This document shows positions 1 through 64,000 of a stretch of DNA of 64,000 nt, in pieces. Numbering within the stretch: the first letter of the stretch is position 1; each line of letters opens with the position of its first letter. The notes below the pieces were generated by a model. It saw only the letters and a program-made list of their open reading frames with translations, was not told where the DNA came from and did no database searches. Source of the DNA: Branchiostoma floridae (lineage: Eukaryota > Chordata > Leptocardii > Amphioxiformes > Branchiostomatidae); assembly GCF_000003815.2 (NCBI RefSeq), contig NC_049988.1, positions 10,113,788 through 10,177,787 of the forward strand. The letters run 5' to 3'. Both the position numbers and the translations under genes were made by a program.

Positions 1-48
1 GCTTTGCTCTAGCTCTAAGCAAATAATCATTTGAAACTTTGTCTGAAC

Positions 49-171
49 CTGTGCAGTTGACTCCGTCTCCTTCGTACCCAACATGACACGTGCATATGTA
101 AGACCCGTTTGTGTTCGTGCAACTCGCGTTAGCATGGCAAAGATCGGTCTGCTGCTGGCACTCATCGATGT
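49..171 (-). CDS. EGF repeat 27 exon
   Basis: Last EGF exon visible, 123 bp, phase 1-1. It starts with the calcium-binding motif DIDEC, has six cysteines and ends VNCTG before a GT donor. One extra residue lies between Cys1 and Cys2 (QQQTDLC), as in repeat 10. More exons presumably follow to the left of the window. Confidence 0.9.
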
Positions 172-3100
172 CTATGATTGTAAATGAAAAATACAACGTA
201 ATAAATTCTATCTTCATTATACATGTATGACAATCACATTTGAAATAATAAAAAAATAGTGCTGGGTTATACCGATCCATACTTTACAAGACTAGAAAAC
301 ACGGGATCATTTGGCTCTGATACAAACTTATCTAAATCTGGTTGTGTATCGTACCCGTGCAGTTAAATCCATCCCCTTCATACCCATCAATGCAGTGACA
401 TCTGAAAGACCCATGTGTGTTGGTGCAGATCGCATTCGTGTCACAGGGAGAATTCCGGCATTCACCTATGTCTGTATGTGGAAAGTCAGTATGAAAAAGA
501 AATACCTTCTAAAGGAAAAAAAATGGCCAGTAGACATAATGCAGACAAAACAAACGCCAATCGCTCTTGGTTTATGTATACGAAGAGTACCTTTCCTGTA
601 CAGAGCACAGCCTTGCAATACTATACTACACCACTACATCCAGGGCCAGGATTGGTGCAAAGAAGCAATTGCAACTGATACCCAACCATACCTAGCAGTT
701 GTCTGTGCAGAGAACATGTTCCCAAGAGGTTGCGCGTTTCCTAGAGCTATGACATATATGTGGCGATCGCAACTATTGATACATGTAATAGACACACATT
801 TCTAAAAGATATCTAAAAGAAACGAGCAGCGCAAAACTCAGAAGCAGAAGTTGCTGCAGACCATTGAGGATCACACCTTTATTAAAATCGACTTTTCAAA
901 AGAGCAGGAGCTGAAAATAAACACCACAAATGATCATAACCTGTGCAGTTAAAACCGTCTCCTTCGTATCCAAAGTCGCACGTGCACGTGTAGGACCCGT
1001 CAGTGTTGGTGCAGGTCGCATTCTCGTGGCAAATCGTTGTGTTCAAACATTCGTCAATGTCTGTAAACATAACGAGCTATCAAGATAGTGTTCGTGGCCC
1101 TACTTAGCCGAAAATTGGAAGATACGGCAACGAAACTTCAATGCTGTTCATTGCCGTGTTCCAACACAACAAAGAGAATCTGTAGTCGTTAAACCATGCG
1201 CCTACAGGGAAAGTACACATAATTTTAGACTGATAACTTTTCAAAAGTGCGGAAGCTGTAAAAAAAGAGAAATGATCAGAACCTGTGCAGTTAAAACCGT
1301 CTCCTTCGTATCCAATGTCGCACGTGCATGTGTAGGACCCGTCAGTGTTGGTGCAGGTCGCATTCTCGTGGCAAATCGTTGAGTTCGAACATTCGTCAAT
1401 GTCTGTAAAGAGAACAAGCTATCAAGATAATGGTCGTACGTATATACTGACAGCAAGATGCTATCCTTCTCTCTATAATGAGAGGTGGTTGAAAGGACTA
1501 GTGTAAACAAGCATGCGCAGCGTCTATGTCATCCAGGTCCAGGATTGGTGCAAACAAGCAACGGATATCCAACCATTACCAGCAGTTGCCTGTGCAGAGA
1601 ACATATTCCCACTATGTTGTAGAGTGCTTCTGTGGCATCTATTGCAATGATAACTACTTATATATATGATCGACACGCATTTCTAAAATAGAGAGCTAAC
1701 CGAAACAAAAAGAGCAAAGCATCGACTAAGCAAACCATGGAGAGATACGGCGATGGAACTGCAATGTTGTGCTCCAAATGCTACTGGGCAACACTAAGAA
1801 TCCGCATACACCATATAGGCAGATAGGCAAAGAGAGCACACCCTATTCTAGACTGATACCTTTTCAAAAGTGCCGAAGCTGCAAAGAAAAGGCAAATGTT
1901 AAGAACCTGTGCAGTTAAAACCGTCTCCTTCGTATCCAAAGTCGCACGTGCACGCGTAGGACCCGTCTGTGTTGGTGCAGGTCGCATTTTCGTGGCATAT
2001 CGTTGTGTTCAAACATTCGTCAATGTCTGGAAACAAAACGAGTTATCAAGATTATGGTCGTTATGACGGTAAAATGATATCCTTCTACTGAGAGGTGGAA
2101 AAAAAACTGTGGCCAATATTCATAATGTAGACAAACCAAAAGCCAATATCACCTGGTCTACGAAAAACCAGTAGAGAGTACAGCCTTACAACACTACAAC
2201 ACTACGTCTAGTTATTGCAAGTCCTGGATAGGTGCAAACAAGCAACTGACACCCAACCATAACCAGCAGCTGCCTGTGCAGAGAACAGGTACCCAACAGC
2301 AGGTTGCGCAATTCTTAGAACTATGACATGTATATGGCTATCTCAACTACTATTATATGTGATTGATACGCATTTCTAAAAGAAAGCTACAAGAAACAAG
2401 AAGCACAACTTTAGACTTTCTCTCTACTAAGCAGAAGTTGCAGCAGACCAATGAGAGATCACACTTTTTTCCTAGAAACAACTTTTCAAAAGTGCGGAAG
2501 CTGCAAAAAAGCAATGAATGATAAGGACCTGTGCAGTTAAAACCGTCTCCTTCGTATCGATATCCAAAGTCGCACGTGCACGTGTAGAACCCGTCAGTGT
2601 TGGTGCAGGTCGCATTTTCGTGACATATCGTTGTGTTCGAACATTCGTCAATGTCTGCAAAAATAACGAGCTATAAAGATAAGGTTCGTGGCCCTACTAA
2701 AAAACATAAGCCGAACATTGAAAGATACGGCAACGTAACTTCAATGCTTTTTATTGCCGTCTTCCAACACAACATAGAGAATCCGCAGTCGGTAAACAAT
2801 GCGCCTACATGTAAGGAGAGCACACTTTTGTCTAGACTAATAACTTTTCAAAAGTGCGAAAGCTGCAAAAAACGATAAATGATCAGAACCTGTGCAATTA
2901 AAACCGTCTCCTTCGTATCCAAAGTCGCACGTGCACGTGTAAGACCCGTCAGTGTTGGTGCAGGTCGCATTCTCGTGGCATATCGTTGTGTTCGAACATT
3001 CGTCAATGTCTGCAAACAAAACGAGTTAGCAAGATAATGTTTGTACGTATATACAGGCAGCAAAATGCCATCCTTCTCTCAATAATGAGAGGTAGCTGAA

Positions 3101-6100
3101 AAGTGTGTTAAAGGAGTAGTGTAAACAAGCAGCGTCGATTTCATCCAGGGCAGGATTGCTGCAAACAAACGGACACCCTACCATAACCAGCAGTTGCCTG
3201 TGCAGAAAACATGTTCCCACCAGTTGTAGAGTGCTTCTGTGGCAAATATGGCAATGATAACTGCTTATATATGTGATTGACACGCATTTATACAATACAG
3301 AGCTAACCGAAACAACAAGAGCAAGGCATCGACCAAGCAGACCGTCAAGAGATACGGCAGTGAAACTGCAATGTTGTGCCTCAATGCGAATGCGCAACAG
3401 AAAGAATCCGCATGCACCTACGGACAAAGAGAGCACACCCTATTCTAGACTGATAACTTTTCAAAAGTGCCGAAGCTGCAAGGAAAAAGGCAAATATTAA
3501 GAACCTGTGCAGTTAAAACCGTCTCCTTCGTATCCAAAGTCGCACGTGCACGTGTAGGACCCGTCAGTGTTGGTGCAGGTCGCGTTCTCGTGACATATCG
3601 TTGTGTTCGAACATTCGTCAATGTCTGCAAAAAGAATGAGCTATCAAAAAAATGATCGTACTCACAGCAAAATGATATCCTTCTCGTTATAATGAGAGGA
3701 AGTTGACAAGTGCGTTCAATGAGTAGTGTAAATATGATATATAAGGCAGCTATGATTCCACAGCTTTTGACCCAGCTAAGTCGAACACCTCGCTTCAGCT
3801 CGAAGCCTAAGAAGCTGTACCAATCGAGTTGCAAGACAGAGGTATTTGGCTTTTCTGTTGAATACAACAGCAAAATAAAATGCAATCCATTGCACCAAAG
3901 CAAAAAAAAAGTACACCGATCCAAGAAAGCAGCACGCGCAGTTATAAGCAAACGCATCTTTAGTTTCAACTGAAAAAACTACGAAGCTCTACCTTAACTC
4001 TAGCCAAACTATAACTTAAAGTGGAATTTTGTGAACCTGTGCAGTTGAAGCCGTCTCCTTCGTACCCAACTTGACACGTACATATGTAAGACCCGTTTGT
4101 ATTCGTACAACTCGCGTTAGCATGACATGGGTCGGTCTGCTCGCACTCATCGATGTCTATAGGGAAAAATACAAAGAGACAAATGGTGTTTCCAGTTCTT
4201 AAATCGTCAGTGACACAAAGTACATCCTGTATGTAGCACTAAGTTGCTATCGTCCTTTCCCACTCTTTCAGAAAAGAAAAAAATGTTGAAACGTTGGTCG
4301 CCCAAAAAAACTCGGCATTGTATGCGCTTCTTACCCGTGCAATTGAAGCCATTCCCGTCATACCCATCTAAGCACTCGCACACGAAAGATCCGTCGGTAT
4401 TAGCACAGTTTGCATACACGTCGCAAGGGGAAGTCAGGCATTCATTTCGGTCTGTATAGAAAAATTGCAAACAGGAGCATATGTTCGTGAGAAAAAGACT
4501 GTAATTGTTCTTGTAGCCACTTGAGCGGAACATACTCGTCATGATGTCTGTACAGCACATATATCTACAGCACTACAAACAAAAACGAATTTGCCATTGT
4601 TGCGGTTCTACTACTAACAGGAGCATACAGATAATGGTGCCCTGAAAAGTAAAGTTTTGTAGTAACCTGTACAGTTGAAGCCATCTCCATCATAGCCCAC
4701 TACACAATCACACGTGAAGGAACCGATTGTGTTGGTGCAGGTTGCGTTTTTGTGGCAAGTTGTCGTGTTTAGACATTCATTTATGTCTGAAAGGAAAACG
4801 ATCCGTCAACGTGATGAACTTTGTAACAGATTAAAACGCCGGAAAGTGCATATGTAAAAAGATTGCTTAATACTGACAGCCATAGCTATCATCAAGAAAT
4901 AAATCCTTCCATGATGTCTATACAAAGGTGAAGAAGCATCTAATGCAGGTTGGACTCAAAAAAATAATATCTAAGCGCAATCTCAAAGACTTAATCTTGA
5001 GACAATTAATATCATGATAAAGACATAGTGACCTGTACAGTTGATGCCGTCGCCTGTATAGCCCACTACACAATCACACGTGAAGGAACCAATTGTGTTG
5101 GTGCAGGTTGCGTTGTCGTGGCAAGTTGTTGTGTTGAGACATTCATTAATGTCTGCAAGGAAACGACAAGCAGTCAAAATGATAAACTTTGTAACAGATA
5201 CAAGGACGCCGGAAGGCGGAAAGCCATCGTCACAAAGCTCCATTACCTTGCCGAATAGTTATAACGTTACAGTACAAGAAATAAACCCTTCCGTGATGTC
5301 TATGCATGTAACGCTGACTGGGCCTAAAGAGATCATACCTATGCGCCACCAAAATGAGTTTATTAGTTTAATGCTCACTAGAGCGAGGCACAATTTAACC
5401 AGATAATAACCTGTACAGTTGATGCCATCTCCATCATAGCCCACTACACAATCACACGTGAAGGAACCGATTGTGTTGGTGCAGGTTGCGTTGTCGTGGC
5501 AAGTTGTTGTATTCAAACATTCATTAATGTCTGAAAAGAAAGTGAGCCATCAAGCGAATGCACTTGAGTCTATGCGGAGCTTAATGCAAAACACCTTTCA
5601 TTCCAAACCCAGCCGCAATGACAAGCATAATGCAAAAAAACATCTAATCTAAATTTCCCCAACATAACCAATATTGTTCCTCTCTCTCAAACACAATCTA
5701 CTAGAGGCAATAACAAGCAGAATCTATGCAACTGCAAACTACACCTGCAAACCACCTGCTCCGAAACTAATAGATAAAGCATCTTGGCATTTCTTTGCCA
5801 ACCTTTGCCAGAACATTGATTTGTACTGCAGAAGAGGAAAGAAACCTACTATGCTACTGCTACCAATGGTAGAAAGGACACACTTCCAAGCAAACAAGGC
5901 CTACAGTATATAAAGCAGACACTACAAGTATGCAACCATACCCTAAATCTGACCAATAGAGCAACGACAAATCGTATGAACCTGTACAATTGAAACCGTC
6001 TCCCTCAAATGCAACATCGCAAGCGCACATGAAAGACCCATCCGTGTTGGTGCAGGTCGCGTTGGAATCACAGGGGTATCGCTGGCACTCATTTATATCT

Positions 6101-9100
6101 ACAAATGAAAGAAATGATTCTTTAAAAAGTTGTACAGTTTTAGTTACTGAAAGAAACAATAGAGAATAGTTATAGTTAGATTGCATACAGTGTGGGGTCT
6201 GCTGAGGAAAACGTCCTGGAATGAAAGTAGATTGATATTTACCCAAGGACCAATAAATGTAACGTTACCATATGAATTTTAGAACGTAATGTTGTTCTCC
6301 CCGTGCAATTCAGTAGCAATGATTAAGTCCCCATGTCTAAGTCACACATTTGATATAGAACCTTTTGGGGCAACAAAGGTAAAGTAACAGGACTAATGAT
6401 AAGACCTATACAACAGTCGTTATGGGTTATCAAAGCTAGATATCAACCTGTACAGTTGACGCCGTCCCCGGCATATCCGACCAGACAATCACACGTGAAA
6501 GAACCGAGTGTGTTGGTGCAGGTTGCGTTGTCGTGGCAAGTTGTATCGTTTAAACATTCGTTAATGTCTGTAAAGAGAGTGAGCCACCAAACTTATGAAC
6601 ACAATGACACCTGTATGTAGCACTTGCTGTATACATGGGATTGGAGTGGAGGCAAGCCACAAAGCTTTTGTGAATTAAGCGTAAATATGTCATTGCGAAT
6701 GCTCAACAGGTCATACCCAGCAGCTGACATTGATGGCTAAGCAAAATAGAATTCCCCAAAGCAATTGCATGCCTACGTTAGAACTCGCAACGATGCCAAA
6801 ATACCGCTACCAGGGAGTTTTTAATAAGGTTTTATTGAAACCTCCTTCTCGCTACTAATCTATACTTCTAGCTAAGCAAGCAGTTCTCTACCCGCTATAC
6901 ATGTGCATGAAGCAACTGCACCTCGCAATCAGGGAATAAACCTAAAATATAGACATTCAATGAAACAGTATCTAGGCAGCCCTAGGCGAAGAAAAAAGAA
7001 TCCAGCCATTCAGTAATGACAAATCGTATGAACCTGTGCAGTTGAGCCCGTCCCCTTCGTACCCAGCTTGGCACATACATATGAAAGACCCGTCAGTGTT
7101 GGTGCAGGTCGCGTTGACATCACAAGGGTTGTACAGGCATTCATCTATGTCTATAAGAATATAAAGCGAGCTTTAAGTCAAACACCATATTGAAGATGGG
7201 GTACTGCAAGAAAACATGATTGTTATCAAAGTTTCATGATGACCTTTTACCCGTCTATGTCTGTTTACTTGAATGATCTTGAAGCATGAAAGATGTTAAA
7301 GAATCAACAAAGAACTGCACTACTAAAATGCTTATGACATCATTTACAGCATGGCTTCATATGAAATACAGAAATAGAGGCATGTATGTAATTACATGAA
7401 AGGATAACTACATAGAAGGAAATAACTCAAGCACCGATTTTGCAATGGATGTACCACATCAAGCCACATCAATGACCTTCCATTCCCCAACAGGGCTAAG
7501 GGCTATAAGGGCTAAGACAGGTGCTCTAAAAAATTCTGTAGTATAACCTGTGCAGTTGATGCCGTCTCCATCATAGCCCACAACACAATCACACGTGAAG
7601 GAACCGATTGTGTTGGTGCAGGTTGCGTTATCGTGGCAAGTTGTTGTGTTTAGACATTCATCTATGTCTGAAAGGAACATCGATCTATCAATATTAATGT
7701 GTGGACTTTGCGACAACTGAGTTTACTATTTGCAGCGGTGCAGATGCAAGTAAGGACGAAGAATCAACTCAGAGCTCTCAGCTATCATCTGAAAGCTCAC
7801 CAAAGTCGACCATGACCAGTTGTAAGAAATTTGCTTCATCGTGATGCCTATGCAGAAGTAGACTGAAGCAAATACTAAACTCAGATAAGGAAATCCATGC
7901 GACTGAAAGCTAGGAACTAACAAGATAGGATTTGACTATCCCTTCCCAGCATCATTGCCATTGAAGAGCATTGTTACGGCAAAGATAGACATCTACCCTA
8001 CTGGCAATGACCACATGTCCAAGAGGACAAAACCTTTCACTACAGCGAAAGGTAGCAGAGTCTCAATGAAGTAATATACGGCTATATAAAGCTACAGTCT
8101 ACACCCAAGCTCCAGCCAAATCGCAACGGAAAAGGTGTGAACCTGTGCAGTTGAAACCGTCTCCGTCGAAGCCATATTCGCACATGCATGCGTAAGACCC
8201 GTCAGTGTTGGTGCAGGTCGCATTGGCATGACATAAGTCGGTGACGTTCTGGCACTCATCTATGTCTATTGGGATGAAAACAAAGCTTCGAAGTGTGTAT
8301 TGTACTGTTGTGCTAATAGACAACAATTCGCACCAAAATATATTTCACTGTTAAAGGTGCACTCTCACTGCACTTGGGGCACCGGTGCGGCACTGCGGGG
8401 TTCGTTCACTGCGGCACTGTTTTGTTATTTTCGCGACTTTTAATAATTTAGATATTGCGTAATACACAAGAGTATGACTTTAGAAGACAATAGAATACCA
8501 AAAAAAAAACGAAAGAAAATTCGTTCTTTATCTCTGAAATTCGTTGAGTCATCTACGAACCCCGCAGTGCCGCACCGGTGCCGCAAGTGCAGTCAGAGTC
8601 CAGTTTAAACGAAAATAATCTACCACACAATGGTAAGATAGCGCTGTTGAAAAGATCTTGGAGCAAAAAATCATACACCAACTCCCTCTGCTACAAGCAA
8701 GGAAACGAAGATTCATATCAAACGAAGGCGTCTTAGCCGGTTTTGATAATACGTCTTACCCGTGCAATTGAAGCCATCCCCCTCATACCCACTCACACAT
8801 TCGCACGTAAAAGACCCGTCGGTGTTGGTACAGGTAGCATTGTCGTCGCAAGGATACAAATCGCATTCGTCTATGTCTGTGAAATAAATGTAAAGAGATA
8901 CTGGAATTTGTGAAGACCACTGTTAGACGAAAATAATCTGCCACACAACGGTAAGATTGCTGTTGAAAACATTCTTGAGCAAAAATATGAGGGTTTCATT
9001 GCGAAGCAGATTAGTAAGTTTAATATCGACTTTTTACCCGTGCAATTGAATCCATCCCCGCTGTAGCCGTCCAAACATTGGCATATAAAGGACCCGTCCG

Positions 9101-12100
9101 TGTTAGTGCAGTTCGCGTAGATGTCGCAGGGTGAACTCTGGCATTCATCTATGTCTGTGTAAGGAAAATTTCTCATGACATAATTTACTATTTAAGGCTT
9201 GCATGCCACAGATGTAAAGAAATTGAGAGATACCCACAACCATTTAGGAAAGCAAGAACAATTTGGTAAAACACGAGTAGTGTCTTATGTCTATGTAACA
9301 TCTTTGGCCCATTGCATGGGGGACTAAGAAGGTAAAGACATCATGTTTATCGTCTTTTCTACAAAACCTACACATAAGAAGGGCTAAGAAAGGAGCTGTG
9401 AATGATTCAATAGTAACCTGTGCAGTTGATGCCATCTCCATCATAGCCCACTACACAATCACACGTGAAGGAACCGATTGTGTTGGTGCAGGTTGCGTTG
9501 TCGTGGCAAGTTGTCTTGTTAAGACATTCGTTAATGTCTGCATGCAAAGAAACGATATGTCAATGTGGGGAACGTTATAACAGAGATGTAGTCTTAAATC
9601 ATTAGTAGGAGTTGTGCTGATACATGATAGGTCAAAAAACGATTCAAATACAATGGTGCTGAGCAGCTAGCTAAAAGCTCTCGTACCATGACGAGGACTT
9701 TTAACAGTGCACCAAATCATGATCTCTACAGAAGTGCTGAAGCAAATACTAATTGGACTCTAAGCTCCCATCCATGTGCAAACTAAGGCACTTTCAAGCG
9801 TCTGTTGTTGAATAGAAAGGTAGCTAAGAGTCAACGTTCGAGGACCTAACGTTGTTTTACATATTTCCTCCGTTGCTACAGCAGAATGCAGACATCTAAT
9901 CTACTGGTGACTTCCAAGAGGGGAAAAATTCACGACACCCAAAGGTAGCAGGATCTACAATATGTGACAGTATCAAGGATCTAGCCAAATGACAACGAAA
10001 AATTATATGAACCTGTACAATTGGACCCATCTCCTTGGAAGCCAACATTGCACATGCATGTGTACGACCCGTCTGTGTTGGTACAGGTCGCGTTGGCATG
10101 GCAAGGGTCATACAGACACTCATCTTCGTCTGAAACAGAAAATTAGATATTAAAGACCTGTATACTTTACATGGAGAGTCGACCGCGAATGCTACTACGC
10201 GCCGCACTGCATTCATCCATTCCCTCTGCTACCACCCGAAAAGAATTCGAAGATTTACTTATTTATTTATTGAAAATGACAACAAGTCATTACACTGGGC
10301 CAGCCTAGGCAGTCTATTCAAGCTGATGACGGCTGACCCACAAAGATACAACAAACAAATCTAAATTACACATATGTACATAATAGGCCACATAGGCTAC
10401 GTAAGCTATGAGGAGCAGATGGAAGGTGCTGTAAATCGGTTTGTTGATGTTAAAAATGAATGCAGAGCGTCTGAGAGTTTTTGGTTTGTAGCAAAGTTTT
10501 AATGAAGATTTACATTAAACGAATTTTGATTGTGTGTCTTACCTGTGCAATTGAAGCCATTCCCCTCATAGCCGCTCACACACTCGCACGTAAAAGACCC
10601 GTCGGTGTTAGTGCAGGTAGCATTTTCGTCGCAAGGATACACATCGCATTCGTCTATGTCTGTGAAATAAATGTAAAAAGATATAAATTGGAGGGTGGAG
10701 TAAAGCAATCCATTCAGCATGTCATTGTGGTTGAAATTCATTTGTCAATTTGTCCCAAATTACTTGTATGCTATTAATTCCTTCACAATCGCAGGCATTT
10801 TGTTTTTACATTTTTTTTCTAAATCAGGTTCGTAGGGCCTGATGTTACCATCATGAAGATGAAGAGCGGCCCATAGCGATCACTGCAGCAGAATCTCTTC
10901 TCCCTAAGTCAGAAACATCAATCTTAGGCAAGCTTGACTTCACTGACTCAATTGTCGCTTAGAACAAAATTTCTCTATCTAAATCTACTTGGAGAAAATA
11001 AAGATTGAGACCAAGCGCTATACTGGTAGCACAATGAATAAATCTGTAGTAACCTGTACAGTTGAGGCCGTCTCCGGCATAACCCACTAAACATTGGCAA
11101 TAGTAAGATCCGTCCGTATTGACACAGGTCGCATTGTCGTGGCAAGTCGTGTTCAAACACTCGTTGATATCTGCAAAGAGAATGAACTTTCAGGTTAATG
11201 AACGCATTGGTAGCATTTAGGGCATTGGGGGCCTTTCTTTCGCAACCATAAAGCCACACTAACTACGAAAAGAAAACCGAAAATACCAACAAAGTATCTA
11301 AATATTTGCAAAGGTTAACAAAGAAGGCAACCAATAAATGCAACATGTACAAGTTAAAACTTATTAAAACCATTGTATATAAACTGTTACAATGACAAAT
11401 CTTGCTAACCTGTGCAGTTGAATCCGTCTCCTTCGTATCCCACTTGGCACGCACACATGTAGGAACCGATCGTGTTGGTGCAGTTTGCGTTTGTATGACA
11501 CGGACTCGTCTGACACTCGTCTTCATCTGTGATAAAATAGATATTAGAGATTGAGATTTTTAAGTTGCTTGGAGATGGTTAGCAACGGGCCATGCTGTAT
11601 CCTATTGCGTTGATAGTTTCAGGTTGATACGTCTCTGTACAAAGAGATTTCTACAACCCTTGCTTTACTTGCTAACGACGTTTCGGTGACCGTTTGTCAC
11701 CTTCCTCAGTGCAATTCTGACTGGTTCATATTGTACTGTATATATATATAAATACTTAACGTTTGTGACCGCATCTGTAGGGTATACATGGCAAATGCGT
11801 TTCATGACACTGGCAAAAATCGGCATAAGTTACTGTTCGAAATCATATGGACTTTCATATATGTACTCCTTACCTGTGCAGTTGAAGCCGTCCCCTTCGT
11901 ACCCTACAATGCATTGGCACGTGAAGGAGCCGTTGGTGTTTGTGCAGTTTGCATTGATGTCGCAAGGATCGCTCAGGCACTCGTCTATCTCTGTAAGGAA
12001 AACATTTGGATTAAAACGGTATAATCATAGTACGTAACAAGTGGTGAGAATGTTCACCATTTCAGACAAGAAGTAAACTCAAGATTGAATTTTTCTTAAA

Positions 12101-15100
12101 AAGCAATGACCAACCTGTACAGTTCAAGCCGTCGCCCTGGTAACCATCAAAACATTCGCAAGAGTAGTTCAGTTCATCTATGTTTGTGCAGTTTGCCTTT
12201 GGATCACAGGGGGAGCTCCGGCACGGGTCAAAAACTGTCAGAGTGAAAGGAAAATACAAAGAAATAATAATCCATTGATAGGAATTTGTTGTTTTTTAGG
12301 AAGTTTTTTTAATCATTTCAACATGCTATAAATATGATGGAAGCTCGAAGAGGTTGGGTAGGAGGAGCTTACTGTATTCACAGATAAATCGATGATCGTC
12401 TAAGCAGTCGTCAGTCCACCAGTCCCAACGTGGTGTCAAGCCAGTAGCCATCAGGACGCAGTCCTGGCCAGCCTCGTTAGCAAAGTCTGCAGGGAAGCGG
12501 TGGAATGATCCTAGGGGACTTCCGTCTGAGTACACAAACACTCCCTCGGCCATGATGTCCTCTAAGCCTGTTGGCAAGAAAACATTATTTTATACATATC
12601 CCATATTTACTACAATCCAGCTCCTACTCTCTAACCTTGCATGGTTACACAGTTCATCTGAAAAATGTTTTCCAATAATGAGAGTATCTTGCATACCTAT
12701 CCAGAAACTGACTGACTGGTTGATGTACGTCAGGATGTGGTTCAGAAGGAACTGGTGAGTCTCGTTGTTCATGACTCGGATCAGACGTCCGTCATATTGG
12801 GAACAAAGATTCTCCGCACCCGCGTAGTCTGTTGAAATGTTGCTGAAGAGGTAACAGCTTCTGTTGAACGGCACATAGGCTGACAGGCCGGGACATGCTG
12901 AAAGGAAAAAGATTAAGATGTAGAACTTTTATAAATGGCTGGTGTCTTGGGATTTGTTATCATCAGCAACGATGGTTAACGTTCAACTACCATTTTATAT
13001 CATCTGTTAAATGTAAAAACTTGTACAGTTCTTGTATCTAGTCGTACCCTATGCAGAGTAACGAAACAGTATTGAGCTATACTATTGAGGCTACTCACTG
13101 AATGGTGTCGCCGTTGAGGATGGCACTGTGATTACGGTTGTAGCATTCGTTGCGACTGTGGTTGGTGCTGCCGTAGTTGTGGTTGGCACTGCAACAGATG
13201 TAGAAACAAATGGAGTATAATTAGCACCTTCAAATATGCTATAATTTTCTTGTTACAAACGCTTTTGAGGTATTTATATTTCAGCCATACCATAGGTATG
13301 GTGAAATATATTGTATTCGTAATGTTTCTTTCTTTCTTTCTTTCTCCTGTCAAATCTTCAAATCGAATCAACTCCGCCATTTTTTAACTGATTGACTTGA
13401 AATTTGGCACAAAGGTAGAGTAAGCCAATACCCTCAGGTGTTTTTTTCATTTTTTTCATATCTGCCTTTAAAATGATTTTATTGAGGTTATTGTCAATTT
13501 TTATGTATATTTCGGGCTCCTGTACCCTGGTACTACAGCCGAATGACATGAAATTTGATACAGAGGTGCCTTGATCATATGCTCACCTAGATTCAATAAC
13601 AGTTTTGGCATACGGTACAACAAAATGCTTAATTTTGCGATTTTTGGCCATTTTTTGACCAAAAAAGGACATTTTTGGCCCCTGTAGCCTCGTTTTACAA
13701 CCGAATGATCTGAAATTTGGTATAAAAGTGCTCTGCAATTATGTGCACATAAATTCAATAAAAGTTTTCCCATACGGTACAACAAAATGCTTAATTTTGC
13801 GATTTTTTTACCAAAAAAGGACATTTTTGTCTCCTGTAGCCTCGTTTTACAACCAAATGATCTGAAATTTGGTATAAAAGTGCCCTTCAATTATGTGCAC
13901 ATAAATTCAATAAAAGTTTTCCCATACGGTACAACAAAATACTTAATTTTGCGATTTTTGGCCATTTTTTGACCAAAAAAGGACATTTTTGGCTCCTGTA
14001 GCCTCGTTTTACAACCAAATGATCTGAAATTTGGTATAAAAGTGCCCTTCAATTATGTGCACATAAATTAAATAAAAGTTTTCCCATACGGTACAACAAA
14101 TGCTTAATTTTGCGATTTTATGGCCATTTTTTGACAAAATTTTGACATTTTTGGCTCCTGTTCCCTCGATTTACAACCTAATGACCCGTAAATTGGTAAA
14201 GGGGTGCTCTAGATATTTATTCAAATGACCCATGTATATTTTTTGGCATGGACCACTTTAAAATGATATATTTGGGGGTTTTTTGGTCATTTTTGAATGG
14301 CCAAAGGGGTCAACGACCTCAAGGCCTATTGTTGCATGAGGGAGATGGCTGAAATATGCTGTATTTGCTCTCAAGCAAATGTCGGCCTTTCTAGTTTTAA
14401 AGAACAATTTTATGACAAATACATTGTCTGAAGTGTCAAAGTTTGCTTGTTTCGCACAGATAAACATCTTATATCGCTCAATTCGTATAACATTTTGAAA
14501 GACCGAATAAGTCATTGGTATAGAAAGGATTTCAATGATCTTACCATATTCGCAGATGTACCGGTAGTCTGGATCGGAGCACCTCTGAGGAACCCAGTCC
14601 CAGGGTTGAGTCAGTCCCTTGGCCATCAGCACACAGTCCCTGTCGTCCTGGTTATGCAGGGTTAGATTCGACCAGCGGTTGAAAGATCCTAAGGCAGTTC
14701 CATCCGAGTAGTTGAATTGTCCTTCTACCACCCTGTCATCTAGACCTGCAGAATATGCCAATCATGTGGTGTCACCAACTCATAACTGCTGCATTTTAAG
14801 TAATTTATGTTTTCTTTCATTCCTCCATATTATCATAATGTGCCAAATTATATGATCGATCATCGACGATCTGTTCTAAGCTCATACTTTAAAAAAATAC
14901 ATCTCAACATGTCATATGTAGACACTTTCCAAGTCAAAATAATCCATTAGAATGTTTCTTTCACTTCTTCAGAAATATGCATGTCCCCTATTGGCTTGTA
15001 CATCATAGTTACGTTGATTTGATTGATTGATTGACTGCATGATTCTTACCTATCCAATAACTCGTTGCTTGATCTGTGTAGGTTTCAATGTAGTCGACGA

Positions 15101-18100
15101 AGAATAGGTGAGTTTCGCTGTCAAAGACCCTGGCCAGACGACCGCTGTTGTCTCTACAGTCCTGCTCGGCGCCCGGGTAGTCAGTCGTGGTGTTGCCGAA
15201 CAGATAACAGTTGTCCCCGAAGGGCACATAGCCATCTAAACCTGGGCATGCTGCAAGTTGGGATATAAATGTCAGGCTGCAGCGAATTACTGCTATAATT
15301 TGTAACTATTTTCGACAATGCTACTGCATGAGAAATCTTTAAGAGGACAAACATTTATCGGAGTGAAATTTCCTCATTAGCACAACGTCATTATGACTTA
15401 CATAAAGAATCACCCTTCCTTCCTTCGTCATGTATAACAAGTTACAGCTTAGAGTAAGCTTTTAGAATAGAGTAGACATATTCTATACTGTTCTACACTA
15501 TTTGTGGGTTTTTCTCCTTTCCAGTTACCTGCAATTAGCCCTCGGGCATGAATTTGCAATAAAGTATCATTGTATGCCCAGACAATTACATGAATATCTG
15601 TGCCATCTATAGCAAATGCGTTTGTGACTGTTTGCTGGGATAATGATTTAAACCAGTACTGGTAAAAAAAGGCGTTCTTCACTTACGATTGGGTTCACAA
15701 TGCGTTCCGTTGCCGAGGAAGTCGTCCATACATGTACAGGTGAACCCCTCATATGTTTCCTGACATGTAGCGTTTTCAGAACAGTTGTGTGTGCCGTCCA
15801 AGCACTCCTCAGGGGCGACGTCGATGGCACTTTCTATGGAAAGAAATGGTAGGACAATATTTTTTTAACGAATTTGCTCAGTGCAAGGCCATTGACCACT
15901 TCTTGGCACTGAACTACGCTCACTGTGGCAGCATCTCTTCTCCCTAAGTCAGAATATATATACTGTCGTTGCATGTAATGTTGCATAATCGTGATGTGAG
16001 GGAACAAGGCTTCCAATAACCTCTGACGGCTTGTTGATGTCAAACTTGTCACACGTGCATAGAGTCACATGTCACAGTCACAATTGGGCCAGATACCTGA
16101 AGAGGACCGAGTAGTTCGGTCGAAAATTCGGGGGGTGGGGGTGGGGGGCTATTTTTGTTAAATGGAGAACACAGATTAACTATAACGTTACAGTTATTAT
16201 GTATTTGTAACTCATTGCATAACGATATGATGACATTTGTAGAGAAATACAGAGTACTGGTCGCTTACACATAAACTCCTACAAAAAAACTGCGAATATG
16301 ATAAAACCACTGACGAACCATTGTCTCCAACAAGAGTTCGATTGGCGTCGAGAGTTAAGTTCCCGAGTTCAGTCATGTTCATGACCATGTCTTTCAGCAT
16401 AGGCACGTCCGGTTCTGTGACATTGAACTCTACACCGACGACCACGCTTCCCTCTCTGCAATACACATGTGAAAATGTTTCAGACGTTGGATATAGGAGA
16501 ATTTTTTTTCACACAACCAGCAGGTACTTACACTGCTTACGTTTCGATATCTCTCAGACACCTTCGTCAGAACCTCTAACTGGAGTTCTGGCGATCTGGA
16601 TAAGAAAGTCACATTTGGGATTGTTTTCTCACCACAAAAGCTACATATAGCGGTGAGAAGCAGAACTCCAGTTAGAAGCTCTGACGAGGTGTCTGAGAGA
16701 CATCGAAACGTAAGCAATGTAGGTAGAGAACAGCTACTTGCAACTCTTGTCACGTTTCTTGAAATGTCTTTACAAAAAAAGCACACTCATTACAGAATTA
16801 CAAAAACATAGACGTTATATCTGGACCCACATACAGGCATCATATATGTGCCACCCGTATATATGCGGGCTCAGCACGTGTCACACAGCGTAGAAATACA
16901 TGGTTTTGCCGGGAATTGCTGGCATGCAGCTAGATATTGAACTTCTAGGAGGATTATTACTTTAACTAAAGTCGTTCTACCTGTGGAATTGCCATATAGG
17001 GAGCTATAATAGGCGATTGCCATGATGTAAGAATGAAAGAAGAAGAATGGATACTTACCGCACGTATACTATGTTGATGCTGACGAGTATGTTTGTAGCG
17101 CCTCGGGTGATAAAACTGAAGAGATTCCACAACTGTAAAATAATCATGGCGGTGTAACCTTTGTTAGAACTGATTATGCAGTCACTAAATGTGCATTTAT
17201 TTTATACTTAAAAGTATACCTCAACGATATATGGTGTTTGAACAGTGCTAAGAGGACAAAAGTCTGACTGTAGATATACTTGGGATACACTCAATTTCAA
17301 GGCCATTGGAACGTTTAGAGCAAAGAAAAGCTAAAACCTCTGTGAAAGACTGAGTAACGGAGGATATATGTATATAGCACCCGAAATATGGAAATAACAA
17401 AAGCTATAGCTATAGTATGACTGAGTTCGAACCACAATGCAACTTTCAGAGAGCTCAGTATTTACATTCAGAGCATATTTGTTCATTTACAACACATTAG
17501 CACCCAAACGTACTGACAGCTTACACGGGTACAGAGGTGAAATTGAAAGCCCTTTTATCACTTACCAATCGTAGGATGTACCGTAATAGAGCTGCCTCCC
17601 TGGCCGGATTTGTGTGTACATCAGCATACTCGGGGTTTATTATCACAATTGAGATGTAAACGAGAACCAATCCTGTAAAAATATCAAATGCACATGTTCC
17701 AAAAAATGCATTACATGTATTTTGTTGTATATAACGAACTTAACATGAACTAATTCAAGAAAAGCAACGGATGGTCTTAACTGTCGGTACCATAGCCATC
17801 AACGTATTACAGTCGTGGATGTACATGCATATATGTGCTGTATAACGTACAACACTCAGCAGTCTAGTGACAAATGTACGATGTATATGTATCTAGGGGG
17901 GTGTTAAAATGTCTATGGATGTATTTTATCATTTGATTAATATCGATATATAATACGAAGCTGGTGTGTTACGCCGAACGGTGGTTATACCGGCTATATA
18001 GATACAGATACAGATATTCATTGAAGCATAGTTCTACTGAATTAAAACAGATTAGTCACAACATTAAACTTACTGTTGCATTCACGGCCATCCCCATGAA

Positions 18101-19233
18101 AGTTTGGCCTACAAGTACAGTTGTGATTTCTCCCTGGCCGGTTGTCACAGTCAGCATTTGCGTGGCAAGTGTGGTTTCCCATCACACATTCGTTCTCTAC
18201 ACAACATCACAATTTTAGAGCAAGGTTAATGAAGACAACGTATTAAATTATAGAAGGATTCCACCTGGGAAAAGTTTAACCTATGAAGTACTCAATAAAT
18301 ACTTAAGCCATTGTAGAGCTGTAAATTACAAGGGAACATACCTTCACATGCTGTGCCGTTGAACTCATAGCCATGACTACACTCACAGGTGTATCTATTT
18401 GAATTTCCGCGTGGGACACAGTCTTCGTTCACGCTACAGTTGTGTTGGCCGCTGTCGCAAGGATGGGGAGTTGGTGTAGTTCCTCCTTCAGTGGTTGTTG
18501 AAACAGTCGTTGCAACCGTCGTTGTAGTGGTGGTAGTGGTTGGCGCGGTAGTGGTAACCATGGTTGTTACGGCAGAAGTTGTGATTGTCGGGGCGATAGT
18601 CGTGTCAATTGTAGTGATACCAACTGTTGTATTGGGGGCTGCAATTGTCAAGTTCATAAGTTAAATTTCCTTTTAATAGTGACCGTATTTTTCTATAATA
18701 CTTACGCTTTTAATTATGTACAGTGAAAAACGCTACACTGCTAGCCTCCATAGCAGGCTCTCTAGGGCCTTTTTTTCTCATAATACACTTTTGCTGCCGG
18801 CAGTCAGAAAAGGCCAGCAATCAGCGACCTAGTACAAAAAGAAATGGCCAGCAAAAGTGTATTATTATGAGCCAAAAAAGGCCCTAGAGAGCCTGCTATG
18901 GAGGCTACTACACTACAGTGTTGATGTAAAGCTGCTCTGTTTCGTTCTGTACTTTAGAACAAACACTATTCAAATTCCTGAATATTGTAGAATAAACTTA
19001 TTGCATCACCCATCAAGCTGGCCATGCATCGTATGACGCTTTTTTTCTAAAATGAAGTGTTACACAAATTCTGATCTATACAGGTCAATACAATAATACT
19101 AAATAGTGGAAGGCACTATTGAAGGGACACTTTTCTGTACCTGCAGTAGCCTCTACCGTCTGAGTGGGAGCCCGCAAGGTTGAAGCAGCAGGCGTTGTTG
19201 TCTGGGCCTCCGTGGGTGGACCAGTCGTTGCTT
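49..19233 (-). CDS. SEA / EGF / C-type lectin multidomain extracellular gene, 3' part (37 exons seen)
   Basis: The exons below join in one frame on the minus strand, nearly all through phase-1 junctions. Order in the protein: Thr/Pro-rich segment, Thr-rich segment plus EGF-a, EGF-b, SEA domain over three exons, EGF-c, CTLD-1 over two exons, Thr/Pro linker, CTLD-2 over two exons, then 27 EGF repeats. Such products are secreted or membrane-anchored; the SEA domain suggests a proteolytically nicked, glycosylated cell-surface protein, and the EGF array would form a calcium-stiffened rod. The ligand is unknown: neither CTLD shows an EPN or QPD sugar-binding motif. The N-terminal signal peptide was not found upstream of 19233, and the C-terminus (more EGF repeats, possibly a membrane segment) lies beyond the left edge. 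I do not recognise a named vertebrate orthologue. Two adjacent genes fused by my reading is the main alternative, but matching splice phases argue for one gene. Confidence 0.85.
355..471 (-). CDS. EGF repeat 26 exon
   Basis: 117-bp phase 1-1 exon with all six cysteines. The calcium-binding start reads DIGEC, so the second acidic residue is replaced by Gly and calcium affinity may be reduced. The exon carries an [10 protein letters not shown] core and ends FNCTG. Confidence 0.9.
941..1060 (-). CDS. EGF repeat 25 exon (type A)
   Basis: 120 bp, phase 1-1. Starts [17 protein letters not shown] and ends GFNCTG. One of six nearly identical type A repeats at 941-3624. Together with 1283 and 1907 it forms a three-exon block that is duplicated at 2529-3624. 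Confidence 0.93.
1283..1402 (-). CDS. EGF repeat 24 exon (type A)
   Basis: 120 bp, phase 1-1. DIDEC start with [12 protein letters not shown] and a CDIGYEGDG turn, where other type A repeats read CDFGYEGDG. Its block-duplication partner is the exon at 2890. Confidence 0.93.
1907..2026 (-). CDS. EGF repeat 23 exon (type A)
   Basis: 120 bp, phase 1-1. Type A sequence with SYACTC instead of SYTCTC. The flanking intron from about 1500 matches that from about 3110, making the exon at 3505 its duplicate. Confidence 0.93.
2529..2654 (-). CDS. EGF repeat 22 exon (type A, two-residue insertion)
   Basis: 126 bp, phase 1-1. Type A repeat with a 6-bp in-frame insertion: the loop between Cys5 and Cys6 reads [11 protein letters not shown] instead of CDFGYEGDG. 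It also has DGFYTC in place of DGSYTC. All cysteines and the reading frame are kept. Confidence 0.92.
2890..3009 (-). CDS. EGF repeat 21 exon (type A)
   Basis: 120 bp, phase 1-1, consensus type A repeat with [17 protein letters not shown] and a GFNCTG end. Duplicate of the 1283 exon. Confidence 0.93.
3505..3624 (-). CDS. EGF repeat 20 exon (type A)
   Basis: 120 bp, phase 1-1, type A repeat and first of the six in protein order. Duplicate of the 1907 exon. Confidence 0.93.
4037..4156 (-). CDS. EGF repeat 19 exon
   Basis: 120 bp, phase 1-1. [17 protein letters not shown] followed by [10 protein letters not shown]. It resembles repeat 27 more than its neighbours, so this type recurs on both sides of the type A cluster. 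Confidence 0.92.
4335..4451 (-). CDS. EGF repeat 18 exon
   Basis: 117 bp, phase 1-1. Starts DRNEC rather than D-I-D-E-C. Contains SPCDVYANC and [12 protein letters not shown]. It is close to repeat 8 at 9038. Confidence 0.9.
4667..4786 (-). CDS. EGF repeat 17 exon (type B)
   Basis: 120 bp, phase 1-1. Type B repeat: DINEC start, [10 protein letters not shown] core, VVGYDGDG turn. CHKNATC replaces the usual CHDNATC, and the end is FNCTG instead of INCTG. Confidence 0.92.
5033..5152 (-). CDS. EGF repeat 16 exon (type B)
   Basis: 120 bp, phase 1-1. Type B repeat with [25 protein letters not shown] and an INCTG end. Confidence 0.92.
5411..5530 (-). CDS. EGF repeat 15 exon (type B)
   Basis: 120 bp, phase 1-1. 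Consensus type B repeat. It differs from repeat 16 in the protein only at GYDGDG versus GYTGDG, indicating recent duplication. Confidence 0.92.
5982..6098 (-). CDS. EGF repeat 14 exon
   Basis: 117 bp, phase 1-1. [16 protein letters not shown] and an unusual CDVAFEGDG turn (Ala-Phe where most repeats have Gly-Tyr). All six cysteines are present. Confidence 0.92.
6448..6567 (-). CDS. EGF repeat 13 exon (type B variant)
   Basis: 120 bp, phase 1-1. [35 protein letters not shown] and a VNCTG end. Confidence 0.92.
6568..7033. other. Intron without recognised content
   Basis: 466-bp intron between EGF repeats 13 and 12. I see no coding potential or clear repeat in it. The introns at 7151-7547 and 7668-8142 are equally featureless to my reading. 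Confidence 0.6.
7034..7150 (-). CDS. EGF repeat 12 exon
   Basis: 117 bp, phase 1-1. [16 protein letters not shown] with [11 protein letters not shown] and an LNCTG end. Confidence 0.92.
7548..7667 (-). CDS. EGF repeat 11 exon (type B)
   Basis: 120 bp, phase 1-1. Type B core, but with a DIDEC instead of DINEC start. Ends INCTG. Confidence 0.92.
8143..8265 (-). CDS. EGF repeat 10 exon
   Basis: 123 bp, phase 1-1. [18 protein letters not shown], with one residue more between Cys1 and Cys2 than most repeats, and CEYGFDGDG. Confidence 0.92.
8351..8608 (+). mobile_element. TTAA-flanked foldback element, copy 1
   Basis: TTAA at 8351-8354 and 8605-8608 flank a non-coding segment with inverted ends built on GCACTCTCACTGCACTT and the motif CACTGCGGGGTTCG, answered by CGAACCCCGCAGTG. 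A related copy lies in opposite orientation at 22268-22519. TTAA target sites are typical of piggyBac-like and some other DNA transposons; class assignment is inference. Confidence 0.75.
8760..8876 (-). CDS. EGF repeat 9 exon (type C)
   Basis: 117 bp, phase 1-1. [16 protein letters not shown] and [11 protein letters not shown]. Nearly identical to repeat 5 at 10543. Confidence 0.92.
9038..9154 (-). CDS. EGF repeat 8 exon
   Basis: 117 bp, phase 1-1. [16 protein letters not shown] with [11 protein letters not shown] and an FNCTG end. The introns on either side share a duplicated segment (about 8620-8690 versus 8927-8995). Confidence 0.92.
9418..9537 (-). CDS. EGF repeat 7 exon (type B)
   Basis: 120 bp, phase 1-1. 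[17 protein letters not shown] with the type [11 protein letters not shown] core. Confidence 0.92.
10013..10129 (-). CDS. EGF repeat 6 exon
   Basis: 117 bp, phase 1-1. Acidic start DEDEC, then [20 protein letters not shown] and an SNCTG end. Confidence 0.92.
10256..10454 (+). repeat. Dispersed repeat, copy 1
   Basis: About 200 bp in an intron, starting with a TTTATTTATT-like run and containing GACGGCTGACCCACAAAGA and GAGGAGCAGATGGAAGGTGC. A highly similar copy in the same orientation is at 52774-52986 in the ankyrin gene. No coding capacity seen; probably part of a retroposon. Confidence 0.75.
10543..10659 (-). CDS. EGF repeat 5 exon (type C)
   Basis: 117 bp, phase 1-1. [27 protein letters not shown] and an FNCTG end. 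Confidence 0.92.
11054..11170 (-). CDS. EGF repeat 4 exon
   Basis: 117 bp, phase 1-1. [16 protein letters not shown], one Thr shorter than type B, with [11 protein letters not shown] and an LNCTG end. Confidence 0.92.
11410..11526 (-). CDS. EGF repeat 3 exon
   Basis: 117 bp, phase 1-1. [16 protein letters not shown] with [10 protein letters not shown]. The acceptor is CACAG directly before ATGAAG in minus-strand sense. Confidence 0.91.
11575..11765. repeat. Possible foldback-element remnant
   Basis: Contains ACGACGTTTCGGTGACC followed by GTCACCTTCCTCAGTG, a motif pattern like the paired arms of the inverted repeat at 16527-16722, and a short TATATATATA run. Boundaries are uncertain. Confidence 0.4.
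11874..11990 (-). CDS. EGF repeat 2 exon
   Basis: 117 bp, phase 1-1. The acceptor ACAG gives an EIDEC start. Contains [10 protein letters not shown] and [11 protein letters not shown], ending FNCTG. Confidence 0.91.
12115..12234 (-). CDS. EGF repeat 1 exon (non-calcium-type start)
   Basis: First EGF of the array, directly after CTLD-2. It starts IFDPC, lacking D-x-D/N-E before Cys1, so calcium binding at its N-edge is unlikely. It has a longer third loop (NIDELNYSC). Six cysteines and the LNCTG end are kept. Confidence 0.9.
12373..12567 (-). CDS. C-type lectin domain 2, second exon
   Basis: C-terminal half of CTLD-2, 195 bp, phase 1-1. It joins the 12697 exon as WIG-LED. The distal part has [16 protein letters not shown] and HRFICEY with the conserved last three cysteines. 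The long-loop EPN/QPD motif is absent (the segment reads [11 protein letters not shown]). WTD resembles the WND motif, so residual calcium binding is possible but canonical sugar binding is not predicted. Confidence 0.92.
12697..12897 (-). CDS. C-type lectin domain 2, first exon
   Basis: N-terminal half of CTLD-2, 201 bp. It opens [10 protein letters not shown] and SCYLF (the extra cysteine pair of long-form CTLDs), then AENLC and ends SFWIG at the donor, matching the conserved WIGL core. Confidence 0.93.
13099..13188 (-). CDS. Thr/Pro-rich linker exon between the CTLDs
   Basis: 90 bp, phase 1-1. Encodes a Thr, Pro, Ala and Val-rich mucin-like stretch ([17 protein letters not shown] and onward), a likely O-glycosylated spacer. 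Acceptor TTGCAG and donor GTGAG flank it, and its phases fit both neighbours exactly. Confidence 0.85.
13323..13343. repeat. TTTC microsatellite
   Basis: Short run of TTTC units in the CTLD intron. Confidence 0.7.
13480..14200. repeat. Tandem repeat of about 162 bp, four to five units
   Basis: Units marked by TACGGTACAACAAA start near 13611, 13773, 13925 and 14087 (spacings 162, 152, 162), with a degenerate partial unit on the left. One unit carries a short deletion. A minus-strand frame stays open across part of the array but shows no protein family resemblance and lies in the intron between the linker exon and CTLD-1. Confidence 0.85.
14545..14745 (-). CDS. C-type lectin domain 1, second exon
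   Basis: 201 bp, phase 1-1. Contains [38 protein letters not shown] and YRYICEYG. Neither EPN/QPD nor WND is present (WDW-VPQ instead), so a protein or non-canonical ligand is more likely than calcium-dependent sugar binding. Confidence 0.92.
15050..15250 (-). CDS. C-type lectin domain 1, first exon
   Basis: 201 bp, the same length and phases as the first exon of CTLD-2, showing origin by domain duplication. Encodes [22 protein letters not shown] and YWIG at the donor. Confidence 0.93.
15687..15833 (-). CDS. EGF-c domain exon between SEA and CTLD-1
   Basis: 147 bp, phase 1-1. Encodes [27 protein letters not shown] and GNGTHCEPN. Six cysteines in EGF spacing. Confidence 0.9.
16319..16455 (-). 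CDS. SEA domain, third exon
   Basis: 137 bp, enters in phase 2 and leaves in phase 1. It starts [18 protein letters not shown] is the typical SEA autoproteolysis sequence, where cleavage occurs between Gly and Ser. It continues with [19 protein letters not shown] and several N-glycosylation sequons. The three SEA exons total 318 bp (106 residues), normal for the family. Confidence 0.9.
16527..16722. mobile_element. Foldback element (inverted repeat with short spacer)
   Basis: Left arm (about 16527-16590) contains GCTTACGTTTCGAT and CTCTCAGACACCTTCGTCAG. The right arm (about 16661-16722) is its imperfect reverse complement, ending CATCGAAACGTAAGCAATG. Non-coding, MITE-like, inside the intron before SEA exon 3. 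Confidence 0.7.
17059..17132 (-). CDS. SEA domain, middle exon
   Basis: 74 bp, phase 0 in and phase 2 out. Encodes [18 protein letters not shown] followed by INIVYV. Hydrophobic beta-strand pattern preceding the GSVVV strand. Confidence 0.87.
17566..17672 (-). CDS. SEA domain, first exon
   Basis: 107 bp, phase 1 in and phase 0 out. Encodes [19 protein letters not shown], then [15 protein letters not shown], the usual first strand and first helix of SEA domains. Confidence 0.87.
18074..18196 (-). CDS. EGF-b domain exon
   Basis: 123 bp, phase 1-1. [33 protein letters not shown]. Six cysteines. It directly precedes the SEA domain. Confidence 0.9.
18342..18638 (-). CDS. Thr-rich mucin-like segment plus EGF-a exon
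   Basis: 297 bp, phase 1-1. The first 60 or so residues are Thr-dominated (for example [18 protein letters not shown]), a probable O-glycosylated stalk. They are followed by an EGF domain with [19 protein letters not shown] and FNGTACE. Confidence 0.9.
18742..18907. mobile_element. 166-bp foldback element with TAGCCTCC ends
   Basis: Starts TAGCCTCC and ends GGAGGCTA, with inverted arms of about 55 bp. Flanked by CTACACTGC (18733-18741) and CTACACTAC (18908-18916), a 9-bp target duplication with one mismatch. The same termini and 9-bp duplication occur in the 1.2-kb element at 55897-57096. Confidence 0.85.
19141..19233 (-). CDS. Thr/Pro-rich exon, most 5' exon found
   Basis: 93 bp, phase 1-1. 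Encodes [18 protein letters not shown], then [11 protein letters not shown]. Joined by phase to the Thr-rich exon. No further upstream exon could be identified, so the N-terminus is missing or lies in unrecognised exons to the right. Confidence 0.75.
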
Positions 19234-21365
19234 CTATACAAATCATGAAATTATGTAGAGAAATGTCATTGCATTAAGTCAAATTAAAACTCTGTACACT
19301 TACGTGGTCGCAAAAGGGACTATTAAACATTGTCCCTCCTTTAACATTCGTAGTGTATATGTATTTTCTTCGATGCAGTACCATCACATTTACCATTTGA
19401 TACATTTGAAATCTTATGACACCCTGTTATTTTTCCTACAACACCTTGATATCGTGCAAACTGATACTACATTGTGCCTACTTATCCTATACTATACTAA
19501 AGAATCAAATTGCATTCCGCTACCCATTGAGACGCAAATTCATAGCAAATACATAATTCTATTACAGCGTTGAAAACTAGCATTTGACTACTATCAACCA
19601 CTATATGTGAAAAACAAAGCACCCAAATATAATAATAAAACAGACAGTACCATTCAGGACAGACCACGGGACCGCCGTACCAGTACCTACAGCTCAAATG
19701 CGCAACTCTAGGGCAAATTATTCACCACCTATTTAGCCATTTTCTCTAGCCTATTTAATCTGATAGAGACGACTGCCGAACATCATTTCAGTTGGTTCGC
19801 CCTCTATCTACGAGCCCGTACACAATAGCAGACTATTACTTCTATGCCTAAGGTCTTGCACAGCGATTGTCTATTTCAGCTAAGCCACAAGCGCTGGAAT
19901 GCGGAAATTCTGCAAGCGCAACAGGGTATATGTATACAATGCAGAAGCGTTGTTTTGTTTTTTAGGAAAAGAAAAGAAAATGTGATGTGACAGATGCGTT
20001 GTGTGTAGATGAATCTTGAAGATATGAACAATAAGTCTTCATAGCATTTGCTTCTTGCAGTGGAAGACATCATCTGAAACCACACATCATGTAAAACATA
20101 TACTATTATCTATAATATTTTACAGTTCTGTGTAGGATACATTAGCCAGGTTGTATGGTTGTTAATAGATTGTTGCAATAAATTTTACCATGTACGGTTG
20201 TCAAGCAAAGTTCTTTCATTCACTCAATATGAAATGTTGCAAAACATTAACAAAACACAAAGTTATGAAAAGGCCGTACTTTGATACAAGTCAAAGGTAA
20301 ATACCCAAGCATGACACATAGAATGGACATATCGATAAAACGAAACATATCATTCGTACGTTAAATAGACACCATTCTACATAATGATACAAAAGACTGC
20401 TACACTGACATAAAAAAATTAAGTAAATGCATGAAAATGAATCACTGTTATCAAGCCCCACAGAAAATGGTTAACGTGAAAATGGTATTGACGTGAAAAT
20501 GTTTGAGATTGTAGATATTTTTAGTTGATGTATGGAAAATGTACAAGTGTCACTGAAGATGTGTCACAAAAATGGCATGGGTTTTATCATGTAAATAGAC
20601 AATATCACATCAAAATGCACATCACAACATAAAACAACTGACATGTCAAAGAGGCTTTACAAATGTATATACATACCATATACATATGGGAATAAAGTAT
20701 CTATCATGAATTGTTATTAATGGCATTGGTAAAACGAAGCATGAATCATGAAGATTAGATACATTATCAACAACAACTATGTGGTTTATTCTAATCACCA
20801 AAGTCCTGTAAATGAGAACATTGAAATGGCGGTGAAATTGCACAGATAAATATGTAGACAGAAAGATATCACTCTAGGCATTTTAGGATGTACTAACAAT
20901 GATACAAACAAACGACACAATGCCTCAAACCGACACAATGCAATATTATTTGGTACTTTCATTTCTATAATTTCTGTAATACTTCAGCATCTGCATTGTA
21001 CTCACGATGCCTTAGTTGTTGACGTTCGAACAATGTTCATTCTCTAATGCACCTGCAGGGGAAAACGGTGAATACATTAAGTACTGGGTTAGTCCCTATG
21101 AAGTTAAAACTTGACGCCAAATTCGATTATATGTGTGTTCAAGGGAAATGATTGTAGAACAGATGAACACACATCAACAATAGCTGACATGCGTTCGAAC
21201 TTCATGCCTTTAATTTAATTCAAACTTTGACTATGTAAATGTGTATAAGCACGCAATACTTTTTTAATCCTACACAATGTGTTTTTAATAAATAGTGCTT
21301 AAAGCACAACAACTTACGTACTATACTTTTGGAGTTTCTATGTTGTTGCCGTCAGAGTAAACCAC

Positions 21366-21975
21366 ACAACGTTTAAAACTACTAAGCTGTAATGATCACT
21401 GCATTTCATTTGACTAAAAGACGCCAAATTAACTAACTAAAGTACTCACTACGTTTAAAACTACTAAGCTGTAACGATCCCTGAATTTCATTGGACGAAG
21501 AGACGCCAAGCTAATTAGAATACTCACTACGTTAAAACTACTAAGCTGTAACAATCCCTGCATTTCATTTGACGAAGAGACGCCAAACTAAAGTACTCAC
21601 AACGTTTAAATCTACTAACCTGTAACAGTCCCTGTATTTCATTTGACGAAAAGACGCCAACTAACTAAAGTACTCACTACGTTTAAAACTACTAAGCTGT
21701 AAGGCTCCCTGTATTTCATTTGACGAAAAGACACCAAACTAACTAAACTACTCACTACGTTTAAAACTACTAAGCTGTAACCATCCCTGTATTTCATTTG
21801 ACGAAAAGACACCAAACTAACTAAACTACTCACTACGTTTAAAACTACTAAGCTGTAACCATCCCTGTATTTCATTTGACGAAAAGACACCAAACTAACT
21901 TGAGTACTCACTGCGTTTAAAACTACTAACCTGTTAAAGTCCCTGTATTTCATTTGACGATAAGACGGCAAACTA
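21366..21975. repeat. 78-bp tandem repeat, about eight units
   Basis: Units recognisable by GTTTAAAACTACTAAGCTGT start near 21371, 21453, 21531, 21604, 21681, 21759, 21837 and 21915. Spacing is 73-82 bp, converging on 78 in the last units, which suggests the right half is youngest. Because 78 is divisible by three, a 110-codon minus-strand frame stays open (21639-21971). I regard it as a by-product. Confidence 0.9.
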
Positions 21976-22267
21976 ATTAACCAAATACGTCCCTACACAT
22001 ACAAACATTTCGATGCACGACTATTATTAATCTTTTGTGAATCCTAATTTTGTTTCTGTCAACGTGAAACGACTCAACAGCATTCCGACGACTATTGTTA
22101 GAGTACGCGCTATGACACACCTATAACACAAGTAAGCAACACCTCTAATTATCAACAACAAAAGCATCTCCGTCAATAGCCCCTGGGTCCCCCCGACATG
22201 TTGTCAACACTTATAGGTCATGGACGTAGGAACCTTAGGTGTGGTGTTAGGAACAGTGTGATAACTG

Positions 22268-22519
22268 AAGGTGCACTCTCACTGCACTTACGTCACGCTT
22301 GTGTCACTGCGGGGTTCGAAAGATACTCAACGAAATTCAGAGATAAAGAACGAATTTTTTGTTCTTTTTGTGTATCTTGTCGTCTTCTAAGTCATACTTT
22401 TACGTATTACGCAATATCTAAATCATTATAAAAAATCGGAGAAAATAGCAAAACAGTGACGCAGTGAACGAACCCCGCAGTGACACAAGCTTGACACAGG
22501 TGCGGTGGGAGCGCACCTT
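22268..22519 (-). mobile_element. TTAA-type foldback element, copy 2
   Basis: Inverse-oriented relative of 8351-8608. It begins AAGGTGCACTCTCACTGCACTT and ends GAGCGCACCTT, with TTAA retained at the right edge only. Internal DNA aligns with the reverse complement of copy 1 (GATATTGCGTAATAC, TTCGTTCTTTATCTCTGAA). Confidence 0.75.
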
Positions 22520-22997
22520 AAGGGACATGCGTATGTGGGGAAGAGCTGCTGTTAGAAAACAACAATACCGAATACCGTCATGAAATTGCTATGATATTAT
22601 CTTCTAAGATCTGATTATAGCTTTGACGTGCGTATTGCCAGGGTGTATGGTACATGCTGGCACAAGTAATAACATAATGAGGCGTACTTTTCGATGTTAT
22701 CACTAAAGTAAAGAGTGACTTATAGGTCAGAGATATTATGTATTCTATGATAACAACCCATACAAGTGCAAAATCACAATTGAGCAACCCTGGCTGTGAG
22801 TGCTAAACAGCCAATCCAATAAATAAATGGATTGATATTGGTTGTGAATAAATAGCCTTATTATCCAGTAACCAAGTTTACTGCCTGATGAAATTATGCA
22901 CGAATTATATATTCTAACACACATTCTATTCCGAACACACGGATTTAAACCGTTTACATGGGAACGTTATAATGACATAGATTTAAGGTTATTTTTC

Positions 22998-23055
22998 TAG
23001 GTTGGGTTTAAGCAAGGAGGTTAAAGATCACTCTTTTTTTAACCTCATTGGTTTA
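22998..23055. repeat. Small hairpin repeat (CAAGGAGGTTAAA type)
   Basis: GCAAGGAGGTTAAAGATC followed by TTTTTTTAACCTCATTGG forms an imperfect short hairpin. Similar hairpins occur near 25355-25390 and 59557-59600. Confidence 0.6.
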
Positions 23056-23624
23056 AGATTCAAAGAACAGTCAGCCTGTTATCAAATTGAGTATGCATAG
23101 CTTTAACTTATCCTCGGGTGGTTTAAAAAGATTTATGGCATCGATGTTAGGACAGAATAATAAATGAAACTATTTTCAAATTCATTTAAACTATGAAGTA
23201 CTAGTTTTTTATGTTTATTTTGTGTGAATATTGTCTCATCAAGAGTCGTAACAGGCTATAAAGAAGGCCTTCTCAAAAGTATTTCAGGTACATGTTCCAA
23301 ATTTTCATACCCACAATCATCGGCAACAATATGTCTGGAATTCCTATCATTTTAAACCGTAAACCATGACATACAAAATTTAAGCATATCGAAACAAGAT
23401 ATTAATGACATATGCTGTTATATGCCTAGCCTTGAGTGAACCTATCTAATTAACCCACCCAAGGGGCCTACCCGTGCACAATATTTTAGACCAAGAGGGT
23501 CTATTTTGTGATGGTTTCAGAAACTCAGCGAGTCTTGTGCAGTTTGTTCATACAAAGTTCACAATCACGAAATATACAAAATTACAATGTTAAAATACTT
23601 TTACGTATATAAGATTATACCTAT

Positions 23625-24120
23625 TATTCACATGAATGATTTGTTCTCAGACGTAGTCAATTGTTTGAGCCAAATTGTTACATAATAGAGCCTTAAGACA
23701 ATGTCCTTGACAACATAATCACATGTGACAAACACGAGTCGAGCTTCGAAGGTTCCATAAAATATTTTCGCACCAGGCGAAAAGTAACGAAAGCACGTTA
23801 CTCGGAAGAACGTACCGTGTACGATCAGTAGCTTTAAAGATGTATGAAATCATAATGTTAACATGGTTCAAGTATATGAGCTTATTATACATGTTATTCA
23901 CATGAATGATTTGTTCTCAGTAATATTTTCAATTGTTTGAGTCAAAATGTTACACAATAGAGCTTTAAGACAACGTCCTTGACAGCATAATCACATGTGA
24001 AAAACTTGTGACGAGCTTTGAATGTTCCATAAAAACATTTGCGCACCAGACGAAAAGTAACGAACGCAACGTTACTAGGATGAACGTACGTACGAGTATG
24101 TCCAGCAGGTTTAAAGGTTT
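23625..24120. repeat. Local tandem duplication of about 260 bp
   Basis: The stretch from TTCACATGAATGATTTGTTC (23634) to about 23845 is repeated with clear divergence from about 23897 to 24120. Shared landmarks are CATAATCACATGTGA, GGTTCCATAAAA and CGAAAAGTAACGAA. Confidence 0.8.
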
Positions 24121-25354
24121 GATGATCTTACGATACGTAGGAATCAGCCTTTTACTGAATATACATTTGTATAATGTTTGTGGTGTGAGTTCAAGGATAC
24201 GTAACAAAATCTACCCGCATGGAACTTCGTTGGATCTTGTCACTCAGTCTGGGGCTACTTTCTCCGATAAATCTACACATAAACTCTTTTATGCCCTCAA
24301 AACATTTTGTAGCTATTATGGGTATCAAAAATTACATTTCAGACAATATCTTCCTCAGTTATTTTGCCTACGATGTGAAATAGGAGGAAATGTTGGGAAG
24401 CCAACACACTGTAAGCTTGTTTTCACTTCATTAACTTTCTATACGCTGTAAGTTGTTTGTCTTTAAAATGCGGACACCTCCCAGCTATTCTCACACTCTT
24501 ATCTGATCAAGGACCCACCTAAATACAGCCGTGTGGATGAACGATAACAACATGACATATAACGAATACTTTTATTTAAATAAGATCAAATTAGCAACAA
24601 CTTAAGTTTTTTGTGAATCGAAATTCTAGTAACTCGTTGCATCAAACGCTATCCAAACTTCGGGTAGTGTTTCATTTCACAACTCTATCAACAGCCATAT
24701 CATGTCGTTTGCAACATCAATAGTTTGGTGACTGGACTCATACTCGGTACTCACACAAGGGAAAGACTTTTACAGGGTTGTGCAGCGGCTTCTACATCCT
24801 ATTGTACAACACTACGATATTTCAATCGTTGATAGATATGCTACTGTATAAAAATAAAGGAAACATGGCATCTAAACACTACTTACTAACTGATAGGTCA
24901 ATACAGGTGGTTTAAATCGTAAGTAGAAAGTTTTTTTATTTGGGTAGTCTTCCCTGTTCTGTCATCATCATCAGGTCTTTTTATTTCAAGATTATGTTAA
25001 ATCGTGAATATCGTATTGAAATAGATCTATCACAATATGATTACCTGACAGGTAATGTACACAGCACTTAAACAGCAATTGTAAATGCAGAAATATCCGC
25101 GGTGGTTTAAAGTTAACAATTTTCGCGTTAACCAAAACCACTGTTCTGATCTGTCTTGCCCCTGCCTACCACCTTGTATAAGCACTACGTGTACGTAGAT
25201 TTTACGGTATTACGATGTGTCATGGTTAAGACGCACAAATTGAACATACAGTACAGCCGATCTTTCAACGAATAAAATACTTATCAAGACGTGATACGTA
25301 CATCTATATGAATCCAAAGGTTAGATATGGTTGGATCAGTAACAGTTGATCACA

Positions 25355-25390
25355 CCAGGGAGGTTAAAAAGGAGGTTCTTTTTAACTTCT
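25355..25390. repeat. Small hairpin repeat (CAAGGAGGTTAAA type)
   Basis: AGGGAGGTTAAAAAGGAGG then TTCTTTTTAACTTCTTTG, a second member of the small hairpin family. Confidence 0.5.
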
Positions 25391-26689
25391 TTGTTCACAA
25401 TAGCACTGCCGTAAGCGACTGTTCTGTCCGTCTGTAGATTTCTTGCCCAGTCGTTAGTACAGGTATATATTTTTGGTACTAGGTGACTGGCCGTAAAGAC
25501 GCCGGGATTTCCCTTAATTACTGTACAGTATGTGACTATATTATAACTCAATCATAACTCAAAGCAACCGCGAACACTTCATTTTCTCCCTACTGCAAAA
25601 TTAAATCCAGCGTACATAGATAAAAAGTAAAAAGATATGGACTATAAATGGGGAAAATTACTTCAAAATTACACAATCAAGTACAACATAGAGTACAGTC
25701 TGTGTAAGAAATATTGTAGGTTAGCTGACCTGTCACCGTGCTGCGTGTTTGGTGAGGTGGACTCGATTTTTTTCTGCACCACTGCGTATCGTACTGGTAG
25801 TACATCCATGGTTAGCCTATGGAATCCGGAACAGACGAAAATCATACCTGTCATAGAAGTAGACCAACCCTTTCATTATCTTACAACACCTCTACAACAA
25901 ACATTTTCATTTGTTTTCATTTCTTCTGTAATTTTTGTGTGGCAGTACGGAATCTGGTTCACCAATTACAGTTCTCTGGGTTAAGTAGGGACAAATTGTT
26001 CGACCTTGTTAGATAGGCAACTATGCTCATACTAATGGCTACGGACAATCACTACATGAGATTGCATTGCTATGGTATGGTTTGGTACACTTCCAACTTC
26101 GCAATTACCAAAATGTTACCGTCTCTTACTTCCGTGTGCCAATAAACAGCACAATCATATCTGTAGTTTCTCCTGCAATAAAAATTTAACCATTCATCTG
26201 CAGACGTGGGTTCATTATAACATATTTTCGTTTAGTACAGGTGCCAATTTTTCCTTACATTGGGTGAGCATAAGCTTTAGAGAGAGAAGGGTGTAATGAG
26301 CGTACTGCAGTAACTATTTAACTGCGACTTGGTTTAAATATCACTAACGATTACAGTTTATGGGCAACACCCATGTTGACTTTCTACACAGTGTTAACTA
26401 AATGTTTGATATTTACCTCTATAAAGTATAAAAATTATCGTACCTTAAAGTTTTGTCGCATTTCAACAGAGAGATCCACACCTCTGATGGAATCATTGAT
26501 GTTGTTCCTAGGTGTTTGCGAGAGAAAAACTGTTGTATTCCCACCGTTCTGACAGACGACCGTGAGGCAGCGAGGTGACCAGCCGGTCCTGTTGGTGGGT
26601 TTACCCTAAAGCAATGTGTGGCCCTCAAGAGTGACCTGCGCACTTTCAACTGCGCGTATGACGTAGCGGAGGAAAAGGTGGGTTCACAC

Positions 26690-26990
26690 GTGCGTACTTA
26701 TTCAAGTCCGTATGAGGTCCGTATGGAGTTCTTAGTATCTACCAGGCTTCACAGGTCACTGTAAATGATAGTAGAACTTTGACAAATATTAATGCATATC
26801 ATGCCAGAGGAATTAGCTGGCCGGGGAGTATGGTTTGCGACCCATCTAACTCGTCTGACATATCATCTGTCTACGTTTGTCCAATTTCTATTATTTTTCC
26901 AGCGACCTGTGCCTGTGCCTTAACCTGTACCAGCCTGGTACAGGTTAAGACTTCCATACGGACCTCATGCGGACTTGAATATATACGCAG
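26690..26990. mobile_element. Inverted-repeat element of about 300 bp
   Basis: TATTCAAGTCCGTATGAGG near 26698 is answered by CCTCATGCGGACTTGAATA near 26965, with GTCCGTATGGA and TCCATACGGAC next to them. Non-coding, MITE-like. Target duplication not resolved. Confidence 0.65.
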
Positions 26991-27779
26991 GTGTCAACGT
27001 AACCCACATAAAGGTTTCTTGCATTTACACCGCTCTATTGCTTTAGTAAACGTCGCATCCTGGACAAAAACGCCCGGTATGATATTTATCTTTCAATTCT
27101 TCGTACGCGCCATCATCGAGATTTTTTCTAGTGACATTGACGTCTATATAAACGAATTGCCTCCTTATGATAGTTTAAGTCGACATCATAATTTCACCCA
27201 ATATTATTGTATCCTATGACGCTATACTGTAGTTAGAATGCTTTTTTAATCCCACCGTGACGCAATGATGGGATATGTATACACAATCATGACTCTATGA
27301 CGTATGTAATACAGACACAATCTTGACGTAATGATAAAGGGATATCGGTGTTTATATTGATGACACCACTAGTACTAAAAGAGACAACAAAAAATAGAAA
27401 AATACTCAAAGCAGTAGAATAATGATTCAACATTCATGTGATACGAAACGAACCAGAGGTTTAAACTAGAGATAATGCAGAAAGAGAATAAGTGTAAAAG
27501 TTTCAAAGAGTATCAAGTTTCTAGTAAGAGTGAGAAGACGAACAAGGTAAGATTAACACAGTAACTTTTTCAATCCACAGAAAATTATCCACCTTTGGAA
27601 ACTTTTACTTTCGGGTAATTAGGTTTGGCTTCATTTCATTGTGTTCAACTTGACATATAATTAAGTTCTTCACAACAGAAGCTACAAGTTAACAGTTGGA
27701 CGTAGAAATTAACGATCAGATTTATCCATTAAATTTAACGCATTCAAAATTTGCACTCAATTTTTGTTCTCATCTGTCA

Positions 27780-27990
27780 AGTGGGGGATAGGTACTACTA
27801 GATGAAAGTCCCATGTTTCAGGAGAGACAAACACCTCGAGCATGTTAAAGAACCCATCACACTTATTGAAAAGAGCAGGGGTCCTTCTCAGTGTAGCGGT
27901 TCAAACATTTGGCCGCAACTGGGAATTACTGTCGTATTGAGGTCACAAGCAATTTAGCCCCACTGACTGTACTTTCCTTGCAATTCAGCC
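27780..27990. repeat. SINE-like tail remnant
   Basis: CATGTTAAAGAACCCATCACACTTA and CAATTTAGCCCC resemble segments of the tRNA-related repeats at 32766-33052 and 31990-32302. No tRNA-like head is recognisable here. Confidence 0.45.
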
Positions 27991-29660
27991 TCTAACGACA
28001 TGATATCCATGCCAATGTTTGCTTGAAAATTTGTCATTTTGATATATTTAGATGAAAGATTTGTAAATGTGTGATATCTTGCTGACCTTTTTGTTGAAGG
28101 ACACAGCAAGACAATCGCAAGATGGTTCTATCAGGTGGATTACTCATTTCCTGTGTTACTTTGACCAAGGACGTCCTTGCTCTGACACTTGCGCTAAACC
28201 TTAAACCCTGTGTTTGCACCAAATAACACTGGGCATTGAATACACCCTATACACTATAGGGTAAGCCCCCAATACCTTTGATCTTCACTATAACAGCTGC
28301 ATAACACACGCACAATATTTTATGTACATACTTATCAAACAATACAGTAAATGATCTATAGTAAGTATAAGACTTCAGACTGGAGCAAGAGTAGGAGATA
28401 TAAAACACACACATGCACACACAAGAATATCTGAAACTCGACAATAATTATAGTGGAAAAGGTCAGTTACAATAATGTTAGTCCACTCCAGATCTAGGTT
28501 AAGCTATCCTAACTATTGATGTAAGGCACACGAAGGTCTCTGAGATTAACGTGGTGCGGATAATGACAGGCGTTGACTGTACAGCACTAGTGGTTGTTCC
28601 AGTTCCCTGTCACGGGTCTATAATTAGCTGCTATATAAGCCTGTCATGGGCAGAAACGTGGCAGTCGCACCACAGGCATTCTCACACTGCAGCTCACTAC
28701 AGAACACCTACAATTGTGTTTTTCAGTCAAATTCATACAATTAGGTGTTCTCACGGTTGAAAATGTAGGTGTCAAATGACACCTGGTCCATTAACGCTAC
28801 CTTGATTCACTTTCTGTATTTTTTCAAAGTTGGGACTGTGGCTACAGTCAGTGCCGTATCTGCTGACATTTGTATAAATCAAGGGTTCACATAAAAAAAT
28901 TGTTGTATGTTTGTAACCCAGTATCAACGTTAGAGGACAGGGATTTCAACAAATTTTTGCTCTTACCACAGATATGTGCAAAACCTGGATCCACCCTAAA
29001 ATGAATACTAGGCATTGACGCAGGGGCTATGCAGTATTGTCATCGGTTACTCACCTTCCAAACCACCTGAGGGTATATGTGCTAGCAACATGAAATTTCC
29101 ATACAATTTCTGAGTATCCCAACTTATCAGTTTTATAACGATTCTTCAGTAGTTATTGAACCACAATAGTCTAGATTATCTTTGTATGTAAAAATCAGAT
29201 CAGTGAGGCATCCAGGTATTAAGTAAAGTAATAGCTGAAGAAGGATTTGGTGTGTACTTGTACATGGTACAATCATAGTATAGTTTGTATTTGTAAGCAA
29301 CAAAAATCTAGATTTCAAGTACTGTCCATTTGAAACCCAACGGGAACGCAAAGATTAGTGTAGCCAAAACAGTGATAACTATGTCCAAACTACAATTGAA
29401 CAGTAACTGGAATATCTTAAACTTTTTGAACTAGACTAATTCAGAAAATGACTCACCTGAAAACTTAATGGCAGGTCTGCATGAAGTCACGTTGATGAAC
29501 ATAAATAATATGCACCAAACAACAATATGTATCTCTGACAAACAACATTGGCCAGACAGATATCATCATTAGAGAAACTTTAATTTGTTTACAGCATGTG
29601 CAGGCTGACAGACTGAAGATTGGAACACTCTGATTTGTATAAAAGTGATTTGTGCTACAG

Positions 29661-29732
29661 TTATAGCTGGGAGGCCCCCTTCTCAGCTCCCTGCTGTATC
29701 CTGTCCTGAAGTAGGGACCAAGCCTTCTCTAC
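29661..29732 (-). CDS. COASY: COASY last coding exon
   Basis: 72 bp encoding VEKAWSLLQDRIQQG and a short tail ending ASQL before TAA. VEKAW-LLQ-RI is the usual C-terminus of the kinase half. On the minus strand an ATTAAA hexamer at 29579-29584 is a possible polyadenylation signal. Confidence 0.92.
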   Translation of the reverse strand, partial: VEKAWSLLQDRIQQGAEKGASQL

Positions 29733-32700
29733 CTGTTATAACATACAGACATAAGTATCATTAGGGTTACTTTTGTTTTCTTAATCACTAGTTATGACAA
29801 AGAAAGCTTTAGTTATAATCAAAATGAAAGTTACATGTTACTATCAAAAGATAATATTCAACTGAGTACTAAAAAGTTCTTTTGTACTATTCTTTTATAC
29901 CATAAATCTTTCTATCTTTGTTGGCTAAACCGTAAATTAAGAGAGATGAAGAACTTTGGCTTCTTCACTCGACAAGGGTAAACATAGTACCTTTAAAGTT
30001 TAAAGTTTTTAGCTTCTCCCCATTTCTACTAACCATATAATAAATACTAATTTGGTATCAAATGGTTACTTCAGCTGCAAGAAATCTAAAGCCAGATATG
30101 ACATTTAAGTGCATATTAGCAGATTACACAGCTAACTATGTGTAAGAAGTGTAATTATCAAAGGAACAGGTAAACAATATTTCAAGTAACCCTAAGCACA
30201 AATATTTCTGACAGCATAGATGGTGTTACCCTGGGAAACCAGAATCCTAAGAAGCCCCATGAAAAGGTTTACCGATCCCCGCCGATGCTCGCAACTATAC
30301 ACCCATCCCACTATCCAGCTGGCCCCTCTAAATGCGGGGCCCCATCACGATAGTGGGGGCCAGATGGATCGTTGGCAGGTGTGAATTGCCGGGGGCCCGT
30401 GTGGCCCTGGATCTGTCTGGTTTCCCGGGTTAAAGTGGTGTAGAGTGAATCAGTCCCACCTGTTTCTGAGTGACCTCAGGTTCCCACAGTGTGCTGATGA
30501 TGACATTACCGTGGTCCACTCTCTCCTGGTTACTCATCTGACTGTCGATCCTCCTCCCAGCATCCTCCTCTGTAAACTTGTTCCTCTCCACTATCCTCCT
30601 GATGGCCTTGGGACAAAATTTGGATGAAAATTAGGAAGTTTCTAAATCTTTTCCATGTTATTATCTTCTCCTATAGACCAATCCTACGGCCTTAGCCACT
30701 TCTGTTAAAATGTGGAAATGCTAATATTTGACAGACATGCAGACCCTATCTCATTGCTAAATGCCTTGCCCTCATTGGTTAAATCATTCAAAGGGACAGT
30801 CATGATTGGTCAATTGATGACTGTCAATATAGTTTTCCTTCATCATGTTTTCCTACCCTTCTTACAGAGACAAAGAATGAAGTTCAGTCATGAATTAAGT
30901 TTGTATCCATGGGTAATGTCTTGCCTCTGCCAGAGATGTTGAAATGTACAACTAAATCATGCCATTGGATAGATTTAAAAGGAAATAAGAGTCAAATAAG
31001 CCACCACAGTCATACATGTCTTAGGCGGCATCAAAACAGTCCCATTGAATTTTACATATTTAAGACCCTCTTGTTTCTGAGCACTAAGTCATCAACTATC
31101 TTTCTTCAGTATCTTGAGGGTATTGAGACAATGTTTGACTGTACTGTGACAGGGCTCGAAATAATGTTTTCTGCACACATACATTGAAAATTACCTGCAC
31201 CAGACAAATTTTACCTGCACCACTCTGAACTTAGGAAGTATGAATCATAATATGAATTTGTTCAGGAATTGTTGCTATCTTTTTCTTTTATACTTTATCA
31301 ATGCAGACAATAACAATCCATGTACACCTACATCATATGACATACATGTATAAAACCCAGTACATGGACCAGTGCAGGTTAGGTGCAGGTAGACACCAGA
31401 AATACCTGCACAGCTCCAATTCTACCTGCACTAACCTGCATATGCAGGTGGTATTTCGAGCCCTGTATAAGAAACCAGACTGTGTACCTCCTTCCTTGGA
31501 ATCAGGCTAACCCAGATCTCATGACAGAAGTTCTCCCACCCTGCCTCCAACAAAACTGCTGCATCCAAAATAACCACACTCTTTCCTACATTTTGTACAT
31601 GGGAGAAAATGTCACCATAAAAAAAACATGAAACTTAGCATGTTCTCATTTCTGTTTCCTGGCAATGTTACATGTAGTTATGTCTCAAACAATTGTGAAA
31701 GAAAAATATCCTTAAAAGTCAAAGATGACAGGATTTCTTGGTACGAATTGTGAGAAACTTCTAAAAAGAGTTGACTCAAAAGTAAATCAAGTGTCATAAA
31801 TATTAACTATGTCACCAGCCTCCTCTGGTGTACATAATGAGTAACATAATCCTTGTAGATTCATATAAAAAGGAATAGAATAATCTAACCATCAGAACTC
31901 ATAATGCAACTTTAAATTGTAATGTTGAACAGAATTGCATTTTTACATGTGAGCTTCACTTCTATACTGTTAGCATGAGTTATTGTTATTTGCTATTGGG
32001 TGCCCACGCCCGACTACTCTCTCTTGGCAGACAGGGGCTGAATTGTGAAGAGCTTACAATAAGTGGGGCTAAATTGCAAGGGTTTGTAGCGATCTGCCAT
32101 TCGGCGCCACTCAGGTGATGACCTCAATACTACAGTAATTGCCCTTAGGTGCAGTCAGGGACTGTAGGTTTTTGAACCATTCACGGCGTATCATCATCAC
32201 CTGAGTAAAGTGAGAAAAGACGTGTAAAGTGCCTTTCTCAAGGGCACAAGATCGGTGACATGTCCCGAGCCCAACGTGCTGCCGCTGAGCCACACGATCT
32301 CACATAATTGTTGAGTACCAGTACCAGAGGTTACACATGTTGATAACAGAAAGAATGCAACAGAAGATAGCCACCTGCTTCAGCGTGTGCTGCAATTTCT
32401 TCTTTAGCCAGCCTGGCTATCTCAGGCCATACAATATTGTTCAGGGCTTGGAGCTTGGCCTGGAAATAGAGCCATATGAATGGTTAAAAATGATCAAGAA
32501 GTCTAAAAACAGCTAAGGCAACACAACGTAGCTTGAGCATTCAACAAGATACACTGACTTTCAAAAACATCATCTAAAACAAACAAACAAACAAAAAGAT
32601 TGATTACCTTGTCTGCAAACACCTTTGGTCCCAGGACCTTCCTGTTGATTGTACCATCTTCAGCTAACACATCTGTGTGGCATGAAGAATAACACAAAAA

Positions 32701-35700
32701 TTATTCAAACTTGCTTAACAAGCCTGTAACACAACTATTAAAGAAAATGTCATGCTGTATATTGAAGTGGCATCATGTGGCATAATGGTTAGAGTGTTTG
32801 CCCACAAACCCAAGGGTGGTCTGCTCAAACCCCTACATGCCTACTAGTAGATGTTGTGCCCTTGGAAAAGGCCCAAAGTTACACATGAATTTTCCCAATT
32901 AACTCAGGTGAAAATGAGTACTTAGCTTGACTTACAGATGTCCCTTAGATAGGACATTACATGTAAATGGACATTCCATGTTTGAGAGGACCCAAACCAA
33001 GATGGTTAAAGACCCCAACACACTTAGAAGGGTTCTTCCCAGTAGATCAAATCTTATAGACTTGTGTACACCTTACATACCATGCTTGGAGCCCTCAACC
33101 TAATGAACCAAAGCAGGTAGAAGAAGGAAGGAAACAGTAAAATGTTATAACATCTCACCTTGACCAAATGTTTCCACCACTTGCCCATGAGTGGTTGTCC
33201 CAGGCTCGTAAGCCTTGTGGCCCAACTTGTCACAGTCCACCACTGCCGCTCCCAGCCCCTGCAGTCTCCTAGAAACTGCAGTCTTACCCGACGCAATCCC
33301 GCCTGTCAGCCCGAGTACATACGGGTGGGCTCTGATCTCAGGCTTGGGCTGGAAAAAAAGAAACATCAATTATATAACTTTCTGTAATCTTGATCGGTGT
33401 ATGGACACATCCATGTAGTGTCTGTACCCCCAGTAGTGTCCGTACCCCCAGTACTGTCCTTAACCCCAGTATTGTCCGTACACCAAGTTGTATCCATACC
33501 CCCAGTTGTATCCATACCCCCAGTTGTATCCATACCCCCAGTCGTGTCAGTACCCCCAGTCGTGTCAGCACCCTAGTAGTGTCAGTCCCCCAGTTATGTC
33601 TGTACCCCCAGTAGTGTCCATACCCCCAGTAGTGTCCATACTCACAGTCCATACCCCCAGTAGTATTTATGTATTCTTTCTGCTGTCAAGCAACAAGCAG
33701 TAATGTTATTCAGTACATACTTGCAGTTTACCTTTACAATAAACTAACACTGATAAAACTTTGAACCCCCTTTTACCTGTACTGGTCTGAGTAGAGTTCC
33801 CAGGAGCCTCTGCCTGAGGTTGGAGGAAGACACCTTGGACTCCTCTGAGGGAGTTGGGGAGGGCTCAGGCACAAGGTCGATGATATGTACAGCAAGTTCA
33901 CTCAACCCCTTTAAGAAAAGACAACAGTTAGGAATTCTGAGTGTGTGACCAAATGTGAAAAATTTATGTTGAATGATATTAATCACACCATCAAAAAATT
34001 AAAGCCAGCAAAGCTTTGATTTAAATTTAATTGCAAACGAAGAGACAGGCTTTTGCTTGTTATGTATTTTTTTGTTTGTGTTGAAGGTACAGATGCATCT
34101 TGTTTACTTATTTGTATCAGATGCATCTTGTTTACTTTCTAAGTGTATCAAGTGCAGGCTTTGTGTAACCATTGCATGGTCAAGTTGTACTATAACGCAC
34201 CTGTCCAGTTTTGTACTTTGGCAGATATGGCAGGCTACTATTGTCTCATCTGACAGCTATCGAAACATGTTTTCATAGGCTGCTATCCTTCAGATTCTAC
34301 AAATAACTAAGATATACTATAACAACATTGCATGAGAAGTGACTGGATAGCCTGACTGTATTAGAGAATAACACAATACAAAGAACATGTGGTAAAATGA
34401 GCTACTACCATAGACTCCATCATAGACATACCTTCTTTTTCCTGGTATCATTGACAAAATCTGCACCTTTCTTTGTTTCCGTGGAGACCACGATGGCTTG
34501 TATGTCAGGATTCCATCCTGCGGGACCAAGAGGGTCTGAGATGGGCACGACGTCCGCCTCCATGGCGGGTTTGGTCTCCCTGAGGAACTGGCGGACATTT
34601 TCTATACGGACTTCTACAGGCTCTATCAACTCACATAGGATTTTACCTGCAAAGAACATCATCAGAAAATTTACTTTCAGGTTTTCCTGGAACATAAGGA
34701 AGAATCTACTTAAATCATTGTGACATTTTCAAGCTTCTGATTCATTATTTTTTGGTTGTGTATGCAAAATGGTTTTAACAAGTTTCTTTTTAACACACAC
34801 TTGCATGTAGACATCTTGCCCTCAAATAACTGAGAACATCGGACATAAGTCCATATAGTGAGTGAGTGTGTGTGTGCTCAATTGCATGTATAGCTCCGGA
34901 CACCGTAGGTAACACTCCATCTAAAAGAAGANNNNNNNNNNNNNNNNNNNNNNNNNNNNNNNNNNNNNNNNNNNNNNNNNNNNNNNNNNNNNNNNNNNNN
35001 NNNNNNNNNNNNNNNNNNNNNNNNNNNNNNNNNNNNNNNNNNNNNNNNNNNNNNNNNNNNNNNNNNNNNNNNNNNNNNNNNNNNNNNNNNNNNNNNNNNN
35101 NNNNNNNNNNNNNNNNNNNNNNNNNNNNNNNNNNNNNNNNNNNNNNNNNNNNNNNNNNNNNNNNNNNNNNNNNNNNNNNNNNNNNNNNNNNNNNNNNNNN
35201 NNNNNNNNNNNNNNNNNNNNNNNNNNNNNNNNNNNNNNNNNNNNNNNNNNNNNNNNNNNNNNNNNNNNNNNNNNNNNNNNNNNNNNNNNNNNNNNNNNNN
35301 NNNNNNNNNNNNNNNNNNNNNNNNNNNNNNNNNNNNNNNNNNNNNNNNNNNNNNNNNNNNNNNNNNNNNNNNNNNNNNNNNNNNNNNNNNNNNNNNNNNN
35401 NNNNNNNNNNNNNNNNNNNNNNNNNNNNNNNNNNNNNNNNNNNNNNNNNNNNNNNNNNNNNNNNNNNNNNNNNNNNNNNNNNNNNNNNNNNNNNNNNNNN
35501 NNNNNNNNNNNNNNNNNNNNNNNNNNNNNNNNNNNNNNNNNNNNNNNNNNNNNNNNNNNNNNTGGCAGACAAAACGTCTGTAGTATATGAGATTTCTGGT
35601 ACGCTTTGTGAATGTACTGATGGAATGCTCTTACTCCTGAAAAGTTTAGTGGAGTGGAGTATTCTTGTGATTTTTGATCTAGTTTTATGAAAGACTTTAG

Positions 35701-35739
35701 AAGTTGCTGTCTGCATTGCATGGCCACTGTGCCGAATAT
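29661..35739 (-). CDS. COASY: Bifunctional coenzyme A synthase (PPAT plus dephospho-CoA kinase), partly in gap
   Basis: Catalyses the last two steps of CoA synthesis: adenylation of 4'-phosphopantetheine and phosphorylation of dephospho-CoA. The exons from 34646 down to the TAA stop at 29661 keep one frame and match the end of the adenylyltransferase half, the linker (VSSSNLRQRLLG) and the whole kinase half, with Walker A motif GGIASGKT. The first adenylyltransferase exons (with the GTFD-x-LH-x-GH type signature) are not seen and probably fall within the 631-bp gap at 34932-35562. In animals this fusion enzyme is associated with mitochondria. A head-to-head arrangement with the ankyrin gene suggests a shared promoter. 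Confidence 0.93.
30228..30431. mobile_element. Inverted-repeat element next to a COASY exon
   Basis: ACCCTGGGAAACCAGAATCC at the left and GGATCTGTCTGGTTTCCCGGGTT at the right form terminal inverted repeats around a GC-rich non-coding core. It lies 29 bp from the exon starting at 30460. Confidence 0.55.
30460..30606 (-). CDS. COASY: COASY exon, distal kinase domain
   Basis: 147 bp, phase 0-0. Encodes AIRRIVERNKFTEEDAGRRI, then QMSNQE and VIISTLWEPEVTQKQ. This covers the lid and C-terminal helices of dephospho-CoA kinase. Confidence 0.94.
31151..31464 (+). mobile_element. AGGGCTCGAAATA foldback element, copy 1
   Basis: Begins AGGGCTCGAAATA and ends TATTTCGAGCCCT. The interior has several ACCTGCAC / GTGCAGGT motifs. 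It ends 24 bp from a COASY exon. A related copy in opposite orientation is at 58419-58757. Confidence 0.8.
31488..31585 (-). CDS. COASY: COASY exon, middle kinase domain
   Basis: 98 bp, phase 1 in and 0 out. Encodes KSVVILDAAVLLEAGWENF, then HEIWVSLIPRKE. The VV-DA-VLLEAGW block is the conserved hydrophobic core of dephospho-CoA kinases. Confidence 0.94.
31990..32302 (-). repeat. tRNA-related SINE
   Basis: Read on the minus strand from about 32302: GTGTGGCTCAGCGGCAGC (A-box-like), then CCGATCTTGTGCCCTTGAG and AAGGCACTTTACACG. The same core occurs in the SINE at 40900-41075. The head is diverged from a functional tRNA. Confidence 0.7.
32375..32459 (-). CDS. COASY: COASY exon
   Basis: 85 bp, phase 0 in and 1 out. 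Encodes AKLQALNNIVWPEIARLAKE and onward to AAHAEA. Matches the L-I-WP-I-LA helix of the kinase half. Confidence 0.92.
32608..32672 (-). CDS. COASY: COASY exon
   Basis: 65 bp, phase 1 in and 0 out. Encodes DVLAEDGTINRKVLGPKVFA. The DG-INRKVLG-VF motif is diagnostic of dephospho-CoA kinases. Confidence 0.94.
32766..33052 (+). repeat. tRNA-related SINE
   Basis: Plus-strand head TGGCATAATGGTTAGAGTG (A-box-like) and a degenerate B-box region near GGTCTGCTCAAACCC. Body contains GTGCCCTTGGAAAAGGC and ends with a tail like that at 27780. Confidence 0.65.
33159..33348 (-). CDS. COASY: COASY exon, P-loop of the kinase half
   Basis: 190 bp, phase 0 in and 1 out. Encodes HPYVLGLTGGIASGKTAVSR, with Walker A GGIASGKT. 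It continues LGAAVVDCDKLGHKAYEPG, the conserved D-D-x-GH-x-Y substrate region. The right acceptor is TTTTTTCCAG in gene sense. Confidence 0.95.
33416..33665. repeat. Minisatellite of about 15 bp units
   Basis: Imperfect repeats of CCCCCAGTAGTGTCCGTA and relatives inside a COASY intron. Open frames on both strands here are repeat artefacts. A degenerate array of similar words lies at 52080-52365. Confidence 0.85.
33777..33908 (-). CDS. COASY: COASY exon, interdomain linker
   Basis: 132 bp, phase 0-0. Encodes GLSELAVHIIDLVPEPSPTP, then SKVSSSNLRQRLLGTLLRPV. The KVSSS-x-RQR-LG-LLRP motif joins the two catalytic halves of animal CoA synthase. Confidence 0.94.
34432..34646 (-). CDS. COASY: COASY exon, end of the adenylyltransferase half
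   Basis: 215 bp, phase 1 in and 0 out. Encodes KILCELIEPVEVRIENVRQF, then DVVPISDPLGPAGWNPDIQA and IVVSTET. This matches the distal part of the phosphopantetheine adenylyltransferase domain. Confidence 0.94.
34932..35562. other. Assembly gap (N run)
   Basis: 631 unresolved bases. The position inside COASY suggests that it hides the exons carrying the adenylyltransferase nucleotide-binding signature. Confidence 0.99.
35563..35739 (-). CDS. COASY: Possible 5' exon of COASY, truncated by the gap
   Basis: A good polypyrimidine acceptor (CATCTCTTCACAG in gene sense) precedes a stretch open in two frames up to the gap. One frame starts with Met and is rich in Lys, Arg, Ser and Thr with no acidic residues for about 40 residues (MQTATSKVFHKTRSKITRIL), like a mitochondrial presequence. 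There is no convincing similarity to the vertebrate N-terminus, so frame and coding status are inference. Confidence 0.4.
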
Positions 35740-36229
35740 CTGTGAAGAGATGACACAAAACACATGAAAATCAAATTGGGAACAACTAATGATTCATAAT
35801 TCAAAATTAAATCAATAAATAAATAAAAAATGTTAAACTGTACCAATCTTTGTGTAATTGGAAGACATACTTTATTGAATGTATCCATGCTCATCAACTA
35901 AAAATGTTTTCACAGAGAAAGTCATGAGTAAGCACAAATATGGAGGAAAGACTTGTGAGAAAATATAAGATGTCAGAACGATCATTCACATATTCATAAT
36001 GAATTTCATTCAAGACTTATAAAAATCCATTCATAAAAGTGGCCAACAAATCTGGGAGACTCGATCTGACTGAGAGCATCATCAGCATGATTCCCTTGGC
36101 AAAAATGACATCAATAGCCCATCATACCTAAAACACAACTTCTAAGACAACTTATCACTACAAATGAACATACTTTACGATGGAAATCACTATTATTTCT
36201 GAGTATTTCATACAAGACCCATACAAAAC

Positions 36230-36474
36230 GCTGTGAGGAGTTCCTCATGTCCTCACCTGTCCTGACTGACCTGCCAGGTGATGACCTTTCACCTATAGCC
36301 TATATTATCACGTGACGAGTTTCAGCCAATCGTGTTTCGTAATTTCAGACATTGATGGCGGTAAGGATTCGGAGCAGTTGTGAAAAGTTCGTCTCCGTAT
36401 TTTCCTGAAATTTCCGCCTTTCTACCGCAGAAACCGCACCAGACAGCGGCGATCGCGCGGTGCCATCCTATAAC
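36230..36474. promoter_or_regulatory. Probable bidirectional promoter of COASY and the ankyrin gene, with 5' UTR
   Basis: The two genes diverge from this interval. It has an E-box CACGTG at 36309-36314, a CCAAT box at 36326-36330 and a locally GC- and CpG-rich stretch from about 36355 to 36465. No TATA box is obvious. The plus-strand start codon follows at 36475. The exact transcription starts cannot be read from sequence. Confidence 0.55.
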
Positions 36475-36501
36475 ATGGTTATTCAACAGCTTGTGGACGA
36501 G
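36475..36501 (+). CDS. ANKRD28/ANKRD44/ANKRD52: Ankyrin gene exon 1 (start codon)
   Basis: ATG then VIQQLVDE and a GTATGG donor. Joined to exon 2 the N-terminus reads [15 protein letters not shown], matching the short leader and PPLVQA start of the vertebrate proteins. This is why I chose this ATG. Residues 1-9. Confidence 0.85.
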
Positions 36502-39500
36502 GTATGGTGCATTCTACTGCTTTTATTACGTTGTTGTAGGTGTTTATGTCGGAGAATACTAGGGCAGTAAATTGCATCAAATCAGTCTCGTCTGATCGCT
36601 TTTCCCTGAAACATGATCTAAAAGATTAATGCGGTAAATCGAATTCCTCGCCAATTATGTGGTTAATATCATCTCCTGTGCCGTAATAGCTTCCGTCCTT
36701 GTCATCTGCCTCTGTAGTTCACCGTTAAACAGTGTACTTTCCGTGCAAAGGAAAATTCCGCGACGTCTTCCTGTTATTTTGTCCGGCCGCCCTCCCACCC
36801 TGTTTTTGGTGTGTCCCCCAAAGTTTCTGACCTGGCCCTGCCCTTCTGTCCATCAATGCTAAATTCTTTACAATCTACTGCGTCGTTGTTTACTATGTCT
36901 CATGGCCAGCAGTCTGAGAGACAGTAAACAAAATTTACCAGCCGACGTTTCGTTATCAAAATGTACATTTGATAAGAGGGGGGTGTGGCTAATTGTTAAT
37001 GATTTTCCGCTCAAGCAAGACAACATAAATGAGCATGAATATGGAAATTGCACCAAAATAAACTGAGTTACTTAATTTCCAGCACGTACAGAGGTAATTA
37101 GAACATGTGCCCAAAGCTCTCATATGTAACCTTATGTATTTATGGATTTAGTTCACAAGGATATTGTGTTTCAAACAATTATGTTTGATTTTGAATTGTG
37201 ATGTAACTTTTCAAGTGGTCTGTTTGCTGTGTACTTAACATCTTTAGGAGCATAAAAAATACAGGGTGTGTTTTATTTTAGATTTCTTATGCAATGTGAA
37301 TGTTTTTATTCTAATGAGGGGCATCAAACTGCCAATTTTATGTGATGTTTTCAACGTGAAGGTCACACTGCAGAAGCTGGTGTATGCTGGTATGGCAAAG
37401 GGAAATTTTACAGATGCTTCTTCTTCTTTGTACATGGGCAGTCTAAATCCTTACTGTAGATTTACTGTACCATGTAGATCTCATTAGTACTGGTAGAGTG
37501 TCTTATCAAACAATGGCACAAGTCCAAATGCCAGATAATCTCCCAGCTGTTTCTATAGTAGCTTGTTGTTCACATAATGTCATTGCTAAAACTGTATACA
37601 TTGTACTGTCGATAGAAGACATAAAGACTGGACATTCGGTAATACAATATCTGTAGTCAATCTCTAGAAATTGATTTCCAAATTTCCAAAACAGTTATTA
37701 CTGTAAATCTTTGTTTTTTCATCGTGGTTTATTTTCCTGTATTTTTTGGTGGCCTCTCCACTGCAACTTCCTGACACCACAAAACACATATGCTTTATAT
37801 TACTGACTACTTCAACAGCAACTTAAACAAAAGACTCCTTTGGCTTCTACATGTATGCAATAAACTACTGGGAAAACAACTGAATTTACTGTACTTCAGG
37901 ACATTTTAATTCCTTGCACTCTTCATTGTGAATAAACTGGCAGTTCATTTCAATACATAATCTGTACATTTTGAAAGGAGGACATTCTGCCTTGTTGGGC
38001 GTGGCACTCAGACATTTCAAAATAGCTGGTTGACTGTAGAGTGATCAATAAATCTTCTTTGTCTGGACTAGACTGGCTCTTACAAAATGACCCCCATAAA
38101 AAAGTTCACCTGAAAGGCTGAATGAGTAACTGTAAGATTAAGTATAGGTATTTTAATGCATCGCCATTTTCTTTCAGTTTGCATGCAACCGTTTATGTGT
38201 TAGTGAGGTGTAGTACAGGTAATGGTAGAAATTATGTGTTTTGAATAGTTGATTCCTGTCATTAAGTTTATTTCACTTTAACAAAGATACATTTTTTTTT
38301 TCTTTCAAGAGAAAGAAATAAAACTAAATTGCTTTAATGGAAGTCATTATTCTAGGTCTTAAAATGCTTCTAGCTGTACTTTGGGGGAGCAAAATATTTG
38401 ATACATATTAATCAAATGTTTACAGAAGATTGTTTTTGAAAGCATAGTAAGACAAAACGAACTAGCATCCATAGCTGAAAGGTGCATCTAAAATTAAAAA
38501 TTAAAAGTTGCCTACACATCATACTACATGCATGTTTTCATGTTAATAGTTTTCCTCACTGTAGGGAGTGAAACACGGAAAAGTTCATCAGAAAAGTTCA
38601 TCAAAATCTTCATTGGTAGTTCTATCAATCTATTGTTATTTTCTTACAACCATAATTATTGAGAAACATGTTCTTTCCAAAGGCTCCACCCAGAAAATGT
38701 ACATGGCTTCAGCATGCCAAGTATATTTATCACTGACTGAGCAATCGTAGCTATATTTTTTACCAATACTCTGGACTAAATCCTGAGTTCAGCAGTAAGA
38801 AATAGAACTCAAGTGGCCACAATTAGTCCTGGATGTCATGTATAGCAACAGCTGGTAGTTAGCAATGCTAAGTATGTAGTAACAGGAAATATTGTCAATA
38901 CTCATCACAGCCTCCACTAGTCAGGGAAAGATACCATGTCCCTTGGTGATTGCAGCTGATTAGGCTCTAGAGAAATTAGCTCATGCACAAGTACAACTCA
39001 ATGTTGTGGATGGCACGATTTTTTTTGTTTTTACATTATTATTGGATGTAACTGAATATACTTCTGAGTGAGAATTTTGATGATGAATCATTCACTTGAA
39101 ATTATATAGGCCCATACTGACATTTGGAGTCTGCTGGATAGGGGTTATGTGAACTGTTTGTACAGTCGTATCACAATGATGTACTAGTATCCATGGCCTT
39201 GCTACGTGGCGGAAGCTCCCCTATATAACTCTGTCAAATGCTTTATCAAAATTAGCTATCAAATTAATCAAACCTCATATGAGACAGTGTAATACATGTA
39301 ATTAGTACTCAAACATAGTGGCTGTGGCTGGTCAGTTCTTCTTAGGCCACACAAACAACAAACAACAAAAAACATTGCAATTGACAACAATTTGTACGTT
39401 TTGAAAATGTTTCAATTTATTTTCTGGTTCTTGCTTTTCTGTCCTGCAACTGTGCTATACTGTACTGTACCCAACTTGATTTTAAACATCCAACATATCA

Positions 39501-42500
39501 TGATATTTTAACTTTTCCAACTTTCCTATTATGTGTATGAAGGAAAAATACAGTAAAGAAGTGCAGTGGATGATCGACACCAGATGATTATTACACAGCA
39601 AACTATCACTCAGATACAGGCATCAATGCACGTAAAACCTAATGATTGGTTTTTGTTCTCTGTAGCCTCCCTTGGTGCAGGCCTGTTTCCATGGCGATGC
39701 AGACGAGGTACGAGCGCTCATCTACAAGAAGGAAGACATCAATTATCAGGTATAAAAAGATTTGATCATTCTTGAATATTGAGATAGCTTTGTTATTAAG
39801 TTTTACAGTAGTATTAACATACATGTAGCTGTAGTTTCTTCCACTATGATAATGTAACTAGGTAAGAAAGTTCATCCTGATTAAAGATTTGTTCTTAAAA
39901 TCTGAATGAGATTTGACATGTACACTCAGTCTTTTGATTGCCTGCAGCTTTGTATGTACAGTATTTCCCAGATTTAGTTTAGGTTCCTGCAAAACACACA
40001 TTTGTTTTTCCTGGCTTCAACATGTTATTACAGTGAACAAGTCTTATTTTTACATCTGGAAAATTTGTGTGGGTTGTGGATATCTGTTTTCCTGCTTAAT
40101 TAAACACTTGCAATAACATCTGCATCACTCAAATTCTGGAAAAAAAACACTTTCAAAGTGCCATTATTGTGTTTTCCTTAGCCATAGAGTTAGCACTGAC
40201 AGTCCCTTTTTTGGCAGAGTTTGCTTACTAGTACATGTAGTTGTGAATGATAATAATTTGGTACCAGGAAAAACTTTGAGAAATTCTTAGAAATGAATTT
40301 TCCACATTGGGCTTGTAATGGTATTTTTAAGTGGTTTTATCATTGCAAGACATTAAATCTAATTGTTTTGACATATCAAATAGAGTGTTAATGAATATAT
40401 AAAGAGGTGTAAAGTACTAGTGAATGTTCTCAGCTTGCAATCTGTTGAAAGGTGGTTAACAACAGATTAACACCTCGGATGTTTGTTTCACACCCTCTTG
40501 GAGAATCTCCTGTGTGCTTGACAGCCAAGTCTCCCAGAGCGCTTCATGTAAATAATGATGATGGCTGTTTCTTCGTATCCGAAGATCAATGGTAGGCAGA
40601 CAAGGTTGATTAGACGACCAGTCTGCCTGGCCTGCACGTGACTTTTTAAGGTGAAGGAGGGGTGTACACTCCCTTCTCCACCCTCTCGTCTACTGGCGCA
40701 CTAAGTCCTACAGGGACAGAACTGTTTGCCTCGTAAGACGGCCCCAGCAGATGCAGGTTTATTATTTGGAGTTTCCGTCTCCTAGGAGAACTTCCGACCA
40801 AGGATGTAAGGGGCTCCTCCTACCCCCGATTGCGCAACTCGTGTGTCATGGCGGGTGCATCATGCCCGAACATGCCCCTAAGGCCTGTCTCGGCCACAAA
40901 GCCCCGGCAATTAGGCCACTAGCCGCAGCTAGATACTCATTTACACCTGAGTTAAGTGAGGAAAGTCGTGTAAAGTGCCTTTCTCAAGGGCACAAGATCG
41001 GTGACACAGCAGTCGGATTCGAACCCGCCACCTCACCTCGAGCCGAATCTGCTGCCACTGCGCCACGCGGTCCCACTAATGTAAATAAGTGATCCATGAA
41101 GACACGCAGCACAAACTTTCAATGGCATCATACGTACCACAAATCAAAATTGTGATATGCAAATGTTCAAATCTCGAATCTAATTGTAGCAAAAGTCAAA
41201 AGTTGAAAATTGTAAGACAATTTATGTTAATTGTACTAGTTTTAATCAATAAGGTCATTACAAAAAAAATTGTTAGTTATGCTAAATGTCATTATCATCA
41301 TCATTCTATCTTTACTAGTACTTGTCTAGAACATAATATTATAATGTTTTTGATGTCACATTTCTGGCTTTGCTGGCCGAATTTTTGTAGCAAATGTCGA
41401 AAGTTGAAAATAATAAAAAAATTGTCAGATAACTAATGTTATTGTAATTGTTATTAAATTCGCTTTTGTTTTAATAAATAAGGCCATGACAAAAAAACTG
41501 TTAATTATGCTCAATGTCTTCATCATCATCATCCTATCTTTACTAGTACTTGTCTATAACATGTACATGTATTATTATGATTTTTCACATCTCCTTTCTG
41601 GTGTTACAAGCCATGTAGACTAAATAAAGGCTTGACTTGCCTTCTTGTGTCCAGGATGTTGAGCGTCGCAGTCCCATCCATGCAGCTGCACACTGTGGGG
41701 AGGCCGAGATCGTTAACCTGCTCATCTTGAGTGGTAGGTTTTGTGCAGTATCTGGTACATGTAACGTTGTTGAAGTGAATTGACACAAAATGAATCAAGC
41801 AACTGAAAAATTCTCTAAACAGTCAGACGTTTTAGATATCATCCATTATCATTGCACAGTCACTGATGAAAGATTTTAAATAGTCTCTGAATGTTTGACT
41901 CATTTACAATCTATCTACTAGTTGATTCATTTTGTATTATATTCTACTTGAATGTCTAAGCTCATCGAGGTCTGTTTGAAGATTCTTCAGTCCTACTAGT
42001 ACTAGCATTAGTCTGTTTGGGTGTTTCAATAAGTGGTAGTTAGAATAGGTGGTTAGGTTGTATTTTCAGGTTTGAAAATACAGTACCTGCCAATAAGTGT
42101 AAGCCTAATATTCCATTATTTAAAATTTTTCATTGAGCATAAAGTGCTCTGTTCAACATAATCAATAGAAAAAAAAAAGAATTTGAAGGAGACAAGAAGG
42201 TTGCCTTTCCGCTCATTAGAATTCAGTTCTACCTGTAGCTGATAAGGTTTGAGAATACAGTACCAGCCAATAAGTATAAGCCTACAATTCCTTGAAAAAA
42301 TTTTCATTGAGCAGGAAGTACTCTGTTCAACATAATCAACAGAAAATAAAAAAAGAATTTAAAGGAGACAAGAAGGTTGCCTTTCCGCTCATTGGAATTC
42401 AGTTCTACCTGTAGCTGATAAGGTCATGCTGATGCACAAAGCTCAGGCCGTCCATTTGGGACGTTCCATCGCCCATCAGAGCTGGCCTTATTACGATGGG

Positions 42501-45500
42501 GAGCTGATGGAAGGCTGATGTAATGGTTTGTGGAACCTTAGCCAGAGGCAGTGCTAACGCTAACACCTTCCCCTGGCATTGAGCCATCCTGTGAGGAGGC
42601 ATTACTGCCCTTTTCTATTCCAGGAACCTTTTATATCCATGGTGATGTATGCTATAGCTGTAGGTGATATTCATGCTGGCTTTAGGGTGGCTTACCTGCA
42701 GGGAAATGCTGTGATCAGTTTGTGTTATTTTAGGCCACCATTTGGGTTTAAAGTCTGAATGATTTATCTGTTTCTTATGGGAATCCTACTAGGATTATCA
42801 CAATAGTCTAGCTGAGAACTTATTAGTAATAGCTGGGGTTTAAGCAGTTATAGATTTTGATGCTATAGTATAATAGACAGAATGTTGTTTGTAGTATTAT
42901 CTAGGCTAGGATTCTAGATAAGAATTTGACTTGAACAGGTTTTGTAGAACATAGCCCCACCATTTATTTTCTTCCTCGTTATTGACTGACTCTGTCTTTT
43001 TCTTTTAAACATGGCATCTGTTTTAATCCCTTGCAGGTGCCCGTGTGAATACCAAAGACAGCAGGTGGTTGACACCTCTCCACAGGGCATGTGCTGCCAA
43101 GAGTGAGGTAAGAACAGCATTGGACTTGTTACGTCAGAAAATATCAAGTATTATAAGATTAAATTGAAATATCAAGTTGAAAACAGAGTCTGAGAGCAGT
43201 GTCATGATAATACAGTTTCAAGTTTTTTTTCTACAAGCCTTCTGTTTTTATCCTGACTGCTTGCTAAATTGTCACTTTGACATGTCTGACTCTAAGAATC
43301 AAGGAAATAGATTGGTGTGGCCTTAGTTATATCCCATATCTTTTTTGTCCGCTAGATTTTCTGCAGATGACATTCGTATAAGTAATGTAGAGTCAGGGCT
43401 GGAATACACAAGGTGTACCCTTGAATGGGGACACAAACTCAGTGATTTATTGTGTCTAGAAAGATAAATTGTTTCTTTTAATCAAGTGCTGCCCAGGCCC
43501 TGTTTCATTACAATTGGCCCTGCAGCACAAACCAATTTCTCACCCTGCTATTTCAGGACACAGTAAGGATGCTGTTAAAGCACTCGGCTGATGTGAACGC
43601 ACGGGACAAAAACTGGCAGACGCCGCTCCATGTGGCCGCGGCGAATAACGCCATTGGCTGTGCCGAGGCGTTGATTCCTCTCCTTTCAAACGTGAACGTG
43701 TCCGACAGGGCTGGAAGAACTGCCCTGCACCACGCAGCGTTTAACGGTCACACAGATGTGAGTACAAACATTAACACTACAGGATGGCACAGTTTAAGTG
43801 TGCTGGGTGTGTCTTATGTGAATTATCTTGTAAAAGCAGCATTTTCTTCCAGGCCTTCAAAAAGAAGATAAAAAATGTACAAAATGTATTTCAACCAGCA
43901 GTTCTTTTTTGTAAGACACATGCAAAGATAGGTTTTGAAATGAAGCCAGTATACTCGATTCGTTATTTTTGGTCCCAAACTCCAAGAGATATGATTACTT
44001 CTCAATTTGTGAAGGACTGGAAGGATGTAACGCTAGTTCACCTTTATCCGTTGGGTAACCTAAATCCGTTGTTTTAAAAGCTGGGTATTTGCAGATATCA
44101 CGTCCACGCACGGTGGTTTTCAACATGTTGAATTTTTAAAATATTGTGGCTATTTTCAAAACATTGCAATATCCATCGACTTGATAACCATAAATACCCT
44201 GTTTTCAAAAACAACGGATTTGGGGTATCCCACGGATAAAGGTGAACTAGCGTTACTGCTGGTTAGTATGAAAAACAGCAAAGGTGGATTAAGGAGTTTT
44301 GTTGGTGTAAAGACCATAGGTAACAATGAGACACAAGATCAATTTTGAATGTGACATTTGGGGCCAGGGATCAGAATAGGAAGACCTCTATACATGTAGA
44401 TGTAACATTGAAATCCTTTAAACTTCAAATGTGTTTGGGCCTAAGCGATACACATTTTTCATCTAGCTTCCAATGAACTTGTAAATTTGCACAATGCTTA
44501 TTTAGATGAATCTGTGTGATTGAACAGATTTAAAACTTAAAAGATTATAAACCTACTGTGGACTGGTATGTCCTTTCTGCTATTCAAAATTGCCATTGTC
44601 AGCAAAACTGAAAGGAAGTTGAAATTTCTTTCTGAACCTGCCAGGGTCTCTGACATAAAAACTATTTCTGAAATGTTTCTTTTTCAACATGCATGTAGCT
44701 TGACACTTCCATACAACTGATCTCTTGTTCTACATGCACGTGTTTGTACTGTATATGCATGAGTCGAGAATATAGCTTTTGCTAAGTGTGCCGATGGAGC
44801 TCTATGAAGTGTTGTGTAATCGTGCATTGCTGCTACATGTATGTAGATGGTAGAGCTCCTGCTCTCAAAGGGGGCAAGGGTCAACTCCCTGGACAAACAT
44901 GGCCGCCGATCACTTCACTGGGCTGCAGTACAGGGTAAGATGGGTAGGGTCAAAGGTCAAACCACCTGTTAGCGCTTTGTATTTCATTTTTGTTTATACG
45001 TCATTGTGATGCATTGTGATGTGGCATGTAGAAATGACCATGTTGCAGCTATGCATGACGGTGCATGGCGAGTCAGAATCATTTTGCTGAGTTGTTTCCC
45101 ATCATCATACAATGCACTACACACTCTCCAAATTTTCTCTCCACTATAGCCTACAACTTTCACATGATTATTTCTTACCTCTCTTTCCTCAGGTAGAACC
45201 TCTAGCTTGTTGGTGCATATTCACAATGAAGGCGGTCTGCAGACATGGTCATTTTTACTGTCACATAATGTAATAATAAAACACGGCAATGTCAGTCTCT
45301 CCTGTGACTTACCTTAAAGCTTATTTGTGGTGTTTTGCTGTCAATGTTGCGGCCAGCCCAATTGCCTAAGTTGTACTGTGCTGACCAAATGCACTAACTC
45401 CCCTATTGCCATTGACCTAAAATTGATTTGTGCTGCGATTTAATGGCCTGACTTGCAACCCCAACCTTGATGAAGTTCAAGACAAAAAGTGTGTACTAGT

Positions 45501-48500
45501 TTGAGATGAAAGACAAGACACCAGACACAGAAGTCACAAGAGAGACGACTTGCTATGACATCTCACAAGTCATCAGAAGTACACTATAGGTGTCTACAGA
45601 GTAGTGTATATGAACACCTTATACTCACCTGTCTGTCCTCTTCCCCACCTGCCCTTCCACCCGCCAACCTCTCCGTCCTGCATGCTGTACCCCTTCCTGT
45701 CAGATGGTGGCGTTACTGATTTCCAAGGGTGCGAATGTCAATGCCTTCGACAAGAAGGATCGCAGATCCCTACACTTTGCAACTTACATGGGTAAGGAGG
45801 CTAAGGATCTGACTGTAGCTGTTGTGTTTTGTTTCACAGGGGATCTTCTCAGGTATAGGGGAAGCTTGAGGAATGGAGGGGTGCTAGTTAGTTCTGAAAC
45901 TGGGAAAAGAATCCTTTTGTAACGTTACTAAGAAATTGGAAAACAACACAATGCAACACTTTTATCATTTCATATAGCAGTCATGTGATGTAACATCACT
46001 TACACATATTATTCTGGTCCATTGTGATAATCACCCATCCGCATTTGAAATGAGCACTTTCTAAATTCCATACAGGTACGTTTCTATTGGCAGCCATTTT
46101 AAATTTCATAACACCATTTTGTACAATTTGGTTATTAAAACTCACAAAGTAACAGTTTGTTAATCACTGTCATCAAGTCTAGAGACTGAAATATTTCAGA
46201 TTTAATGTGCTAACCAACACAGCACCATTTCTCAAGCTATTCACCTTTGACCTCTGACCTGACTTGACCTGATCAGCACTGACCAATAGCAGGTTCTTCT
46301 CTCTCCTATCTCTAACATGTGCCGCCCCCCAATGTAGATGGTGGTTCTTCTGCTGGAAAAGGGGGCTAATGTCAATGCATATGATAGGCTGGATCGCAGG
46401 GCTCTGCACTACGCTTCCTGTATGGGTAAGGGGTGTGCTATTTAACCCAGTACAGTTTGTCCCTGGCCTGTCTCACGTGGCTGGGGTTACAGGCTATTCA
46501 AATCCAATCCACTCCTTGTGTAACAAAGAACGACGCCATGTTACTACATAATCTTGAAGTCAAGTCATGCAAAGAAATTTGAAAAACTTAAAACAAAATT
46601 GAACTGGCCAATGCACACAACATATAGCATTAGCTATGACAATTTTTTGTTGAATGAAGCTAAGAAAACAGTAAAATAACAAACTTGGAAAAATTGTTTT
46701 CAATGGCTGAAAGAGGTGAAGAAGTCTTTCCATGGTACTACACACGAACGTACGAAAATGTTTGGATCTACCAGAAATTTTTGTATTCTTTTATCCTGTT
46801 TTGGAAATATTTGAAGAGTGTAATTACTACATGTCCATATATACAGGTGTTTAGTCTAGCATCAACCCCAGCCTGGAGTGAGTTCAGTTCCTTCCAAGAG
46901 GAGTGTTTTAGAAATTAGAGGACTTAACAATTAGACAGCCAGTTTGAAAAGAATCTGAAAATCGTGGGGGAAACTTGTAATGGGATCTTAAAGGATTTAC
47001 CCATGGGAAAGAATTTTATGTTCATTTGATAATCAAAGTTGATTTGGATGTATACGACTGCAATTTGTGATTTTTTTAAATGTCAATGAGACATCCTACA
47101 ATCACGCTATTTTTTTATGTTTTGCACCTTTATTATATGAAAACCATATATATATCAAAACAAAGGCTGATCAAACCTTAAATCAATCTACTTTCAGAAA
47201 AATCCAGGAAATTAATTTTTGTTCTCCATGAAACTTATAAAAAAATCATCACTGTATTTTGACTAGTTTGGAATTCCTCATTTTAGACCAGGTTTTATTG
47301 CTGTGAATCCTCAAAAACAAGAAGTACATACAGATGTACAGAGTATCTTAAAAACTGTGGACTGTAAATGACTGACCTATTATATGCATCTTGTTTATTT
47401 AATGGTGTATAACTGCATGCTTCATGTTACAATATTTCACCATAGCATTAGTAACTCCCATGTATGTAACCTGCACGGACACACCAACTAACAAACTCAC
47501 ACACATCTCACCCAATGGCTCGACTCGCATCACCAATACAAGTTGAACCAGCCTGAAGAGAATCTTGTTTTTACGCACAAATTTTTTTGTTCTTTATATA
47601 TAAGATACAAAAAAATAGCTGACTATACATGGCTGTAGCTCTGTCAATGTACTGAAGTTGCACTTATTATGGATTAGATTGCACACTTTGATGAATTTAT
47701 TATCACTGCAATTTTAAAGTAAGTATCACTGCTGAGTATGTGGCTGTATAAGAACACAGTGCATTCTCAGAGCTTTGACAGTACTATATGGATATGTTAA
47801 GACTGATACACAATCATGCATCATTTTATTAGCCTTTGTTTGCCATCACCATGATTGCCTCTTGTAGCTTGCAAGGCTTACATGTACATGTTAATTACCC
47901 ATATCTGTAAGCGCTATGTATGTTCAGTATAAAAGGAACAATGTGATAAAACAAGTTTAAATTTCTAGAGTTTGTGCACAATTTGTCAATCAGCTTTGGA
48001 TGTTCCCACTTTTTACATTATTTTTGCCTGTTCGTGAAGTCAAAATAAAGCTGTTATCGCTTTTTCTGTGAATGCATGCTATTTTAGATTTTAATGCAAC
48101 TGCTGAAATTGTTTGTCAACTGTCAATCTGAAAGTTTGCATGGGTACCGTGACCAAGGAAGTTTTGACACTTAAAACAGCATAAGATGTTCACTTCAATG
48201 GTCAAATATGGTTTTTAATGATCCACACAAATCGGATTTTTCCTACCTGATACCATTAATTTTGGTAAGGAAAAAAAGCACTATAATAGAAAACTATTCA
48301 TTTTTTTTTTCTGACCAAAACATTTTTTGAAACAATTGTTTCCCCACAAAACAAATCATATCAATTTTTTTATGGCACGGTATTGTCAAGGTCTCAATAA
48401 TTTTGTTTTATAACAATGTACAATGTAGTTGTTTTTGCCCCCTGTAAAATGCTTCACCATCATTGCTTCTGACTGACCTTTGACCCTGAATGTCATAGGT

Positions 48501-51500
48501 CATGTGGAGGTGGTCAAAGTGTTGGTGAACCATGGAGCAGAGCTCAACTGTAAGGATAAAAAGGTTGGTATGGCACCTTGTTCTTACAGTCAATCTAGAC
48601 TTTAAAGCTTAGTGAAAAGTATTCTTTGCTGTCCATTTGTACAGTACATGATGCTAACAGACTATATGAATATTGTACAGTCAAACCTATACTAAGTGAC
48701 CACCTGTACATGTACATAAGGATCAGCTGACCGATGTGAGCTCATTTTCCCATTGTAACAAGCATTAAGAAGCATAAAGTGACTGCCTGTCCATAAAGGC
48801 GTGATTTTATATTAGTCCACTGACTGGTCTTCTCTGGCAGTTTTGAGTGTGTCTCTGAATTTGATGTGAGTTCTCACAATTATATTACATCTTCCAAATG
48901 ATGGGGTTTAGATGCATTTTACAAGTCCTGGAATGCTGATATAGAGTCCTCAACGTTCCTGGCATTCCAGGGGATGGAGTGGAATTGAGATGTAAAACAC
49001 TGTCCTCTGAACTGTTTGCCATATTTACTTTGAGTCTCTTGTTTCCATGGTTACAGATGTACACGCCCCTACATGCAGCAGCCTCCAGTGGACAGATCAC
49101 AGTGGTGAAAATGCTATTGGATCTTGGAGTTGAGGTAGGACATTTTAGTTCTTAATTTTACCAAACTTTCAAGTTTGCAAAAAAGTGTGTCTACTTTATA
49201 TACTACTGAAGAAAATAGCCTGCCTGTATGCAATAGTAGAAAACCAAGCTTTCAGGTCGCAAAGTAGCATTCGGAATGTTTGGTGTCCTCCCATATCTTT
49301 TGTAGTAGCTATCATTTGGCAAGAATGTTTCTTTTCCAGAACAGCTGCTTTTGGTAGAATGCATTAGACTTTTTAGAGTTGAAGATTTTTATTGTAAGTC
49401 TCTGAACAAAAATATACAAATTTTATTTGCAGTCTTTTTTGTATCTTAATTGTCTTGGAACCAATGCTTGTATGCATAGTTAAGAGGTGATGGGCAAATG
49501 CTTATTGTAGGGAATGTGTTATACGTGGAGAAGGAAGATTTTTGGTTCTTATGCACTGGTGCTCACCATGCACATAATGAATACGAAAATTATTCAGATT
49601 AGGCTTTCGGCAAAATGTAGTTGTGATGGCTACTTGACAAGTACATGTAGTAGTATTGTGTATCATTGGATATGCCTTGCATTTTCTAGTCAGTCACTGC
49701 TCTGTGATGCTTGTGAAAACATTGCAATCTCAAAATCAGTTTTTGGCTTGGAGTTTCCAATCTCTTTGGTTCAAGTCCTGCAATCATGCCCATACAAACA
49801 TGCAAGTCTTTGCCAAATCAACAAGGAGGGCATTACTATGAGACTTGCTCCTGATTGTACATACTGTTATCCTGTGAACTGAATTCATTTCTTTTCATGC
49901 CTACCTCCCTGTCAGTCTGTGTCCAAACTTTCTAGAACATACGTGGATGTAAGTACAGTGTGCGGTGTCTTTACTACATACAGTACCATAGGCTGGCTGG
50001 GGCTGATACATGCAGGCATCTCACCTTTGCACTCTGTACTTTGACCTATTGCACTTGCATGCTCATCCACAATGCTATGGTGATACCTTTTGTCATAGTT
50101 GTATCAGATTTGCAGTTTTGCAGGTGAAGTGTTAAAATGAATTCAAGCTTAGCTCTGTCAGATATTATCCACAATAACCTTTTTATTATATGTTACTCTT
50201 CAAAATGTCTTGACACAAATTGAAAAGGGTATTTCAAAACTTGACCCCAATGATATACATGACACCAATGCTTCAGTTAGTGTTAGAAGTTCTTACAAAA
50301 TTGAACAAATTCTTTGATCTCGAAAGTGTCTGACAATTTGCATGTTTGTGTACTTGAAGCCAGAAAGGCAGCATTTAATTTAGATAGGGCTGAAGGTTTA
50401 AAACACAACATTCTCAATGATAAATGCATCATGGCTGACTAGTGTAACTATTTTTCTAACAGGAAGACACTCAACTGACATTAACACTGACATTAAAACT
50501 GCTGTTACCGTATTTGTTCAGTGACATAGTTCATGTGGTAGTTCATTGCTTGCTTTATACTCATTGGCACATTCCTGCATGAGTATTTATGAACATGTAT
50601 AGATCTAGCTATGTCACAGTTTAACTGCATGTCCAGTCTGTATAGTTACGTAATTTTTCAAATTAGTTTGCATGTTGTGTTTTGATTCCCTGTCCACATA
50701 CTAACTTTACCAGACAAAGAGTATGGTACCTGCAGAGTTGAAATACTGGATCTTATGCATGTCTGGTCTGTATACATGATTTTTCAAATCAGTTTGCATG
50801 TTGTGTTTTGATTCCCTGTCCAAATACTAACTAAAGTGAATATGGAAATTGAAATGTTTATTACGCATAAATACTGACCATTGTATTTTTATCTATGAAG
50901 GACATTGAAAAATCACATTGATTTCATAAATTCTATATGTGAAGTCCAGTGTCTTCTATATTCATATATATTCCTGATTTTGCTATCATTTTCATTTTAC
51001 GAAAATGTGGATACTTCTCTCATTCAGTTTATGACATCAAACATACTACTAGTATTTAGGCACATGTTTGATACATTTTATTTATGATGAAAATCTTCCA
51101 TGCTTTCATTGATGTTATCAACTGCAAAATGAATATAGGAATAGATTTTGTAATGCCTAAGTGCCTAGGCCAGGGACTGCCCCTTGCTCTGCTCCGTTAG
51201 AAGTCTCCAGGTTGCACGGTCCTTTGCACTTGACTTTGTAATTTTGTAATGCTGATTCAGTATTAAGAGAATATTTCATTTATCTTTCAGATTGACACGC
51301 CCAACTACTACGGTAACACTCCGCTTCACGTGGCCTGCTATAACGGCCAGGACGTGGTAGTTAACGAGCTGCTAACGTTCGGCACGTCCGTCAACATCAT
51401 GAACCACCGCGGACAGACTCCGCTGCACTTTGCCGCAGCCTCTTCCCATGGTGCTCTGTGTCTGGAGCTGCTGGTTAACGAGGGAGCTGACTGCAATGTG

Positions 51501-54500
51501 CAGGTCAGTGACCCTACAGGGTCTTTTAGTTCTGTGTATTTCTTTAAGTTTTACAGTACCAAGACTTGGTGCAGTCTCACAACTTACGGTGGGTTGTAGA
51601 TTCTTATATGACATTGATTAAGAGTTGAAATAATTTATATTGGATATTGGAGTTAAGGTTGGCAAAATACATGCAAATCCAAGGAGGTTTATCCAAAAGC
51701 TATTAAAAAGTTAAGCCATTAAGGCATATCTTATTACCTGGATATCTAACCTTCATTGGCATTTTAGCAAGTTAACATTGTAGGAATCTCTTCTGTCTTA
51801 TAATCACTATATGACTGCATAAAGACTATTTCTTGTAGTCCATGTAATGAAACAGTACTTGTCTGACCCCCAGGCGAAGGACGGTAGAACACCTCTCCAC
51901 ATGACAGCTCTCCATGGCAGGTTCACCAGGGCGCAGACTCTCATTCAACATGGTGGGTAGTCTTCTGCTCCAACAGAGTGCCTGAAACACTTTTAGATAT
52001 TCTGTTAAAACACATCACACACGAAACACTTTCATTGTATTTCCAAGGTTGGCCGGGTTGGCTGGGTTGGAAGATCAAAATGTAGTGTCCGTACCCCTGA
52101 AGTATAGTTACCCCCTGTATTGTCCATATCCCCTCTGATCTCCATACCCCATAGTGTCTCCGAACCAGTGTCTGTACCTACTGTCGTATATGTACCTCTG
52201 TAGTACTAACCCCTTTTTGTCAGTGCACCCTGTAGCAATCATAACCCCTGTAATGTCTGTACCCACTCTGCATTGTGCATACCCCTTGTAGTGCCTGTAG
52301 CCCCTGTACTGTCTGTTACCCTTTGTAATGTCCATGCCCCCTGTAGTGCCCATACCTCCTGTTGAAGCTACTGTCCGCTAAATTTACTTACAAGTGACAT
52401 GAAAAGTCCTTTTTAATTTTCATCAGAACACCCATAAGTAAGGGAAATGAAGTGTTGTAAGTACATGTAGTTTGCAGAAGACTGAATTCCCACCCACCCA
52501 TCCACCTATGTTGTGCAGGTGCTGAGATTGACTGTGAAGACAAGGATGGGAACACCCCCCTCCACATCGCTGCTCGCTACGGACATGAGCTGCTCATCAC
52601 AACTCTCATTGCTAATGGGGCCGACCATACAAGGTTTGTCTGGGAAATATAAACACAGGAAGCATTAGTATAGAAGATGTTTCTAAGATTTTCCAAAAGT
52701 CAAGAATTCATAGAAGCATATTTTCTTAGTTTGAAAAGATGCAAGTAGTAGTCAACACAACAGAACTGTGTCTTCATTTATTTATTTATTGAAAATGACA
52801 ACAAATCATTACACTGGGCCAGCCTAGGTAGGCTATGCAAGCTGATGACGGCTGACCCACAAAGACACAACAAACAAACAATTCTATATTACACATATGT
52901 ACATAATAGGCCACAAAGGCTACGTAAGCTATGAGGAGCAGATGGAAGGTGCTGTAAATCGGTTTGTTGATGTTAAAAATAAATGCAGATGTGTCTTCAT
53001 AATATCCTCCATTCTAGGTCTCATTGTAGAAACTTGAGTTGTCAATGTTCTTGTGTAAACAAGTGTTTTAATCATTTTTATGTGTTTGGAAATCTGACAA
53101 TGTTTGACCTCTGTGTCACCCTACAGAAGAGGGATTAATGGAATGCTCCCCCTTCACCTGGCAGCGCTCAGCGGATTCGTGGACTCCTGCCAAAAGCTGA
53201 TCTCCTGTGGTAAGGACAAGGGGCAGCTCCTGTCTGTAAACAGTACTGTTTACTGCTGTATCAAGCAGAGCAGAACTATTCTTTATAATACATTCAGCTT
53301 TCAGCTCCACTAAATAGCAACATCACTGGTTAATTCTGTAACAATTGTGTTACAAGGGAAATTTTTTTGAGTAATGAAACAATGAAGGATAATCCGTTGC
53401 TACTGGCTCTTACCAAAACCAGACTAAATAGAACCCAGACATGCCGTTAACCTTTAAACCTCTAAGGGAATTCTGTTGCTACATCAGCAAAATTTAAAGC
53501 ACTTATTTCTTGCAGCTTTTCAAAGACAGCTACATGTGCACTACATCTGGAGATACAACTTGTGGCCAATTACTTATTACACAACACTCTCACTAACAAC
53601 ATATACATTGTCTGTTAGTCTTTTATAAAGCATTAACAAATCTAATACCTTTGCTATGAATTCTAACTTTTATAACTTTGATAAACTGTAAAGGTTCAGT
53701 CATATCCATATGACACCAACCACTTACCAATCTGTAATACACAATGACGCATAATATTGCACAGATCTATCTACATACCACATGCTTCTTGTTGGCTTTC
53801 TTTCTGAAGAATTTCTGACAGTGAAGCAAAAGTTTTATCACAAATATACTATGAAAAATTTAACAATTGATATAGATTTTTACCATTTTCTTTCTGAATG
53901 AGTAATATATAATGTGTTGTCTGATGAAATTATAACTTTTATAATTATTACAGTTACAATTAATTGGTTATGGGTGCCATATTTGATTTTGTTTGTTTGT
54001 TTTCCTTAGCATCTCATTTGCATTGCCCCAGTTCAAACAAAAAGATCCTAAGACGAAATTTAAGATCAAAGTTCTTGAAATAATTTTTGATATCAAAATG
54101 GTCTTATAAATTTCTGAACACCCCAGTTGTTAAACAAGCACACATCCAGCCCTGGCATAAACGGTGTGTAATGCGGCCCTTATGCTGAAGATTTTATTCT
54201 GCTGTAGTGCAGCATAGGTACCAACTGCCATGGTAACTTCACAATTATTACAAAATGTCAAGCCTAGCAAAGCCTTGAACGAATAGAATACTGCATCATT
54301 GGTGCCAGACTGAGGTAACATTAGTAACAAAATGCCATTATACCAGTCCAGCATCAATGCAGCACCAATCCAGCATTACACACCACTTTAGCAAGGGCGC
54401 AATACTGGTGGAAAACAACTGGGATGATCAGACAGAACAACTGAATGGTTAAAAGAGGATGAAAGTGATTACTGATTGAAAATGGTGGCGCTTCCTCTTT

Positions 54501-57500
54501 AACCTTGGTGTGAGACCTCTTTCTGAGTAGTTGTGCTCCATCCACGCTACAGCCACCCCAGAGGATGATGGGAAAGTCACCTCCGACCTGACGGGTGAGC
54601 CATGTTTCTGTGGTTCTGGTGACGTGTGCTGGCATGTGGAATCTTAGATGTTGTGATTCTTGGCACATTACTTTTGGCACAGCCTTATCCCACTGTTGGT
54701 CTCGTGTATTTGCAATCGGTATCATTCACTGTTGGTCTACCAGTATCCTTCAAGCAATCTTGGTGAAACAGACAAATTTGACATCTCAAGCCATTGTTTG
54801 CCATGAGGAATAAGGGGCTTTTTCTGTGGCATTATATTGTTTTGACTTCCTTAAGTTCCTCAGTCTGCTTAATCTTCTTTGAGTACATCTGCATCCAACA
54901 CACACATCATAGTGACAACATATTCTACAATGTGTATGTGACATTGTGCCTTTTTAACTTAAGTGTCAGATAGATTTTTGAAAGTACAAGCCTCATACCA
55001 TGAGCTTATATTTAGAAAAGACTGACTGTGCAAGGTAGTATCTTTGAGTTAACTTGCCCAGCCATTGTTCAAATTCTAGAGAGCTGACCCTCTTGAATTT
55101 TAAGAGCCTAATTCTTGTTGGAAATGAAGACAACAAACGATAAGTTTGATGAAAAAAAAATTTCAACATATAAATGACAAACATTACATTTGCTTTTTAG
55201 AAAAAGTGTAATGTTTGTCATTTATATGTTGAAATAGATTTTACACGCATTCATTTTTTTCTGGTATTTTTGTTTCGAAATGAATTGTGGTAGAATTGTG
55301 GCCATTCATTCCTCTCTTAAAATACCATATTAGTTTACTAACCCCTTACTTAACACAATGTTTCACACAATATACTACTTAATACACTTCCATGCATCTA
55401 CAATCACAGCTTAAAATTAGCACAATACAAAAACATGTACATATACCTTGCTTGGGAATGTAAAGGTACTGCAAGCTTTCTGCTTGGTGAACATTTTTCA
55501 GATTTTCCGTCTAAGCCAATGAAAAGCTTCAATGTTGGTTTTGTACTTGTATGTTGTGCATGATTTGTGTACATGTTCAAGCTAGCCGGTCTCTATTTGC
55601 GCATGTGATTTTCTGACACTTAAAATGATGAATGAAATGTAGTACCATAAAGTGAGCTACAGTTTAGGGGCTAAGGACTGTTAAAAAAAAATTTTTTTAC
55701 AAGGTGGGTAAAACAAAGATTTTTGCAATGGTCTTGTATGATTTTAAGATTCCACTTGAATAACTCCCATCTTCAATAGTGACATTGAAGTGGACTGTAC
55801 ATGTACTAGTATATCAATGAGTTTATAACATTTCACTTTTGCTCACTATGTCAGTACTGGTATCTCTATTGTTCCATGTACATGTATGTACAGATGTAGC
55901 CTCCTTCACCGGCCTCTCTGGGAAGCTTGGCAATTTTTTTTTTGGGGGGGGGGGGGTAGATCGATTCTCGCTTTTTAACCGGAATATGCCGGGAAAGGAA
56001 TATATGCCGGGAAAGGAATATACACCGGAAAGCTTGAACGGGCTAGGCGAAATCGGCTTCCCAGTAGGCCTGCTACTTGTCGCTATCTACAAACGAAATA
56101 ATGATTAAGAATGCCTTTCAGACGGCCAATTAATGTATTCGCGAGAAGTTATTCACACTGCCGCGAGAAGTAATTCACACTTCAACGTTAATAGTGCACG
56201 GCCACCCCGAAGCGTGCCACAAACCTACGTAACGTTACCGGAAACCGTGCACACGCTGCCTGCCTTTGTCACTTCCAGAGTCACAATAATTGATACAACA
56301 GTTTGAATAATTGATACACGTGCAAAACTTACATTTCAGATCAGTGAAAAACATTTTTTCCAGTGGGTTTAAAAACATACTTTCATACACCATCGATGAT
56401 CCGACTGGCAATCTGAATGGGGAGGGGGGGCGAGAGTTACGTAAAAAGACGGTCGCTCGATCTCGAAAAATACACAAAAAGATTTCCCACACGTAGTGCA
56501 AACAAGCCTTGCCTGATCAGCAACAAAGCATGAAGTGGCGAGATGACGATGACCATGGTGAGTTCTCTGGCAATCGACGGCAAAATCTGATAGCAGAGCG
56601 ACTTGCCTTGAACTGTAGCAAGTCCCACAAAACAATCATTGCCTTCGCAGACCGCAGCAATGGCCAGGGATTGTCCTTCCCTCAACTCGGGGAAGCTCTT
56701 TCGTACATGATGGGAAGTTTCAGCGGAGTTTTTCTACGGTAAGTACTCATTTTAAAATGAGCCGTGTTTTGAAATGCGTGACCCGACGACCGTTACAAAG
56801 TTACGGGTCATCGCGCAACGGGGTGTGTGCCGGGCTGCCAGTGCTGGACGCGTTTATGACGGGAAGTTCGCACATCCATACCAAATGGTGATAAGTGTTT
56901 TTTAATAGGGCTTTGTAGATAGCGACAAGTAGCAGGCCTACTGGGAAGCCGATTTCGCCTAGCCCGTACAAGCTTTCCGGTGTATATTCCTTTCCCGGCA
57001 TATATTCCTTTCCCGGCATATTCCGGTTAAAAAGCGATCTACCCCCCCCAAAAAAAAAATTGCCAAGCTTCCCAGAGAGGCCGGTGAAGGAGGCTAGTAC
57101 AGATGCATATTTTGTTTGTCTAGTGCCATTAAAACTAAACAAAGTTAAATGATAAACCATGTAAAAAAAACATTGATTGTCCTTGATTTCAATATCTTAC
57201 TTGATTGTGAACAAAGTGAACAAAATGTTGAACATTGTTTTGCATATTTTCTAATTGCTGCAATCAGTGATAACCTCTTACTTGCACATGTTAAGTCCTA
57301 TGTTTCCAGAACTAGGGTCTGCAGACATGCCTGATAATGTGTAAAAAAATGACATTCCTCTTTTGAACCGATATACTGTAAATGCAGAAATGTTCGCGGT
57401 GGATTAATGTTCGTAGTTTTTGCGGTGACCACTTCACCGCGAACTTAAAACTACCGCGAACATTTTTCTATTATGGTATTAGACTGCAGTCTATGGTGTT

Positions 57501-60500
57501 ACCGCGAACTTAAATCCACCGCGAAAAGTCCCTTTTCCTACTACCACGAAATTAAATCCCCGCAAACTTAAATGCATTTACAGTAGCTTGAGGTTAACTG
57601 ATCATTATTGTCCCTTGCACTTGTCATATGTAATGCCTCTCCTTTTTTTCTGCAGGTTTTGAGATTGATGCAGTAGATGACAATGGCAGGACCTGTCTCC
57701 ATGCTGCTGCATGTGGAGGGTAAGGACATGACACAACGTTCTCTGAAATTCACTGTACAAAAAAAGTCATGCAGATGTACTGACATTGTACATGAGTTCA
57801 TCTGAATACATGCTGGCTGGGAATGCTAACTGCAACACTAACACTTTTCTTGTAACATCAACTGTTACTGTCCTAATTTCATTCGCCCCCATGATACCTT
57901 AACATCCAAAAAACTTTGTCATAGAGGTCTTACCAAAATTGTCTTGAACACAAAAATATCTGAAGTGTATATACTGGTATACAAGATTACTAATTGGTAC
58001 ATCTCTTTATATCACGTTAAAATTATGTATATTGAATGTGGCTGTGTTATGGTATCTGGTGGAATTATGAGAGTTGATGTTACTAACATAGTCTAACAAT
58101 TTCATTGTTGTTTTCAAAATATTTGCCATTTTATCATCCCTGTTTAACCCCATAACCAACATATACAGATGTGGTGCTTAACAGTACCTTAGCAGCCTTC
58201 AAAGGGTTAAGATAGCAAGGAATTGGCATGAGTCTAATCTATAATATCCAATTAACAGTGAAGTTTTTGGCTCTGTCCCCCCTCACCCACCAATGAGCCA
58301 GCTCATTGTTCCTCTACAGCAACATCGAGTGTCTGGATCTACTGATGAGGAGTGGGGCTGACTTCCACAAGAAGGACCACTATGGAAGGTAACAACTCAA
58401 GTTTATGTTACAATCTAAGACTCGAAATACCACCTGCACGTTAGTGCAGGTAAAATTGGAGCTGTGCAAGTATTTCTGGTGTCTACCTGCACCTAACCTG
58501 CACTGGTCCATGTGCTGGGTTTTATTCATAAATGTCCTATGATGTAGGTATATATAGATTGTTGCTGCATTGACTGTTACCACCTGTCAAGTATACAAGA
58601 AAAATATCAGTGGTTCCTCAAGAATTCTATTATGATCCATACTTTGACTTTGACTTTGTTTCCTTTGACTTTTACTTCCTAAATTCAGAGTGGTGCAGGT
58701 AATTTTCAATGTTACCTGCACCAGTGCAGGTATGCAGAAAAAAGTATTTCGAGCCCTGTATCCATATACACAAAATAAAGCTGGTTCCAACAAGCTTTCA
58801 ATCAGTCCTCTGATCCTTATTGAGTTCAAATGACCCAAAGCTCATGTCACACATCCAGACCAGAAGTATGACATCAGCAATGGGCCAAAGCTGCTTGACA
58901 GTCAGTGTCGGCCCCCGTCTCGGTTGAGGGAAGGTTGATGGGCTCTGATGTAAATGGCCTCTTTTATAGGCTTTGGGTCATTTCAACATTTTTTCATTGG
59001 AAAACAATGATCTCTTTGCTTGAATGTTACTGTTTGTGTAAGGCTTGTCATGTGCTCCCCCTTCTGTATTCCTCCAGAACTGCACTCCATTATGCAGCCA
59101 GCCAGACTAACTACCAGTGTGTGTTGGCCCTGGTGGCCGCTGGGTCGGATGTGAACCTCAGGGACTCCAGGGGGTGCACCCCCCTGCACTACGCAGCTGC
59201 TACTGATGCCGACGGAAAGTATGTACAGTAGAAACCAGTTAATTGCACGGCAGATTATCGAACACTTATTTAAATGACACAGAATTCCAAAATCCCAAAC
59301 CAGTGCAGTCAAGCTGGATAACTTCGCATTGTTCACCACTCAGATAATTGCACAAAATGCACCGGCAAATGGGGTATTCAACTAAACAGTACCCGCTTTG
59401 CATCTCATAGGACAGTAACACTGAGTTCCTATGGTATTGTCTTACCATAGGAACTACCTAATATAGTAAACATGATTTACATATGAGTGATATTTGCATA
59501 AAATCCTTATGAGTAAGTAACTTTCACATGTTCAGACAGTTTTTCTAGTTAGATGTATCAAGGGGGTTAAAAAAAGATCTTTTTAACCTCCTTGGAAGTA
59601 TTTGTATTGTGCTGCCAGTTCATTCTAGTGATGCTGAAGAGTGATTGATGTCTCTGGAAATGTCTAGAAGTAAATCTACGATATATTATCCATTTGTAGA
59701 GATTGAATTGTCTTTGACTTTAACCTTCATAAACGACCTAGGAACTGACTACTAGTAGGCAAAATCACATTTCTGATTATAGCAGGAAAACAATAATGAT
59801 GGTTTTACTATGAGAATGATCCCAGGTTAACGATGCATCTTGTCTTTTTTTCCCAGATGTGTGGAGCACCTGTTACACAACAGAGCTGACCCCACTGTCC
59901 ATGACAACAATGGGTTTGATGCACTGCACTATGCAGCAGCCAATGGACATAAACTGGTCATAGACCTGGTGAGTCAACTAGTTTTACGTCCACACTTCTT
60001 AAATATTTTGTAGCTAATCTTTAGTGCACCTAGATATTCATGTGGGGTTATATAGGTAAAGGCACTAATATACTTTATTGTACACTAGTGCACAGAACAT
60101 TCTAAACATGTATATGCAAGTCCAGGAAAAAAAGGAAGTCAAAAATATGTATAACGGGGGCCGCCCTAAGACGGTTCCCGTCTTAGGGCGGATTTTTTGC
60201 TGATCTTATTATCAATAAGTACACCGTGTTTGTTACCACTGACTATGCTGATTACAAAGGTAAATAAACCAAGTCCATGCACACAGCTTTAATTTGCATT
60301 CAAAGTATACTTTAACATATTTACTTCATGTTTAAAAAAAACCCAGAATTCTAACAGTAATGTTGACAGTGCTGAATCACTGCAGTCACCGGCCTCTGCG
60401 TATTGGCGGCTCGTGTCGCTAACTGTACGAACTCTTTCAAGCAGTCACACAACGCCATGATACACATAAATAAAGCTCCATAAAACACTATGAATATGGG

Positions 60501-62368
60501 TCTTCAAATGTTTGTTGAGTAGAAAAGCAAGCAAAAGGAAGCGACATAAACATTGCCACCATTGTACTCCCAAGGGAGTGTGGCCGTGCAGGTGGCAGAC
60601 TAGAGAACGCTCCTAAGATCTATTTGACTGTAACATATGATTCGTGCTGTCTATGAAATTAAGACTTGATAGAGAGATGTAGATGATATTTTCATATAAT
60701 CAGACAGAGTTTTGTTGATGTTGGCGGTGTCGTTTTATCGTAATGGTTTTTTTAGTCGGGCATTCACAATCAGTGCATTCAGCCCATTGCCCGTAAACAC
60801 ATCAGCTGGATTATTCTAGGTACAGCCTTCCTCATGTGAGACAAGAAGTACATACAGTCACGATTTTACTGTCAAAAGAAAGCTAAAATATCATACTATT
60901 AATTTTTTTCTGTGTACTTAAATCTACCACTTACTTCTGAAGAGAGCAAAATGTAAAAAAAAGCGTACCGAGTTAGGCACACTGTCCAGCGTAGCACAAA
61001 ATTGGAAGGTTACATACACGAAATTGTTTCAGAGTGTTTGCCGCTTGTAACACGCAGCGCGAAAGGTTCATGAACCACATGAATGCATTTCTTATTCAAG
61101 TATGTTGTTCAAATCTATGTGTAAAAAATTCAGTCATCAAAATTTGACCACTCTCAAGCAACTAGCGATGGAGCGCCATGAGTTTGAGCGCAAGAAAAAG
61201 CGTACCGTGTTGGGGCACCTCCCGTTAAGTTTGTTAAATAAAACAGGTTGATGAAGAGATTTGTAATGAGTCATGTGTTGTTTCAGTTGCTTGACTTAGC
61301 CAGAGATGACTTTGTGAAGAGGAGAAAGAAATCATCACCAAGGACAACACCACTGCACCTGGCAGTAAGTTCTTTCTTATGGTTCCTCCCACTGAGTTTG
61401 CCTCTACTTAAAGATACGTATATCAGGGTAGAGAATTCAATCTGTTAGAATTACTGATTCTGTCTGTAGAGATCCCGATCATAGTTCCTGTCAACAGAGA
61501 TCCCAATTGAGATTACTACAGGTAGAATCAACAATTTTGCTGGCAGAGATCTCTGATCAGGATCTCCACTGTCAGAATTGCCGATCCTAACAGCCTGGAT
61601 TCTCTGCCCTAACACAAATATTATCTGAGATATGTAAATAAGCCATTCCTTGTGTTCTTGAGAAGATTCACAAGTAACCCCCAATTTTTAATCTGCTTAC
61701 ATGTTGGCCAAGCAATTCAGCTGGTCTCTGTAGCTAACATTTTATTACATAAGGTTCAAGTGGCATAAGAATTTATAAACTATAGACTTAATATATAAAG
61801 ATACAGCCAAATCTTTGCAAAGTCTGTAAAATCTACTTGCCATACTGTTTTCCAGGCCTACAATGGTCACCACCAGGCCCTGATGGTCCTGATGAACCAT
61901 TTTGTGGATGTGGATGTTGGTGATGCGGACGGTCGCACCCCGCTGGACCTCGCCTCCTTCAAGGGCCATGTGGACTCTGTGGAGGCCTTGATCCTACAGG
62001 GGGCCACCATCATCGTCAGGGACAACAAGACTAAGAGGACACCTCTTCATGCTGCAGGTACAGTCTACACAGTCACTTATCTTATACTATAGTATAGTTT
62101 TGACAAGTGTGATTGGGCTGTTGGTGTTGTGGATCAATCTTCTGATGTAGAATCTTTGGGCATGATCTTTCTCTTTTTCTCCTGAACACAGCTTAAGCTT
62201 TAAATGTAGGAATGGCTTTTATGTCACTTTCTTTTAAAAATTAATGGTGAATTTCAACAAGCAAGATGCCCACTTTTCTTATAGATATTTGTGTGTGTGT
62301 GGTGTGTGTGTGTGTGTGTGTGTGCGTGTGTGTTTATGTACATGTGTGTGTGTGTGTGTGTGTGTGTT

Positions 62369-62409
<41 letters not shown>

Positions 62410-63642
62410 ATGTATGTATGTTTGAATATGCAATCAGGTTTTTATAACAAACCTCTCTATAGCTATACTCCTTTTCAAGTATGAATTGCAACCAATTTTG
62501 TGGCATCAGGTTAAGACTAGTACACTTTTCTATCTTATTGAGTACCAGCTTGATGTGACATTATCCCCATGCTTGTCTACAGCGTATAACGGCCACACCG
62601 AGTGTCTCCGTCTGCTGATCAAGAACAGTCTGGGACCCCGCTCAGACGTGGTGGACTGTCAGGATGGGCAGGGCAGGTAGGATGTGTTTTTTGCAATCAT
62701 AAGGCCACACCAATTTAATTTCTTGGTTCACGGATTCGCTCGCTCCTATTTTTTGGAAAAAAAAATAAAAATAAAAATTACCACTCAGCAAATTTTCCCC
62801 ATTAATGAAGCCATTCACCAACTTTCTGGTGTAGCAAATTGGCCTTTATATTATAAGCTCCTTAAAGTGTGGGTACAGGTGCTGTTACTGTACAATAATA
62901 GTGTTTTTGTACTTTTTTCAAGCTGAAAACTTTTTTCTTTATGTTTTGGATTAGTTGTTACCTTTACCCCAACCATTTTACAATTTTTATTTTTATTTCG
63001 CCCTCTCGTTCCATATTTTTTTATGAAAAAATCCGTGAACCAAGAAATTAAATTGGTGTGGCCTAAAGAAAGAATGCCTAATTTCAGAAAAGAGTGAAAA
63101 TACACTGTGTTGTTAGTAATCATAGTACAATGATAAGCTTTCTTCCAACACAATGGTATGGAAAGGAAGGTGGGCTATGAAAATAACAACAGCTATAAAA
63201 CAAGTACAATGCTTAACTTTCTTCCAACACAAAGGCATACACAGATCAAACTATCAAAGACCACTGTTACCTTCTTCAGGATCCAAATTGATTTGGACTG
63301 CAACTTATTGGTCATTATTGATCTAGAAGAAGGCAAAAGTGGCTGTTGAAAATTTGATCCTGTATAGTCTTGTTTTGGAAGAAAGTTTAGCATTGTACTT
63401 GTTTTATAACAGGTCCATAGGTTATTTCCATAGTACACCAATCTCTCAATAAATGTTATGCTGAAATATACGGTCATCCTTTTTTTATGTTTTTGTTTAC
63501 CTGGTTGTTTATGTTGTTGTTTAGGACTCCCCTGATGATAGCGGTAGCTAACGGACACACAGACAGCACCCTACTGCTCCTCTCCTATGCCTCCAACATC
63601 GGAGCCACAGACATTCACCAGCGCACTGCTCTACACAGAGGG
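36475..63642 (+). CDS. ANKRD28/ANKRD44/ANKRD52: PP6 regulatory ankyrin-repeat subunit (ANKRD28/44/52 type), 5' part
   Basis: Vertebrate members are regulatory subunits of protein phosphatase 6 built from about 28 ankyrin repeats. The exons listed below splice into an uninterrupted frame of 687 codons to the last exon seen, and the gene continues past the right edge. Family-typical blocks include PPLVQA near the N-terminus, [40 protein letters not shown] and [10 protein letters not shown]. The frame holds only if exactly one of exons 6a, 6b and 6c is used. It probably represents the single pre-duplication orthologue of the three vertebrate paralogues, which is inference. Confidence 0.95.
36502..39665. 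other. Intron 1, 3.2 kb
   Basis: AT-rich, with open frames below 80 codons only. I see no gene or clear repeat in it. First introns often hold regulatory DNA, but no specific site is supported. Confidence 0.6.
39666..39749 (+). CDS. ANKRD28/ANKRD44/ANKRD52: Ankyrin gene exon 2
   Basis: 84 bp, phase 0-0. Encodes [19 protein letters not shown] and a KKEDINYQ end. Residues 10-37, first ankyrin repeat. Confidence 0.94.
40900..41075 (-). repeat. tRNA-derived SINE, head and core
   Basis: On the minus strand the head starts near 41074 with GGGACCGCGTGGCGCAGTGG (A box). A B box GGTTCGAATCC follows (complement at 41015-41025), then CCGATCTTGTGCCCTTGAG. The body may extend left to about 40460, giving a SINE of roughly 600 bp. 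It lies in intron 2. Confidence 0.8.
41165..41580. repeat. Tandem duplication of about 210 bp
   Basis: Two diverged copies (about 41165-41345 and 41385-41580), each with GTAGCAAA, AAAGTTGAAAAT, AATAAGG, CATCATCATC and ATCTTTACTAGTACTTGTCT in order. Confidence 0.7.
41655..41733 (+). CDS. ANKRD28/ANKRD44/ANKRD52: Ankyrin gene exon 3
   Basis: 79 bp, phase 0 in and 1 out. Encodes [20 protein letters not shown] and NLLILSG. Residues 38-64. Confidence 0.95.
42069..42422. repeat. Direct tandem duplication of about 177 bp
   Basis: Two adjacent copies (42069-42245, 42246-42422) share AGACAAGAAGGTTGCC and CAGTTCTACCTGTAGCTGAT, with few differences. Recent duplication in intron 3. Confidence 0.85.
43037..43107 (+). 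CDS. ANKRD28/ANKRD44/ANKRD52: Ankyrin gene exon 4
   Basis: 71 bp, phase 1 in and 0 out. Encodes [20 protein letters not shown] and KSE. Residues 64-87. Confidence 0.95.
43557..43757 (+). CDS. ANKRD28/ANKRD44/ANKRD52: Ankyrin gene exon 5
   Basis: 201 bp, phase 0-0. Encodes [20 protein letters not shown] and a further repeat [20 protein letters not shown]. This is the block most similar to vertebrate ANKRD28/44. Residues 88-154. Confidence 0.97.
44028..44255. mobile_element. TAACGCTAGTTCACC foldback element
   Basis: TAACGCTAGTTCACCTTTAT at the left and the complement ATAAAGGTGAACTAGCGTTA at the right, with inner arms CCGTTGTTTT and AAAACAACGG. About 228 bp, non-coding, in intron 5 before exon 6a. 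Confidence 0.85.
44847..44934 (+). CDS. ANKRD28/ANKRD44/ANKRD52: Ankyrin gene exon 6a (candidate mutually exclusive exon)
   Basis: 88 bp, phase 0 in and 1 out. Encodes [20 protein letters not shown] then [10 protein letters not shown]. Acceptor ATGTAG, donor GTAAGA. It is homologous to exons 6b and 6c and the most divergent of the three in the loop ([10 protein letters not shown]) and at the end (AVQG). Residues 155-184 if used. Confidence 0.88.
45704..45791 (+). CDS. ANKRD28/ANKRD44/ANKRD52: Ankyrin gene exon 6b (candidate mutually exclusive exon)
   Basis: 88 bp, phase 0 in and 1 out. Encodes [20 protein letters not shown] then [10 protein letters not shown]. Acceptor CTGTCAG, donor GTAAGG. 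Closest of the three to the vertebrate sequence (NAFDKKDRR). Residues 155-184 if used. Confidence 0.9.
46338..46425 (+). CDS. ANKRD28/ANKRD44/ANKRD52: Ankyrin gene exon 6c (candidate mutually exclusive exon)
   Basis: 88 bp, phase 0 in and 1 out. Encodes [20 protein letters not shown] then [10 protein letters not shown]. Acceptor ATGTAG, donor GTAAGG. Residues 155-184 if used. Confidence 0.9.
46426..48498. other. Intron of 2.1 kb after exon 6c
   Basis: AT-rich. I looked for a fourth copy of the 88-bp exon and saw none. No other feature recognised. Confidence 0.6.
48499..48563 (+). CDS. ANKRD28/ANKRD44/ANKRD52: Ankyrin gene exon 7
   Basis: 65 bp, phase 1 in and 0 out. Encodes [20 protein letters not shown], then K. 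It can follow any one of 6a, 6b and 6c in frame. Residues 184-205. Confidence 0.94.
49057..49134 (+). CDS. ANKRD28/ANKRD44/ANKRD52: Ankyrin gene exon 8
   Basis: 78 bp, phase 0-0. Encodes [20 protein letters not shown] and LDLGVE. Residues 206-231. Confidence 0.94.
49135..51290. other. Intron of 2.2 kb
   Basis: No coding exon recognised. A short direct duplication (about 50643-50710 and 50767-50830, sharing TTTGCATGTTGTGTTTTGAT) is the only structure seen. Confidence 0.6.
51291..51503 (+). CDS. ANKRD28/ANKRD44/ANKRD52: Ankyrin gene exon 9
   Basis: 213 bp, phase 0-0. Encodes [40 protein letters not shown] and [12 protein letters not shown]. Residues 232-302, two complete repeats. Confidence 0.97.
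51874..51952 (+). CDS. ANKRD28/ANKRD44/ANKRD52: Ankyrin gene exon 10
   Basis: 79 bp, phase 0 in and 1 out. Encodes [20 protein letters not shown] and QTLIQHG. Residues 303-329. Confidence 0.96.
52080..52365. repeat. Degenerate minisatellite of GTCCATACCCC words
   Basis: Imperfect repeats such as TGTCCGTACCCCTG, TGTCCATATCCCC and TGTCCATGCCCCC. Word content matches the COASY minisatellite at 33416-33665. Confidence 0.7.
52519..52633 (+). CDS. ANKRD28/ANKRD44/ANKRD52: Ankyrin gene exon 11
   Basis: 115 bp, phase 1 in and 2 out. Encodes [20 protein letters not shown] and [17 protein letters not shown]. Residues 329-367. Confidence 0.96.
52774..52986 (+). repeat. Dispersed repeat, copy 2
   Basis: Same element as 10256-10454, in the same orientation, inside an intron of the ankyrin gene. 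Confidence 0.75.
53127..53209 (+). CDS. ANKRD28/ANKRD44/ANKRD52: Ankyrin gene exon 12
   Basis: 83 bp, phase 2 in and 1 out. Encodes [20 protein letters not shown] and CQKLISC. Residues 367-395. Confidence 0.94.
55160..55235. repeat. Perfect 29-bp foldback
   Basis: Arms 55160-55188 and 55207-55235 (starting ATTTCAACATATAAATGACA) are exact reverse complements around an 18-bp loop. It is AT-rich and of pre-miRNA-like size, but no conserved miRNA was recognised. Confidence 0.85.
55897..57096. mobile_element. 1.2-kb inverted-repeat transposon with 9-bp target duplication
   Basis: Ends TAGCCTCC and GGAGGCTA with inverted repeats of about 200 bp. Flanked by the exact 9-bp duplication GTACAGATG at 55888-55896 and 57097-57105. 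The 9-bp duplication fits Mutator-like elements; no transposase is visible. The interior holds a broken RecQ-like helicase fragment. The long, nearly identical arms suggest a young insertion. Confidence 0.9.
56437..56745 (-). pseudogene. RecQ-type helicase fragment inside the 1.2-kb element
   Basis: Minus-strand translation shows [19 protein letters not shown] (Q-motif-like), then [11 protein letters not shown] (motif I, normally TGxGKSLCYQLP) and [12 protein letters not shown] (motif Ia-like). After SPLHALL similarity continues in another frame as DQARL, so there is a frameshift. The first Gly of the P-loop triplet is altered (ATVQGKS) and motifs II-VI are absent. It is a short captured remnant, not an active helicase. 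Confidence 0.7.
57374..57585. mobile_element. TACTGTAAATGC foldback element
   Basis: Left end TACTGTAAATGCAGAAATG and right end AAATGCATTTACAGTA are inverted. Several internal CCGCGAAC / GTTCGCGG pairs give a nested palindrome. A partial relative is at about 25080-25135 (GTAAATGCAGAAATATCCGC). It ends 70 bp before exon 13. Confidence 0.8.
57656..57719 (+). CDS. ANKRD28/ANKRD44/ANKRD52: Ankyrin gene exon 13
   Basis: 64 bp, phase 1 in and 2 out. Encodes [20 protein letters not shown]. Residues 395-416. It joins exon 12 as SCG-FEID. Confidence 0.95.
58320..58388 (+). CDS. ANKRD28/ANKRD44/ANKRD52: Ankyrin gene exon 14
   Basis: 69 bp, phase 2-2. Encodes [20 protein letters not shown], then YG. 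Residues 416-439. Confidence 0.95.
58419..58757 (-). mobile_element. AGGGCTCGAAATA foldback element, copy 2
   Basis: Starts AGACTCGAAATACC and ends TATTTCGAGCCCT, 30 bp after exon 14. It aligns with the reverse complement of 31151-31464, including GTGTCTACCTGCACC. Confidence 0.78.
59078..59218 (+). CDS. ANKRD28/ANKRD44/ANKRD52: Ankyrin gene exon 15
   Basis: 141 bp, phase 2-2. Encodes [40 protein letters not shown] and TDADG. Residues 439-486. Confidence 0.95.
59557..59600. repeat. Small hairpin repeat (CAAGGAGGTTAAA type)
   Basis: TCAAGGGGGTTAAAAAAAGA followed by TCTTTTTAACCTCCTTGG, a near-perfect palindrome of about 40 bp. The best-preserved of the three in this window. Confidence 0.7.
59857..59968 (+). 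CDS. ANKRD28/ANKRD44/ANKRD52: Ankyrin gene exon 16
   Basis: 112 bp, phase 2 in and 0 out. Encodes [37 protein letters not shown]. Residues 486-523. The acidic linker that precedes this repeat in vertebrate ANKRD44 appears shortened. Confidence 0.94.
60152..61227. mobile_element. Possible 1.08-kb inverted-repeat element
   Basis: TAACGGGGGCCGCCCTAAG at the left resembles the complement of the right end (TAACGGGAGGTGCCCCAAC as reverse complement). A perfect 14-bp stem hairpin (60161-60191, CCGCCCTAAGACGG arms) sits just inside the left end. No transposase seen. TA may be the target site. Boundaries are inference. Confidence 0.5.
61287..61364 (+). CDS. ANKRD28/ANKRD44/ANKRD52: Ankyrin gene exon 17
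   Basis: 78 bp, phase 0-0. Encodes [20 protein letters not shown], then TPLHLA. Residues 524-549. A basic insert (KRRKKSSPR) lies between repeats and could be a phosphorylation or nuclear-targeting patch. Confidence 0.93.
61856..62057 (+). CDS. ANKRD28/ANKRD44/ANKRD52: Ankyrin gene exon 18
   Basis: 202 bp, phase 0 in and 1 out. Encodes [40 protein letters not shown] and [10 protein letters not shown]. Residues 550-617. Confidence 0.96.
62290..62420. repeat. TG dinucleotide microsatellite
   Basis: Long interrupted TG run in intron 18. Cys/Val and His/Thr open frames here are artefacts. Confidence 0.97.
62583..62676 (+). CDS. ANKRD28/ANKRD44/ANKRD52: Ankyrin gene exon 19
   Basis: 94 bp, phase 1 in and 2 out. 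Encodes [20 protein letters not shown] and [10 protein letters not shown]. Residues 617-648. Confidence 0.95.
62703..63063. mobile_element. GGCCACACC foldback element with TAA target duplication
   Basis: GGCCACACCAATTTAATTTC at the left and its complement at the right. The inverted arms extend through CTTGGTTCACGGAT. Flanked by TAA at 62700-62702 and 63064-63066. A 3-bp TAA duplication fits PIF/Harbinger-type elements; that class is inference. Confidence 0.85.
63193..63410. mobile_element. Foldback element with ATAAAACAAGTACAATGC ends
   Basis: Left arm ATAAAACAAGTACAATGCTT with CTTTCTTCCAACACAA. The right arm is its complement, ending GCATTGTACTTGTTTTATAA. Adjacent DNA at 63119-63150 repeats part of the left arm. 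Confidence 0.75.
63525..63642 (+). CDS. ANKRD28/ANKRD44/ANKRD52: Ankyrin gene exon 20 (last in window)
   Basis: 118 bp, phase 2 in and 0 out. Encodes [36 protein letters not shown]. Residues 648-687. Donor GTCGGT is weak but the position matches the vertebrate TALHRG boundary. The gene continues to the right. Confidence 0.92.
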
Positions 63643-64000
63643 GTCGGTCACTCATTTTTGTCACAATTCATCGAGATTTTATCTTTTTTTTTCATTTTGT
63701 AAATTCCTACACTTGATATAGAAGAATATTCAACATCTACTGAATAAATCTTATTAAATGTATCTGTCAGTCTATTTAGATTGGTATTTAGGTAAAAAAA
63801 CTATACAATTTGTGCTATAAAATCTCCAAGCACATCTACTGGTAGCAATGTAGTATCCAAAGGGCAAACCAATTTGCAGTACTGATACTACCTAATACCA
63901 CTGATAGATCTGCTTGGAAATTAGCAAACTCACTCTACAATATGTTCCTTTTAAATGTGTTAAATTTGAAGATGTGAGTTACATATGTATGCTTTTTTCT
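63643..64000. other. Start of the next ankyrin-gene intron
   Basis: AT-rich DNA to the window edge. No exon seen. Confidence 0.7.

Follow-up and report, generated by a model that had tools for sequence, protein, structure and literature searches.

The question raised by this locus is why a lancelet gene should carry three adjacent, homologous exons of the same length, and whether its messages would use only one of them at a time. The locus lies within a 64,000-nt stretch of the Branchiostoma floridae genome (C10:10113788-10177787, hereafter the window), taken from an assembly of 513,431,437 bases in 431 contigs. An ankyrin-repeat gene occupies the + strand from position 39666 or earlier through the end of the window, and 23 ankyrin-scoring segments were detected between 41649 and 69490 (window numbering, covering the window and the downstream contig). 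N gaps are present in the contig stretch downstream of the window. The encoded product is a long ankyrin-repeat protein on which the Pfam Ank families score, as in the ANKRD28/44/52 (PP6 scaffold) class. From its residue pattern, which resembles that of the human proteins, we take the gene to be of the ANKRD28/44/52 type, and the surroundings of the second variant exon presumably carry the residue pattern of human ANKRD28/44. The three exons, designated 6a, 6b and 6c, are very probably a tandem triplication whose copies are spliced mutually exclusively, and the cluster most likely yields three forms of one protein. Such splicing was proposed as a candidate in an earlier note on this DNA, and the proposal is supported at the DNA level by exon length, phase, homology, selection, reading frame, helix-internal ends and the single locus.

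The upstream constant exon, exon 5 (43557..43757, + strand), is 201 nt long, ends in phase 0 and is followed by GTGAGT. Downstream of it on the same strand are the variant exons 6a (44847..44934), 6b (45704..45791) and 6c (46338..46425), each of 88 nt and coding for 29 residues plus one G. All three begin with ATGGT in phase 0 and finish in phase 1, with G as the last base and GT-AG borders. Exon 7 (48499..48563, + strand, 65 nt), the downstream constant exon, is preceded by TAG, and its first two bases finish the Gly codon. The lengths, coordinates and phases that the earlier note had given for three homologous 88-bp exons were verified on the sequence, together with the ATGGT starts, the final G and the GT-AG borders. 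The introns separating the copies measure 769 nt (6a-6b) and 546 nt (6b-6c). Nucleotide identity is 55/88 for 6a-6b, 51/88 for 6a-6c and 59/88 for 6b-6c, and the corresponding amino-acid identities are 18/29, 16/29 and 19/29; across the 29-residue segment, 15 positions are invariant and 14 vary. Mutually exclusive clusters consist of neighbouring internal exons that share length, phase and homologous protein sequence, and 6a, 6b and 6c have this arrangement. A search of the window for a fourth copy found none: a profile built from the exons scored the three copies at 112, 109 and 104 and the next-best segment, an ordinary ankyrin repeat within exon 5, at 44. Chance likeness of unrelated ankyrin repeats is ruled out by the same difference (104-112 for the copies against 44 for the next best in the window).

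The consequences for the reading frame were determined by joining exons 4 to 9 in silico in all variant combinations. All three messages with a single variant exon remained open across 238 joined residues, and every other combination (none, the three pairs and the triple; 5/5) ran into an early stop. The stop falls in exon 7 when none of the copies, 6a plus 6b, or all three are present, and in 6c for the pairs 6a plus 6c and 6b plus 6c. Thus, the claim that the frame is kept by exactly one exon and lost with none, two or three holds for each combination, the exact rule being that the number of copies, n, equals 1 modulo 3. Nonsense-mediated decay of the stopped messages is predicted because the early stops in 6c and exon 7 have exon junctions downstream. 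This frame filter tells which messages can be translated, not whether splicing itself is exclusive.

In the mechanism that we consider best, the pre-mRNA would join exon 5 to one of 6a, 6b and 6c, and that exon to exon 7. The outcome would be three isoforms of the ANKRD28/44/52-type scaffold that differ in helix 2 of one repeat, the loop and helix 1 of the next. Messages with none, two or three copies would be removed by nonsense-mediated decay, so that exclusivity would be enforced at least by frame and decay. Two other means of exclusion are inapplicable because the introns are too long and all borders are GT-AG. Steric exclusion is ruled out by introns of the sizes given above, set against the criterion of less than 50 nt from donor to branch point, and U2/U12 incompatibility by the GT-AG dinucleotides at every border, with GTAAG donors.

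How one copy might be chosen over the others is suggested in part by the splice sites, which were scored with an approximate matrix and ranked, for the donors, among all GT in the window. The donors score 8.5 (6a), 7.5 (6b) and 7.5 (6c), at percentiles of 98.7-99.5. The acceptors score 1.2 (6a), 7.4 (6b) and 3.1 (6c), at percentiles of 70.6, 97.4 and 83.0, so that 6b has the strongest acceptor of the three and 6a the weakest. The good splice sites attributed earlier to all three copies are therefore confirmed for the three donors and the 6b acceptor; the 6c and 6a acceptors are weaker. With its strong acceptor, 6b may be near the default choice. Exon 6a, with its weak acceptor, might be picked when RBFOX-type factors act on the copies of TGCATG, presumably an RBFOX-type word, that flank 6a and lie at the 6b acceptor. 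Candidate sites on the + strand are two copies of the word at 44690 and 44756 (44690..44761; 152 and 86 nt upstream of 6a), two at 45052 and 45062 (45052..45067; 118 and 128 nt downstream of 6a) and one candidate repressing site at 45679..45684, 20 nt before 6b and within its acceptor region. These five words fall within the 1,157 nt that begin 300 nt before 6a and extend as far as 6b, compared with 0.9 in shuffled sequence (local P 0.0035). Three observations speak against an RBFOX role: a denser cluster of seven TGCATG lies at 50056-50795, at least five copies occur in 18 of 1260 1-kb windows, and TGCATG does not rank among the top 15 enriched hexamers in the 300-nt flanks.

Another possible selector is a pair of complementary words in the introns. 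The first arm, AGGGTCAAAGGTCA (44946..44959, + strand), lies at +12 to +25 of the 6a donor and is a candidate RNA selector or nuclear-receptor-like DNA site; the second, TGACCTTTGACCCT (48474..48487, + strand), lies at -25 to -12 of the exon 7 acceptor. Their 14-nt perfect complement is the longest among 64 donor-acceptor pairs, the other 63 of which reach 8 nt at most, and none of 2,000 shuffles attained 14 nt (maximum 12). The duplex energy of -34.7 is past the 1% point (-32.4) and short of the 0.1% point (-40.0) of a null drawn from real sequence. A weaker partner, with an energy of -23.4, lies 60-120 nt upstream of 6c. As an alternative to RBFOX-type control, this complement may bring together the 6a donor and the exon 7 acceptor, looping out 6b and 6c. 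There is, though, an even chance that the arms are instead two intronic transcription-factor sites of the nuclear-receptor DR1 type and form no RNA helix. This DNA reading is about equally likely because the arm word resembles a DR1 element, a nuclear-receptor site, and is favoured as such in the genome, where it occurs 118 times against 6 times for the reversed control. The placement of the arms points the other way, since each is separated from a splice site by exactly 11 nt, the two having opposite orientations and flanking the alternative introns, and of 20,000 pairs of 60-nt segments picked at random 0.5-6 kb apart only 2 reached at least 14 nt (2,664 of the pairs scored 0, partly owing to N gaps). 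A docking site common to all three exons was not found in this single-species search, which has little power; shuffled sequences equalled the best dock in 4 of 40 cases upstream and in 36 of 40 downstream.

Whether all three copies matter as protein can be judged from the way they have diverged. Differences between copies accumulate in excess at third codon positions in all three pairs (18/33 for 6a-6b, 19/37 for 6a-6c and 16/29 for 6b-6c; P 0.0012, 0.0023 and 0.0027 respectively). By the method of Nei and Gojobori, pS is 0.74, 0.76 and 0.74 for the same pairs, meaning that synonymous sites are saturated, and pN is 0.26, 0.31 and 0.21; dS is about 3.6 or undefined and dN 0.25-0.41. When the same number of substitutions was placed at random, no more than 0.03% of the 20,000 runs per pair attained the observed protein identity. 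From the saturated pS, the low pN and these simulations it follows that all three exons stayed protein-coding since an old duplication. Each copy displays the coding constraint expected of mutually exclusive exons (pN 0.21-0.31, pS 0.74-0.76), and all three are held under strong purifying selection as coding sequence.

These figures bear on two other accounts of the cluster. It is very unlikely that a single copy, probably 6b, works, with the other two left over from duplication. Such an account could draw on the weak 6a acceptor and on 6b, which we take to be the variant most like vertebrate ANKRD28, but all three copies are open, with phases and splice dinucleotides intact, and pN lies far below the saturated pS, with neutral simulations almost never equalling the observed identity. 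At synonymous saturation, decayed copies would have lost both frame and identity. According to the second account, the extra copies act chiefly as poison exons, with skipping or the inclusion of two copies purposely exploited to reduce the protein level by decay. The early stop in every non-single combination agrees with it; a poison exon, however, would not need a conserved protein sequence, whereas all three are constrained as protein, and each copy alone leaves the message open. This role is accordingly judged highly improbable as the main one.

The copies are also old, since their introns share no direct similarity. Among the four introns, no direct match was found at E <= 0.1, and the only matches were three inverted ones of 14-17 nt. 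The flanking introns are about 24-28% identical over 200 nt and 45-55% identical in the first 20 nt past the donors. Since synonymous sites are saturated, the cluster is predicted to occur in all lancelets.

A whole-genome search with exon 6b at E <= 0.001 returned exactly these three places (8/8 candidates scored). The earlier note had named an assembly artefact as a threat to its proposal, and lancelet genomes are highly polymorphic, but the probability that two haplotypes or a collapsed repeat were read as tandem copies is negligible, given that the copies differ at 29-37 of 88 bases, that the introns have no match to each other, that there are no N letters between 43758 and 48498, and that a 1,901-nt stretch has a single match in the 513-Mb assembly, namely itself. 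With a longer query of 215 residues, the gene's own locus was matched at 94-97%, and matches elsewhere in the assembly were at most 50% identical among the matches listed (150 of 690 candidates scored for both results). Nothing among those matches thus points to a second close copy of the gene. None of 60 of the 483 matched PDB sequences was a solved structure named as an ANKRD28/44/52 protein. In viral contigs, two stretches fitted a pattern and neither was a relative.

Comparable clusters have been described in other animals. In the human catalogue, 377 of 629 mutually exclusive clusters (60%) have exon lengths not divisible by three, and the published criteria for such exons are similarity, frame, length and ends inside secondary structure (PMC5740500), all of which 6a, 6b and 6c match. 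The human clusters, like the lancelet one, are built of homologous exons in tandem that have the same length and phase and end within secondary structure, and their joint inclusion breaks the frame. In contrast, the human clusters were confirmed by RNA reads and the lancelet cluster is predicted from DNA; the gene and the lineage also differ. The sole ankyrin-named gene in the accessible part of the catalogue is ANKRD36C (PMC5740500). The docking-site/selector clusters, namely exons 4, 6, 9 and 17 of Dscam and the clusters of 14-3-3zeta, Mhc and MRP1, share with the lancelet locus a tandem array, long introns and a complementary pair placed beside one variable exon and beside the constant exon downstream (PMC6071210). 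They differ in that no dock common to the three exons was found in the lancelet cluster, where 6a alone has a clear partner. No description of this three-exon cluster was found among the titles and abstract openings listed in literature searches, although it may stand unnamed in some genome-wide list.

Human PP6 is described as combining a catalytic subunit with one PP6R and with either ANKRD28, ANKRD44 or ANKRD52 (PMC9070665). Vertebrates thus have three genes, ANKRD28, ANKRD44 and ANKRD52, whereas the lancelet has one locus, the other listed matches being the distant ones noted above. A far-reaching view would be that the three-way exon switch of one lancelet gene supplies the scaffold diversity that vertebrates obtain from ANKRD28, ANKRD44 and ANKRD52, with tissue-specific PP6 scaffolds of different binding surfaces chosen by RBFOX and by a 6a-exon 7 RNA helix that loops out 6b and 6c; taken as a whole, this is unlikely. 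If the isoforms are made, exon choice would alter one defined ankyrin surface of a phosphatase scaffold. The three natural variants, with 14 of 29 residues different, would then serve for studying substrate and partner choice by PP6, and would allow a clean comparison of alternative splicing within a single gene with the duplicated genes of vertebrates.

At the protein level, each variant exon runs from the second helix of one ankyrin repeat through the loop to the first helix of the following repeat (in ankyrin numbering), and the exon ends fall within ankyrin helices. Of the 10 residues in the preceding helix 3 vary, as do 6 of the 10 loop residues and 5 of the 9 in the following helix. The concentration of differences in the loop that the earlier note had described is not significant (loop versus rest, P = 0.45). 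Five of the six positions randomised in DARPin libraries vary here (P 0.07), which is suggestive only, as exposed positions vary anyway. It is plausible from the sequence that the three variants would have different binding surfaces and altered partner binding, and they probably tune the binding of the scaffold to its partners. The Ank_2 score is kept in all three predicted isoforms, at 209.8 bits with 6a, 197.1 bits with 6b and 200.8 bits with 6c.

The intron between exon 6a and exon 6b, two of the three homologous 88-bp exons of the ankyrin-repeat gene, holds an acceptor at 45193 that is assigned to no exon and that, at 13.5, has the highest score among those listed between the constant exons 5 and 7. 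This acceptor is directly followed by GT (CAG|GTAGAA), and the succession of AG and an immediate GT would liken it, by sequence, to a recursive-splicing site. Intron 5, which precedes exon 6a, contains an imperfect palindrome of about 230 bp at 44027-44256 (72.6% across 237 columns), which is probably a short inverted-repeat transposable element. Further downstream, the intron preceding exon 9 (50056-50795) carries seven copies of the RBFOX-type word TGCATG in about 740 nt.

Elsewhere in the window, two similar peptides can be read from opposite strands at 55821-57196 with about 1 kb between them; they constitute an inverted repeat, which probably belongs to a mobile element. A run of N at 34932-35562 would be either a gap in the assembly or sequence that was withheld.

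Two further regions lie on the minus strand. A gene with a dephospho-CoA kinase domain spans 33145-34728 (Pfam CoaE, 6.1e-14); the ORF at 34420-34728, its upstream part, gave no match to Pfam and presumably resembles bifunctional CoA synthase. A gene or genes rich in EGF-like repeats, recognised by eye, occupy 882-15864 and include a C-type lectin domain at 12590-12928 (Pfam Lectin_C).
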